Below, piece after piece: positions 1 to 39,785 of a DNA stretch of 39,785 bases. Numbering within the stretch: position 1 is the first letter of the stretch; every line of letters starts with the position of its first letter. The notes below the pieces were generated by a model. It ran no database searches. It had not been told where the DNA came from and was given only the letters and a program-made list of their open reading frames with translations. Made by a program: the position numbers and the translations under genes. The stretch lies in contig JAEUTI010000022.1 in the NCBI GenBank assembly GCA_016788065.1, positions 1 through 39,785 of the forward strand. The letters are read 5' to 3'. This DNA comes from Bacteroidia bacterium. GTDB taxonomy: Bacteria; Bacteroidota; Bacteroidia; AKYH767-A; OLB10.

Positions 1-99
1 CCAAGAAAATTCCCTCAGATGCTTTGGGATAAGAGCCTGACCAAGAAGTTCTCGTACCACCCCAATGTTCCCCTTTTGGTACTTCACGCCAATCACTAA
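1..99 (+). CDS. Universal stress protein family, C-terminal end (partial)
   Basis: The first frame is open from the window edge and gives 32 residues before a TAA. It ends in a segment reading HPNVPLLVLHANH, which resembles the last beta strand of UspA-domain proteins (typically a run of hydrophobic residues such as PVLVLH). The start and most of the gene lie outside the window. The CDF transporter begins 48 bp downstream on the same strand. The family call rests on this short tail only and could be wrong. Confidence 0.5.
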   Translation, partial: PRKFPQMLWDKSLTKKFSYHPNVPLLVLHANH

Positions 100-146
100 T
101 AATTGAAGCACCTTAAACTACTTACCGGAATTTTTGCAGCTAACTT

Positions 147-1184
147 GTGAATTTATTCAATCTGGCCAATATCCCTGAAACGGAAAGGCAAAAAATTAGT
201 ATTATCAGAGCCGTTCTTATAGTAAGTATTCTATTACTTGCTATAAAATTTCTTGCATGGTACCTCACCCATTCCAATGCTATTCTCACCGATGCACTGG
301 AATCAATTGTGAATGTTGTTGCCGGAGCTTTTGCATTGTTTAGCATTTACTACGCTTCTCAGCCACGCGACGAAAATCATCCTTATGGCCATGGTAAAAT
401 GGAATTTCTTTCAGCAGGTTTTGAAGGTGGATTGATTTTTATTGCTGGCCTGGTTATAGTCGGCAATTCCATTTATGCACTGTTTAAACCAACCGAAATT
501 CACTCAGCCGATATCGGTGCAATTCTGACTGCAATATCCGGATTGATCAATTTTATTATGGGGAAAATCCTGGTAAAAAAAGGGATTAAAAATAACTCCC
601 TGTTGATGATTGCAAATGGCAAACACCTTATATCGGATACTGTAAGTAGTGTGGGACTTGTGGTTGGATTAGTGTTGATATGGTTTACCAAAATCGTTTG
701 GATCGATCAATTGATGGCCATTATTTTTGGAGCTGTAATCCTTTATACAGGGTTCGGACTTCTTAAAAAATCGGTAAACAGTTTGCTCGATGAAGCAGAT
801 TATGAAAAATTAAATCTCCTGATTACACGTCTCGAAAAAAGCCGTAGAGAAAAGTGGATTGATATTCATAACCTCAGAGTAATTAAATATGGTGCCAATT
901 TACATGTCGATTGCCATATTACGCTTCCCTGGTATGAACCTCTTGAAGCTGCTCATGAAGAAGTCACGGCTGTTGAACAGTTAATTCGTACAAACTTAGG
1001 CAGCGAAGTAGAATTTTTCATTCATGCCGATCCCTGCATCACACCAACATCTTGTACTGTTTGTCAGGTTTACGGATGTTCTTTCAGAAAGGCTGCTTTT
1101 GAAAAACGGATTGAATGGACCATGGAAAATATGCTTCCAAATAAGAAACATAGCATTACCAGCGACAAGAAACATCAATCATAA
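147..1184 (+). CDS. Cation diffusion facilitator (CDF) family metal transporter
   Basis: A 345-aa inner-membrane protein with about five or six hydrophobic segments. The N-terminal half has the CDF pattern: a helix with NAILTDALES (metal-site Asp on TM2), the loop motif HPYGHGKMEF after it, and a later helix with GKHLISDTVSS (second metal-site His/Asp pair). The C-terminal third is a cytoplasmic domain with LHVDCHITLPW and a terminal Cys cluster (PTSCTVCQVYGCSF). The family exports divalent cations (Zn, Fe, Mn, Co, Cd) by proton antiport; the substrate cannot be told from sequence. The start is a GTG, and no better start is seen upstream. Its last 10 bp overlap the convergent gene at 1175-1576. 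It lies in the chromosomal flank, so it is not part of the island's copper module. Confidence 0.88.
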   Translation: MNLFNLANIPETERQKISIIRAVLIVSILLLAIKFLAWYLTHSNAILTDALESIVNVVAGAFALFSIYYASQPRDENHPYGHGKMEFLSAGFEGGLIFIAGLVIVGNSIYALFKPTEIHSADIGAILTAISGLINFIMGKILVKKGIKNNSLLMIANGKHLISDTVSSVGLVVGLVLIWFTKIVWIDQLMAIIFGAVILYTGFGLLKKSVNSLLDEADYEKLNLLITRLEKSRREKWIDIHNLRVIKYGANLHVDCHITLPWYEPLEAAHEEVTAVEQLIRTNLGSEVEFFIHADPCITPTSCTVCQVYGCSFRKAAFEKRIEWTMENMLPNKKHSITSDKKHQS

Positions 1185-1576
1185 TCGAAATCTATCAGCT
1201 TATCTTCTTCGAAAGGTGTGCTGTGCTCTTTTCCAATTTCATTCAGCTCACCTAAGGTAAGATGATCGCTGGTAGTTGTTTCCAACCATACTTTCCCGGA
1301 TCGGCGAAAAACCTGAACATGCCATCCAAATAAATCCTTCATTCTGATCTCCAGCTCAGCGACAGTAGTTGACGGTGAAATTTCAATTTCATCCACCTTC
1401 CTGTTTACAGAAATTGAATAAAGGCTGGTTGAAGGTTGTAAAAGATCGCGTTTTGCAGAGGGCTCCTCCTCACCATGACCCTTTTTGAAGAATTCAAGCT
1501 TCAGAAAAGGGAATTTCGTCATGAATCCGGAGTTCAGATCTTCAATAGTCGCTATTTCAGTAAGTTTAAATTTCAT
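1175..1576 (-). CDS. Conserved-looking hypothetical protein, 133 aa
   Basis: No known domain is recognised. The protein is soluble, acidic at the C-terminus (ends DKLIDFDYD), and has a central part reading EISPSTTVAELEIRMKDLFG followed by VQVFRRSGKVWLETTTSDHLTLGELN. That pattern resembles a small ubiquitin-like or beta-grasp fold in which an LxxLE-type helix follows two strands, but this is inference. It ends convergently with the CDF transporter, overlapping by 10 bp. Its start at ATG 1576 is followed by clear coding, and the intergenic region upstream contains the Pho-box repeats, so the promoter regions of this gene and pstS are shared. Confidence 0.7.
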   Translation of the reverse strand: MKFKLTEIATIEDLNSGFMTKFPFLKLEFFKKGHGEEEPSAKRDLLQPSTSLYSISVNRKVDEIEISPSTTVAELEIRMKDLFGWHVQVFRRSGKVWLETTTSDHLTLGELNEIGKEHSTPFEEDKLIDFDYD

Positions 1577-1704
1577 AGGTGGTAGTAATTAGGATTTATT
1601 TTTCCAAAGTTAATCCATTTCATTCGCCTAAAATATGATGAAAATCAGTGAAAATTGAAAGCTGAAAACAATCTATTTATTTCATTATCAATAACATAAT
1701 AATG

Positions 1705-1804
1705 TTAACATTAATTTAACATAGGGTTAATGTTTATCCAATGTTAAGTGCACAAATTTGCATCAATCAAAAACGGCTTAACCTGGAACAAACATCGGGT
1801 TAAC
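1705..1804 (+). promoter_or_regulatory. Putative Pho box cluster upstream of pstS
   Basis: TTAAC-type pentamers lie at 1705-1709, 1716-1720 and 1727-1731 (last one TTAAT), exactly 11 bp apart, and two more TTAAC at 1778-1782 and 1800-1804, 22 bp apart. Direct repeats with 11-bp period are the known layout of PhoB binding sites. A weak match to the Bacteroidota -7 element is CAAATTTG at 1753-1760, about 24 bp after the third repeat. The same repeat type is found upstream of the PhoB-like gene at 4700-5086. Binding is inferred. Confidence 0.6.
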
Positions 1805-1838
1805 ATCAAAAAAGAAATCAAACTTATCAAAAAATACT

Positions 1839-2819
1839 ATGAAAATTAAATCTTTGATCGCGATTTTGGCTGTGGGAACAACATTATTCGCTTCATGTGG
1901 TGCACCAAAAACGGAAGAAACGGCATCAACCTCTGACAAATTAAAAGGAGAAGTTAAAATTGACGGTTCCAGTACAGTTTATCCAATTTCGGAAGCTGTT
2001 GCTGAAGAGTTCCGTTCAGTTCAACCTGATGTGAAAGTTACTGTAGGATTATCAGGCACCGGTGGTGGATTCAAGAAATTCAGCAGAGGAGAAACAGATA
2101 TCAACAATGCATCACGTCATATAAAAGAAGATGAAGGAAAAGCATGTGAAGCAAACAACATTCACTACTTAGAGCTTGAAGTAGCTTATGATGGTTTATC
2201 GGTAGTTGTGAATCCTGCTAACGACTGGGTTAAAGATATTACAGTTGCAGAATTGAAAAAAATGTGGGAACCAGAAGCTCAAGGAAAAATCACAAAATGG
2301 AGCCAGATTCGTGCAGGATGGCCTGACACTGAATTTCATTTGTATGGTGCCGGAACAGAATCAGGAACCTATGATTATTTTACAGAAGCTATTGTTGGTG
2401 AAAGCCATAAAAGCCGCGGTGATTATACTGCAAGTGAAGATGACAACATTTTAGTACAAGGTGTAGCTGGCGACAAAAATGCTTTAGGATTTTTTGGATA
2501 TGCTTACTATGAAGAAAACAAAGAAAAGTTGAAATTGGTTCCAGTAAACGATGAAAATGAAGCAAACGGTGCAGGAGCAATTCTTCCATCTGTAGAAACA
2601 GTAAAAAACAAAACATACGCACCACTTTCAAGAGCATTGTTTGTATATGTTAATTCAGTTGCTGTTGATCGTCCGGAAGTGAATGAATTTGTAAAGTTCT
2701 ATCTTGATAATGCAGGAGCACTGACCCGTGAAGTAGGATTCATTCCAATGTCGGATGAAGAATATGCAGCGCAGAAAAAGAAATACGAAGACTTCATGAG
2801 CACTCATGTTAAAAAATAA
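1839..2819 (+). CDS. pstS: Phosphate ABC transporter, phosphate-binding lipoprotein PstS
   Basis: A 326-aa periplasmic phosphate-binding protein of the PBP-like family. It starts with a lipoprotein signal peptide (lipobox FASC, Cys20). The phosphate-loop signature follows at about residues 43-58 ([17 protein letters not shown]), then [12 protein letters not shown], the motif SRHIKEDE where such proteins carry a conserved basic residue, and [12 protein letters not shown] in the second lobe. The length is normal for the family. PstS captures inorganic phosphate and hands it to the PstCA membrane channel encoded immediately downstream. The gene follows a cluster of TTAAC repeats, so induction by phosphate starvation is likely. 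A hairpin terminator separates it from pstC, which would let PstS be made in excess. Confidence 0.96.
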
Positions 2820-2842
2820 GTTGGTTTAATAATAATTAATTA

Positions 2843-2871
2843 AAAAGCATCCGTTAATAGCGGATGCTTTT
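2843..2871 (+). terminator. Hairpin terminator/attenuator between pstS and pstC
   Basis: An 11-bp stem (AAAAGCATCCG at 2843-2853 with CGGATGCTTTT at 2861-2871) closes a 7-nt loop and ends in a short T run. It sits between pstS and pstC, whose ATG follows only 7 bp later. Partial termination here would lower pstCA relative to pstS. Confidence 0.75.
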
Positions 2872-2878
2872 CCTGGTT

Positions 2879-3760
2879 ATGAAAAAACGAGATAAAGAAA
2901 AACTGATTGAGTTGGGACTGGCAGCATGTGCACTGCTTACCATTCTTACCACCGCTGGAATTTTATATGTTTTGCTTTTTGAAGCATTCCAGTTTTTTAG
3001 TGAAGTTTCAATCGTCGATTTCCTTACCGATACTCAATGGACACCATTGTTCGCCGATAAACATTTCGGAATTTTACCGTTGCTTACCGGAACTTTATTG
3101 ACTTCATTCATCGCAATTATGGTTGCACTTCCTATTGGATTAACAATTGCACTTTATCTCAATGAATATACTTCTCCAAGATTTAAAAATACCATCAAAC
3201 CACTTCTCGAAATTTTAGCTTCCGTACCAACGGTAGTTTATGGATTTTTTGCCCTCACCATTGTAACTCCTTTTTTACAAACCATTTTTCCTTCCATGTC
3301 GGGATTCAATTCCCTGTCTGCAGGATTTGTAATGGGAATTATGATTATCCCTTATGTCTCTTCACTGAGTGATGATGCAATTTCAGCTGTGCCACGTTAT
3401 ATCCGTGAAGGATCACTTGCCTTAGGAGCAACCAGATTTCAAACCGCCTTCAAAGTAATCATACCATCGGCATCTTCCGGAATTATTGTCTCAGCAATTC
3501 TGGCAATTTCAAGAGCTATTGGTGAAACCATGATTGTTGCAATCGCTGCGGGACAACAACCTAAATTAACTTTGGATCCATTCGTTCCTATTGAAACAAT
3601 TACTACATACATCGTTCAGGTTAGCTTAGGCGATGTTGCACATAACTCTTTAGAATACCGAACTATTTTCGCTGCCGGAATTGCACTTTTTGTATTCACC
3701 TTCCTGTTAAATAATGCCAGTTACTATCTGAACAAAAAACTCGAGAAAAAATATGTCTAA
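2879..3760 (+). CDS. pstC: Phosphate ABC transporter permease PstC
   Basis: A membrane permease with about six TM helices. It has the ABC-permease EAA-type loop near the C-terminal third: REGSLALGATRFQTAFKVIIPSA, followed by ILAISRAIGETMIV, typical of PstC/PstA. The ATG at 2879 (MKKRDKEKLIELG) is preferred to the in-frame ATG at 2864 because that one lies inside the terminator stem; from 2879 the protein has 293 aa, a usual length. It pairs with PstA to form the inner-membrane phosphate channel. Its end overlaps the start of pstA by 8 bp, suggesting translational coupling. Confidence 0.95.
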   Translation: MKKRDKEKLIELGLAACALLTILTTAGILYVLLFEAFQFFSEVSIVDFLTDTQWTPLFADKHFGILPLLTGTLLTSFIAIMVALPIGLTIALYLNEYTSPRFKNTIKPLLEILASVPTVVYGFFALTIVTPFLQTIFPSMSGFNSLSAGFVMGIMIIPYVSSLSDDAISAVPRYIREGSLALGATRFQTAFKVIIPSASSGIIVSAILAISRAIGETMIVAIAAGQQPKLTLDPFVPIETITTYIVQVSLGDVAHNSLEYRTIFAAGIALFVFTFLLNNASYYLNKKLEKKYV

Positions 3761-4610
3761 TCGCTTCGAGAAAATCGCACGTTTGAAGGACTCTTCCTTT
3801 AAAATATTCGGAATGTTTTGCACATTCTTCGGATTGGCTATGCTGGCCATTTTCATATCAAGTATTTTTAGTGAAGGAATTTCAAGGATCAGTTGGGATT
3901 TCATCACCAGCTATCCATCACGAAACCCTGCAAAAGCAGGTATTCTTTCCGCCTTGGCAGGAACACTCTGGATTATTGTTATTACAGCTCTTGCAGCTAT
4001 TCCGATTGGAATTGGTGCCGCTATTTACCTCGAAGAATTCTCCAAAAAATCGAGATTAGGAAAAATTATTGAAATCAATATTACCAATCTTGCGGGAGTA
4101 CCTTCTATTATTTATGGTTTATTAGGACTTGAAATTTTTGGCCGTATGATGGGTATGGGAGGAAGTATACTTGCAGGAAGTTTTACTTTGGCACTTCTTA
4201 TATTACCTATCATTATTGTAGCCACCCGGGAAGCAATCAAAGCTGTTCCAAGTTCATTACGTGAAGCATCGTACGCTTTGGGCGCATCAAAATGGCAGAC
4301 TGTAAAATCGACCGTTATTCCATCTGCGAGCAGTGGAATTATTACCGGAATCATTATTGCTATTTCTCGTGCCATTGGGGAAGCGGCACCGCTTATTGTT
4401 GTGGGTGCATTGGCATATGTTCCATTTGTTCCTAACAGTCCAACTTCCGAATTCACAGTACTTCCAATCCAGATATTCAATTGGGTATCACGACCACAGG
4501 CAGCATTTCTGGTGAATGCTTCGGCGGGTATCATCATTCTGTTAGGAATCACCTTCCTGCTAAATGCTGCTGCAGTTTATCTGAGAATAAAACGAACCGT
4601 AAAATATTGA
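3753..4610 (+). CDS. pstA: Phosphate ABC transporter permease PstA
   Basis: A 285-aa membrane permease, second half of the PstCA channel. Family features visible are ISWDFITSYPSRNPAKAGI near residue 45-65, GIGAAIYLEEF, NLAGVPSIIYGLLGLEIF and the cytoplasmic EAA loop SLREASYALGASKWQTVK followed by ISRAIGEAAPLIVVGA. The start overlaps pstC. Unusually, no pstB (ATPase) or phoU follows: the next gene is on the opposite strand. The importer therefore depends on an ATPase encoded outside this window, or the operon is incomplete. Confidence 0.95.
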   Translation: MSNRFEKIARLKDSSFKIFGMFCTFFGLAMLAIFISSIFSEGISRISWDFITSYPSRNPAKAGILSALAGTLWIIVITALAAIPIGIGAAIYLEEFSKKSRLGKIIEINITNLAGVPSIIYGLLGLEIFGRMMGMGGSILAGSFTLALLILPIIIVATREAIKAVPSSLREASYALGASKWQTVKSTVIPSASSGIITGIIIAISRAIGEAAPLIVVGALAYVPFVPNSPTSEFTVLPIQIFNWVSRPQAAFLVNASAGIIILLGITFLLNAAAVYLRIKRTVKY

Positions 4611-4699
4611 TGAATTTAGGAAATCCGGGAATGAATAAATAAAAGGTTCTTTGAACTCAAATTGAAAAGTACAATAATTCGTTGCGCACTGAAAAGGAA

Positions 4700-5086
4700 T
4701 TATTTTTCCAGCTTATACCCTACTCCTCTTATAGTAGTAATATAACTGTCGTTTAACTTCTTCCGAAGCATTCTGATATGCACATCCAGGGAACGAGAAT
4801 CTTTCTGTTTGAAATCTTTCCCCCAAATATATTCGAGAATATCATTTCGTTTAAAAACCTTTCGGGGATTTGTGGCAAGAAGCAAAAGCAATTCAAACTC
4901 TTTTTTAGGAAAAGATATTCTGTTGCCCTCCAGATAAACAGTGTAAGCAGGTTTATCGATAATTAAACTACTCTCCAGATCACCTGAATCCACAGCTACT
5001 CTCCAATCAACACCATTGTCCCGTGTATTACGAGAATTTCCTGATGGGATTGCCTGATCTTCTTCTAAAATTACGATTTTGTTCAC
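4700..5086 (-). CDS. Receiver-less PhoB/OmpR-type winged-helix regulator
   Basis: A 128-aa protein. Residues about 48-127 form a complete OmpR/PhoB DNA-binding domain: SFPKKEFELLLLLATNP, RNDILEYIWG, SRSLDVHIRMLRKKL and the closing ITTIRGVGYKLE. The N-terminus (MNKIVILEEDQAI) looks like the first strand and acidic pocket of a response-regulator receiver domain, but then breaks off: the roughly 100 residues with the phosphorylated Asp are missing and replaced by a short polar linker. No histidine kinase gene is nearby. It is convergent with pstA, and its own promoter carries TTTAAC repeats with the same 11-bp spacing as the pstS promoter, so it may regulate the pst genes and itself. It could be a degraded phoB or a genuine one-domain regulator. 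Confidence 0.82.
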   Translation of the reverse strand: MNKIVILEEDQAIPSGNSRNTRDNGVDWRVAVDSGDLESSLIIDKPAYTVYLEGNRISFPKKEFELLLLLATNPRKVFKRNDILEYIWGKDFKQKDSRSLDVHIRMLRKKLNDSYITTIRGVGYKLEK

Positions 5087-5105
5087 AAGCTATTTTCTGA
5101 TGCAT

Positions 5106-5162
5106 CAAAAATACTTCATCAGGTTTAACCCAAAATAGAATGAAAGTTAAATTGTGGTTAAA
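5106..5162 (-). promoter_or_regulatory. Promoter with Pho-box-like repeats of the receiver-less regulator
   Basis: Read on the minus strand, TTTAAC occurs twice with 11-bp period (around 5147-5162), and TTAAA about 22 bp further on (5125-5129). Just downstream is TATTTTTG (complement of 5106-5113), a match to the Bacteroidota -7 consensus TAnnTTTG, about 20 bp before the ATG. The repeats occupy the place of the -33 element, as expected for an activator site. Confidence 0.5.
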
Positions 5163-5172
5163 TTTTAAAGTG

Positions 5173-5319
5173 AACAGTGAGCAGTGAAGAGTGATCAGTT
5201 AGCAGTATGCAGTATGCAGTTAGCAGTATGCAGTTAGCAGTTAGCAGTTAGCAGTTAGCAGTGAAGAGTGATCAGTTATCAGTGAAAAGTTATCAGTGAA
5301 AAGTTATCAGTGAAGAGTG
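5173..5319. repeat. Heptanucleotide tandem array, 21 units
   Basis: A run of 147 bp splits exactly into 21 heptamers of general form NNcAGTN (AGCAGTT, TGCAGTA, ATCAGTG, AAGAGTG and similar). Positions 3-6 (cAGT) are nearly constant and the others vary. It lies in the gene-free stretch behind the Pho-type promoter. No reading frame uses it convincingly. Confidence 0.85.
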
Positions 5320-5690
5320 AACTAATCTGGTAATTTGGAAATTTGGTGGTTTGATGATAGGTGTTTTTGAGTTAAAAGTCATGACTGCTAATAAGGGACA
5401 AGCGCTGCCCTCAGCGAAGCCCAACGGGTCAAGTTGCAAAAGTGCTTTTAGCTTGCTTTCAAGATTTCGTTTTTCATTAATGATATATTGAGTCTTCAGC
5501 TTACACAGTAGTATTTGGTCCCAGCAAGGAGTCATGAAGTATGCTTCAGTGACTCTGATGCGTGGTTGAAGATTGACTACCAAGAATTGAATAATGACAT
5601 ACTATGGGGAAAAAATCTTTTTTTAATCTTTAATCCATCAGTCTTCTGCATATTTTCTGAAAAGTCATTTAAAAGGATTGAACAGCATCA
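5320..5690. other. Gene-free stretch, no recognisable feature
   Basis: Only short spurious ORFs are present. No RNA gene, start site with a protein-like sequence, or mobile-element protein could be recognised. Confidence 0.5.
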
Positions 5691-5697
5691 AGCACGT

Positions 5698-5803
5698 GTT
5701 GGCAGTTTGCCGCCTGGCGCCGCGACTCGCGCCTTTTTTTACAAGACAGTTTTTTCTTAGAAAAAACTGTCTTAGTAAAAAGCAGCGCACGGCAAACTAC
5801 CAA
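5698..5803. repeat. Long imperfect palindrome (MITE/REP-like intergenic repeat)
   Basis: The outer arms are GTTGGCAGTTTGCCG (from about 5699) and CGGCAAACTACCAAC (ending about 5803), complementary with one mismatch. The centre is a hairpin, AAGACAGTTTTTTCT / AAAAAACTGTCTT with a 3-4-nt loop (about 5743-5773). The left arm carries a GC-rich insertion lacking in the right arm. The structure suggests a degenerate miniature element or a folded RNA; no transposase is near. Confidence 0.6.
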
Positions 5804-5890
5804 CAGTTTAGAATCAACTAAGTAAAACGTGATTCACTAAAATCATCTAAAGAAAGAAGGAAAGTGCCTGAGGCTGTTCTTGACTTTTTG

Positions 5891-5918
5891 GTTACTTTTT
5901 GGTCAAGCAAAAAGTAAC
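5891..5918. repeat. Perfect 11-bp inverted repeat
   Basis: GTTACTTTTTG (5891-5901) and CAAAAAGTAAC (5908-5918) are perfect complements around a 6-nt loop. The role is unknown; it is one of several palindromes in this gene-free region. Confidence 0.6.
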
Positions 5919-6049
5919 AAAGCCTGCATGGCAGATGCAAGACTGAATGAGAATGCCATGCAAAACGAGAACGAAGAATCCGATCTGAATCAGTTGGAGA
6001 AATTCCTTTTCTGAGCAGAAACAAAATAATCCTTAATCCTTAATCCTCC

Positions 6050-6334
6050 ATTGCATGGGCAGATTTTTTGTTATAAAAATTTCTCTGAAAGCGAGCTTTC
6101 GAGTTACTGCTCTTCAAGGATTAGCTGCGCTGATCCCTACTTTCCGGTATTGCAGTACTCCCTAAATCCGCCCCGGGGCGGATTTGCAACTTTAATGATT
6201 TTCGTCTACAAGGATTAGCTGCGCTGATCCCTACTTTCCGGTATTGCAATACTCCCTAAATCCGCCCATTGTATGGGCAGATTTTTTGTTATAAAAATTT
6301 CTCTGAAAGCGAGCTTTCGAGAAATTTTTATAAC
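6050..6334. repeat. Two interleaved duplicated blocks and a long hairpin
   Basis: Block A, about 54 bp starting with a TTG(C/T)ATGGGCAGATTTT segment, occurs at about 6050-6103 and 6268-6321. Block B, 59 bp starting CAAGGATTAGCTGCG, occurs at 6115-6173 and 6209-6267 with one visible mismatch. The order is A-B-B-A', all direct. The second block A runs into a 16-bp perfect inverted repeat, 6288-6303 against 6319-6334, with an inner palindrome GAAAGCGAGCTTTC. The stretch is non-coding. Confidence 0.8.
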
Positions 6335-6360
6335 AAAAAATCCCGGCGTAGCCGGGATTT
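6334..6360 (-). terminator. Terminator of the ancestral tRNA-Arg transcript (displaced)
   Basis: The stem AAATCCCGGC (6338-6347) pairs with GCCGGGATTT (6351-6360) around GTA; on the minus strand it is followed by six T. It lies 15 bp outside the left att copy. Before island integration this hairpin would have stood just downstream of the minus-strand tRNA-Arg, so it is probably that gene's original terminator. Confidence 0.65.
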
Positions 6361-6375
6361 AGGTTGTCTTATACT

Positions 6376-6391
6376 GCGGACCCGTAGGATT
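6376..6391. other. Left attachment site (attL) of the island
   Basis: GCGGACCCGTAGG at 6376-6388 is identical to 39143-39155, which contains the 3' end of tRNA-Arg(ACG). The next bases (ATT) match again after a one-base gap. The copy lies 108 bp before the integrase start. Site-specific integration into a tRNA 3' end by a tyrosine recombinase leaves exactly this arrangement. Confidence 0.8.
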
Positions 6392-6441
6392 GTTGACCAT
6401 TACATATATTGTTGAATATCAATATATGAATTTATTTTTCA

Positions 6442-6480
6442 ATTAGAATATTTGGGCATAATATTAATAAATTTGGGAAT
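6442..6480 (+). repeat. Left pair of 18-bp repeats, putative integrase arm sites
   Basis: ATTAGAATATTTGGGCAT (6442-6459) and ATTAATAAATTTGGGAAT (6463-6480) each match the right-end repeat ATTAGAAAAGTTGGGAAT at 15 of 18 positions and are 21 bp apart, the same period as the right pair at 39035-39073. They lie between attL and the integrase start. The N-terminal domain of such integrases binds arm sites, so these are candidates. Confidence 0.6.
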
Positions 6481-6495
6481 ATAATCTCCTGAAAA

Positions 6496-7965
6496 ATGAG
6501 GTACCCCCATCCCAAGGTAACATTCCAGTTGAAGAAAACTGGTAAACGCCATACGGTAGTTCTACGGTTAAACATTGCTACAAAAAATGTATTGTGGACA
6601 CTTAATCACAAAACATATGGCCCTTATAAATCCCATTATATTTCTACTAAGCTCGACATAAAGCCAACTGAATGGGATTCTAAGCGTCGCAGGGCAAAAG
6701 GTAAAAACCCATTAAACACTGCTCTGGACAACATAGAAAAGCTCACAAAAGAAGTCTATTTCACTTATTGGCGAACCGCTGAAGGAAATCCGGATTTAAT
6801 TATAAATGCAATAAAGAAAATTGTATTTGGTTTTCAGATTAGGACGCAAGATGTAGTATTCAAGGAAAATTCGATTTTACCTGCCTACCAGGATGAAACA
6901 TTACCGGTGGTTACCGGCGACGCTGCTACCATTCTGGAAAAAAAAGCGGAATATGATGAAAAGGAGTTTGTAAAGGATAGAATTAAGGAAATGAATTTAA
7001 TTGATTATATCAAGAATGTGTACTTAGTCAAGCGAACGGACCTGGAACCAGGTTCAGTGAAATCCTATTCCAACATACAAGCATTCATACGGTCATATAA
7101 TTCAAAAACGAAAGTTTGTGACTTAAATGAAGAATGGGTAATAAGTTTTATGGATTGGGCGAGAAAACGAAAGCAAGATGACGGTTCCTTATATAGCTAT
7201 AATTATGTAAACACCTGCATCCAGAAACAATTGAAAGCAGTATCAAATTATTTGATGACGTATGAAAAAATTCCAAATGACATTGCCTGGAAGAAAAAAG
7301 AGATACGCAAATCAGGAACCAAGACGGATGAAATCGCTTTAAATTTAAAACAGCTTAAAACAATCATTGATTTGGATTTGTCCGGTGCAAGAAAAAGAGA
7401 AAAGGATTTGCCAATGTTGGAATTGTCAAGGGATTTAATGATTATCGGATGTTTAACATCGCTACGGGTCTCTGATATAAAGAAAATTCATCTGAACAAA
7501 ATTGGCAAGGACAAATATCAATTAGATATGATAACCCAAAAAACAAAAGCACATGTGAAATTTATTGTACATCCGCTTGTGGGCAAGATTTATGAAAAAT
7601 ATAATGGTAAGATACCAGGTATGTCAGATTCCAAATTGAATAAGAATGTCAAAGAACTTGGTAAGTTTGCTTTTGAAAAAGGACATACTGAATTTGGGAC
7701 AGAATTTATCAAAAAGAAGGTGGACCCAGATAACATCAATAGGATTATAGCGACTCCTCCAATAAAATTCTATGAGCGTATTAAATCATCAAGCTTCCGT
7801 AGAACATGGGCTTCATATGCTGTACAGTCGAGATTAATGAGCTTAGACCAAATCTGTTTGGTGACTGGTCATAGTCGGATTTCACAACTTATGGAATACT
7901 GTAAGACCAGTGAGGATGATTTGAATGAAAAGTTAGCTACTCTTTACAAAAAAATTAAGCTATAA
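6496..7965 (+). CDS. Tyrosine recombinase (island integrase)
   Basis: A 489-aa site-specific recombinase that would integrate and excise the island. An N-terminal arm-binding region (about residues 1-110, with LDIKPTEWDSKRRR typical of Bacteroidota integrases) is followed by a core-binding SAM-like domain (about 165-270) and a C-terminal catalytic domain. Visible catalytic residues are Arg324 (TSLRVSD), Arg435 (SSFRRTW), His459 (TGHSR) and the nucleophile Tyr468 (MEYCK). The usual HxxR histidine is Ser432 here, which is uncommon but seen at this less constant position. The gene lies 108 bp from attL and reads into the island, as expected. Its 3' end overlaps the convergent membrane-protein gene by 6 bp. 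Confidence 0.93.
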   Translation: MRYPHPKVTFQLKKTGKRHTVVLRLNIATKNVLWTLNHKTYGPYKSHYISTKLDIKPTEWDSKRRRAKGKNPLNTALDNIEKLTKEVYFTYWRTAEGNPDLIINAIKKIVFGFQIRTQDVVFKENSILPAYQDETLPVVTGDAATILEKKAEYDEKEFVKDRIKEMNLIDYIKNVYLVKRTDLEPGSVKSYSNIQAFIRSYNSKTKVCDLNEEWVISFMDWARKRKQDDGSLYSYNYVNTCIQKQLKAVSNYLMTYEKIPNDIAWKKKEIRKSGTKTDEIALNLKQLKTIIDLDLSGARKREKDLPMLELSRDLMIIGCLTSLRVSDIKKIHLNKIGKDKYQLDMITQKTKAHVKFIVHPLVGKIYEKYNGKIPGMSDSKLNKNVKELGKFAFEKGHTEFGTEFIKKKVDPDNINRIIATPPIKFYERIKSSSFRRTWASYAVQSRLMSLDQICLVTGHSRISQLMEYCKTSEDDLNEKLATLYKKIKL

Positions 7966-8745
7966 CTTAGTTACATCAAATGTGCCTTGAATGTTGTCCA
8001 TATTTTCTCTGATAGTAACGCCGGTAACATTTAGTGTAATTTCATATTCGCATTCATACTCCTTGTTTGCAATATCATGGTACTTTATTTTAAGTAGTAA
8101 AGTAGGAAAATTTTTAAAGTGGTCGAGGAACCTTAAACGCTCACCCGTATACAAAGCCGTATACGTTGTAAACGTATATAAATAGATTAATGGCAACTTT
8201 AAATTCACTCCATTTTTATCATTAGAAATATATTCTATTCGAAATTCTCTTTCATTTCTTGGTGTATTGCTCCCGAATGGATGTTCCAAATGTGGAGCAG
8301 TGCCATGAAATCCGATTACGTCACTATCAAAGTCAATTCTTTCAAAAACAAATCCTTTATCTGATAAGAACTTTTCGATTTCCTTTTTCTTAAGTATAAA
8401 TTGGATTTCAATATCTATTGCCGTACCTATTCCAATATTAACCAAATCAAGAAAAAATTCATTGGGTCGAATCGCATGGCCTTCTTCTATCGCATCAATT
8501 TTATACTCGGTCCAATTCATATAAAAAGGATGAATTGCTGTACGGTGTACTTTATAAGATTTACCATTGCGTAAAATTAAATTGGGCATTAAGCTTTGTT
8601 CACGTTGCCTTTTCATTTCCCTGATAGTTAGGTACGTCAATATAACGGCACCAAACGTTAGAAACGCACCTGCAATAGTTCCGATGGCACTCCAGGCATC
8701 CCACTGGATATGGGACATGTCGAAAGGATAGTGTAATAATATCAT
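7960..8745 (-). CDS. Membrane protein of unknown function, one N-terminal TM helix
   Basis: A 261-aa protein. Residues about 18-42 (WSAIGTIAGAFLTFGAVILT) form one TM helix followed by a basic stretch (REMKRQREQ). The rest is a cytoplasmic domain rich in beta strands, with no catalytic motif recognised. The layout (short TM, then MKRQREQSLMPNL) is common in island-borne proteins of unknown function. A start at ATG 8718 (MSHIQWDAW) is as plausible as 8745. It lies downstream of the metallopeptidase-like gene on the same strand (74-bp gap), so the two may form a pair. It could be a defence or stress gene, but nothing in the sequence proves it. Confidence 0.7.
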   Translation of the reverse strand: MILLHYPFDMSHIQWDAWSAIGTIAGAFLTFGAVILTYLTIREMKRQREQSLMPNLILRNGKSYKVHRTAIHPFYMNWTEYKIDAIEEGHAIRPNEFFLDLVNIGIGTAIDIEIQFILKKKEIEKFLSDKGFVFERIDFDSDVIGFHGTAPHLEHPFGSNTPRNEREFRIEYISNDKNGVNLKLPLIYLYTFTTYTALYTGERLRFLDHFKNFPTLLLKIKYHDIANKEYECEYEITLNVTGVTIRENMDNIQGTFDVTKL

Positions 8746-8818
8746 TGGGCTAAAGACATGAATTGTATCAAGATTTAAAATTCTTAATTTGGAATAATTT
8801 TAATAATTGTAATCATTG

Positions 8819-9394
8819 TTATTTAGAATTCATAAAAGGTTCAACCAATTTTTGTGCAACTGCCAATTCTATTTCAGGATTAACTGATAAGATTTCATTA
8901 ACAGTAATTCGATTAATAAGTGGTTGAATTGAGCGAAGTTTTTTTATTATTTCTCTATCCTTATTGATAATATGGTAAACAAAAGCATATGCTTCCTGGT
9001 ATGATGAAGACAAATTCATTTTTAATGCCTTAATTCTGTCTTCTGGTGATATTTCATATTCCATTGATAGAATCAATTCAGAAAAGAATACTGAAATACC
9101 TTCATTTAGCACAATTGTTTGGTCCATCTCATGAGTATAATAATTCATTGAAGGATGTAATAGATGTGCAATTTCATGTGCCAGTTGGTATGATAAATTG
9201 ATTCCATCAATAATTTTTGGTGTCAGGCTAATTGCGATTTCACCGGATTCTGGATAATACTTGATATGTGGATTTGTACTTCCTTCTGTTATCTCAACTC
9301 CATAAAATTTCCATTCATTGACTCTGGGACCGAAAACATCTTCCGCAATTGACAAATAGTATTCAGCGCGTTCTTGTATATCCATTTGCATCAT
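8819..9394 (-). CDS. Putative HExxH zinc metallopeptidase
   Basis: A 191-aa soluble protein with the zinc-protease motif HEIAHLLHP at about residues 90-98, followed about 20 residues later by LNEGISVFFSE, where the glutamate could be the third zinc ligand (gluzincin-like, ExxS/A pattern). The size and motif are reminiscent of small island-borne metallopeptidases, including the ImmA/IrrE type, but no HTH partner is visible. The start MMQMDIQERAEYY has two further Met options. No signal peptide is present, so action in the cytoplasm is expected. It is divergent from the small gene at 9517. Confidence 0.65.
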   Translation of the reverse strand: MMQMDIQERAEYYLSIAEDVFGPRVNEWKFYGVEITEGSTNPHIKYYPESGEIAISLTPKIIDGINLSYQLAHEIAHLLHPSMNYYTHEMDQTIVLNEGISVFFSELILSMEYEISPEDRIKALKMNLSSSYQEAYAFVYHIINKDREIIKKLRSIQPLINRITVNEILSVNPEIELAVAQKLVEPFMNSK

Positions 9395-9516
9395 TTATTG
9401 CTAAAAAACAATAATCATTTGAGATTAATAAACCCATAGTTACAATCACTGATGCAATATATACAAAATAGTTTATTCGATTTGTAATTTGAAAAAACAC
9501 CATACTATTTATAAGT

Positions 9517-9753
9517 ATGAAAGCAATAAACTACCTTGATGAAAACGGAATCCCCGTTTTCCATATGTACCTAAACGATGACCCGCGGAACTGCGTAATG
9601 ACCCTGAATTTTAGCATCGACCGTGCATTAATAAGCACAAAAAATACCGAACGTATTATTGCATGCATTGAGGAACGGAGGGCAGAAGGCTTGCGCGAGC
9701 ATTTCGTTGAAAAATTGTTCGATTACATACGAAAAGAATGTAAACTCAAATAA
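9517..9753 (+). CDS. Hypothetical protein, 78 aa
   Basis: A small soluble protein with no recognised domain. It reads as coding (MKAINYLDENGIPVFHMYL, then mixed helix with EERRAEGLREHFVEKLFDYI). It is divergent from the metallopeptidase-like gene and shares an AT-rich intergenic region with it. Partner and function unknown. Confidence 0.6.
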   Translation: MKAINYLDENGIPVFHMYLNDDPRNCVMTLNFSIDRALISTKNTERIIACIEERRAEGLREHFVEKLFDYIRKECKLK

Positions 9754-9888
9754 ATGGAGTGAATAAGATGTCTTGGCACGAGAAACTTATTTTATCGAAC
9801 ACATTTCATTTAGGGCACACAATGCTTGATTAGGTAACTGGTAATCAAAGAGGGTCTGCATAAAAATACTACCTATAAGGAGACAGAA

Positions 9889-10959
9889 TTAAATCTTCTT
9901 CTTATTTAGTACTTTTATTTTGTTGACTTGCTCTTTAAAAAGAAACCAATTTCGTTTTACCTGGGCAATGCTTACACCCGACCCCGATGAAACCACTTTT
10001 TGGGTTAGCTTTTCTGTACCCTCATATGTAAGAATAAATTTTTCCATCTTACACATTGATGAAAAAGTATCATTACCCACATCCATATCTGAACTATTAT
10101 ATTCTATGGTCGTGTGTTGTGATACCTTTTTCCATTGACAATATTTTCTGCTCGCATTACTCTCTTTCAGGCCATGTTTTTTAACGAGCATCTGCACTAT
10201 TTCTGTATAGGTAGATTGTGGATTTGTTAATCGATATTTTTCAATAATAGATGCAAATTTATTTTGTGTGTGTTTTCCTTTTATACGGTTCAATTCGGCA
10301 ATGACAGCACTTCGAACTGAATAATTGTGACACTCTGGATATGTATCCAGGAATACGGTCATAAAGTTTTTTGACCGGATGCTCTTTTTGTACTCAAAAT
10401 TTGGTTCTATTTCTCCGTTCGTAAATTTTAACCAAATATATGATGTCAGCTTATTTATGTGTTCATCTGTTAAGGGTATTAGCATTTTGGCATTCAATAT
10501 CCACAATAAGTTGTATAGTTCATTTTTTGTAAATATTTCTGCCTGCTTGTTTCTCCTCTGTAAAATCCTGGATTCTATTGTGTGCGTCTTGAAAAAAATG
10601 AAGTTGGATATAATCGCCAATAATAATTTTTCAATTCCTGTTTTCCATTCATAATCTTCCAAAATATACAGCTTAATAGTAGCAACACCTTGCGGTATCC
10701 AGGCAAGTGTTTTTGATTCATTGCAGTCGTATTCTGCAATTATGTTCGACGAAAAGCAATCAGTAAGCGTATGCTTATTGTCATCATACTCAAATCCGGC
10801 TGTCCATTTTACGGGATGTCCGGTTCGTATATCAGCAATATGTTGGACATCCGTTACTGTTTGTTTAAGCTTATCATAATTGGAGGCAATTAGGTAATCA
10901 TATTCAAGTGTCGCATCAATATCAAATTTTAAATGCGCATCAAATTCGTAATTTGTCAT
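9889..10959 (-). CDS. Hypothetical protein, 356 aa
   Basis: No known family is recognised. The N-terminal half is a mixed fold with many aromatic residues (FKTHTIESRILQRRNKQAEIF). The C-terminal half is basic, with a segment LNRIKGKHTQNKFASIIEKY followed by a repeat-like helix pair and a final VSIAQVKRNWFLFKEQVNKIK, which could bind nucleic acid; this is inference. Repeats of the type TAACCAACGAT surround the start codon, so it may be autoregulated. It is downstream of the DUF5131 gene on the same strand, separated by a 150-bp region with a hairpin. It may form a cassette with that gene. Confidence 0.6.
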   Translation of the reverse strand: MTNYEFDAHLKFDIDATLEYDYLIASNYDKLKQTVTDVQHIADIRTGHPVKWTAGFEYDDNKHTLTDCFSSNIIAEYDCNESKTLAWIPQGVATIKLYILEDYEWKTGIEKLLLAIISNFIFFKTHTIESRILQRRNKQAEIFTKNELYNLLWILNAKMLIPLTDEHINKLTSYIWLKFTNGEIEPNFEYKKSIRSKNFMTVFLDTYPECHNYSVRSAVIAELNRIKGKHTQNKFASIIEKYRLTNPQSTYTEIVQMLVKKHGLKESNASRKYCQWKKVSQHTTIEYNSSDMDVGNDTFSSMCKMEKFILTYEGTEKLTQKVVSSGSGVSIAQVKRNWFLFKEQVNKIKVLNKKKI

Positions 10960-11039
10960 CGTTGGTTAGTATATAATATCGTTGGTTAAAAAGAAAAGGA
11001 GCAGGCCGCTAACCAACGACGATAACCGGCCTGGCTCCT
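10958..11039 (-). promoter_or_regulatory. Repeat cluster and hairpin at the start of the 356-aa gene
   Basis: ATCGTTGGTTA occurs at 10958-10968 (overlapping the ATG) and 10978-10988, 20 bp apart, and in inverted form as TAACCAACGACGAT at 11010-11023. The third copy is the loop of a hairpin with arms AGGAGCAGGCCG (about 10997-11008) and CGGCCTGGCTCCT (11027-11039). This could be an operator plus a terminator or attenuator. Confidence 0.5.
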
Positions 11040-11109
11040 GCGTCCACAATGCATTACCGTTTCGACCCGGAGATGCGGACATTGATAAATAGATGGAAGA
11101 TTTGAATTC

Positions 11110-11871
11110 CTATCGCTCGATTTCAGGCATTTCGCGATAGACCTTATCAAATAGCTGACAGCCACCTTTTGCATGAAGAGGATGGTTAGCTTTGATGGTC
11201 GGGTCCATAGGATTGGGATTATGGCGAGTGACACCCCACTGTTTAAAGAAGAAAGGCACTTGCTTCAGCTTACACTTGATATGAATTTCCTTTACCCACA
11301 GGGGGTCAATAGGGCGTGCGTGAGCACTGGATTCGCCCCCGACAATGACCCACTTGATTTTGGACAGGTTAAGATGTGGTAAAGGACCAATCAATGGTTC
11401 CAAGCTCAGAAATCTTAATTTTGCCGGAATTTTCTTTAGAATAGCCAACCTATTCATAACCTTTTCATTTTCAATGGAAACACCCATCCAAATATTTTTA
11501 GACCAACTTAGTTGGCTTGCAAGTTCAAGTGCACGCTCTGGCCTTTTTGTAAGTACTTGATATGTATGTTGTTGTGTGGAGTTCATCATATGGAAAACTT
11601 CCTGGATATAACTTGATGGTACGTCTTTATGAAACAGGTCAGACATGCTATTCAAGAACACTAATTTTGGCTTTTTCCATTTATAGGGACGTTTTAACTC
11701 CTCTGGGTGAAGTCGAAGTTTAAAACCATCTTTATACTTTTTCGAACCCATAGCCTTTAACCTTTTTGAAAGTGTCCGGGCATAACAGTACTTACAACCA
11801 TCGGAGACTGAATCACAGCCTGATGTTACGTTCGAGGTCACTTCTGACCACTCAATGTTGGTTTTTTGCAT
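11110..11871 (-). CDS. DUF5131 family protein (phage Gp37/Gp68-like)
   Basis: A 253-aa protein. The opening NIEWSEVTSNVTSGC leads to a Cys cluster C19-x6-C26-x2-C29 (DGCKYCYAR), followed by LSKRLKAMG and later LVFLNSMSDLFHKDVP, YQVLTKRPER, LGVSIEN-like (MGVSIENEKV), FLSLEPLIGPL, VIVGGESS and FFKQWG. All these are hallmarks of DUF5131, whose Cys motif resembles a radical-SAM-type iron-sulfur site. The family is common in phages and genomic islands, often beside a three-Cys-motif (TcmP) partner; no such partner is recognised here, though the 356-aa gene downstream stands in that place. Biochemical role not established. Confidence 0.85.
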   Translation of the reverse strand: MQKTNIEWSEVTSNVTSGCDSVSDGCKYCYARTLSKRLKAMGSKKYKDGFKLRLHPEELKRPYKWKKPKLVFLNSMSDLFHKDVPSSYIQEVFHMMNSTQQHTYQVLTKRPERALELASQLSWSKNIWMGVSIENEKVMNRLAILKKIPAKLRFLSLEPLIGPLPHLNLSKIKWVIVGGESSAHARPIDPLWVKEIHIKCKLKQVPFFFKQWGVTRHNPNPMDPTIKANHPLHAKGGCQLFDKVYREMPEIER

Positions 11872-12487
11872 AATAACTTGTTTTTTAGTAGTTTACGACC
11901 AAATCCCAGGATTTTTCCTGTTAGTCTGCTATTTAAACGTAAAAAGGCAAAAAATGTTACATAATATATTGATAATCAAGTAATTATTCTAATTAGAAAT
12001 TTCACTTTTTCAATTAGAAAAATTAGAATTTTAAGATAATTGCACTCTGAACAGGCTCATTTACAAAAAGAGTCCTGGCTAATTTTCACGCAAATTTTTA
12101 TTCAAAAAAATTTTTTTCAGGAAGCTATTCCAGCCCCCATTTGCGACAAATTTTGAATGATTTGAACCTTGATTTCCGCGAAAACAACGCTTTTTCTCCG
12201 GCTGGTATCAATACATGAAAATTTGACCGGAGTCTTCTCGGACTAAATTCAATTTTAAGCGACTTTCTTCTGCCGGTGGTAGCTAAGTGCCATTTTTTAT
12301 GAAACTTGCTGTAATCGCTTTAAAATGCGTTCCAGATTTTAGCCTTGAAATCCCATCCGAGCATGAAAATTTAAAATAATAAATTATAGTTGACTCCAAT
12401 TACAAGCTCATTAAACTTTTTTGTAAATCTGAATTTACTGCCTATAAACAATGAAGTTTATCCGGTGGCCGTAATTCATTACAGTTC
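11872..12487. other. Gene-free stretch of about 620 bp
   Basis: AT-rich at the left (several ATTAGAA-type words), then mixed sequence. No convincing ORF, RNA gene or terminator could be recognised on either strand. It separates the defence-like left part of the island from the copper module. Confidence 0.5.
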
Positions 12488-13054
12488 TCATAGATTATTT
12501 AAAATGTAGTCAACCCGCTGGTCGGGCTGCAATACAGGAATCTTAACAATAAGGAATGGCAACGATTCATAAACTTCAGTTATTAAGTCGTGAATCTGCC
12601 TTTGTGCCTTCACATCTTCAGTCCGGGCATAATCCGTAACCAGGGGTAAATAATCCAAAATGAATATTTTCTTGTAAGACACATTTGCGAGTGCATCAAG
12701 TAATTTTTGGTCGACCGGCAAATCCAAAAATCTGTAATAGGCCAGGGCATCAGGTATCGCTCTATCCAGAAAAACCTGTACATCCGGCGAAATCTCACGT
12801 TCTTGTTCCAATTGCATTTCAAGGACCCCAGTTTGAAATTCAATTTGATTTTTTCTGACCTCCTCTACAGTTCTTCCTTTCAATCGTTGTGTGTCGAGAT
12901 AATGCCTGGCGTGTTCTATTGTTGTTATATATCCACGGTCTTTTAAAATGTTTACAGTCGTTGTCTTTCCGGAACTCGGACCACCTGTAATTACATACCA
13001 GTTAGTTTTTATTTTTGAATTAACTTCAATCTTCATTAACTGTATTTGACCCAA
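12488..13054 (-). CDS. AAA family ATPase (NadR/Ttd14-like AAA_28 type)
   Basis: A 188-aa soluble NTPase. The Walker A motif is ITGGPSSGKTT (about residues 21-31); FLDRAIPDALAYYRF is the DRxxxD-type segment of AAA_28/NadR-kinase-like proteins, and IFILDYLPL a Walker B-like strand. The family phosphorylates or binds small molecules or proteins; its substrate is unknown. It is the last gene of the copper operon, 2 bp after copB, so it is likely co-transcribed. A direct role in metal resistance is not evident. Confidence 0.78.
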   Translation of the reverse strand: MGQIQLMKIEVNSKIKTNWYVITGGPSSGKTTTVNILKDRGYITTIEHARHYLDTQRLKGRTVEEVRKNQIEFQTGVLEMQLEQEREISPDVQVFLDRAIPDALAYYRFLDLPVDQKLLDALANVSYKKIFILDYLPLVTDYARTEDVKAQRQIHDLITEVYESLPFLIVKIPVLQPDQRVDYILNNL

Positions 13055-13056
13055 AC

Positions 13057-15090
13057 TTATTTGATTTTGACTTTTAACATCCTGGCATTTATTGCAACAA
13101 TGACTGTGCTTAAACTCATAAGTACAGCTCCCATTGCCGGACTTAACATAAAGTGGGGGAATAAAACTCCTGCAGCCAGGGGAATTGCTACCACGTTATA
13201 ACCAACTGCCCAACCAAGATTTTGGAGCATTTTATTATATGTAGCTCTACCAAAGGCAATCATATTAACGACATCCTTGGGGTCGCTATTTACCAGGATG
13301 ATATCCGCTGTTTCAGCGGCCACATCTGTTCCGGAACCTACAGCAATTCCAACATCCGCCTGTGCTAATGCAGGGGTATCATTTACACCATCGCCAGTCA
13401 TTGCCACTATTTCGCCCTTGTTTTGAAGTTCTTTCACTCTTTCTTGTTTTTGATGCGGTAGCACATTGGCCATGAATCCATCCATTCCTAATTTTTCGGA
13501 TACTGCTGATGCGATACTTTCATTGTCACCAGTAAGAAGGAAAGATTTTATATTCATCTTCTTTAATTCAGCAATAGCATCTGCAGATGTTTCCCGGATA
13601 CTGTCAGCCAATGTAATTATGCCTGCAACTTCATCATCAATCAAAACAAATGTCAAAGTTTCAGCTTGCTGATTTATATTCACGGGAATTATGGGCAGCG
13701 GTTTATTCTGCCTGGTAAAATAATTGGGACCCCCAGCAAAAACATTTTTGCCATTGACTTCACCCGAAACACCAACACCAGGTTCATACTTGAAATTTTG
13801 AGATTTCCATAACTGTAGATTGTTCTCATCCAGTTCCCGCAAAATTCCTTTTGAAATGTAGTGCTCTGAATATTGTTGCAAGGCTGCAGCATGTTGCAAT
13901 ATGTCATTTGTTGAATATTTTTCATTTACACTGATTACTTGTTGCACTTCATGTGAACCTTTGGTAAGTGTACCCGTTTTATCGAAAATGATTGTAGTGA
14001 GCTTTCTTGAATCTTCAAAGGCAGTACGATTACGTATTAACAGGCCATGCGTGGCAGACATTGTTGTAGAAATAGCAACGACCAGTGGAATTGCAACACC
14101 TAAAGCGTGGGGACAGGAGGTGACCATAACGGTGACCATGCGCTCCAGAGCGAAGCTTAAATCGTTTTGCATATACCACACCATGAAAGTGATAATTCCA
14201 ACTATAATTGAAATAAATGTTAACCACTTCGCTACCCTATCTGCAAGATTCTGAGTTTTGGATTTAGCGCTTTGGGCTGACTGCACAAGGGCGATTACTT
14301 TACTCAAGTAACTTTTAGCACCACTGCCTGTGATTTTCACTTTTAAAGAACCATCACCGTTTATGGAGCCCGCAATAACTTTATTTTCCTTTATCTTTTT
14401 AACAGGAATACTCTCACCTGTCAACATACTTTCATTAACAAACGAACTACCTTCAATGACTAATCCATCAGCAGGAATTTTTTCTCCTGGTTTAACAAGA
14501 GCAACATCACCGTCTTTTAAATCATTTATATTGATATCAACTATATTTCCATTTTTCTCAGCATGAACAACAGAAGGAAGTAACGCGACCAGGCTTTCGA
14601 GAGCTTTGGAGGCAGCCATTGTACTTCGCATTTCAAGCCAATGGCCCAATAACATAATATCAATTAGTGTTGCGAGTTCCCAGAAAAAGTCCATGCCATG
14701 CAGTCCGAAAACTATTGCCACACTATAAATAAATGACACAGTGATTGCAAGTGCAACCAGTGTCATCATTCCAATTGCATTATGTTGTATTTCGCTAACC
14801 ATTCCTTTAAGGAATGGTATTCCACCATAGAAATAAATTATGCTGCCAAATGCTAATAATAAATAATTTTCACCTTTAAATTCAAATTCGAATCCCAGCC
14901 ATTGTTGAACCATATGACTGAGCAACAATACCGGTATTGTGAGAAGAAGACAAACCCAAAAGCGCTTTAGAAAATCGTGAGTGTGATGCCCGGCATGCTT
15001 ATCATGAGTTTGTGTTTGAATGCCAGAATTCACATCAGGTAAGGGCTCCTGTGGATGATGATGCTGTGCAGTATGATGAGAATGGTCCAT
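13057..15090 (-). CDS. copB: Copper-translocating P1B-type ATPase, CopB-like (CPH type)
   Basis: A 677-aa inner-membrane metal pump that would export copper or silver with ATP. The N-terminus is His-rich (HSHHTAQHHH, HDKHAGHHTHD) instead of carrying an HMA domain. Motifs in order: TGES (224-227), the ion-pathway motif CPH (326-328), which marks the P1B-3/CopB class, phosphorylation motif DKTGTLT (370-376), and TGDGVND (565-571). The N-domain motif normally written SEHP reads SEHY (408-411), so the proline of the ATP-binding HP motif is replaced. The length is normal. It overlaps the upstream 104-aa gene by one base. Confidence 0.93.
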   Translation of the reverse strand: MDHSHHTAQHHHPQEPLPDVNSGIQTQTHDKHAGHHTHDFLKRFWVCLLLTIPVLLLSHMVQQWLGFEFEFKGENYLLLAFGSIIYFYGGIPFLKGMVSEIQHNAIGMMTLVALAITVSFIYSVAIVFGLHGMDFFWELATLIDIMLLGHWLEMRSTMAASKALESLVALLPSVVHAEKNGNIVDININDLKDGDVALVKPGEKIPADGLVIEGSSFVNESMLTGESIPVKKIKENKVIAGSINGDGSLKVKITGSGAKSYLSKVIALVQSAQSAKSKTQNLADRVAKWLTFISIIVGIITFMVWYMQNDLSFALERMVTVMVTSCPHALGVAIPLVVAISTTMSATHGLLIRNRTAFEDSRKLTTIIFDKTGTLTKGSHEVQQVISVNEKYSTNDILQHAAALQQYSEHYISKGILRELDENNLQLWKSQNFKYEPGVGVSGEVNGKNVFAGGPNYFTRQNKPLPIIPVNINQQAETLTFVLIDDEVAGIITLADSIRETSADAIAELKKMNIKSFLLTGDNESIASAVSEKLGMDGFMANVLPHQKQERVKELQNKGEIVAMTGDGVNDTPALAQADVGIAVGSGTDVAAETADIILVNSDPKDVVNMIAFGRATYNKMLQNLGWAVGYNVVAIPLAAGVLFPHFMLSPAMGAVLMSLSTVIVAINARMLKVKIK

Positions 15091-15404
15091 TATTTATTTT
15101 GTGAAAGCAGATATATAACAATTGCTGCCAATACAACGAGACAAATCCATGCTGATATCCAAAGTACTTTTACTATTCCCAGAGTTCGTTTGTTATAATC
15201 CTTCATTTGCATTATGTACATACCATACACGTGAAATATAGCACCAACAATGATTATTAAAATTGCGTAACTGTCAATTTTCAAACCCAATTTTGCGCCC
15301 AGTCCGAAACCTAAAATACCGGCACCAAGGGCTGAAGCAGACTGGGCCATTTTCATATATCCTGGAGAGGAATTTTGTATGGATGAGTTTGGAACAATTT
15401 TCAT
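15090..15404 (-). CDS. Small membrane protein, 104 aa
   Basis: Three hydrophobic segments (AQSASALGAGILGFGLGAKLG, AILIIIVGAIFHVYGMYIM, LWISAWICLVVLAAIVIYLL). The middle has Met/His residues (FHVYGMYIMQM) that could bind copper, but this is inference. It lies between the cusA N-terminal part and copB, overlapping copB by 1 bp, so a role in copper handling is likely. No family name is recognised. Confidence 0.75.
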   Translation of the reverse strand: MKIVPNSSIQNSSPGYMKMAQSASALGAGILGFGLGAKLGLKIDSYAILIIIVGAIFHVYGMYIMQMKDYNKRTLGIVKVLWISAWICLVVLAAIVIYLLSQNK

Positions 15405-15424
15405 TGCATGTCACAATTTAAATA

Positions 15425-16693
15425 CTATTCAGTTTGTTGCGCTTCACTCAAATGTCTGTATGCATTTTCAACCATTACAATTCCATCGTCAACAATTACT
15501 CCTATTGCCAGTGCAATTCCAGTCAATGACATAATGTTCGAAGAAAATCCAAATAGATTAAGAAGGATAATGCTTGAAGCAACTGATATGGGAATTTGAA
15601 TTAGAATGATTAAAGCACTTCGCCAATGAAAAAGAAACAATAACACAACTATTGAAACACTGATGAAGACTTCTAAAAGTGTTGCCTTCACTGAATCAAT
15701 TGCCTCTTCAATTAATCCGCTTCGGTCATAATCAATATTAAAAGTAATTCCTTCAGGTAGTCCTTTCTGCAATTCGTCCATTTTGGATTTTACTCTCATT
15801 ATCACGTCATCCGCATTTTCACCGTACCGCATAACGATAATTCCACCAACTCTTTCACCTTCGCCGTTACCATCAAAAATCCCATACCTTATATCACCTC
15901 CAAGCTGAACTGAACCCACATCTTTTATCCTGATTGGAATATTATTAGCTGTACTAATAGAAATGTTTTCGATATCCTCCATGGATTTAATATATCCAAG
16001 TCCACGGACAATGTATGATTTATCACTCATCTCAAATTTCCTGCCCCCTACATCATTGTTGTTGGACTTCACAGCCTGTTGAACGTCCATCATCGAAAGA
16101 TTATAGAAGTTGAGCTTCACCGGGTCTATGACAACCTGATACTGTTTTTGAAACCCTCCGAATGAAGCAACTTCACTTACACCCGGTACTGTTTGCAGAG
16201 CAAACTTAACATACCAATCCTGCAAGGCCCTTTGTTCACCAAGGTCAAATCCTTTCGCGTTTAATGAATACCAAAAAATATGACCTACACCAGTTCCATC
16301 AGGACCAAGTGTCGGAGAAATGCCTTCAGGTAGTAATTTTTGAGCAAAACTCAATCTTTCCGAAACCCTGGTTCGTGCCCAATAGATATCAACGTTATCC
16401 TCGAATACCAGATAAACGAAGCTCATTCCGAACATGGATGTACCCCTGATGTTTTTAAGTTTTGCAATGCCCTGCAAATTCGAAACAAGCGGGTACGTTA
16501 TTTGGTCTTCAATAACCTGGGGACTTCTACCCATCCATTCAGTGAAAACAATAACCTGATTTTCGGAAAGGTCTGGTATGGCATCAACGGGATTGTGTTG
16601 CACTTCATACAATCCCCAGCCGAACATACCAGCTGCCAATAGCAATACGACCAGGCGATTGCGTAAAGAAAATGCTATGAGTCGCTCTACCAT
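15425..16693 (-). CDS. cusA: CusA/CzcA heavy-metal RND pump, N-terminal part (split gene)
   Basis: A 422-aa protein equal to the first 40% of a CusA-type RND transporter. It opens with MVERLIAFSLRNRLVVLLL (TM1), then NPVDAIPDLSENQVIVFTEW, QITYPLVSNLQGI and SMFGMSFVYLVFED (porter domain), TM2-TM3, and GIALAIGVIVDDGIVMVENA (TM4 with the acidic proton-relay pair). It stops at HLSEAQQTE in the cytoplasmic loop after TM4. The remaining 632 residues of such a pump are encoded separately at 21274-23172; together they make 1054 aa, the length of a full CusA. The stop is clean, with no coding remnant after it. Upstream is a metal-binding lipoprotein gene 6 bp away. It can work only if the two parts assemble. 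Confidence 0.9.
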   Translation of the reverse strand: MVERLIAFSLRNRLVVLLLAAGMFGWGLYEVQHNPVDAIPDLSENQVIVFTEWMGRSPQVIEDQITYPLVSNLQGIAKLKNIRGTSMFGMSFVYLVFEDNVDIYWARTRVSERLSFAQKLLPEGISPTLGPDGTGVGHIFWYSLNAKGFDLGEQRALQDWYVKFALQTVPGVSEVASFGGFQKQYQVVIDPVKLNFYNLSMMDVQQAVKSNNNDVGGRKFEMSDKSYIVRGLGYIKSMEDIENISISTANNIPIRIKDVGSVQLGGDIRYGIFDGNGEGERVGGIIVMRYGENADDVIMRVKSKMDELQKGLPEGITFNIDYDRSGLIEEAIDSVKATLLEVFISVSIVVLLFLFHWRSALIILIQIPISVASSIILLNLFGFSSNIMSLTGIALAIGVIVDDGIVMVENAYRHLSEAQQTE

Positions 16694-16699
16694 CTCCGA

Positions 16700-16945
16700 C
16701 TATTGCTTTGTTCTTTCAATAAGTGCCATACCACATTTTGGACAATTACCAGGTTTATCGGAAAGTACTTCCGGGTCCATTTCACATTGATAAAATGTTT
16801 CTCCGCTTTTCAACTTTGTTGTGTCAAGATTGAATATTTGAGACGATGATTCCACTTTCGCTGAATCTGTTTTAGTTGACGAACTGTTGCAGGCAGTGAA
16901 CGCGATAATGACGGCGGCGGCAGAGATAATGATTGCTATTTTCAT
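16700..16945 (-). CDS. Heavy-metal-binding-domain lipoprotein, 81 aa
   Basis: A small lipoprotein (lipobox FTAC, Cys19). The mature part holds the metal-binding motif FYQCEMDPEV-x6-GNCPKCGMAL, a Cys-Met ... CxxCxM pattern known from the N-termini of CusB-like adaptors and from small periplasmic copper-binding proteins. It probably binds Cu(I) or Ag(I) in the periplasm and feeds the efflux pump. A second gene of the same type is at 24617-24838. Confidence 0.85.
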   Translation of the reverse strand: MKIAIIISAAAVIIAFTACNSSSTKTDSAKVESSSQIFNLDTTKLKSGETFYQCEMDPEVLSDKPGNCPKCGMALIERTKQ

Positions 16946-16973
16946 ACTGTTTTAAATTAAATTTGTTAATGAA

Positions 16974-17621
16974 TTATTCTTCGTGATGATGCTCGTTCGA
17001 TTCTAAATGATTGCCTTTCGGTCCGATTCCTTCCATGTGAACGAGCATTGCTCCATGATGCCCTGCAATGGAAACTGTGATTGCCGATGCGACGAGAAAG
17101 AGTGAAATAATTATTTCTAACCACGTTTTTCTTTTCAGAATAAAATGTGCAATAATTTTTCCAAACAGTGCAGCAACTGAAAACCACCAGGTGAAGTTTG
17201 CCATTTGTTCGTGGGTTTCAAATATTTCTTTTGCCCTTCCTGTGAGTGCTTCGGGGTCTGCATGAAAGGTGTTTGAAGAAAGCCATGCAGTTATGACACC
17301 CAAAGCCAACAACACCAATGCAACCCAACTCAATTCTTTTTTGAATACGAAAAATGAGAACAACTGGATGAAGGTCGCGATGATGAGCAACACAATAGGA
17401 AAATGAACGATTAGTGGATGATAATTTGGGAAGGCATCCACTGCCTTCATTTCTTCGTGCGCTTTCATTTCGTGCATCATGGCTGAATCGTGCTGCATTG
17501 GAATTGCAGAATGAGCAATGGAATCTTTTTTAGCATCTTTATCATGATGTTCATGTGCGAATGATGGCATAGTGAATGCTATCAACAGAGTTACTAAAAC
17601 GGATGTGAAATATTTTTTCAT
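16974..17621 (-). CDS. DUF2231-like membrane protein with His/Met-rich segments
   Basis: A 215-aa protein with a signal peptide (cleavage near SFAHEHH). A periplasmic stretch rich in His and Met follows (HEHHDKDAKKDS, AIPMQHDSAMMHEMKAHEEM), then four TM helices, the first starting with NYHPLIVHFPIVLLII, the typical opening of DUF2231. The C-terminus is again His-rich (ESNEHHHEE). In the efflux operon it probably binds or channels copper; the exact role of the family is unknown. Confidence 0.82.
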   Translation of the reverse strand: MKKYFTSVLVTLLIAFTMPSFAHEHHDKDAKKDSIAHSAIPMQHDSAMMHEMKAHEEMKAVDAFPNYHPLIVHFPIVLLIIATFIQLFSFFVFKKELSWVALVLLALGVITAWLSSNTFHADPEALTGRAKEIFETHEQMANFTWWFSVAALFGKIIAHFILKRKTWLEIIISLFLVASAITVSIAGHHGAMLVHMEGIGPKGNHLESNEHHHEE

Positions 17622-17637
17622 TTCTATTTTTTTGAAT

Positions 17638-18855
17638 TCACATTTTCATTCCTTTCATTTCTCCATGACCTTCCATTGGATTGGCACCTTTTTTAAACAC
17701 ATACTCACTATTCAACAAATATGCGCCTTGTACTACCACTACATCATTTTCATTTAATCCTTCAAGAATTTCTATTTCACGACTGTTTTGCATTCCAACA
17801 GTTACCATTCTATTTTCAAATACTCCGTCACTATTTCTTACCCAGACATTAGTTCCCTTACTATCCTGAATTATTGCGTTTAAAGGAAGAGTCAGAGATT
17901 TCTTTTTTTCGGTTTGAAGTATAATATTCGCCAACATACCGGGTTTTATATTCTGGGATGGATTAGCGAACTCCAATCTTGCAAGTACAAATCGCGAAGA
18001 GGATTGCACTTGAGGGTCCATAAATATAACCTTGCCATTGAACGAAATTTCACCGGCAGCAGGAACAGAAATTAATGCTTCAGTTCCCATACTGATGTAT
18101 GGCAGGTAAGGCATATACACCTGGACTTCGACCCAAAGTGAATTGAGTGAGGTAATACGAAATAAAGTGGTACCTGTGGATACATAACTTCCTTCGCTTA
18201 TTGATATTTCACTTACAAAACCATCCTGAGATGAATACACTGGAACATATTGATATATTTCCTTTGATTGTCGAAGTTTGTTAATCTGTGCTTCACTCAT
18301 GCCATATAGTAGCAATTTGTGCTTGGCAGCTTCGCTAAAGTTATCGGACATGGATGCTTGCTGAGTAGCAAGTATAAACTCGTTTTGAGTAGATGCTAAT
18401 TCCTCACTATATATTTCATAAAGGAGTTGGCCTTTTCTAATGAAATCACCGGAATTTCTAATTTCAAGTTTTTCGATTCGACCTGCCACTTTTGAACTAA
18501 TGGAATTTGTGAGGTTCTGGTCAACAGCAATTTTTCCTGTAAGTACGATTTCTTTCGCAAGGTCATGCATACGAATAGTATCAAATTCAATGTTTCCCAA
18601 CTTTATCTGTTGAGCACTGAGTTTTAATTGTCCGGCTTTAAGGTTGTTCCTTTTAACCTTAATTAATTTCATATGACAAATTGGGCAATTACCTGCTTTA
18701 TTTTCTATGACCTGGGGGTCCATGGAACATGTAAAATATTCATCTGGTCCGGCCATTTCATCATGAGTATTTTTCTTACAAGAGGCAAATAGCAAAATAA
18801 ATGTACTTGCTAACCAAATAAATCCTAACCTATAGTTAATGATACTACTCTTCAT
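17638..18855 (-). CDS. cusB: CusB-type periplasmic adaptor with metal-binding domain
   Basis: A membrane-fusion protein linking an RND pump with its outer-membrane channel. From ATG 18855 it has 405 aa: lipoprotein signal (LLFASC), then the heavy-metal-binding motif FTCSMDPQV...GNCPICHMKL (about residues 45-70), a lipoyl/barrel-sandwich half SSKVAGRIEKLEIRNSGD, a helical hairpin, the second half SSQDGFVSEISISEGSYVSTG and beta-barrel domains. The longer reading from GTG 18882 is unlikely because it would put nine residues before the signal peptide. It overlaps the preceding adaptor gene by 11 bp. Confidence 0.9.
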   Translation of the reverse strand: MKSSIINYRLGFIWLASTFILLFASCKKNTHDEMAGPDEYFTCSMDPQVIENKAGNCPICHMKLIKVKRNNLKAGQLKLSAQQIKLGNIEFDTIRMHDLAKEIVLTGKIAVDQNLTNSISSKVAGRIEKLEIRNSGDFIRKGQLLYEIYSEELASTQNEFILATQQASMSDNFSEAAKHKLLLYGMSEAQINKLRQSKEIYQYVPVYSSQDGFVSEISISEGSYVSTGTTLFRITSLNSLWVEVQVYMPYLPYISMGTEALISVPAAGEISFNGKVIFMDPQVQSSSRFVLARLEFANPSQNIKPGMLANIILQTEKKKSLTLPLNAIIQDSKGTNVWVRNSDGVFENRMVTVGMQNSREIEILEGLNENDVVVVQGAYLLNSEYVFKKGANPMEGHGEMKGMKM

Positions 18856-20086
18856 TGCCTGGAGTATTAATAAAACTTTCACTATCTATAAGAAATTGAG
18901 CATTTACTGCAATTTGTTCCCCACTTTCCAAACCATGGGTAATCTGAATTAATGAATCTGTTACTATTCCTGTTTGAATTATTTTAGTCCTGAAGTATTC
19001 GCCGCTTTTCATAAATACCACCTGGCTTTGTCCGAGATTAATCACAGCCGTGCGTGGAAGCCAAATTCCAGAGATTTCTTTGGCAGTGATTTTAGCAGAA
19101 ACTAATGAGCCAATTTTTATTTTGAGGGAGTCAGAATTAGACAAATAAATTCGAGCCTGGACTGCAGCTGCATTCTGTCCTGTGATTGGTTCAATATAGC
19201 TGATTGAAGAGGTGATTTCTTGTGTAGGATTTGTTTCTAATGAAATAGAGACATTATCACCTACTTTTATTATAGAAGCATCAGAAGGGAATATATTCAA
19301 AACCGCCCATACCTGATTAGTACTAAATACGGAAAATACTGATTGACCCGTTTGTATATACATGCCTTCTTTGATTCCAAGAGCTGAAGACTGTGAAGCA
19401 GGAAGATTGATATTTTGAACCTGTCCTGGTTGCTCAATATTCTCGCCCATGCCGTTCATGCCATTATCTGCTTTATCTTCTGAAACTACGCCAGAACTAA
19501 TTCCAATATCATGAATGTGGCCACTGTATGCACTGAACACAGGAAGAGGATTTATTGGTTTCAGCGTTACCTTTATTTGTTTTATTTGTTCACCTGTTAA
19601 GCCAAGCAATTGAAGTTTTTCCTTTGCAGCGTTCAATAACGAAGTATCGATTTTTGTACTGTTTAATAATAAAATAAAATGTAGTTGCTCCGTCACTATT
19701 TCAGGACTATAAATATCCATGATGCGTTGACCTTTTGAAACTTTTTCAAAATTGAACCTGACATATAGCTTTTCAATACGACCATTAAACCGGGCACTAA
19801 TTGTATTTTGTAATCGTGGGTCATACGTTATTACTCCTGTAGCATTAATAACTGGATTATACTTGTAATTCGTAGGAGTAATTGTTTTAACATTGCTAAA
19901 TACAGTTTTATTGGTAGGTTCTACCAAACCATCCAGTTCAGTTTTTTTGTCAGCTGAAATATGCTTATGTTTATCAGTTCCATTGCAGGAAATGATTAAA
20001 CACGCGGAAATGATTCCGATGAAAATCGAAATTGCAATTACTCCAAAATGAGTTTTACTGCTATTGTATTTCCAACTGTTTCTCAT
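18845..20086 (-). CDS. CusB-type periplasmic adaptor, second copy
   Basis: A 413-aa RND adaptor. The N-terminus has a TM/signal segment (IAISIFIGIISACLIISC), then NATGVITYDPRLQNTISARFNGRIEKLYV, a helical hairpin (QLHFILLLNSTKIDTSLLNAAKEKL), FSAYSGHIHDIGISSGVV, and beta-barrel parts. A Met/Gly-rich insert (DNGMNGMGENIEQPGQ) in the second lipoyl half resembles Met-rich copper sites. It lacks the CxxC metal-binding domain of its neighbour. Two adaptors in one operon are frequent in Bacteroidota Cus systems. It overlaps cusC (26 bp) upstream and the other adaptor downstream. Confidence 0.88.
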   Translation of the reverse strand: MRNSWKYNSSKTHFGVIAISIFIGIISACLIISCNGTDKHKHISADKKTELDGLVEPTNKTVFSNVKTITPTNYKYNPVINATGVITYDPRLQNTISARFNGRIEKLYVRFNFEKVSKGQRIMDIYSPEIVTEQLHFILLLNSTKIDTSLLNAAKEKLQLLGLTGEQIKQIKVTLKPINPLPVFSAYSGHIHDIGISSGVVSEDKADNGMNGMGENIEQPGQVQNINLPASQSSALGIKEGMYIQTGQSVFSVFSTNQVWAVLNIFPSDASIIKVGDNVSISLETNPTQEITSSISYIEPITGQNAAAVQARIYLSNSDSLKIKIGSLVSAKITAKEISGIWLPRTAVINLGQSQVVFMKSGEYFRTKIIQTGIVTDSLIQITHGLESGEQIAVNAQFLIDSESFINTPGNEE

Positions 20087-21287
20087 ATTCTACTTCTAAA
20101 TTCAAAAGTAACTGTAGCTGGTCCAATTCATTCATTTTGGCCATGCGATACATTTTCAAACCCTCCAGAACTACAAATAAATCTTCAGTATTCTGTTCGT
20201 ATGATAATAGTGAAGCCTGGAAACTTTTATAGTAAGTGGGACCAATATTTTCATTATAGTTTGATAATTGTTGCTTAATAGCCTTCATCTGAACTTGTAA
20301 GGAAGAAATCATTCCAGCAGTTTCATTGGTAAGTGCCTGCTTCTGATAGGTAATTGCGTTTGTTGTGTTTTCTAACCCTTTTATATTTGCCTTATATTCT
20401 TTTGAAGCCCACGGAGCTATTGGTATTGTAACCATTCCCATCGCTGAATACTGATTCGGCATCATGCCAAGTGATTCCATATGGCTTAGCGAAATTCCAA
20501 AGTCGGGTAGTCGTTTTGACTTTTCATATTGTTGCTGGAGCTTGGCCATCGCTATTTGTGCGTCAAACTGCTTGATATCACTTCTTGAATTAAGAATATG
20601 AGCTGTATCTAAAAATTGTGATTCATAGTTATGGATATGTAGTGTTGTATCCACATCAAAAATGTTATTTACATCCAGATTCATGAGTGTATTGAGCTCA
20701 ATATTCTTCATTTTGATATCACTCAAAAGCATTGATTCCATATTTCGAAGCTCGAATAAATCCGCTTGGGCCTTGTAAATGTTGTTGAGCTGTTCTTTAT
20801 TGTATGTATACCTAATTCTGGCAACATCTATAATATTATTTAGAAGTGAATCGGTCTGAATCAAAATGTCATGTTTCCTTTTTAAAATAACCCATTCGTA
20901 ATAGTTCTTTTTCGCCATTGTAAACATCTCATTCTGTCGGGTACCTTTTCCTGCCTGTTCAACGGAAACCATAGCCTGCATAAATCTATAGTTAGCTTTC
21001 TGTTTAGCAGGATTGGGAATCATCTGTTCACCCGTTATCATAAACATTCCTTCCTTTATATTCTCATAAGGCGTTTCCCAAAGTCCGCCTGAAAGTGTAG
21101 TCGGCATCCAACTCCTGGTCATTTGTGAAAAATTGTCAATTGCAATTATCTGCTCATCATACATCTTCAACATAGGATTGCTACTTTCTATTCGCTTCAG
21201 AACAGAATCAAGTGGAACTACCTGGGCAGATATTTGCGTATAATATACACTCAGGAGTAAAACAAATAATATTTTACAATTCTTCAT
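20061..21287 (-). CDS. cusC: TolC/CusC-type outer-membrane efflux protein
   Basis: A 408-aa protein with signal peptide (VLLLSVYYTQISAQ). The body is long coiled-coil helices of the TolC type: VLKRIESSNPMLKMYDEQI, then RFMQAMVSVEQAGKGTRQNEMF, and a second repeat LNSRSDIKQFDAQIAMAKLQQQYEKSKRLPDF, where GISLSHMESLGMMPNQYSAMGMV is Met-rich. It would form the trimeric outer-membrane duct for metal export. It starts 14 bp inside the end of the cusA C-terminal part. Confidence 0.88.
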   Translation of the reverse strand: MKNCKILFVLLLSVYYTQISAQVVPLDSVLKRIESSNPMLKMYDEQIIAIDNFSQMTRSWMPTTLSGGLWETPYENIKEGMFMITGEQMIPNPAKQKANYRFMQAMVSVEQAGKGTRQNEMFTMAKKNYYEWVILKRKHDILIQTDSLLNNIIDVARIRYTYNKEQLNNIYKAQADLFELRNMESMLLSDIKMKNIELNTLMNLDVNNIFDVDTTLHIHNYESQFLDTAHILNSRSDIKQFDAQIAMAKLQQQYEKSKRLPDFGISLSHMESLGMMPNQYSAMGMVTIPIAPWASKEYKANIKGLENTTNAITYQKQALTNETAGMISSLQVQMKAIKQQLSNYNENIGPTYYKSFQASLLSYEQNTEDLFVVLEGLKMYRMAKMNELDQLQLLLNLEVEYEKQLEIQ

Positions 21288-23172
21288 TTTTACCAGGTAA
21301 AATCAATTGTCCATGTATTTTAAGTTCCCTTTCCTTTACCATTTCATAAATCACCGGTGTAACCAGTAACACATAAATGGTTGATGAAATAACTCCGCCG
21401 ATTAATGGTATGGTTATGGGTAACATTACATCACTGCCAGTTCCTGTTGCCCAGAGAATGGGTATCAATCCAAATAATGAAACACAAACGGTCATCAATT
21501 TTGGACGCAAACGTTGCACAGCTCCATCTGTGATATATTGTCGCAAGTCTTGCTTTGTAATTGTGGATGCCGAATTTCCTTTGATAGCTACCAATTTCTC
21601 CATGTACTCATTTAAATAAATAGTCATCAGCATTGCAGTTTCAATGGCTACACCAAACAAGGCAATGAAACCGACTGCCACAGCAACGGATAAATTTACA
21701 CCATAGAAATAAATCATAAATACCCCACCTATCAGAGCGAAAGGAACAGTAATCATTGTTAACAAAGCTTCCTTCCAGGATTTGTATGTAAAATAAAGTA
21801 CCATGAGAATAATTAATAGTACTATAGGCATTATAACAGACAACGTTTTGTTAGCGCGAATCTGATTTTCCCATTGACCGCTCCATTCAAGGCTATATCC
21901 TTTTGGAAGTCGTGAATACATTTTATTCAATTTCTCCTGAGCTTCCTGTACTGTGCTGCCCAAATCACGGTCACGTACATTGAATAAGATTGTTCCACGC
22001 AACATAGCATTCTCTGAATTTATCATAGCAGGTCCTTCTGTTAAAGAGATGCTTGCTACTGCTGAAAGTGGAATGGTACCGGAAGTGGCCGTTTTAATGG
22101 GAATCTGGTTAATTGCTTCCAGGCTATTACGAAAATCCTGGCCTAACCTGGCATTTACCGTAAACCGTTCTCTGCCTTCTATGGTAGTAGTCAGATTCAT
22201 ACCACCCAAAGCAGTTTCAACATACATATTTACATCGTCCACGCTCAGACCATACCTACCTATTTCATTTCTCCATACAGTTATGTCAATATATCGTCCC
22301 CCGGTAACCGGTTCAACATATATATCTTTTATTCCTTCAATACCCTGAAGCTCGTTTTTCATAGAAAGTGCCAGTGAATAAATTGAATCAAGATTTTGAC
22401 CGTATATTTTTAAGCCAACATCTGTTCTTATTCCTGTCGATAGCATGTTTATCCTGTTAATTATGGGCTGGGTAAAGCCATTGACAACACCTGGGATTTG
22501 TAGTTTGGCGTTGAGTTCATTGATGATATCATTCTTTGTAATTCCTTCTCTCCATTCCGCTTTTGGCTTCAGCAAAACAATGGTTTCAATCATACTAATG
22601 GGAGAATTATCTGTAGCAGTACTGGCCCTTCCAGCTTTTCCCAATACATTGGCAACTTCCGGAACCGACGCAATTAATTTATCCTGTACTTGTAAAATTC
22701 TTTTTACTTCTGAATTAGAAACATCAGGTAAAGTTACTGGCATAAACAAAATTGTACCTTCATCAAGAGGTGGCATAAATTCAGAGCCCATACGAAGCAT
22801 CATCACTATTCCAACAATAAGAGCAAAAATATTTATTGCGAGTACTGTTTTTCGCCAAGACAAACACCAGGAAAGGATGGGTGCATAAACTTTCTCAAGT
22901 CCGCGTGTAATGGGATTTGAGCTTTCAGGTTTAAGTTTACCTTTAAGAAAAAAAGAAATCAGGATTGGAGTTAAGGTAATCGCGAGGAAAGCATCGATGA
23001 TGAGTATGAATGTCTTTGTCCAGGCCAGCGGATGAAATAGCTTGCCTTCAATTCCAGTAAGAAGAAAAACAGGGAGAAATGAAATAATAACAACAATTGT
23101 AGAGTAAAAGACTCCTGGACCCACCTGTTTCGATGAGTTCTCAATTGTTTTTATTCTTTGTTTATCATTCAT
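21274..23172 (-). CDS. cusA: CusA/CzcA heavy-metal RND pump, C-terminal part (split gene)
   Basis: A 632-aa protein matching CusA from just before TM5 to the end. It starts MNDKQRIKTIENSSKQVGPG, continues with IISFLPVFLLTGIEGKLFHPLAWTK (TM5/6), MGSEFMPPLDEGT, the second porter domain (NRINMLSTGIRTDVGLKIYG, EPVTGGRYIDI, ALGGMNLTT, EGPAMINSENAM) and TM7-TM12 ending in VLLVTPVIYEMVKERE. The N-terminal 422 residues are encoded at 15425-16693, downstream of five other genes. An in-frame TAG lies 12 bp before the ATG, so it is not a fusion with upstream sequence. It overlaps cusC by 14 bp. Confidence 0.9.
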   Translation of the reverse strand: MNDKQRIKTIENSSKQVGPGVFYSTIVVIISFLPVFLLTGIEGKLFHPLAWTKTFILIIDAFLAITLTPILISFFLKGKLKPESSNPITRGLEKVYAPILSWCLSWRKTVLAINIFALIVGIVMMLRMGSEFMPPLDEGTILFMPVTLPDVSNSEVKRILQVQDKLIASVPEVANVLGKAGRASTATDNSPISMIETIVLLKPKAEWREGITKNDIINELNAKLQIPGVVNGFTQPIINRINMLSTGIRTDVGLKIYGQNLDSIYSLALSMKNELQGIEGIKDIYVEPVTGGRYIDITVWRNEIGRYGLSVDDVNMYVETALGGMNLTTTIEGRERFTVNARLGQDFRNSLEAINQIPIKTATSGTIPLSAVASISLTEGPAMINSENAMLRGTILFNVRDRDLGSTVQEAQEKLNKMYSRLPKGYSLEWSGQWENQIRANKTLSVIMPIVLLIILMVLYFTYKSWKEALLTMITVPFALIGGVFMIYFYGVNLSVAVAVGFIALFGVAIETAMLMTIYLNEYMEKLVAIKGNSASTITKQDLRQYITDGAVQRLRPKLMTVCVSLFGLIPILWATGTGSDVMLPITIPLIGGVISSTIYVLLVTPVIYEMVKERELKIHGQLILPGKNEEL

Positions 23173-23266
23173 ATAATACCTTCGAAGCTACATTGATGCT
23201 TTTTATTACATCCTGACATATATCATTTTTCTTCCTTCCTTATTTCATAAGATGACCTCGTTTTGG

Positions 23267-23980
23267 CTAAATATTAATTAAAAGCATTATTCCACTCATT
23301 ACAACCATTAGAGCATCTTCCACAATGGTAATGGTACTCATCGGTAAATTAAATACTGCACCCAGGCAAGCACATTTTATTTCAGTCTTGTTTAAAACGC
23401 TTTTGACAACACCTATGATGCTTACTCCCATAATGACAAAGGTTATTGAATTTGTCGCCATTGCATTAATGTTTGTCAGAAAAGCCAATCCTAATCCCAA
23501 TTCTAAAAATGGATAAATCATCGCCCATACAGGAAATCTCTTTGCAATAACATCATACATTTGATATGCATGATAAAATTCGCGAAGATTAATTAATTTA
23601 AAAAATGAAAATGCAAGGAAAAATCCGGCCATGAAACTGTTCATCCATGTCATGAAGGAAAATTCTCCATTTCCAAACTGCGATAGAAAAGCAACAACTG
23701 TGATATAAAAAAATAATAAAAGTACTGGCTTGTACATTGTGAACCACCTATCCTTGTTATTAATTACTTGGTTAGATTCTAATATACCATAATCTCCTTT
23801 TTCAAGGAGGGCTTGCTGAAGTTGTAAAAGTGGTATATGACTGTTCATCGTTAATACTACTGTACTTTTTTCCCTTGATACTTCCGCTGACTCTATTTGA
23901 GGCAGAGACAACAATGCTGACTTTACTTTTGCTTCGCACTTCCCGCATGTCATTCCTGTAACCTGATATGTATGTTTCAT
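23267..23980 (-). CDS. HMA-domain protein fused to a MauE-like membrane domain
   Basis: A 237-aa protein. Residues 1-70 form a heavy-metal-associated domain with VTGMTCGKCEAKV (Cys12, Cys15). The rest has four to five TM helices, with a loop ending KCACLGAVFNLPMS, a CxC pattern typical of the MauE/DoxX-like or MerT-like membrane domains fused to HMA in Bacteroidota. It may carry copper across or away from the membrane. It is the gene before the cusA C-terminal part (94-bp gap) and after the AraC gene. Confidence 0.82.
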   Translation of the reverse strand: MKHTYQVTGMTCGKCEAKVKSALLSLPQIESAEVSREKSTVVLTMNSHIPLLQLQQALLEKGDYGILESNQVINNKDRWFTMYKPVLLLFFYITVVAFLSQFGNGEFSFMTWMNSFMAGFFLAFSFFKLINLREFYHAYQMYDVIAKRFPVWAMIYPFLELGLGLAFLTNINAMATNSITFVIMGVSIIGVVKSVLNKTEIKCACLGAVFNLPMSTITIVEDALMVVMSGIMLLINI

Positions 23981-24059
23981 TTTGCCAAAATTTATTGTGC
24001 AAATTTGCGCTCATGAAACCAGGAAACAGTTTTATAATTTTGTATTTCCTTTATATAAT

Positions 24060-24620
24060 TTATAGATTGTCTATAGATTGTCGTTTTTGGGCTTTCAGTT
24101 CCTTGAAATAACTCGGAGTAAATCCAGTTACTTTCTTAAATTGACTACTTAGATGGGAAACACTGCTGTAATTTAATATAATAGCTATTTCACTAAGTGT
24201 CATTTCATTATACATGATTAACTCTTTAACTCGTTCAATTTTTTGAAGAATAAAATATTGTTCAATTGTTGTACCTTCTACTTGTGAAAACAAGTTGCTC
24301 AAATAGTTATAGTCATGATGAATTATGCCAGTGATAAATGAAGATAAATTTATTCTTCCATTCATGTTCTCTGAATAAATAAGCTTAATAATCGAACTCT
24401 TAATTTTTTCAATAATTTTACTATGCTTATTATCAATAATTGAAAATCCAACAGATGATAAGGATTGACTTAAATCACGAACTTCGACCTTTGACAATTC
24501 CTCAGTTATTTCCACCTCTCCCAGGTCAATGGAAATAGGATTTAATCCAAACTTTTTCAGCTCAGACTCCACAACCATTTTACACCGGTTGCATACCATA
24601 TTCTTAATAAACAGCTTCAA
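24060..24620 (-). CDS. AraC-family regulator with N-terminal CxxC metal-binding-like segment
   Basis: A 186-aa protein. The N-terminus MKLFIKNMVCNRCKMVVESELKKFGL looks like the first part of an HMA domain (Cys10, Cys13), while residues 85-180 form an AraC-type double helix-turn-helix (MTLSEIAIILNYSSVSHLSSQF, VTGFTPSYFKEL). Such proteins occur next to copper genes in Bacteroidota, so a direct Cu(I) sensor is a reasonable inference. It overlaps the metal-binding lipoprotein gene by 4 bp and ends 80 bp before the HMA-membrane gene. The likely targets are the two flanking operons. Confidence 0.85.
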   Translation of the reverse strand: MKLFIKNMVCNRCKMVVESELKKFGLNPISIDLGEVEITEELSKVEVRDLSQSLSSVGFSIIDNKHSKIIEKIKSSIIKLIYSENMNGRINLSSFITGIIHHDYNYLSNLFSQVEGTTIEQYFILQKIERVKELIMYNEMTLSEIAIILNYSSVSHLSSQFKKVTGFTPSYFKELKAQKRQSIDNL

Positions 24621-24838
24621 TTATTTTGAACTAATTCCAAATCCATTCCACAAACCGGACAAGCTCCTTGTGTAGTGTATGCAGTATCGCCCTGGCATTT
24701 CATTGGACATTGATAACGAACACTTGCAGTGTCAGATGCCACTATTAGTTTGTTTGAAGTGTTTTCATTTGACGAACGATTCCACGAACAGGAATATATC
24801 ATTCCAGTTAATCCAATTAACAGTAGGATATTTTTCAT
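24617..24838 (-). CDS. Heavy-metal-binding-domain lipoprotein, 73 aa
   Basis: A small lipoprotein (MIYSC lipobox, Cys17). The mature part has VRYQCPMKCQGD...GACPVCGMDLELV, with a Cys-Pro-Met and a CxxCxM site for soft metals. It is coupled to both neighbours by 4-bp overlaps (start with the T9SS gene, end with the AraC gene). Probably a periplasmic Cu/Ag-binding protein. Confidence 0.83.
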   Translation of the reverse strand: MKNILLLIGLTGMIYSCSWNRSSNENTSNKLIVASDTASVRYQCPMKCQGDTAYTTQGACPVCGMDLELVQNN

Positions 24839-26295
24839 TGCTTGATAAATTTTGAAGTTAATACTTTATCCAGGGAAATAATCTCAAGCAGATATAAACC
24901 TGGTTTCAAGTCTGCAACATCAATGGAATGGTCGTAATTCAGATAGCTTTTCATACATACTTCTCCAAGTGAATTATAAATCAGAAATTCCCACACATCA
25001 TCATTATTAAATCCTGAATCGGTGCGTAAGTGTAAATGGTCTTTTACAGGATTTGGGAATACTATATTCTTATTTTGTTCCAACTCATTCAAACTTGTTC
25101 CAACCTGAACATACGTACCATGGCGGTACTTCACCGTTCCTGAATTATCATCTTCCCATACAACCCATAAGTTCCCATTAAACATGGCGATGTCGGTATT
25201 TGTAACATCCCCTAAATCGACAGTATCATAACTACTGCTAAATCCAGTTAAAATATCATTAGTAAATTTTATAGGAAGTTGCGAAACCCCATTGACGTTT
25301 TGCTTCCAGACAATAGCTGCAGCCGAACCATCGGTAGCGATTCTTGGATAATTCTGTTGACTTAATCCAGGTATATTCCCAGTTAAATTTTCAACAATTC
25401 CTAACGATGTATTGGTAATAGATGATTTGCTTAAATAAGTTCTATAATTACCAGTACCGGCACTCATAAAAGTTGAATAAAGTGTATCTCCAATAATGAT
25501 TCCGTCAGGCCCGCTGGATGGGCAACTCATAATCATCCAGTTATTATTGTCAACTGCAAAACTGTTTGTAAAAGAAGAAGCTGAATCAGCTGAAATTCCT
25601 ACCCATGTATCACGAATATTACTATTGTTATTGCGATATAGCATCGTATAATTAACACCATCACCCACCAATGCCCCTGGACAACAATCACAAACTTCAG
25701 CTGAAGTACCCCAGCCACTTGCTTTTACATCAGTTTGAAATGTATTCCCAAAATCCATCGACCTTGAAACCACCCATCTCGAATCGAGAAATGAGGAGTT
25801 AAACTTCATAAATGCCACAATAGGGTTTCCAATTAGGTCAGTTGTAACAGTCGGAAAACGCGAAATGCTATCGGCAATAAATGCAAGCTCTACAGGTGTG
25901 TTAAAAGTATTTCCGGAATCAAATGAAGTAAACAGGAACACACGGTTAGTGTCACTTGCTTCCGGCATCCGCTTTACCACTACATACACTGTATCTCCAT
26001 AGGTTGCAATATCAGGTCCCATCCAACTGGCTGATGCAACTGTCATCCAAGGTGGATTCATTTTAACTGGTGTTGTAAATTGGGAACCGTTCCATTTGGA
26101 GAACATGACAGCAGCGTCACTCATCCGTCCCCATACAACCAAAGGATTTCCCTGGCGGTCAAGAGAAATGCGAGGATGCATATTGCCGGATTGATTTGAA
26201 GATATGTTATTGCCATTTATCCAGGTTATCCCAGACTGACTCAAGGATAGAAATGGAAGGCTTATTAATAAGCATATAAATGCTATAGATTTCAT
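24835..26295 (-). CDS. Secreted sialidase/BNR-like beta-propeller protein with T9SS tail
   Basis: A 486-aa protein. A signal peptide (LISLPFLSLSQS) is followed by repeated propeller-like blades such as HPRISLDRQGNPLVVWGR, SWMGPDIATYGDTVYVVVKR, FTSFDSGNTFNTPV and SRFPTVTTDLIGNPIVAFMK, with Asp-box-like S-x-D-x-G-x-T-F elements (SFDSGNTF, SMDFGNTF). A motif CDCCPG lies mid-protein and could bind metal. The last 75 residues (NIVFPNPVKDHLHL ... GLYLLEII) are a type IX secretion sorting domain. It is probably on the cell surface or secreted. The role in copper resistance is unknown. Confidence 0.8.
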   Translation of the reverse strand: MKSIAFICLLISLPFLSLSQSGITWINGNNISSNQSGNMHPRISLDRQGNPLVVWGRMSDAAVMFSKWNGSQFTTPVKMNPPWMTVASASWMGPDIATYGDTVYVVVKRMPEASDTNRVFLFTSFDSGNTFNTPVELAFIADSISRFPTVTTDLIGNPIVAFMKFNSSFLDSRWVVSRSMDFGNTFQTDVKASGWGTSAEVCDCCPGALVGDGVNYTMLYRNNNSNIRDTWVGISADSASSFTNSFAVDNNNWMIMSCPSSGPDGIIIGDTLYSTFMSAGTGNYRTYLSKSSITNTSLGIVENLTGNIPGLSQQNYPRIATDGSAAAIVWKQNVNGVSQLPIKFTNDILTGFSSSYDTVDLGDVTNTDIAMFNGNLWVVWEDDNSGTVKYRHGTYVQVGTSLNELEQNKNIVFPNPVKDHLHLRTDSGFNNDDVWEFLIYNSLGEVCMKSYLNYDHSIDVADLKPGLYLLEIISLDKVLTSKFIKQ

Positions 26296-26300
26296 TTATT

Positions 26301-28013
26301 TTAATTTTTGATAATTTTCTTTGTGACGATTAAGTTGGAATTCGAAATAGTCAAGAAATATATTCCATCAGGTAAATTTGAAATATTCATTCTTGCAGGA
26401 AGCTCACTTCTTATCTCTGATAAAAGCTCACCTATGGTGTTAAATAATTGTATACTTGATTCATCAATGTTTCTTTTTGATTCAATGATTAAGCTCTCGG
26501 AAGCAGGGTTTGGAAAAATTGATATGTCATCATTAATTTCAAACTCGGTAATACCTACTGTAGATGTATCAATGACGACAAAGCTTCCCATCATTCCTTC
26601 ATCCTCATGATGCAGCATATGACAATGATACATGTAAGGCACGGAGTCATTAGCGAAATCTTCAAATTTTGTAACGAACTCGACATATTGTTGGGGTAAC
26701 ACCAATACAACATCCTTTTGGCCCTGTTCATGTACCGGGACTGTATTACCGTTAACATTTAATAAATAAAATTGCACATCGTGTATATGAAAAGGATGTG
26801 CAATTCCTGTATTATTTGTTATACGCCATTTTTCAGTATCATTCAAATAAACCGTTTCGTTTATGACTCCCATATCAAAATGAAAACCGTTTATATTAAA
26901 TGGGCCCTCAACCTGCCCAACCGGACTCATCATAGTATCGGGAAGCAAATTGAAATTTCTTGAAACAGTAAATCCTGTGTAAGGAGTATTGGTAGTTAGT
27001 GATGAAGGAATGGAAGTTACAGGACTGCCCGTTTGAGCAATTACATTTAGTTGGAGAATTTCAAAATCAGCTCCATTTAGAGGATTCAGATTATAATCCG
27101 GAATTGTGCCTCCCATCGGACCAATCACAGTTGCCGCGCCATAAATTCCATTCTGAAATTCAGAACTAAAACTTATTAAATGAAATGTCTGGCCTGTCAT
27201 GCCCTGTAAGTCCAACAATATTTCCGCACGTTCACCAGGCGCTAATCGCAATCTATTCATGGAAACTGAACTATCCAACAATCCTCCATCAGAGGCAATC
27301 ATTTTGAAAGGCAAGTTTCCAGTAAAACCGAAATTGTAAACACGCGAAGAGGAACCATTGAGCATTCGCAACCTGATAACTTGTGCGGGCACATCTAAAA
27401 ACGGGTCAACAACTCCATTAACACATATAGCGGTATCCAACTCAGTAGATATTGCTATTTGATTAAGGATGTCAAATGCCTTGCTTTGAACTATAATTGG
27501 AAAATCGTCAACACCATATGTTCGCGGCAGGGTAAGGTTGGATTCAACACTGTCTTTTATTATTATCATTCCGGCAATGCCCCTGGAAACATGCAAATCC
27601 GTTTTGTTGTCACCATGAGGATGATACCAGAATGTCCCTGCAGAATTTAAAACCTGGAAGGTTGGACTCCATGTGGCTCCCTGGAGAATAACCTGATGGG
27701 GTCCGCCATCTGCTACTGCTGGCACATGTAAACCGTGCCAGTGAATAGTAGTAGAATTACCAAAGCCAGCTAAATTATTTGTAACGTTCATGGTTACCCA
27801 GTCCCACTTATTTATAATGAGGGTAGGTGCCAGTAAGGAGCCATTAATTCCCAGTGTAGGAGTATTAATTCCCTGGTAAAACTGAGTAACTCCATTTTGG
27901 ATATTCAGGTTAAATGTTGTTCCTGTAAGGGCCGGAGGTATGGTCAATGGATTTTGACCCAAACCAGGCAGTACTATTAGACTTAATAAAATGCAATAAA
28001 TAATCCTTCTCAT
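26301..28013 (-). CDS. Secreted multicopper oxidase with T9SS tail
   Basis: A 570-aa protein with signal peptide. All four copper-binding motifs are visible: HWHGLH (91-96), WYHPHG (129-134), HPFHIHDVQF and YHCHMLHH (about 462-469). The order and length fit a CueO/CotA/bilirubin-oxidase-like multicopper oxidase with cupredoxin domains. The chemistry would be oxidation of Cu(I) or phenolic substrates with reduction of O2 to water. After the oxidase comes a Por/T9SS sorting domain (FPNPASESLI ... LPDGIYFLTI), so it is exported across the outer membrane. It lies within the copper module, so detoxification of Cu(I) outside the cell is likely. Confidence 0.93.
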   Translation of the reverse strand: MRRIIYCILLSLIVLPGLGQNPLTIPPALTGTTFNLNIQNGVTQFYQGINTPTLGINGSLLAPTLIINKWDWVTMNVTNNLAGFGNSTTIHWHGLHVPAVADGGPHQVILQGATWSPTFQVLNSAGTFWYHPHGDNKTDLHVSRGIAGMIIIKDSVESNLTLPRTYGVDDFPIIVQSKAFDILNQIAISTELDTAICVNGVVDPFLDVPAQVIRLRMLNGSSSRVYNFGFTGNLPFKMIASDGGLLDSSVSMNRLRLAPGERAEILLDLQGMTGQTFHLISFSSEFQNGIYGAATVIGPMGGTIPDYNLNPLNGADFEILQLNVIAQTGSPVTSIPSSLTTNTPYTGFTVSRNFNLLPDTMMSPVGQVEGPFNINGFHFDMGVINETVYLNDTEKWRITNNTGIAHPFHIHDVQFYLLNVNGNTVPVHEQGQKDVVLVLPQQYVEFVTKFEDFANDSVPYMYHCHMLHHEDEGMMGSFVVIDTSTVGITEFEINDDISIFPNPASESLIIESKRNIDESSIQLFNTIGELLSEIRSELPARMNISNLPDGIYFLTISNSNLIVTKKIIKN

Positions 28014-28014
28014 T

Positions 28015-28710
28015 CTAATGTTGAATAATTATCTGTTCTCTTTTACTCGTATTATTATCATAAACTGATACAACATAAATTCCATCACTTAAACCATCGC
28101 ACTCAATTTCACCGTTGCCATTGTTAATTGTACCATATTTTGCAACCTGGCCATTAACATTAGAAATGAAATAATTTAATGGCATTTTATTGTTAGATTT
28201 CACATTGATTTTGTCATTGACAATTGTGGGATAAATTTCAAATTGCGAAAAATTTAAAGTGTTAATTCCTGTTGGTGCATTGACAGTATGTATGAATGTC
28301 AAGGTGTCTTTCATGCCCGGATTTACTACATCCCATACGGCATACCGGATGGTTGCAGTGCCATAATTCACATGAGCAGTGATATGCATAAGCAGGAACC
28401 CATAATTACTGGGAGGCACTGGATTCATCATACCACTGTCGACCAGGCTTGTGTAACAAAGAAGATTATCACAAACACTGGCTTCCCAGTTGGCCGGGAC
28501 GCTCTCGCTGACCTTTTGCCATTGAAGTTGAATAGTCCCGGAAGTGGTGTTTATTTGTTGAATGGTAAGTGTTGCAAGGTCTTCCATAATTCCTGTGGTA
28601 CTTATGGTATCATCAGGAAATATGGAGTACGACTGACCTGTTAACTTACCAGGAATTATGTTCAGGAGTATAAGCATGAACACAATCAGGTTTGTAGTTT
28701 TCATCTTCAC
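28015..28710 (-). CDS. Secreted protein with T9SS tail, unknown function
   Basis: A 231-aa protein with signal peptide and a T9SS-type tail (FEIYPTIVNDKINV ... LSDGIYVVSV). Between them is an Ig-like or beta-sandwich region with two cysteines (ASVCDNLLCYTS) and NYGFLLMHITAHVNYG containing Met and His. No catalytic motif is recognised. Its start overlaps the thioredoxin-like gene by 4 bp, and the oxidase gene begins 1 bp after its end, so all are translated from one message. It may be a copper-binding structural protein. Confidence 0.75.
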   Translation of the reverse strand: MKMKTTNLIVFMLILLNIIPGKLTGQSYSIFPDDTISTTGIMEDLATLTIQQINTTSGTIQLQWQKVSESVPANWEASVCDNLLCYTSLVDSGMMNPVPPSNYGFLLMHITAHVNYGTATIRYAVWDVVNPGMKDTLTFIHTVNAPTGINTLNFSQFEIYPTIVNDKINVKSNNKMPLNYFISNVNGQVAKYGTINNGNGEIECDGLSDGIYVVSVYDNNTSKREQIIIQH

Positions 28711-29486
28711 AATTTGTTTAATCTCCTTGTAGTGATTTTATCATTAATACTCAAGCGAATGAAATAATTTCCAGCTGCTAAGCTTGATATATCATAATTA
28801 TGCTTCCAATTGCCATTAATTGTACCATCCCATATTACATTCACAATTTTTCCTGAATTATCAATCATTTCGATTTTAACCATTTCCGATTTTGTTACTT
28901 CGAGCGAGATAGAAACATTGTCTTTTGACGGATTTGGATAAAGAGAGAATGAATTAACATTTTCAGGTAAATCATTTATTCCAGTACTGCCGAATAGTGC
29001 AAGGATACTATCTCTCATGATAGTTGTGTCGCTTGTACTAAAACTCAAAGTAGAGAACATCACACGATGGTCTTGTCCTCCGAGTAATACAATTGTTGGC
29101 ATTCCAAAGCCACCATAGTATGCTACCTGGTATGCACCGCTATCCATTGGGGTCCAAAATGAAGACAGATTATTTGAATTTACCCAGCTTGCCGAATAGG
29201 CGCATGTAGTTGAATTTTGATATGGGAAAGCATAACCCTTAACCATTCCTGGATAGGTCTGGTTTATTTTATTTCCCATTGCCTGTATTCTTTGTGCTGG
29301 TGGTGGACAGCTTCCACAGTTTGGCATATAAAACTCAAGAACTACTGCTTTACCTGCGTCCAGGTCGGCAAATAAGTCCACAGGATAATTATTGCAATCC
29401 AACCCTGTAAATTGTACTGCTGTTTGTGCTTGAGCTGAATTTATCAGACAAAGGACAACAAGACATATGTTTACTATTTTTTTCAT
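28707..29486 (-). CDS. Secreted thioredoxin-like protein with T9SS tail
   Basis: A 259-aa protein. Signal peptide to SAQAQ; thioredoxin-like fold with VVLEFYMPNCGSCPPP (Cys57-x2-Cys60), where the CGSC site could act as a redox or metal-binding pair; later GFGMPTIVLLGG, the cis-Pro loop of the fold. The C-terminal part FSLYPNPSKDNVSIS ... LAAGNYFIRLSIN is a T9SS sorting domain. It heads the run of secreted proteins and probably acts in thiol or copper handling outside the cell. Confidence 0.83.
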   Translation of the reverse strand: MKKIVNICLVVLCLINSAQAQTAVQFTGLDCNNYPVDLFADLDAGKAVVLEFYMPNCGSCPPPAQRIQAMGNKINQTYPGMVKGYAFPYQNSTTCAYSASWVNSNNLSSFWTPMDSGAYQVAYYGGFGMPTIVLLGGQDHRVMFSTLSFSTSDTTIMRDSILALFGSTGINDLPENVNSFSLYPNPSKDNVSISLEVTKSEMVKIEMIDNSGKIVNVIWDGTINGNWKHNYDISSLAAGNYFIRLSINDKITTRRLNKL

Positions 29487-29497
29487 TTTATTTAATT

Positions 29498-30211
29498 TTA
29501 AGTTGTTTGATTTTGTTTTCTAAAATATCCGTGTGAGAAGCGATTTCCATACAAGACATAGACTGATTCGGGTTTATCTTCAAAGAAGATATCACAAGCT
29601 GCTTTAACACCGGGATTTGAATTGATTCCATCTATTGTTTTTTCCTTGTCGTGATAGTCCATTAAAAGACAAATGGACCCAGGCGACATTCTGACATAAA
29701 CATTTTCCAATATGTGTAAAATAATATCCATAAACTCCACCTGGTCGCCACCGTACCCAGCATCAATATGTAAAAAGGCTAACTTGTCTGGGAGTTCAGA
29801 AGGAATGGTTGAACTGAACAAACCTTTGTGAATAATAGGCAATGGCAAATTGTAGTTTGCAAAGTTTTCAGTGAATCGTTTTTGAGTTTCCCACTGTTCA
29901 TCGAATTTATCATAAACATGAAATTGCTTTATGGAATTTGCATGTTTTAAGATAGATTGAATTTGGAGTGCACTATTGCCAACATGACTTCCAAATTCAG
30001 CAACATCACCTTCTACTTTATTTACCAAAACATCGTTCAACAAATGAAAGAGATTAATTCGCTGCTCCAGCGTAATCATTTCATTTGCGTCACCCTTCGG
30101 AGCAATTTCAATATCCAAATTAAATGTGTGTAATAACCAGTTTATTGGGCTCAGACCCTTTAACAGAAGTTTTTGTTTCCTGGTTAATTCGTTATAATAC
30201 TTGTAATCCAT
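29498..30211 (-). CDS. TylF/macrocin O-methyltransferase-like SAM-dependent methyltransferase
   Basis: A 237-aa soluble protein. The SAM-binding motif VEGDVAEFGSHVGNSALQI (motif I, about residues 66-84), the acidic end of the next strand (FHVYDKFDEQWE) and KLAFLHIDAGYGGD followed by MSPGSICLLMDYHD fit the TylF family, which O-methylates sugars in antibiotic synthesis and related unknown substrates. The gene ends 12 bp before the thioredoxin-like gene. Its presence in a copper module is unexplained. Confidence 0.75.
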   Translation of the reverse strand: MDYKYYNELTRKQKLLLKGLSPINWLLHTFNLDIEIAPKGDANEMITLEQRINLFHLLNDVLVNKVEGDVAEFGSHVGNSALQIQSILKHANSIKQFHVYDKFDEQWETQKRFTENFANYNLPLPIIHKGLFSSTIPSELPDKLAFLHIDAGYGGDQVEFMDIILHILENVYVRMSPGSICLLMDYHDKEKTIDGINSNPGVKAACDIFFEDKPESVYVLYGNRFSHGYFRKQNQTT

Positions 30212-30312
30212 GTTTAAGATTTAAGATTAAATAAAATATGAAGTGCCAAAAAAACTCTGTATTGTACATACAGAACTACAGCAATAAATAATTTAATTCA
30301 GATTCTTAAATC

Positions 30313-30702
30313 TCAAATGAGAAAAGACCCGGTAAGTACGAAAAGCGGTTCTTTGGTTATTAATGGAGGTGGGATTTCAAATTGGTGATTTTGAAAAGAA
30401 AGTGCACTTGTCAATGTAATCGACCAGTAAATGTTTAAAAGGAATGCAACTTTAAGTACAGGTTGCTTTAAATTGCATTCATAAGTTGTTTTTGAATACT
30501 CATCACTCGCTTTAAGGTGAAAACTTGAATCCTCGCAACAGTTTGGCTTCATACTTTTTTTACCACATTCACATTTCGACTTCTTGTCAATATTCAATTC
30601 AACGGAGGAAAGCTTGCCCCCACACCAATGAAGATTAACTGCCATACCAGAGTTGGCAATTAGGAAGAGTAAGAGTAAGAGTATTGTACTTGCTTTCTTC
30701 AC
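30313..30702 (-). CDS. HYC_CC_PP-family small secreted protein
   Basis: A 129-aa protein with signal peptide (LLLLLFLIANSGMAV). It has the order HWCGG, CECG, PNCCED and a later IPPPL, which fits the HYC_CC_PP family known from Bacteroidota copper and metal gene clusters. The Cys/His content suggests binding of copper. It is the first gene of the module, transcribed toward the methyltransferase gene with a 101-bp gap. Confidence 0.75.
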   Translation of the reverse strand: MKKASTILLLLLFLIANSGMAVNLHWCGGKLSSVELNIDKKSKCECGKKSMKPNCCEDSSFHLKASDEYSKTTYECNLKQPVLKVAFLLNIYWSITLTSALSFQNHQFEIPPPLITKEPLFVLTGSFLI

Positions 30703-31122
30703 TAAACGGTGATTTTAAATGTGTATTCAGGCAAATTCCTCAATACCTGGTATAAAAATATGTTTTTCTTCTGGATTATGATGAAAAAACTTCAAAAAAT
30801 TATTTAATTAATTGTATATCAATAAGATATAAAACTTAAAAATTTAACAAAAAAAATTGGAGAAAAAATTTTACCCATGCTTGGTGTTAAAAGTTTGACA
30901 TTTTTTTTCAAAAATTTTAAACACAGGGTTGTAGGCTTTTTAATAGGGGTCTTGTTTTGCTAAAGAAGAAAAGATACGACCCTTAATTAAGGGCCTTAAT
31001 TAACCTGCTTAATTAAGTCAAAGTAAGATTTCAACTTGAAATTTTGTAGATAGCATGGGTTTTTGAGATGCCCTTTTCTTAATAACCTGTAAGATTACCA
31101 GGTAAACATTTGTATCTAACTT
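30703..31122. other. Intergenic region with three TTAATTAA sites
   Basis: This 420-bp AT-rich region separates the copper module from the plus-strand genes. TTAATTAA occurs at 30983-30990, 30996-31003 and 31009-31016, exactly 13 bp apart, the first and third inside palindromes (CCTTAATTAAGG, CTTAATTAAG). It could hold operators for the divergent genes. No gene is seen. Confidence 0.5.
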
Positions 31123-31485
31123 ATGGAAGTTGATTTTCCGCACGCTGAAATAAAGAAGTTGCTGCTGGGTATCAATCTTTCGGTCATAAAATCTGAACCT
31201 GTCATGGTCATTGACAGATGGAAAGTTTATGATGCCGGTACAGTGCCACATATCACTTACGACCATCGAACAAAAAACTACCAGGTCAATGGAAATGCAA
31301 AGGAGAAAATAGTTGTTCGCTTTTTTATTACTCCAAAGCAATCAATCATTAAAATCAAATACTACTATTTGAAAGGTACGGATGAAGAACTGGCTTTTTA
31401 TATAGTAATGGAATTAATACAAAGGGTTTCGAGAAAATATCCATTGGATTCAAATTACGTAATCAAAAAACTAAGATATCTATGA
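31123..31485 (+). CDS. Hypothetical protein, 120 aa
   Basis: A soluble basic protein with strand-rich middle (RWKVYDAGTVPHITYDHRTKNYQVNG) and C-terminal helix (EELAFYIVMELIQRVSRKYPLDSNYVIKKLRYL). No domain recognised. Its stop overlaps the start of the serine recombinase gene by 4 bp (ATGA), so the two are translated together; a helper or DNA-binding role for the recombinase is possible but unproven. Confidence 0.6.
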   Translation: MEVDFPHAEIKKLLLGINLSVIKSEPVMVIDRWKVYDAGTVPHITYDHRTKNYQVNGNAKEKIVVRFFITPKQSIIKIKYYYLKGTDEELAFYIVMELIQRVSRKYPLDSNYVIKKLRYL

Positions 31486-31913
31486 AGGTGGCCTGTTATT
31501 TAAGAATAAGTACAGGGTTACAAAGCCTGGCTAATCAGCGCGCAATTCTTGAAAAGTATGTCTCCGATAAAGGATGGACTTGCGACTACTATGAGGAAAT
31601 AGAATCATCAAGAAAAACCCGGCCAATCAAAGCCGCAATGCTGCACAATTTGCGGAATCATGAATACGACGGTGTCGTAGTAACAAGGTTAGATAGGTTC
31701 GCAAGGAGTTCAAGAGAATTAATATTGGATGTTGATGAAATCCTGAAGAAAAATATCTTCTTTATATCTGTCATCGATAACCTTGATTTCTCCACTGCCA
31801 GTGGAAAATTGCACTTCCATCTAATGTGTGCATTTGCTGAATTCGAAAGAAGCTTAATCGCAGATAGGGTAAGCCAATCCCTTCAGCGACTTAAATCTGA
31901 AGGAAAAAATTAG
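31482..31913 (+). CDS. Serine recombinase (resolvase), catalytic domain, frameshifted
   Basis: A 143-aa protein with the resolvase/invertase catalytic domain: YLRISTGLQS with the nucleophile Ser near residue 10, VVVTRLDRFARSSRELI, and FAEFERSLIADRV, all hallmarks of the family. It stops after EGKN at 31911-31913. In the -1 frame the reading continues as LGRPRGSADKKRRKKSGYLL (31910-32047), which matches how this family goes on (usual GRP linker after the catalytic domain). The break is at six A residues followed by T (31904-31910). A mutation or a frameshift site could explain it. As is, the DNA-binding tail is lost. Confidence 0.82.
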   Translation: MKVACYLRISTGLQSLANQRAILEKYVSDKGWTCDYYEEIESSRKTRPIKAAMLHNLRNHEYDGVVVTRLDRFARSSRELILDVDEILKKNIFFISVIDNLDFSTASGKLHFHLMCAFAEFERSLIADRVSQSLQRLKSEGKN

Positions 31914-32047
31914 GAAGACCACGGGGCTCAGCGGATAAAAAAAGAAGAAAAAAAAGTGGATATCTTTTGAGAGAAGCGAGAAAACGGCAGGTTAAGGACC
32001 GGGAGTCTGGAAATTATAAAAATTTAGAAGCTTATATGAAAGATTGA
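31910..32047 (+). other. C-terminal tail of the serine recombinase in the -1 frame
   Basis: From the A6 tract, 45 codons stay open in the -1 frame and end at TGA 32045-32047. The translated tail begins LGRPRGSADKKRRKKSGYLL and is strongly basic, as expected for the linker and DNA-binding part of a resolvase, so the combined product would have about 188 aa. Confidence 0.7.
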
Positions 32048-32094
32048 GATAAAAACCTCCCCCAAATAATTACCCATCAAAAAAAACCTCAAAA

Positions 32095-32559
32095 ATGACC
32101 CAAAAACACTATCACCTCCCCTGTTTTTTCTACCATATAGTATTATTAATTTATTTGGGGGTCTTTTATTCTCTTAGTTCAGCCAATTCCCAGGTTCAGT
32201 CGAACAAACCATGGACTAACCCGATACTTATACATGGTTCCAGTTTCGCAAATATTATGCAGCAATTGTATCAGACCGGAAATTATGAAATGATGTTAAA
32301 GTTGACTGCGAAGGAAAGTAGGGTATTGCACGGAGATAGTGTAATACTTCGCTATTATCAAAATATGCAGTTTTCTTATCAGATACAACTGGTTTCGCAT
32401 TCACGAAAAGGTAATAAATACCAGCTTATTTATAAGTCGAAAATAGATGCCACAGTGGTCAGATTAAAAGTGGATATTATTGTAGAAAGTGATACTGCAA
32501 GGGTGATATTGCCGTTAAACATGAATGAATCAAAACATTATTATTTTGGATATCTGTGA
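32095..32559 (+). CDS. Hypothetical exported protein, 154 aa
   Basis: N-terminal signal-like hydrophobic segment (FFYHIVLLIYLGVFYSLSS) followed by a soluble region with an NTF2/DUF-like alternation of helix and strands (IMQQLYQTGNYEMMLKLTAKES, then YQIQLVSHSRKGNKYQLIYKS). Residues after the signal resemble small lumazine/SnoaL-like accessory folds, but this is guesswork. It overlaps the next gene by 35 bp. No family is named. Confidence 0.6.
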   Translation: MTQKHYHLPCFFYHIVLLIYLGVFYSLSSANSQVQSNKPWTNPILIHGSSFANIMQQLYQTGNYEMMLKLTAKESRVLHGDSVILRYYQNMQFSYQIQLVSHSRKGNKYQLIYKSKIDATVVRLKVDIIVESDTARVILPLNMNESKHYYFGYL

Positions 32560-32920
32560 ACATGCTCTTAAGAGATTAAACCTGGTGATTGGACAGGAAA
32601 AGGCGCATAGAGAAGTTCGCTTTATGCATCAGTTCATTCTCTCCGGGCGATATACTATTGCCTGGCACTATGGTATGCATCGAAAGGATTTGGCTTTGTT
32701 TACAGAGCGATGTGACAACTTTAATATCCGGGTCCTGGGCGTAGAGCTGCATATGGAAGGACCTTATCCAATTCACATCTTTACTTGGGAAGATTACAAT
32801 ACGCGGGACAATTCCTGGGTCCATAAAGCGATAAAGGACCTGGAATCCTTGAACATAGATAATTTCATAGTACCCACGATTGAAGTTGAGGAATCAACTT
32901 TAAATGAATATTTATTATAA
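32525..32920 (+). CDS. Hypothetical protein, 131 aa
   Basis: A soluble protein with no recognised domain. It overlaps the upstream gene by 35 bp and the downstream gene by up to 17 bp, which suggests one operon. Aromatic and His-rich middle (YTIAWHYGMHRKDLALFTERCDN; ELHMEGPYPIHIFTWEDYN). Confidence 0.5.
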   Translation: MNQNIIILDICEHALKRLNLVIGQEKAHREVRFMHQFILSGRYTIAWHYGMHRKDLALFTERCDNFNIRVLGVELHMEGPYPIHIFTWEDYNTRDNSWVHKAIKDLESLNIDNFIVPTIEVEESTLNEYLL

Positions 32921-33260
32921 ACAAATTCGTATGGAGTACGATTATGAATCATTACTTCAAAATAAAGAATTTCCGGATTATACGGTCTTTACAGAACATA
33001 TAAATGCCTTATACTTTCAATACTTGCTACCTATAGTGATGCAAGAGGTTAACAGTACACAACCATTATATGCAGCGAAAGAACATTTTGAAGAATTGGT
33101 GTCGGAAAATATAGATTTGCAACACGAATATGTTGAACTATATGATGAAAATAATGAATTTTATCTGACTCAATGTTCCGATGGCAGCCAGCTTTATGAT
33201 TTTTATATTCTGAAGCGAAATAAAAAGGTGGCTTTGTTTTTTATCAGGAAAGCATTGTGA
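32904..33260 (+). CDS. Hypothetical protein, 118 aa
   Basis: A soluble acidic protein (ELVSENIDLQHEYVELYDENNEFYLTQ). The reading from ATG 32931 (MEYDYESLLQ) is an alternative start that avoids overlap with the upstream gene. Ends with KKVALFFIRKAL. No family recognised; the third gene of the apparent plus-strand operon. Confidence 0.5.
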   Translation: MNIYYKQIRMEYDYESLLQNKEFPDYTVFTEHINALYFQYLLPIVMQEVNSTQPLYAAKEHFEELVSENIDLQHEYVELYDENNEFYLTQCSDGSQLYDFYILKRNKKVALFFIRKAL

Positions 33261-33370
33261 TTGATTGGTGGAAATAATAATCCAACTGGTGCAGGAAATA
33301 CATGAAAGGTTTAAGTCCTTGATAGATTACCATCTAAAACGAGAGTTATCTACTTTTAACCAATTCTTGA

Positions 33371-33550
33371 TTATTTCTCCCTTTTTAAGCTGAACGCTTC
33401 AAATTCCGCCTTATTTTCATGCTGTGTCACAAAAACAAAAGGTGAAATTGTTTTCCGCCGTGCAGTCTCAATAATGATTGATTCACCACTCTTTAATTCA
33501 TGCCGAAATTTATCAAACTTGTGCTTCGGTGCTTGCAGCTGCTGATTCAT
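33371..33550 (-). CDS. Small overlapping ORF, 59 aa
   Basis: An ATG at 33550 within the 3' end of the 646-aa gene opens a 59-codon frame ending at TAA 33371-33373. The sequence is charged and protein-like: MNQQLQAPKHKFDKFRHELK, SGESIIIETARRKTISPFVF and VTQHENKAEFEAFSLKREK. The 38-bp overlap with the gene before it suggests coupled translation. It is too short for simple ORF calling. Function unknown; a small partner of the 646-aa protein is possible. Confidence 0.55.
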   Translation of the reverse strand: MNQQLQAPKHKFDKFRHELKSGESIIIETARRKTISPFVFVTQHENKAEFEAFSLKREK

Positions 33551-35453
33551 GATTTATAAATTTATAAGATGAAATTCTTAAAATAATCAAAAGCAACCCT
33601 ATTGCATCCATAATGTCATATTCATTGGAGTCTATCAACCCATGAGCTGTTCTATGACGTAAATTCCAACCGGGTTTTTCAGTTAATATGTACTTGAAAA
33701 AATATTTATCATCATCCGGAAAACCTTTTACTGAAGATAGTTCAGAAAATATGTCATCAATATTTTTTTCCATTACTACATCGGTGGTTGTCCGCTGGCC
33801 AATAGGTTTAAATGTAGAAATTCCCATTCTTTCACATAAGAATCTCAAAACATATTCAATTTTAAGTGTTAACGAATCAACAACTAAAATAATATTATCA
33901 GAAAACCGCTGTTCGGAATTAATCAAAGCTAATTCATCAAATAGAATTTTTAGTCCAGGCTTTATGTTCTCCAATGGTACAACAGTAACTTTATACCCAT
34001 TGTACATTCTATTAATTGGCTCATTTAGCCAACTTTTACTTAAAGATTCCATAACTGCAGTTAAGTTTAGCTTTCCTACATTGAATGCTTCGTAAATGAA
34101 AACAGCAACTTGTTGCATTGCCAGCTGGAATGTCAAGCTATATGAATCCAGTAAATTTTTCTCTTCAATTTCTGTTGCACTATAATATCGCTTTACTGTA
34201 TTTCCAAATTTATCCATTACGCTGGATGGAAGCATGGCAAAAAAGGCTGATTCAGATTTCAATATCTCAACATCTTTTCTAACATCGTCAAGCGGCTTGA
34301 GCATGGGAAATTCCGCTAAAAATGCTACAATACCTTCTGGTGGTAATTCGGTAATCGTGTCAGTTATTCTTTTTCTAACTGCCTGAACATAATCATCAGG
34401 CATTGCTGTTTTAGTCGTACCAAGAGCAATTTTTCCTCGTAGTTCATTATATCGGTTTTCCAGTCTTGAAGATTCATCTGGAGTACTACTCATAGAGTAA
34501 TATTTCATTGCTTTTTCAATATATGAAATAGCCGATAATCGATTGTCTGTGGCAGCATTTTCACCCAATTCCTCATAAGCTCGTGCAATTCTTAACAACC
34601 AATCTTCAGTTGCCGTAACACCTTTTTTAATTAACCTATCACACATTATGAACAATGAAACACTTGCATCCAATTTATTTCCTTTGTGTGTAGCACAAAT
34701 ATCATTCACCTTATTAAACAATAAAGTAAAATCGAACTTATCCTTATAAAAATTAAATCTGGTTAAGATTAGGTTGATGAAATCGATTGCATAGCGCGTT
34801 GCATAGAGATTGTCGTTTTCAATACTTAGAAAATTACGAAAAATATAATCGGTCATTTTATCTAACAAATCGCGAAACCGGCCTTCAGATTTATTTGATT
34901 CAATTATGGCTATTGCTGATTCAAGTTTTCTAAAATAAAAAGTAAAACACTTATCATTTCCACTTTGAAAAACTTGATAATGGTTTTGACTCAACGAAAA
35001 TAATATAGATGCCAATTCATATTTGAAATCATTGTGCCTATTGTCCCCGGATAAATATAGTACTAAACCATACTCTGACTTGAAATATAAATTTGATGAT
35101 TTGTTATAGCGGGATTGAATATATTCAAAATCTGAATCAACGTATTTTGAAATATCAGGCCAAATCAAGGGTATGATATCACCGTTATCTAAAGTTTGGT
35201 CGCCTACCAACATTGGTCCTAATCCTTCAATTTTTTCACGACTTACACCTTTTGAATCATCATTAACCATTCTAAACGACTTATTAAACGCAAATACTTC
35301 TCTGTTTAAATTGCTCAACCCAATTAAATCTGCGCGGTCCGCAGCACGTAATTCATCCGATAATTGCTGAAAATATTTATTTACCTCGTTTTGATTAGAA
35401 TCGTCCCACTCAAGTGTATCAAATTCTTGGAGTCTTAGTTGAAATAAATCCAT
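33513..35453 (-). CDS. Unknown 646-aa protein with HEPN-like RxxxxH motif (DUF4209-like)
   Basis: A large soluble protein, mostly alpha-helical in look (TPR-like stretches such as LRIARAYEELGENAATDNRLSAISYIEKAMKYY). Near the C-terminus, WNLRHRTAHGL contains R-x4-H (about Arg599-His604), followed by a long hydrophobic helix (GLLLIILRISSYKF). This pattern resembles the C-terminal HEPN-like part of DUF4209 and Abi-type proteins, where it can be the RNase site. It follows the pAgo gene by 95 bp on the same strand, so it may be part of the same defence operon. The family call is tentative; no SPARTA partner of this kind is known to me. Confidence 0.6.
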   Translation of the reverse strand: MDLFQLRLQEFDTLEWDDSNQNEVNKYFQQLSDELRAADRADLIGLSNLNREVFAFNKSFRMVNDDSKGVSREKIEGLGPMLVGDQTLDNGDIIPLIWPDISKYVDSDFEYIQSRYNKSSNLYFKSEYGLVLYLSGDNRHNDFKYELASILFSLSQNHYQVFQSGNDKCFTFYFRKLESAIAIIESNKSEGRFRDLLDKMTDYIFRNFLSIENDNLYATRYAIDFINLILTRFNFYKDKFDFTLLFNKVNDICATHKGNKLDASVSLFIMCDRLIKKGVTATEDWLLRIARAYEELGENAATDNRLSAISYIEKAMKYYSMSSTPDESSRLENRYNELRGKIALGTTKTAMPDDYVQAVRKRITDTITELPPEGIVAFLAEFPMLKPLDDVRKDVEILKSESAFFAMLPSSVMDKFGNTVKRYYSATEIEEKNLLDSYSLTFQLAMQQVAVFIYEAFNVGKLNLTAVMESLSKSWLNEPINRMYNGYKVTVVPLENIKPGLKILFDELALINSEQRFSDNIILVVDSLTLKIEYVLRFLCERMGISTFKPIGQRTTTDVVMEKNIDDIFSELSSVKGFPDDDKYFFKYILTEKPGWNLRHRTAHGLIDSNEYDIMDAIGLLLIILRISSYKFINHESAAASTEAQV

Positions 35454-35548
35454 ATGATAAAAACTTTAAAATTATACCACCTTTTCTTTATGAAGAATTT
35501 CCATTCCGGTTAAAAAGTTTCCATTAATTTCCATTTAAGAATAGTTAG

Positions 35549-37060
35549 TTAAATATAATACATAAATGGTAATATTTCTAACTCTTCATTTGGGCCGGCA
35601 GTCAATATTTCTCCGATTAAATCGGCAAACTTTAGTGTGACCGGTGTTCCATCACAATAAATGCATGCATTATAGTTCAGCTTGGTCAGCATAAGTACAT
35701 CCTTGCATACAGCACGAATATCCTCGTCACCTCTAATTACTTCTATCCAAAGCGGATTTGGTGTTTCTAAGCCCAAAACGGATTGAATACGCGGCATGAA
35801 GCCTTTACTCCATAGAAATGCCGAATGGGCATTACGTATATAACAGGCTCCTCTAAAAATGGGGAATTTTCCTGCACGAAATAATTTAAATTCTTTTTCA
35901 TGTGTAATTCTCACTCCATATACATTTGATTTACCGCTGGCTGCCTTTTCAAAACCTCTCCATTCATCATCATTAAAATATGTCTTGCCATGAATAAATA
36001 TTTTCTCCGGAAAATCAGAGTCATTTCCTTTTTTGAAGGATTCAAGAACTTTCGAAAGTAACTCAAACGCCTTATCTTCTGTCAGATGATATTCCTTCGT
36101 GTCCGGATTGTAGTAGGGACCCACTCTTCCTCTAAAAACTACACCGTCTCCTGAATCAAGAAACATTTGTGCAGCACAACAGGCTATGCGTGTGTCAGAA
36201 TGAGTTTCATCTCGTTTGAAAGTTAAACCTATATAACAAACATTCTTTCTGACATTTGCTACCTTCCAGGGAATACCACCTGCTTTGTAATAAACTGTGT
36301 TTGCCAAATTCCAGGTGATAGCAGTTACTTGTTGATTATATGTTTTAAGTTTTTTCTCAGAAAAATTAGGTTTCTCATGAAAGGCAATCGTATCTTCTCG
36401 AATAATTTGGGTAACAACTCTTTCTTTAAGAAGTTTAATTTTTAATTGGTTGTGAAAATGATTTTCATATTTATAAGCGGCTCTCCATCTTCCAGATTCT
36501 TCATCTTCAAACATGCTTGGTACTTTTTTTGAATATTCATCTGTGAATCCTACATTAATGGAACCTTTTTTGGGAACACTACTCATAGGTCGACATAATG
36601 TATAAACCTTGTTTGGAATGATTACAAACCAAAGTTTCGGCAGATGTTCTCCTTCCTTGATAAATGATTTTAAAGGGTTGACATATAAGTCAACAATCTC
36701 TGCTACCCTTATATGATTATCACTATACTTATATAAAGTATCTAATGCAAGTTCATTTATTTCAATGCTTGGAATGTACTCCAAATTCATCGACACAGAA
36801 AATGCCTGGTTAAAACCGGGAAAGAATGGTTTTGCAATATCGCGAGTAGGATGATAAACTGGATTTTGAATCTTATTCAACCAATTTTTGCACTTACGGA
36901 TGCCGTCACTGGTCCCAATAATTCCAATTGCAAAATCGGGGACTCTTCCTTTATCGTACGGTCCAAATAGTGTAAGTCCATCACGTGGGTCAATCACATC
37001 CTGGCCAAATGCGAATTTTATTTCTGGTTCTCGAATGTATTCAATTCTCTGTGTTTTCAT
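35549..37060 (-). CDS. Short prokaryotic Argonaute (MID-PIWI), SPARTA-type
   Basis: A 503-aa protein with only MID and PIWI domains. The MID region has KLWFVIIPNKVYTLCRP (about residues 140-160). The PIWI region begins NVCYIGLTFKRDETHSDTRI and continues with SGDGVVFRGRVGP, PEKIFIHGKTYFNDDEWRGFE, FPIFRGACYIRNAHSAFLWSKG and VLMLTKLNYNACIYCDGTPVTLKFADLIGEIL. These are typical of short pAgos. The DEDX catalytic tetrad is not visible (first Asp replaced in IGLTF), as expected for nuclease-dead short pAgo. It overlaps the TIR-APAZ gene by 4 bp (ATGA), so a heterodimer is likely. The complex would use an RNA guide to sense invader DNA. Confidence 0.9.
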   Translation of the reverse strand: MKTQRIEYIREPEIKFAFGQDVIDPRDGLTLFGPYDKGRVPDFAIGIIGTSDGIRKCKNWLNKIQNPVYHPTRDIAKPFFPGFNQAFSVSMNLEYIPSIEINELALDTLYKYSDNHIRVAEIVDLYVNPLKSFIKEGEHLPKLWFVIIPNKVYTLCRPMSSVPKKGSINVGFTDEYSKKVPSMFEDEESGRWRAAYKYENHFHNQLKIKLLKERVVTQIIREDTIAFHEKPNFSEKKLKTYNQQVTAITWNLANTVYYKAGGIPWKVANVRKNVCYIGLTFKRDETHSDTRIACCAAQMFLDSGDGVVFRGRVGPYYNPDTKEYHLTEDKAFELLSKVLESFKKGNDSDFPEKIFIHGKTYFNDDEWRGFEKAASGKSNVYGVRITHEKEFKLFRAGKFPIFRGACYIRNAHSAFLWSKGFMPRIQSVLGLETPNPLWIEVIRGDEDIRAVCKDVLMLTKLNYNACIYCDGTPVTLKFADLIGEILTAGPNEELEILPFMYYI

Positions 37061-38547
37061 TCCAACTCCTTATCGTTAGTTAAATTATCATTCACATCAT
37101 CACCGACTGATTCATCGTAATCGTTCTCTTCTATGTCAAACATTTCTTCACCTTCCATAAAGGTGGAAGAGTCGTTATCTAATGGTATTAATCTTGCCTG
37201 TAAATCTGGTTCATCGTAACCATAGGTTGAATGAAACAAAACTGGTGTAGCTGGAAGTTTAATTGAAAAGCTTTCATTGAGTTCGATTGTAATTAAACCT
37301 TCATCGTCAGCAATGCTATGTAGAAACGCAAGCATCAAATTTCTCCAATCCGCATTATAAAATCCTTTACCTTTTGTTTTCCTGGCCGACTGTAATTCTT
37401 TTTTCTTTTCCCATACATTTTGTCCATCATCAGAAAATACAAGGTGGCCTTTAATTGCAAATCTTAAAAAAGGACGCAGAATTGGACGAATACTAATACC
37501 ATAGTGCCACATTGATTCAAAATATTCACCTATCAACTGTTTCGGCCGCATCCAATTACCTTCATATAGATAAGCAACTTTATTATTTTCTATTTGCCCT
37601 TCCTTGTAATAATAACATCGAAGTCTGTTTGACATTGAATGGAACGGCACACCTTTATTTTCCATTGTTTTGAAAAAAGCATCTTTAAGCAATCTCACTA
37701 TGAACCGCTTCATATCTACATGGCAGGGAAAATCTAATTCATCAACGTTCGACAAATAATATTCAGTTTTTACTACAATTGTGCTTTTTGCTTCAATTGA
37801 AAAATTGATTGATGGAGCAGTTTGAGGAATAATTTCCAAAAATGTTATTATATACTTGTCATGAACTATCGATGGATAACTAAATTCATTGGAAATAAGT
37901 TTAGCCTGGCTGTTATTTTCAAATTCATGAATATATAAAACATCCGGTAAAGTTGTAATATGCAACCAATTTGAATAATATGTTTCTTTTTTCTTCTTAA
38001 GAAAAGGATTCGTAGTAAATTTATTTCTAAGCCAGTCATCAATAGAATATTGATTCCGTTTGCCGTGAGGAACACGGTCAGTTCTAAGCTTGTTCAACAA
38101 TTGTTTTAATCCAAATCCCCATGCTTTATCGAATCTGATTTGATTCATAACGTTTAAGCCAATTCGCTGAGAAAAACTTACGTCATCAATCTTACAAACC
38201 AACCTGAAGTCATTCAATTGATGCTGCGCTGCAATAGCTTTAACCTGTTCCCATTCTTCAATCACACCAGGTTTCTCAAAAGTATTTTTGCTATAGACAA
38301 GAATATATTTTACCGTGCCATTTTCTAATAAATCCTGAAGAGATTTCCAATAGTCATTTTCTCCGCCAGTTAAAAAAGTAAGGTCACATTCGACTTTATA
38401 GCCTTCATTAATAAGTTTTGCGCGCAACCATAATGTGAAGTCATTGTCTTCTGGATTCGCGTGTCCGATAAATATCGTATCTCTTATAGATGGAGTGGTT
38501 TTTATAACTACTTTTTCTCCTTGTTCAGAAAGAGGTTCAAATTCCAT
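37057..38547 (-). CDS. TIR-APAZ protein, SPARTA effector partner
   Basis: A 496-aa protein. Residues about 20-130 form a TIR domain (RDTIFIGHANPEDNDFTLWL, VECDLTFLTGGENDYWKSLQ, VKYILVYSKNTFEKPGVIEE), which in such systems hydrolyses NAD(P)+ to kill the infected cell; the acidic residue in GGEN (Glu63) is a candidate catalytic Glu, not proven. Residues about 190-460 fit the APAZ domain that replaces the N-PAZ half of Argonaute (ITTLPDVLYIHEFENNSQAKL, FRIPLL-like strands, HYGISIRPILRPFLRFAIKG). The last 34 residues are extremely acidic (EGEEMFDIEENDYDESVGDD). It is encoded immediately upstream of and overlaps the pAgo gene by 4 bp. Confidence 0.9.
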   Translation of the reverse strand: MEFEPLSEQGEKVVIKTTPSIRDTIFIGHANPEDNDFTLWLRAKLINEGYKVECDLTFLTGGENDYWKSLQDLLENGTVKYILVYSKNTFEKPGVIEEWEQVKAIAAQHQLNDFRLVCKIDDVSFSQRIGLNVMNQIRFDKAWGFGLKQLLNKLRTDRVPHGKRNQYSIDDWLRNKFTTNPFLKKKKETYYSNWLHITTLPDVLYIHEFENNSQAKLISNEFSYPSIVHDKYIITFLEIIPQTAPSINFSIEAKSTIVVKTEYYLSNVDELDFPCHVDMKRFIVRLLKDAFFKTMENKGVPFHSMSNRLRCYYYKEGQIENNKVAYLYEGNWMRPKQLIGEYFESMWHYGISIRPILRPFLRFAIKGHLVFSDDGQNVWEKKKELQSARKTKGKGFYNADWRNLMLAFLHSIADDEGLITIELNESFSIKLPATPVLFHSTYGYDEPDLQARLIPLDNDSSTFMEGEEMFDIEENDYDESVGDDVNDNLTNDKELE

Positions 38548-38591
38548 ATAATTTCTACATTTTAAAAAATTACTTAATAAAAGGGTTTTAA

Positions 38592-38918
38592 TTAAAATCC
38601 CATTGGTTTACGTGGTTCCGACGGTGGTTGCATGCCATCCATGTAAATCTTTTTCGACTTATATGTTAATTTGAAATCACAATATCTTCCGAAGCCGCTT
38701 TCACCATTAATAGTAACAAAGTCGAATTTCTCCATGTATTCGAGTAGTGGCATTATTGTATCCTGGTGCGGTTTCGGACCAGTTAACGACTTCCAGATAG
38801 CTAATGGGTCGTGTTCCGCTTCAGGTCCATTCAAATAAGCCTGGTGAAGCAATTCACTCATGAGATACTTGACTTCCGGGTCATTGATGTCAAGGACTGT
38901 TTTGGAGGGGTGTGACAT
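38592..38918 (-). CDS. Small protein, 108 aa, possibly winged-helix
   Basis: A soluble protein reading KYLMSELLHQAYL, then IMPLLEYMEKFDFVTIN, GRYCDFKLTYKSKKIYM. The order helix-helix-strand-strand with LTYKSKK resembles a small winged-helix fold (LTxxG wing), which is inference. It starts 45 bp upstream of the TIR-APAZ gene on the same strand, so it could regulate the SPARTA operon or be part of it. No family recognised. Confidence 0.6.
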   Translation of the reverse strand: MSHPSKTVLDINDPEVKYLMSELLHQAYLNGPEAEHDPLAIWKSLTGPKPHQDTIMPLLEYMEKFDFVTINGESGFGRYCDFKLTYKSKKIYMDGMQPPSEPRKPMGF

Positions 38919-39034
38919 GTTTTTGTGTTATAAAGTTGTGAGCCTGCTCACTTTCAAACACCTTGCCCTTATTTTTTTCAGGACTTTATGTCATATACCA
39001 TATATAAAGCACTGACATCGAGGCTATTTTTCCA

Positions 39035-39073
39035 ATTAGAAAAGTTGGGAATAGAATTAGAAAAGTTGGGAAT
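39035..39073 (+). repeat. Right pair of 18-bp repeats, putative integrase arm sites
   Basis: ATTAGAAAAGTTGGGAAT occurs twice without mismatch at 39035-39052 and 39056-39073, 21 bp apart. The left island end has two related copies with the same period and orientation (6442-6480). They lie 70 bp inside the right att site. The recombinase arm domain is the likely binder. Confidence 0.65.
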
Positions 39074-39086
39074 AATTAGAAATAAA

Positions 39087-39112
39087 AAAGCCATACGTTT
39101 TTGTATGGCTTT
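39087..39112 (-). terminator. Terminator downstream of tRNA-Arg, inside the island end
   Basis: A perfect 10-bp stem AAAGCCATAC / GTATGGCTTT (39087-39096 and 39103-39112) with a 6-nt loop; on the minus strand it runs into T-rich sequence (AAAAAG region complement). It lies 32 bp past the tRNA 3' end and belongs to the island side, replacing the ancestral terminator now at 6334-6360. Confidence 0.7.
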
Positions 39113-39142
39113 AGCAATCAACTTGTTGAGTGTTGTCACTCC

Positions 39143-39155
39143 GCGGACCCGTAGG
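39143..39155. other. Right attachment site (attR) in the tRNA-Arg 3' end
   Basis: GCGGACCCGTAGG, identical to 6376-6388. The two copies are 32,767 bp apart in the same orientation, which gives the size of the integrated element. Confidence 0.78.
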
Positions 39156-39217
39156 GATTCGAACCCCAAACCTTCTGATCCGTAGTCAGATGCTCTATCC
39201 AGTTGAGCTACGGGTCC
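39144..39217 (-). tRNA. tRNA-Arg (anticodon ACG), island target site
   Basis: Cloverleaf read on the minus strand: acceptor GGACCCG ... CGGGTCC, D arm GCTCAACTGGATAGAGC, anticodon arm with loop CTACGGA giving anticodon ACG (Arg), T arm GGGGTTCGAATCCC. CCA is not encoded. The 3' end carries the att core GCGGACCCGTAGG (39143-39155 on the plus strand), and the gene is kept intact by the insertion. Confidence 0.95.
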
Positions 39218-39230
39218 TTTATTGAGGCTG

Positions 39231-39238
39231 CAAAGATA
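39231..39238 (-). promoter_or_regulatory. -7 element of tRNA-Arg promoter
   Basis: On the minus strand TATCTTTG fits the Bacteroidota consensus TAnnTTTG and lies 14 bp upstream of the tRNA 5' end. A T-rich -33 region precedes it. Confidence 0.55.
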
Positions 39239-39296
39239 GGTTTATTTTAAAAATAAAAAAACCTGAGGGGACAGTTATTTGTGGCTGATTATCAGC

Positions 39297-39785
39297 TTAT
39301 TCCGATTTTTTTGGCTGATTTGGCTTCGCAATTGCGTCTCTCATATCGGTATCAGCCTGAATATTTTTCATCTTGTAATAATCCATTATTCCCAGATTTC
39401 CATTGCGGAATGCCTCGGCCATAGCTTGAGGAACCTGGGCTTCTGCTTCAATTACTTTTGCTCTCGCTTCCTGAGCTTTTGCCTTCATTTCTTGTTCCAG
39501 AGCAACTGCCAATGCTCTGCGCTCTTCTGCTTTTGCCTGGGCCACTTTTAAATCGGCACTCGCCTGTTCCGTTTGTAATTTAGCACCAATGTTTTCACCT
39601 ACATCAATATCTGCAATGTCAATTGATAAGATCTCAAATGCAGTACCTGCATCCAATCCCTTATTCAAAACAGTTTTCGATATCTGATCCGGATTTTCTA
39701 AAACAGATTTATGATCGTGTGCAGAACCAATATTTGTTACAATCCCTTCTCCTACCCTTGCAAGTACCGTTTCTTCACCGGCTCC
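39297..39785 (-). CDS. floA: Flotillin-like protein FloA, C-terminal part (partial)
   Basis: 162 residues at the C-terminus, running off the window edge. It has [33 protein letters not shown], then [45 protein letters not shown], and the helical Ala/Glu-rich tail [33 protein letters not shown]. These match the UPF0365/FloA family, a membrane-scaffold protein that forms lipid-raft-like assemblies. The tail ends PNQPKKSE. This gene lies on the chromosome side of tRNA-Arg. Confidence 0.9.

Follow-up and report, generated by a model that had tools for sequence, protein, structure and literature searches.

In the window that we analyzed (39,785 nucleotides, contig JAEUTI010000022.1 of assembly GCA_016788065.1, from a Bacteroidia bacterium), the cusA gene of a copper cluster is divided into two open reading frames, which very probably encode a functional Cu(I)/Ag(I) RND pump with a permease of two separately translated chains. 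Our data suggest a model in which the N chain (TM1-4 with the first periplasmic loop) and the C chain (TM5-12 with the second periplasmic loop) would be translated separately and would associate in the inner membrane to form one CusA-like protomer. Three such protomers, together with CusB-type adaptors and the CusC channel, would then export the metal with the help of the proton gradient. That both chains are synthesized, assembled and active in transport is what we infer from conservation and gene content, and Cu(I)/Ag(I) export by the window system is likewise a prediction from sequence. The genes of the cluster are listed in Table 1.

Table 1. Genes in and around the divided cusA of the window
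Feature	Positions	Strand	Basis or remark
AraC-type regulator with weak HMA-like N-terminus (HMA below Pfam cut-off)	24060..24620	-	profile match
HMA + MauE-like membrane protein	23267..23980	-	profile match; upstream of C part, 94 nt gap
C part of CusA, 632 aa: TM5-TM12 and second periplasmic loop	21274..23172	-	NCBIfam, structure alignment, hydropathy
Outer membrane channel, CusC/TolC type, Pfam OEP	20061..21287	-	14 nt overlap with C gene
Periplasmic adaptor 1, CusB type, HlyD_D23	18845..20086	-	profile match
Periplasmic adaptor 2, CusB type, with heavy-metal-binding HMBD motif	17638..18882	-	profile match
DUF2231 membrane protein	16974..17621	-	profile match
HMBD metal-binding small protein	16700..16945	-	directly upstream of N part, 6 nt gap
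N part of CusA, 422 aa: TM1-TM4 and first periplasmic loop	15425..16693	-	NCBIfam, structure alignment, hydropathy
Small protein, 104 aa, between N part and ATPase	15090..15404	-	without NCBIfam match
Copper-type P1B ATPase	13057..15090	-	profile match; in same tightly packed gene run

The frames, lengths, starts and stops of both halves agree with those of an earlier sequence-only reading, and its description of an N part that runs to TM4 and a C part that begins with TM5 is borne out by open reading frames, alignments and hydropathy, the latter placing four transmembrane segments in N and eight in C, twelve for the pair. Aligned to the crystallised E. coli CusA, N corresponds to positions 8-429 and C to positions 438-1045, leaving about eight residues of the TM4-TM5 loop unmatched, and the proposed location of the cut in this cytoplasmic loop is thus supported. 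The family in question is that of CusA/CzcA HME-RND permeases (TIGR00914, PF00873). N covers positions 1-427 and C positions 433-1041 of the 1051 positions of the NCBIfam profile, so that the pair covers the whole family profile and, loop residues aside, does add up to a full CusA as the same reading had it. Each half alone stays below the curated TIGR00914 cut-off of 701.45 bits (472.2 for N, 620.9 for C); a single chain would not be filed as a family member, and the pair would work like one. For the isolated halves, AlphaFold gives models of low confidence (mean pLDDT of 62.6 and 59.5), and a Foldseek search with the low-confidence N model ranks CusA and CusBA entries first, at a TM-score of 0.60 and an rmsd near 11 A.

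The two halves lie 4.6 kb apart on the minus strand. As the sequence-only reading had described, C comes first, followed by cusC (OEP), the two CusB-type adaptors, the DUF2231 gene, the HMBD gene and finally N, so that adaptor and outer membrane channel adjoin the permease genes as expected for a tripartite CusCBA system. Intergenic distances of -38 to +28 nt, from C through to an AAA gene past the P1B ATPase, make a single operon likely. On the minus strand near this operon we found no match to a Bacteroidota-type promoter consensus, the only minus-strand match being at 5106-5134. The AraC-type regulator upstream is probably a metal-responsive one.

The metal-site and proton-relay residues are retained in the window. 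A three-methionine site of CusA, M573/M623/M672 with E625, is described in PMC8092243, which is also our source for the roles of the residues scored here (D405, M573, M623, M672, E625, K482, E939 and K984). In the window, N has the equivalents of D405, M391 and M410, and C has the three-methionine site, E625 and the equivalents of E939 and K984. The two chains thus share one proton relay, to which N contributes D405 and C contributes E939/K984. The equivalents of D405, M573, M623, M672, E625 and K482 are found in all nine loci with the C-first arrangement (hereafter permuted) and in 100 of 100 rows from loci in which C follows N (collinear; some loci are represented twice). The relay is complete in the window, and some relatives deviate from it: E939 is retained in 8 of 9 permuted loci and in 79 of the 80 collinear rows with a letter there, the exceptions being L151 (permuted, K) and L168 (collinear, Q), and K984 is retained in 9 of 9 permuted loci and 71 of the 79 collinear rows with a letter there, the other eight having V, L or F. 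As an observation in its own right, the lysine is a valine in the collinear split pumps L077, L091, L099, L106 and L169. Of the three transmembrane methionine pairs, only M391-M1009 is fully present in the window. M410 is retained as well, and the equivalents of M403, M486, M501, M271 and M755 are not methionine. This partial loss makes uptake from the cytoplasm through a full methionine relay doubtful, and export from the periplasm would be the safer reading for the window pump.

The sequence-only reading had left the choice between a pump that works as two polypeptides and a dead gene. We consider it highly improbable that the two frames are the remnants of a broken cusA. The genome does contain other RND genes, some of them full-length, and loss of this one may therefore be tolerable, but both frames are full-length and keep their active-site residues, and the same split recurs in named isolates and in 24 of 395 sampled genomes (see below). 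Selection points the same way. NG86 estimates were made for 12 pairs, with dS usable in both halves for six and in N alone for one more, and dN/dS is 0.013-0.09 where dS is usable. Among permuted pairs dS is saturated in both halves for five of seven, including both pairs with the window; the sole well-resolved one, L044/L151, gives 0.030 for N and 0.038 for C. A two-chain pump fits this combination of shared split, kept residues and low dN/dS far better than a dead gene does. A full-length cusA elsewhere in the same genome would have changed this picture; we found neither an intact orthologue of the split cusA nor other members of this split subfamily there. The closest other RND frame, of 1487 aa on contig 15, shares 36-37% identity with N, matches a 20-row C profile at 8.5e-118 and has a weak OEP match behind its RND part; the same profile finds two further, weaker places in the genome, on contigs 27 and 14.

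Related genomes share the split, which answers a question raised by the sequence-only reading. A search with N against 84,980 species genomes gave at least 559 relatives among at least 591 pattern matches, of which the best 80 were kept. Among these best 80, the N frame measures 425-483 aa from stop to stop, and C follows N in 72 (L050-L121). In five others (L043-L047) C lies 3.9-5.9 kb upstream of N; L048 has the C-before-N order too, with C cut by the contig end, and L042 and L049 have no C on the same contig as N. For the phylum we searched with N and C in a sample of 395 genomes drawn evenly from a larger group, scoring the best few candidates per genome (N identity of at least 59% with a frame below 500 aa; C at E <= 1e-220) and leaving out G269, at 54% and with an N frame that ends at a contig edge. 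Split CusA occurs in 24 of these genomes, with 29 N and 29 C places; at the thresholds used, no genome of the sample has one half only. Twenty-six pairs are adjacent in the order N-C (in G412 the two are about 0.8 kb apart), and three are permuted (G000, G233, G249). Within the order, a split N was found at E <= 1e-110 in 9 of 42 genomes, counting the window's own, and one genome, G010, has a long frame. Unsplit sister genes, among the matches listed for the phylum sample, start at about 60% N identity and go down from there, mostly with frames of 1045-1160 aa. The expectation that Bacteroidota usually carry one intact cusA is thus untrue for this subfamily, and a split shared so widely resembles a stable arrangement of natural origin more than it does a broken gene.

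The same survey speaks against an artefact of assembly or binning in which two contig ends were joined. The window comes from a 97-contig assembly, and the five permuted loci with record titles are all on MAG contigs, which is what such an error might look like. However, C lies 3.6-5.9 kb upstream of N on nine distinct contigs of up to 202 kb, and the split itself is present in one-contig genomes such as G098 and in closed plasmids of Runella slithyformis and Adhaeribacter swui, where N and C are annotated as two genes that overlap by 4 and 8 nt, respectively. The chance of an artefact is therefore very small.

In collinear pairs, the junction has the features of two genes. The relative frames of 89 distinct pairs are distributed 55, 19 and 15, and C starts with ATG in 88 of them. 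In 24 of these 88 pairs the start of C overlaps the stop of N, in 15 of them by exactly 4 nt; it follows the stop by 0-20 nt in 56 pairs and at a greater distance in 8, and N-C gaps reach 591 nt. The use of all three frames and of an ATG for C argues against one programmed frameshift, and given the gaps, both frameshift and readthrough can be ruled out for the group. Collinear C chains often open with a cationic leader such as MAKWFKRNKDPL; the C start is mostly shorter in the permuted loci (MDKKERLKII...).

How did the permuted order arise? The sequence-only reading pointed to the opening of a circular cluster within cusA; starting from an intact gene, such an event would have made the split and the permutation in one step. 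The phylogeny speaks against this, as N directly precedes C in most relatives and the permuted loci are a nested clade. Our tree of concatenated N and C has 97 rows (92 different: 79 collinear, 9 permuted and 9 unsplit), taken from 139 after removal of rows in which N or C is missing or incomplete and of four others that were duplicates or artefacts. Under midpoint rooting, the root separates four distant unsplit rows from all others. The nine permuted rows group as a single clade (SH-aLRT 100); a branch with an SH-aLRT of 88 (below 95) has all 88 split rows to one side of it, and collinear rows branch deeper than and beside the permuted clade. FastTree trees of N alone (132 rows, 7 of them in no group) and of C alone (97 rows) recover the same three groups. 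The nesting of the permuted clade in the collinear split group implies that the split came first and the permutation later, an order of events that does not require the opening of a circle within an unsplit cusA. According to the tree, then, cusA would first have been cut in its cytoplasmic TM4-TM5 loop, with N still preceding C; a later move in one lineage would have brought N behind the adaptors, and the chains would no longer be translated side by side.

Nine permuted loci on distinct contigs (the window, L043, L044, L045, L046, L047, L151, L153 and L171) remain of 12 places first given that label, after removal of L159x1, where the locus edge truncates a distant RND frame, and of L154 and L152, which are on the same contigs as L046 and L047. 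All nine have the order C-cusC-cusB-cusB'-...-N, and in eight of them HMBD directly precedes N. Collinear relatives such as L169 and Adhaeribacter have the order HMBD-N-C-OEP-B1-B2, and eight of nine permuted loci are a rotation of it, as the opening of a circle would produce. An exact rotation that keeps HMBD and N together fails in the ninth locus, L171, which is basal in the clade: here an HMBD motif stands before C, none lies between B2 and N, and N directly follows B2. The C chain of L171 also keeps a leader (MKFFDRF...) that resembles those of collinear C genes. If the root of the tree holds, the collinear loci outside and beside the permuted clade refute the circular origin, which we regard as most unlikely. 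Because L171 keeps HMBD before C and has only N at the end, a move of N rather than a rotation of the whole circle is indicated. In the simplest first step N alone may have moved, and HMBD may have joined it later or may be another copy; the HMBD motif is short and common. Since tandem split pairs exist (L075, L164), tandem duplication with losses would be another route to the permuted order. In the nine permuted loci we found no convincing remnant of a lost N upstream of C or of a lost C downstream of N: the region upstream of C in L044 scores 50 against 49 for the best of 60 shuffles, and just 1 of 60 shuffles reaches the score seen upstream of C in L046 and in L171 and downstream of N in L151. 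The scan thus offers no remnants to decide between the two routes.

In the tree, the rows closest to that of the window belong to other families of the same order or lie outside the order, and the pair in its genus mate (G011) is a different one and collinear (60%), which suggests horizontal spread. With N and C kilobases apart, translation in the permuted lineage would lack direct coupling of stop and start, and assembly would have to join separate chains. One might then ask whether the halves belong to one pump at all, or whether C or N has another role, for example with a different partner. G187 and G294 each have three N/C pairs, making an exchange conceivable. However, N and C are equal in number and occur in the same genomes, the N-only and C-only trees agree in their groups, and one proton-relay triad with mostly retained residues spans both chains, leaving a very slight chance for separate roles. 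Separate chains would let N and C assemble independently, and hybrid pumps could form where several N/C pairs are present. That genomes with two or three pairs do mix chains in this way, and that the permuted lineage regulates or doses the chains separately along the operon, is a speculation to which we give a small chance.

Compared with CusA of E. coli CusCBA (HME-RND, TIGR00914), the window pump is alike region by region, in the three-methionine site, in the proton-relay residues and in its channel and adaptor partners, but it has two chains encoded at opposite ends of the gene run, two adaptor genes and only partly kept transmembrane methionine pairs. The collinear split CusA of other Bacteroidota, for example Runella slithyformis (pRUNSL02), Flavobacterium and Lacibacter, has the same split point and family (about 55-79% identity per half) and differs in having N directly before C (overlapping by 4 nt in Runella) and often the cationic leader on C. 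SecD/SecF, an RND-superfamily transporter that exists fused and as two genes, divides at the boundary of its 6+6 TM repeat, whereas split CusA is cut 4+8, off the repeat boundary. MdtB/MdtC is an RND permease that requires two different gene products, both of them full-length paralogues, whereas the halves of split CusA are two pieces of one protomer. Searches of an open-access library, which lacks most subscription papers, turned up no description of a split CusA or split RND permease; the passages of PMC4338810 that came up deal with other matters.

Should the two chains prove functional, they would show that an RND permease can be assembled from two pieces that are cut off the internal repeat boundary and encoded kilobases apart. 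The pump would then be a natural system for studying protomer assembly, with a ready split site for tagging or complementation. There is also an annotation gap. Among 12 plasmid records with a C match of at least 60%, the feature is called 'efflux RND transporter permease subunit' in eight and is absent from the listing in four, and the Runella and Adhaeribacter plasmid records give both halves this name only. Scores of the single halves below the TIGR00914 cut-off may explain the generic naming in relatives. With such scores and names, copper/silver pumps of the split group may escape annotation, or be mistaken for pseudogenes.

Several other features of the window deserve mention. A multicopper oxidase with a C-terminal sorting domain (Por_Secre_tail) is encoded near the copper cluster at 26301-28013 on the minus strand, and on the Runella plasmid a multicopper oxidase likewise lies upstream of the split pair. 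Similar 20-nt repeats (80-100%), in pairs 21 nt apart, are present toward both ends, at 6441-6481 beside a gene at 6496-7965 that we take to be integrase-like, and at 39034-39074 near a tRNA-Arg (39143-39217). These repeats may mark the borders of an island of 32.6 kb in which the copper cluster lies. An array of short units (AGTTAGC-like, with a spacing that is a multiple of 7) is present at 5155-5318, about 1.2 kb ahead of the integrase-like gene. A short pAgo gene and a TIR-type partner, presumably a SPARTA-like defence pair, occupy 35549-38547 on the minus strand (PADLOC pAgo_I, 4.1e-185; Aga_TIR-PNTD1-PNTD2, 2.1e-114), and the 646-residue protein encoded beside them (33513-35453, minus strand) has a partial match to the PADLOC candidate PDC-S39 (1.5e-12).

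Follow-up and report, generated by a model that had tools for sequence, protein, structure and literature searches.

Bacterial SPARTA systems, as published, consist of a TIR-APAZ/pAgo heterodimer that assembles into a tetramer of heterodimers (PMC11156904), and the locus described here raises the question whether such a system may include further components. The stretch of DNA that we analyzed (the window) is a contig of 39,785 nucleotides from a Bacteroidia bacterium (JAEUTI010000022.1 of assembly GCA_016788065.1). In it, a gene for a 646-aa protein lies on the same strand as the pAgo gene and 95 bp after it, and a 59-aa frame overlaps the end of this gene by 38 bp (Table 1). An earlier, sequence-only reading described this layout and an RHRTAH sequence near the C-terminus of the larger protein, both in agreement with the ORF list, and proposed that the two frames are extra SPARTA components, the larger one a second effector that cuts RNA. 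We assign a probability of roughly 80% to a different answer, that the 646-aa protein acts independently, as a defense effector of the DUF4209/PDC-S39 kind that probably consists of one protein and neighbors SPARTA as co-cargo of a genomic island.

Table 1. Location of features in the window and of partner genes at related loci (locus coordinates are given after the locus name)
Feature	Position	Strand	Remarks
Left 13-bp att repeat	6376..6388	+	Identical to 39143-39155; sister-species homology breaks at 6388
Tyrosine-recombinase-type integrase, 489 aa	6496..7965	+	Pfam Arm-DNA-bind_5 above cut-off, Phage_int_SAM_5 just below
59-aa frame	33371..33550	-	ORF list; 38-bp overlap (33513-33550) with 3' end of DUF4209 gene
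646-aa ORF, DUF4209 gene	33513..35453	-	ORF list
HEPN motif codons, R599-H-R-T-A-H604-G	33639..33659	-	Translation; R, A and H invariant in 26 sequences
pAgo-DUF4209 gap, 95 bp	35454..35548	-	Three ATGGAAA(T/C)T copies
Short pAgo of SPARTA, 503 aa	35549..37060	-	PADLOC pAgo_I, E 4e-185; neighboring system
TIR-APAZ of SPARTA, 496 aa	37057..38547	-	PADLOC Aga_TIR-PNTD1-PNTD2, E 2e-114; Pfam TIR_2; neighboring system
Right 13-bp att repeat	39143..39155	+	3' end of tRNA-Arg(ACG)
DUF4209/~90-aa/PIN gene trios	L039 2212-4806; L040 8866-11439; L041 1643-4219; L042 2516-5098; L043 8986-11577; L044 9001-11580		
~160-194-aa protein genes	L034 10722-11306; L035 10839-11360; L045 10842-11357; L055 5591-6103; and others		

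The neighboring pair had been named SPARTA in the earlier reading, and the PADLOC profiles agree: the E-values of 2e-114 for TIR-APAZ and 4e-185 for pAgo establish the pair as real. It is complete, its two genes overlap by 4 bp, and it stands directly upstream of the 646-aa gene. The gap between pAgo and this gene has no reported terminator-like hairpin. Three copies of ATGGAAA(T/C)T lie within 39 bp of the gap (35496-35534) and could be an operator or promoter element. An unknown 108-aa ORF (38592-38918) precedes TIR-APAZ on the shared strand and has no relatives in the loci compared.

In a sister species (G001; L158), tRNA-Arg and the genes that flank it are conserved at ~94-96% identity, but window positions 6389-39142 are absent, the homology stopping at 6388 and resuming at 39143, the 3' end of the tRNA. 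This empty site, the 13-bp repeats and the integrase gene just inside the left end identify an island of ~32.8 kb (6376-39155) integrated in tRNA-Arg. The island carries metal-efflux genes, and its right end holds SPARTA, the DUF4209 gene and a serine-recombinase gene. The juxtaposition of SPARTA and DUF4209 is thus explained by this mobile island, which carries the two together at one of its ends.

That the 646-aa ORF is a gene is certain, as 25 other sequences align over its length. It matches Pfam DUF4209 (PF13910) at residues 533-625 with 24.2 bits, against a gathering score of 22.3 (E 3.5e-5). PADLOC PDC-S39, a candidate system predicted in that database, gives a tentative match with an E-value of 1.5e-12; its two models both match the C-terminal domain, but the best stretch takes in no more than positions 485-587 of 595, roughly the final 105 residues of the models. 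The 26 sequences of the alignment all match PDC-S39 as well. HEPN RNases are marked by an Rx4-6H motif, in which a polar residue follows the arginine, and by an Ex3[KR] located upstream of it (Anantharaman et al. 2013, PMC3710099). The window protein has both, the former within NLRHRTAHG (RHRTAH being residues 599-604) and the latter as E533/R537, and R599, A603, H604, E533 and R537 are invariant in the 26-sequence alignment. No match was obtained in the NCBIfam search, no APAZ, TIR or pAgo domain was detected by Pfam, PADLOC and NCBIfam profiles, and searching the sequences of the PDB with a profile of the family returned chance-level matches only. The protein is similar to the TPR-fused ‘C6orf70’ HEPN class, which overlaps DUF4209 and occurs in operons related to restriction-modification (R-M) (Anantharaman et al. 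2013, PMC3710099), in having a C-terminal HEPN domain with Rx4H and ExxxR behind a TPR-like helical region; it differs in its weak Pfam match and in a SPARTA neighborhood unseen at the other loci examined. The literature that we searched held no activity measurement for any DUF4209 protein, PDC-S39 being just listed in one P. aeruginosa strain (PMC11878078).

The full-length AlphaFold2 model (pLDDT 82) has a helical-repeat N-terminal half (helices ~106-401) followed by a separate C-terminal domain (~426-628). TPR/HEAT-like proteins and designed repeat proteins are the structures that match the N-terminal half, with Z ~10-12, values that may mean only a common arrangement. Modeled alone, the C-terminal domain reached a pLDDT of 86 and a pTM of 0.83. 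With Foldseek alone, neither model had a significant match in the PDB, and the HEPN match emerged on realignment: the eleven best realigned matches are all HEPN-type or HEPN-like entries (Z 6.5-7.9), including E. coli RnlA (7.9), HEPN-MNT (7.2), Csm6 (7.0), YutE (6.8), AF0298 (6.6) and Dfer_2879. Unrelated bundles, such as seven-helix ones, rank below these by a modest margin (Z 6.4 and lower), and a Z of ~8 is not high for a domain built of helices, so that the fold call leans on the sequence match as well. Predicted fold and sequence taken together settle the C-terminal domain as HEPN, so that the earlier reading was right on the HEPN/DUF4209 identity, and make the protein a predicted RNase. 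The nearest solved structures, RnlA of RNase LS, HEPN-MNT toxins and Csm6, share the HEPN RNase site with the 646-aa protein; however, no sequence similarity to them was detected, their N-terminal or partner domains differ, and no RnlB, MNT or CARF partner was seen at the locus.

The family suggests a most likely mode of action. The N-terminal helical-repeat domain would sense an infection signal or a partner, and the C-terminal HEPN domain would act as a metal-independent RNase, with Arg599 and His604 helped by Glu533 and Arg537. Once released, this RNase may cut cellular or phage RNA, which could lead to dormancy or abortive infection.

Is the HEPN gene inherited together with SPARTA? In profile searches, neither pAgo nor TIR-APAZ was found near DUF4209 at any of 39 other DUF4209 loci, for which up to 9 kb per side was available (less at contig ends) and a few of which may represent one genome twice. 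Conversely, DUF4209 was found near pAgo at none of 37 other pAgo loci; this set includes the second SPARTA of the window's own genome and six plasmid-borne loci among the closest, and a clear TIR-APAZ is directly adjacent in 13. In a sample of 395 genomes from the phylum, the pAgo family occurs in 22 and DUF4209 in 10, both being present only in the genome of the window; outside that genome, chance alone would give about 0.5 genomes with both, so that this sample by itself is weak and the comparison of loci is the stronger result. Same-strand genes close to the 3' end of pAgo are found at other SPARTA loci too (gaps of 3-184 bp). Comparison of five such downstream proteins revealed neither similarity among them nor a recurrent third gene. 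Because these close genes are mutually unrelated, adjacency to pAgo means little. At the second SPARTA of the same genome (L068, contig 96, 7649-13178), a gene for an 879-aa AAA_15/AAA_21 ATPase follows 17 bp on, and this ATPase shows no similarity to what follows SPARTA at the other loci that were compared.

Relatives of the 646-aa protein along most of its length are present on five Hymenobacter plasmids (27-31% identity) and, by an alignment-based scan, in 26 GTDB contigs, mostly of Bacteroidota; DUF4209 fragments or full copies occur in nine further genomes of the phylum sample. Scanning GTDB and IMG/VR contigs with single-sequence patterns gave no relatives, nor did a search of phage records. 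BREX, MmeI and other defense genes adjoin several of the relatives. Six loci (L039-L044) have a chain of three overlapping genes, for DUF4209, a ~90-aa protein and a ~132-aa PIN-domain protein in this order (Pfam PIN E 5e-10 in L043; PIN frame split in L040), which resembles a VapBC-like pair with a HEPN effector attached. In about 15 loci, from Hymenobacter and several other genomes, a ~160-194-aa protein, in most copies with a WDSYGA-like motif, is encoded directly after DUF4209, with spacings from an 8-bp overlap to a 30-bp gap; two copies searched had no Pfam family above cut-off, and in some loci a further gene of ~125 aa follows. On the DUF4209 tree the partner types are clustered, and among the labeled rows a single origin would account for each. 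The window protein has neither type of partner. It forms a lone long, deep branch, at best 34% identical to its relatives, and its placement inside the PIN-linked clade was not supported.

The 59-aa frame stands where the ~90-aa gene of the relatives would start, with an overlap of 38 bp compared with about 20 bp there. When the bases of the region are shuffled, an ORF of such length starting within ~60 nt of the DUF4209 stop appears in 3.5% of cases. The codon score of the frame itself, 0.105, lies in the coding range but is reached by 5 of 54 spurious ORFs. No relatives beyond chance-level scores were found in plasmids, 100 related genomes or the loci compared. Homology to the ~90-aa partner was rejected, the profile score being 0.1 bits and profile-profile comparison giving a similar outcome. 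The frame is possibly a gene, though not clearly more than a chance ORF, and none of these results speaks for its proposed role as an extra component.

The idea that the HEPN protein is a third component of SPARTA, a second RNA-cutting effector released upon recognition of guide RNA and target DNA, draws on the shared strand, on the 95-bp gap without a terminator-like hairpin, and on a HEPN RNase being a plausible effector. Against it stand the absence of any co-occurrence in 39 plus 37 loci, the second SPARTA of the same genome without a HEPN gene, the published two-protein composition of SPARTA, and the close same-strand genes after pAgo at other SPARTA loci, mutually unrelated where compared. 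By the refuting condition that the earlier reading itself had set, absence of the family near pAgo loci elsewhere, it is largely refuted as a conserved system, and we consider it very unlikely here. A narrower version supposes that the HEPN gene has become part of the SPARTA transcription unit and is regulated jointly with SPARTA or triggered by it, as a lineage-specific Argonaute system combining NADase and RNase; to this we give a very slim chance. Two observations count against full independence: the same strand and the 95-bp gap would allow read-through from the SPARTA operon, and the sampled relatives are 34% identical or less, so that closer ones beside pAgo could lie outside the sample. 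At the protein level, the two systems probably work separately.

Two further explanations concern the HEPN gene itself. It could belong to a toxin-antitoxin-like operon in which the HEPN toxin has its partner in the 59-aa frame, by now diverged or truncated, and the PIN gene has been lost. The six relatives with overlapping ~90-aa and PIN genes, at a position matching that of the 59-aa frame, are in favor of such an origin, but the frame bears no resemblance to the ~90-aa family, a grouping of the protein within the PIN-linked clade is not supported, and a tblastn search of the window for a PIN gene or its remnant gave chance-level matches only; we regard this explanation as unlikely. The gene could otherwise be an inactive or decaying passenger of the island without present function, as some of its relatives are broken or partial (L033, L135-L138). 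That is highly improbable, since the 646-codon frame is intact and all four active-site residues are kept at only ~33% identity, which points to long purifying selection.

The tempting but unsupported view of an extended SPARTA can therefore be set aside, and the gene assigned to the DUF4209/HEPN kind. The more useful lead from the survey is the clade-specific partners of DUF4209, either the ~90-aa protein with a PIN toxin or the ~180-aa WDSYGA protein, which suggest systems of several genes in places where PADLOC has a PDC-S series candidate. At a further locus (L046, 7415-8908), a protein with TPR and an LA2681-type HEPN domain is encoded 44 bp upstream of a DUF4209 HEPN gene, placing two HEPN proteins next to each other.
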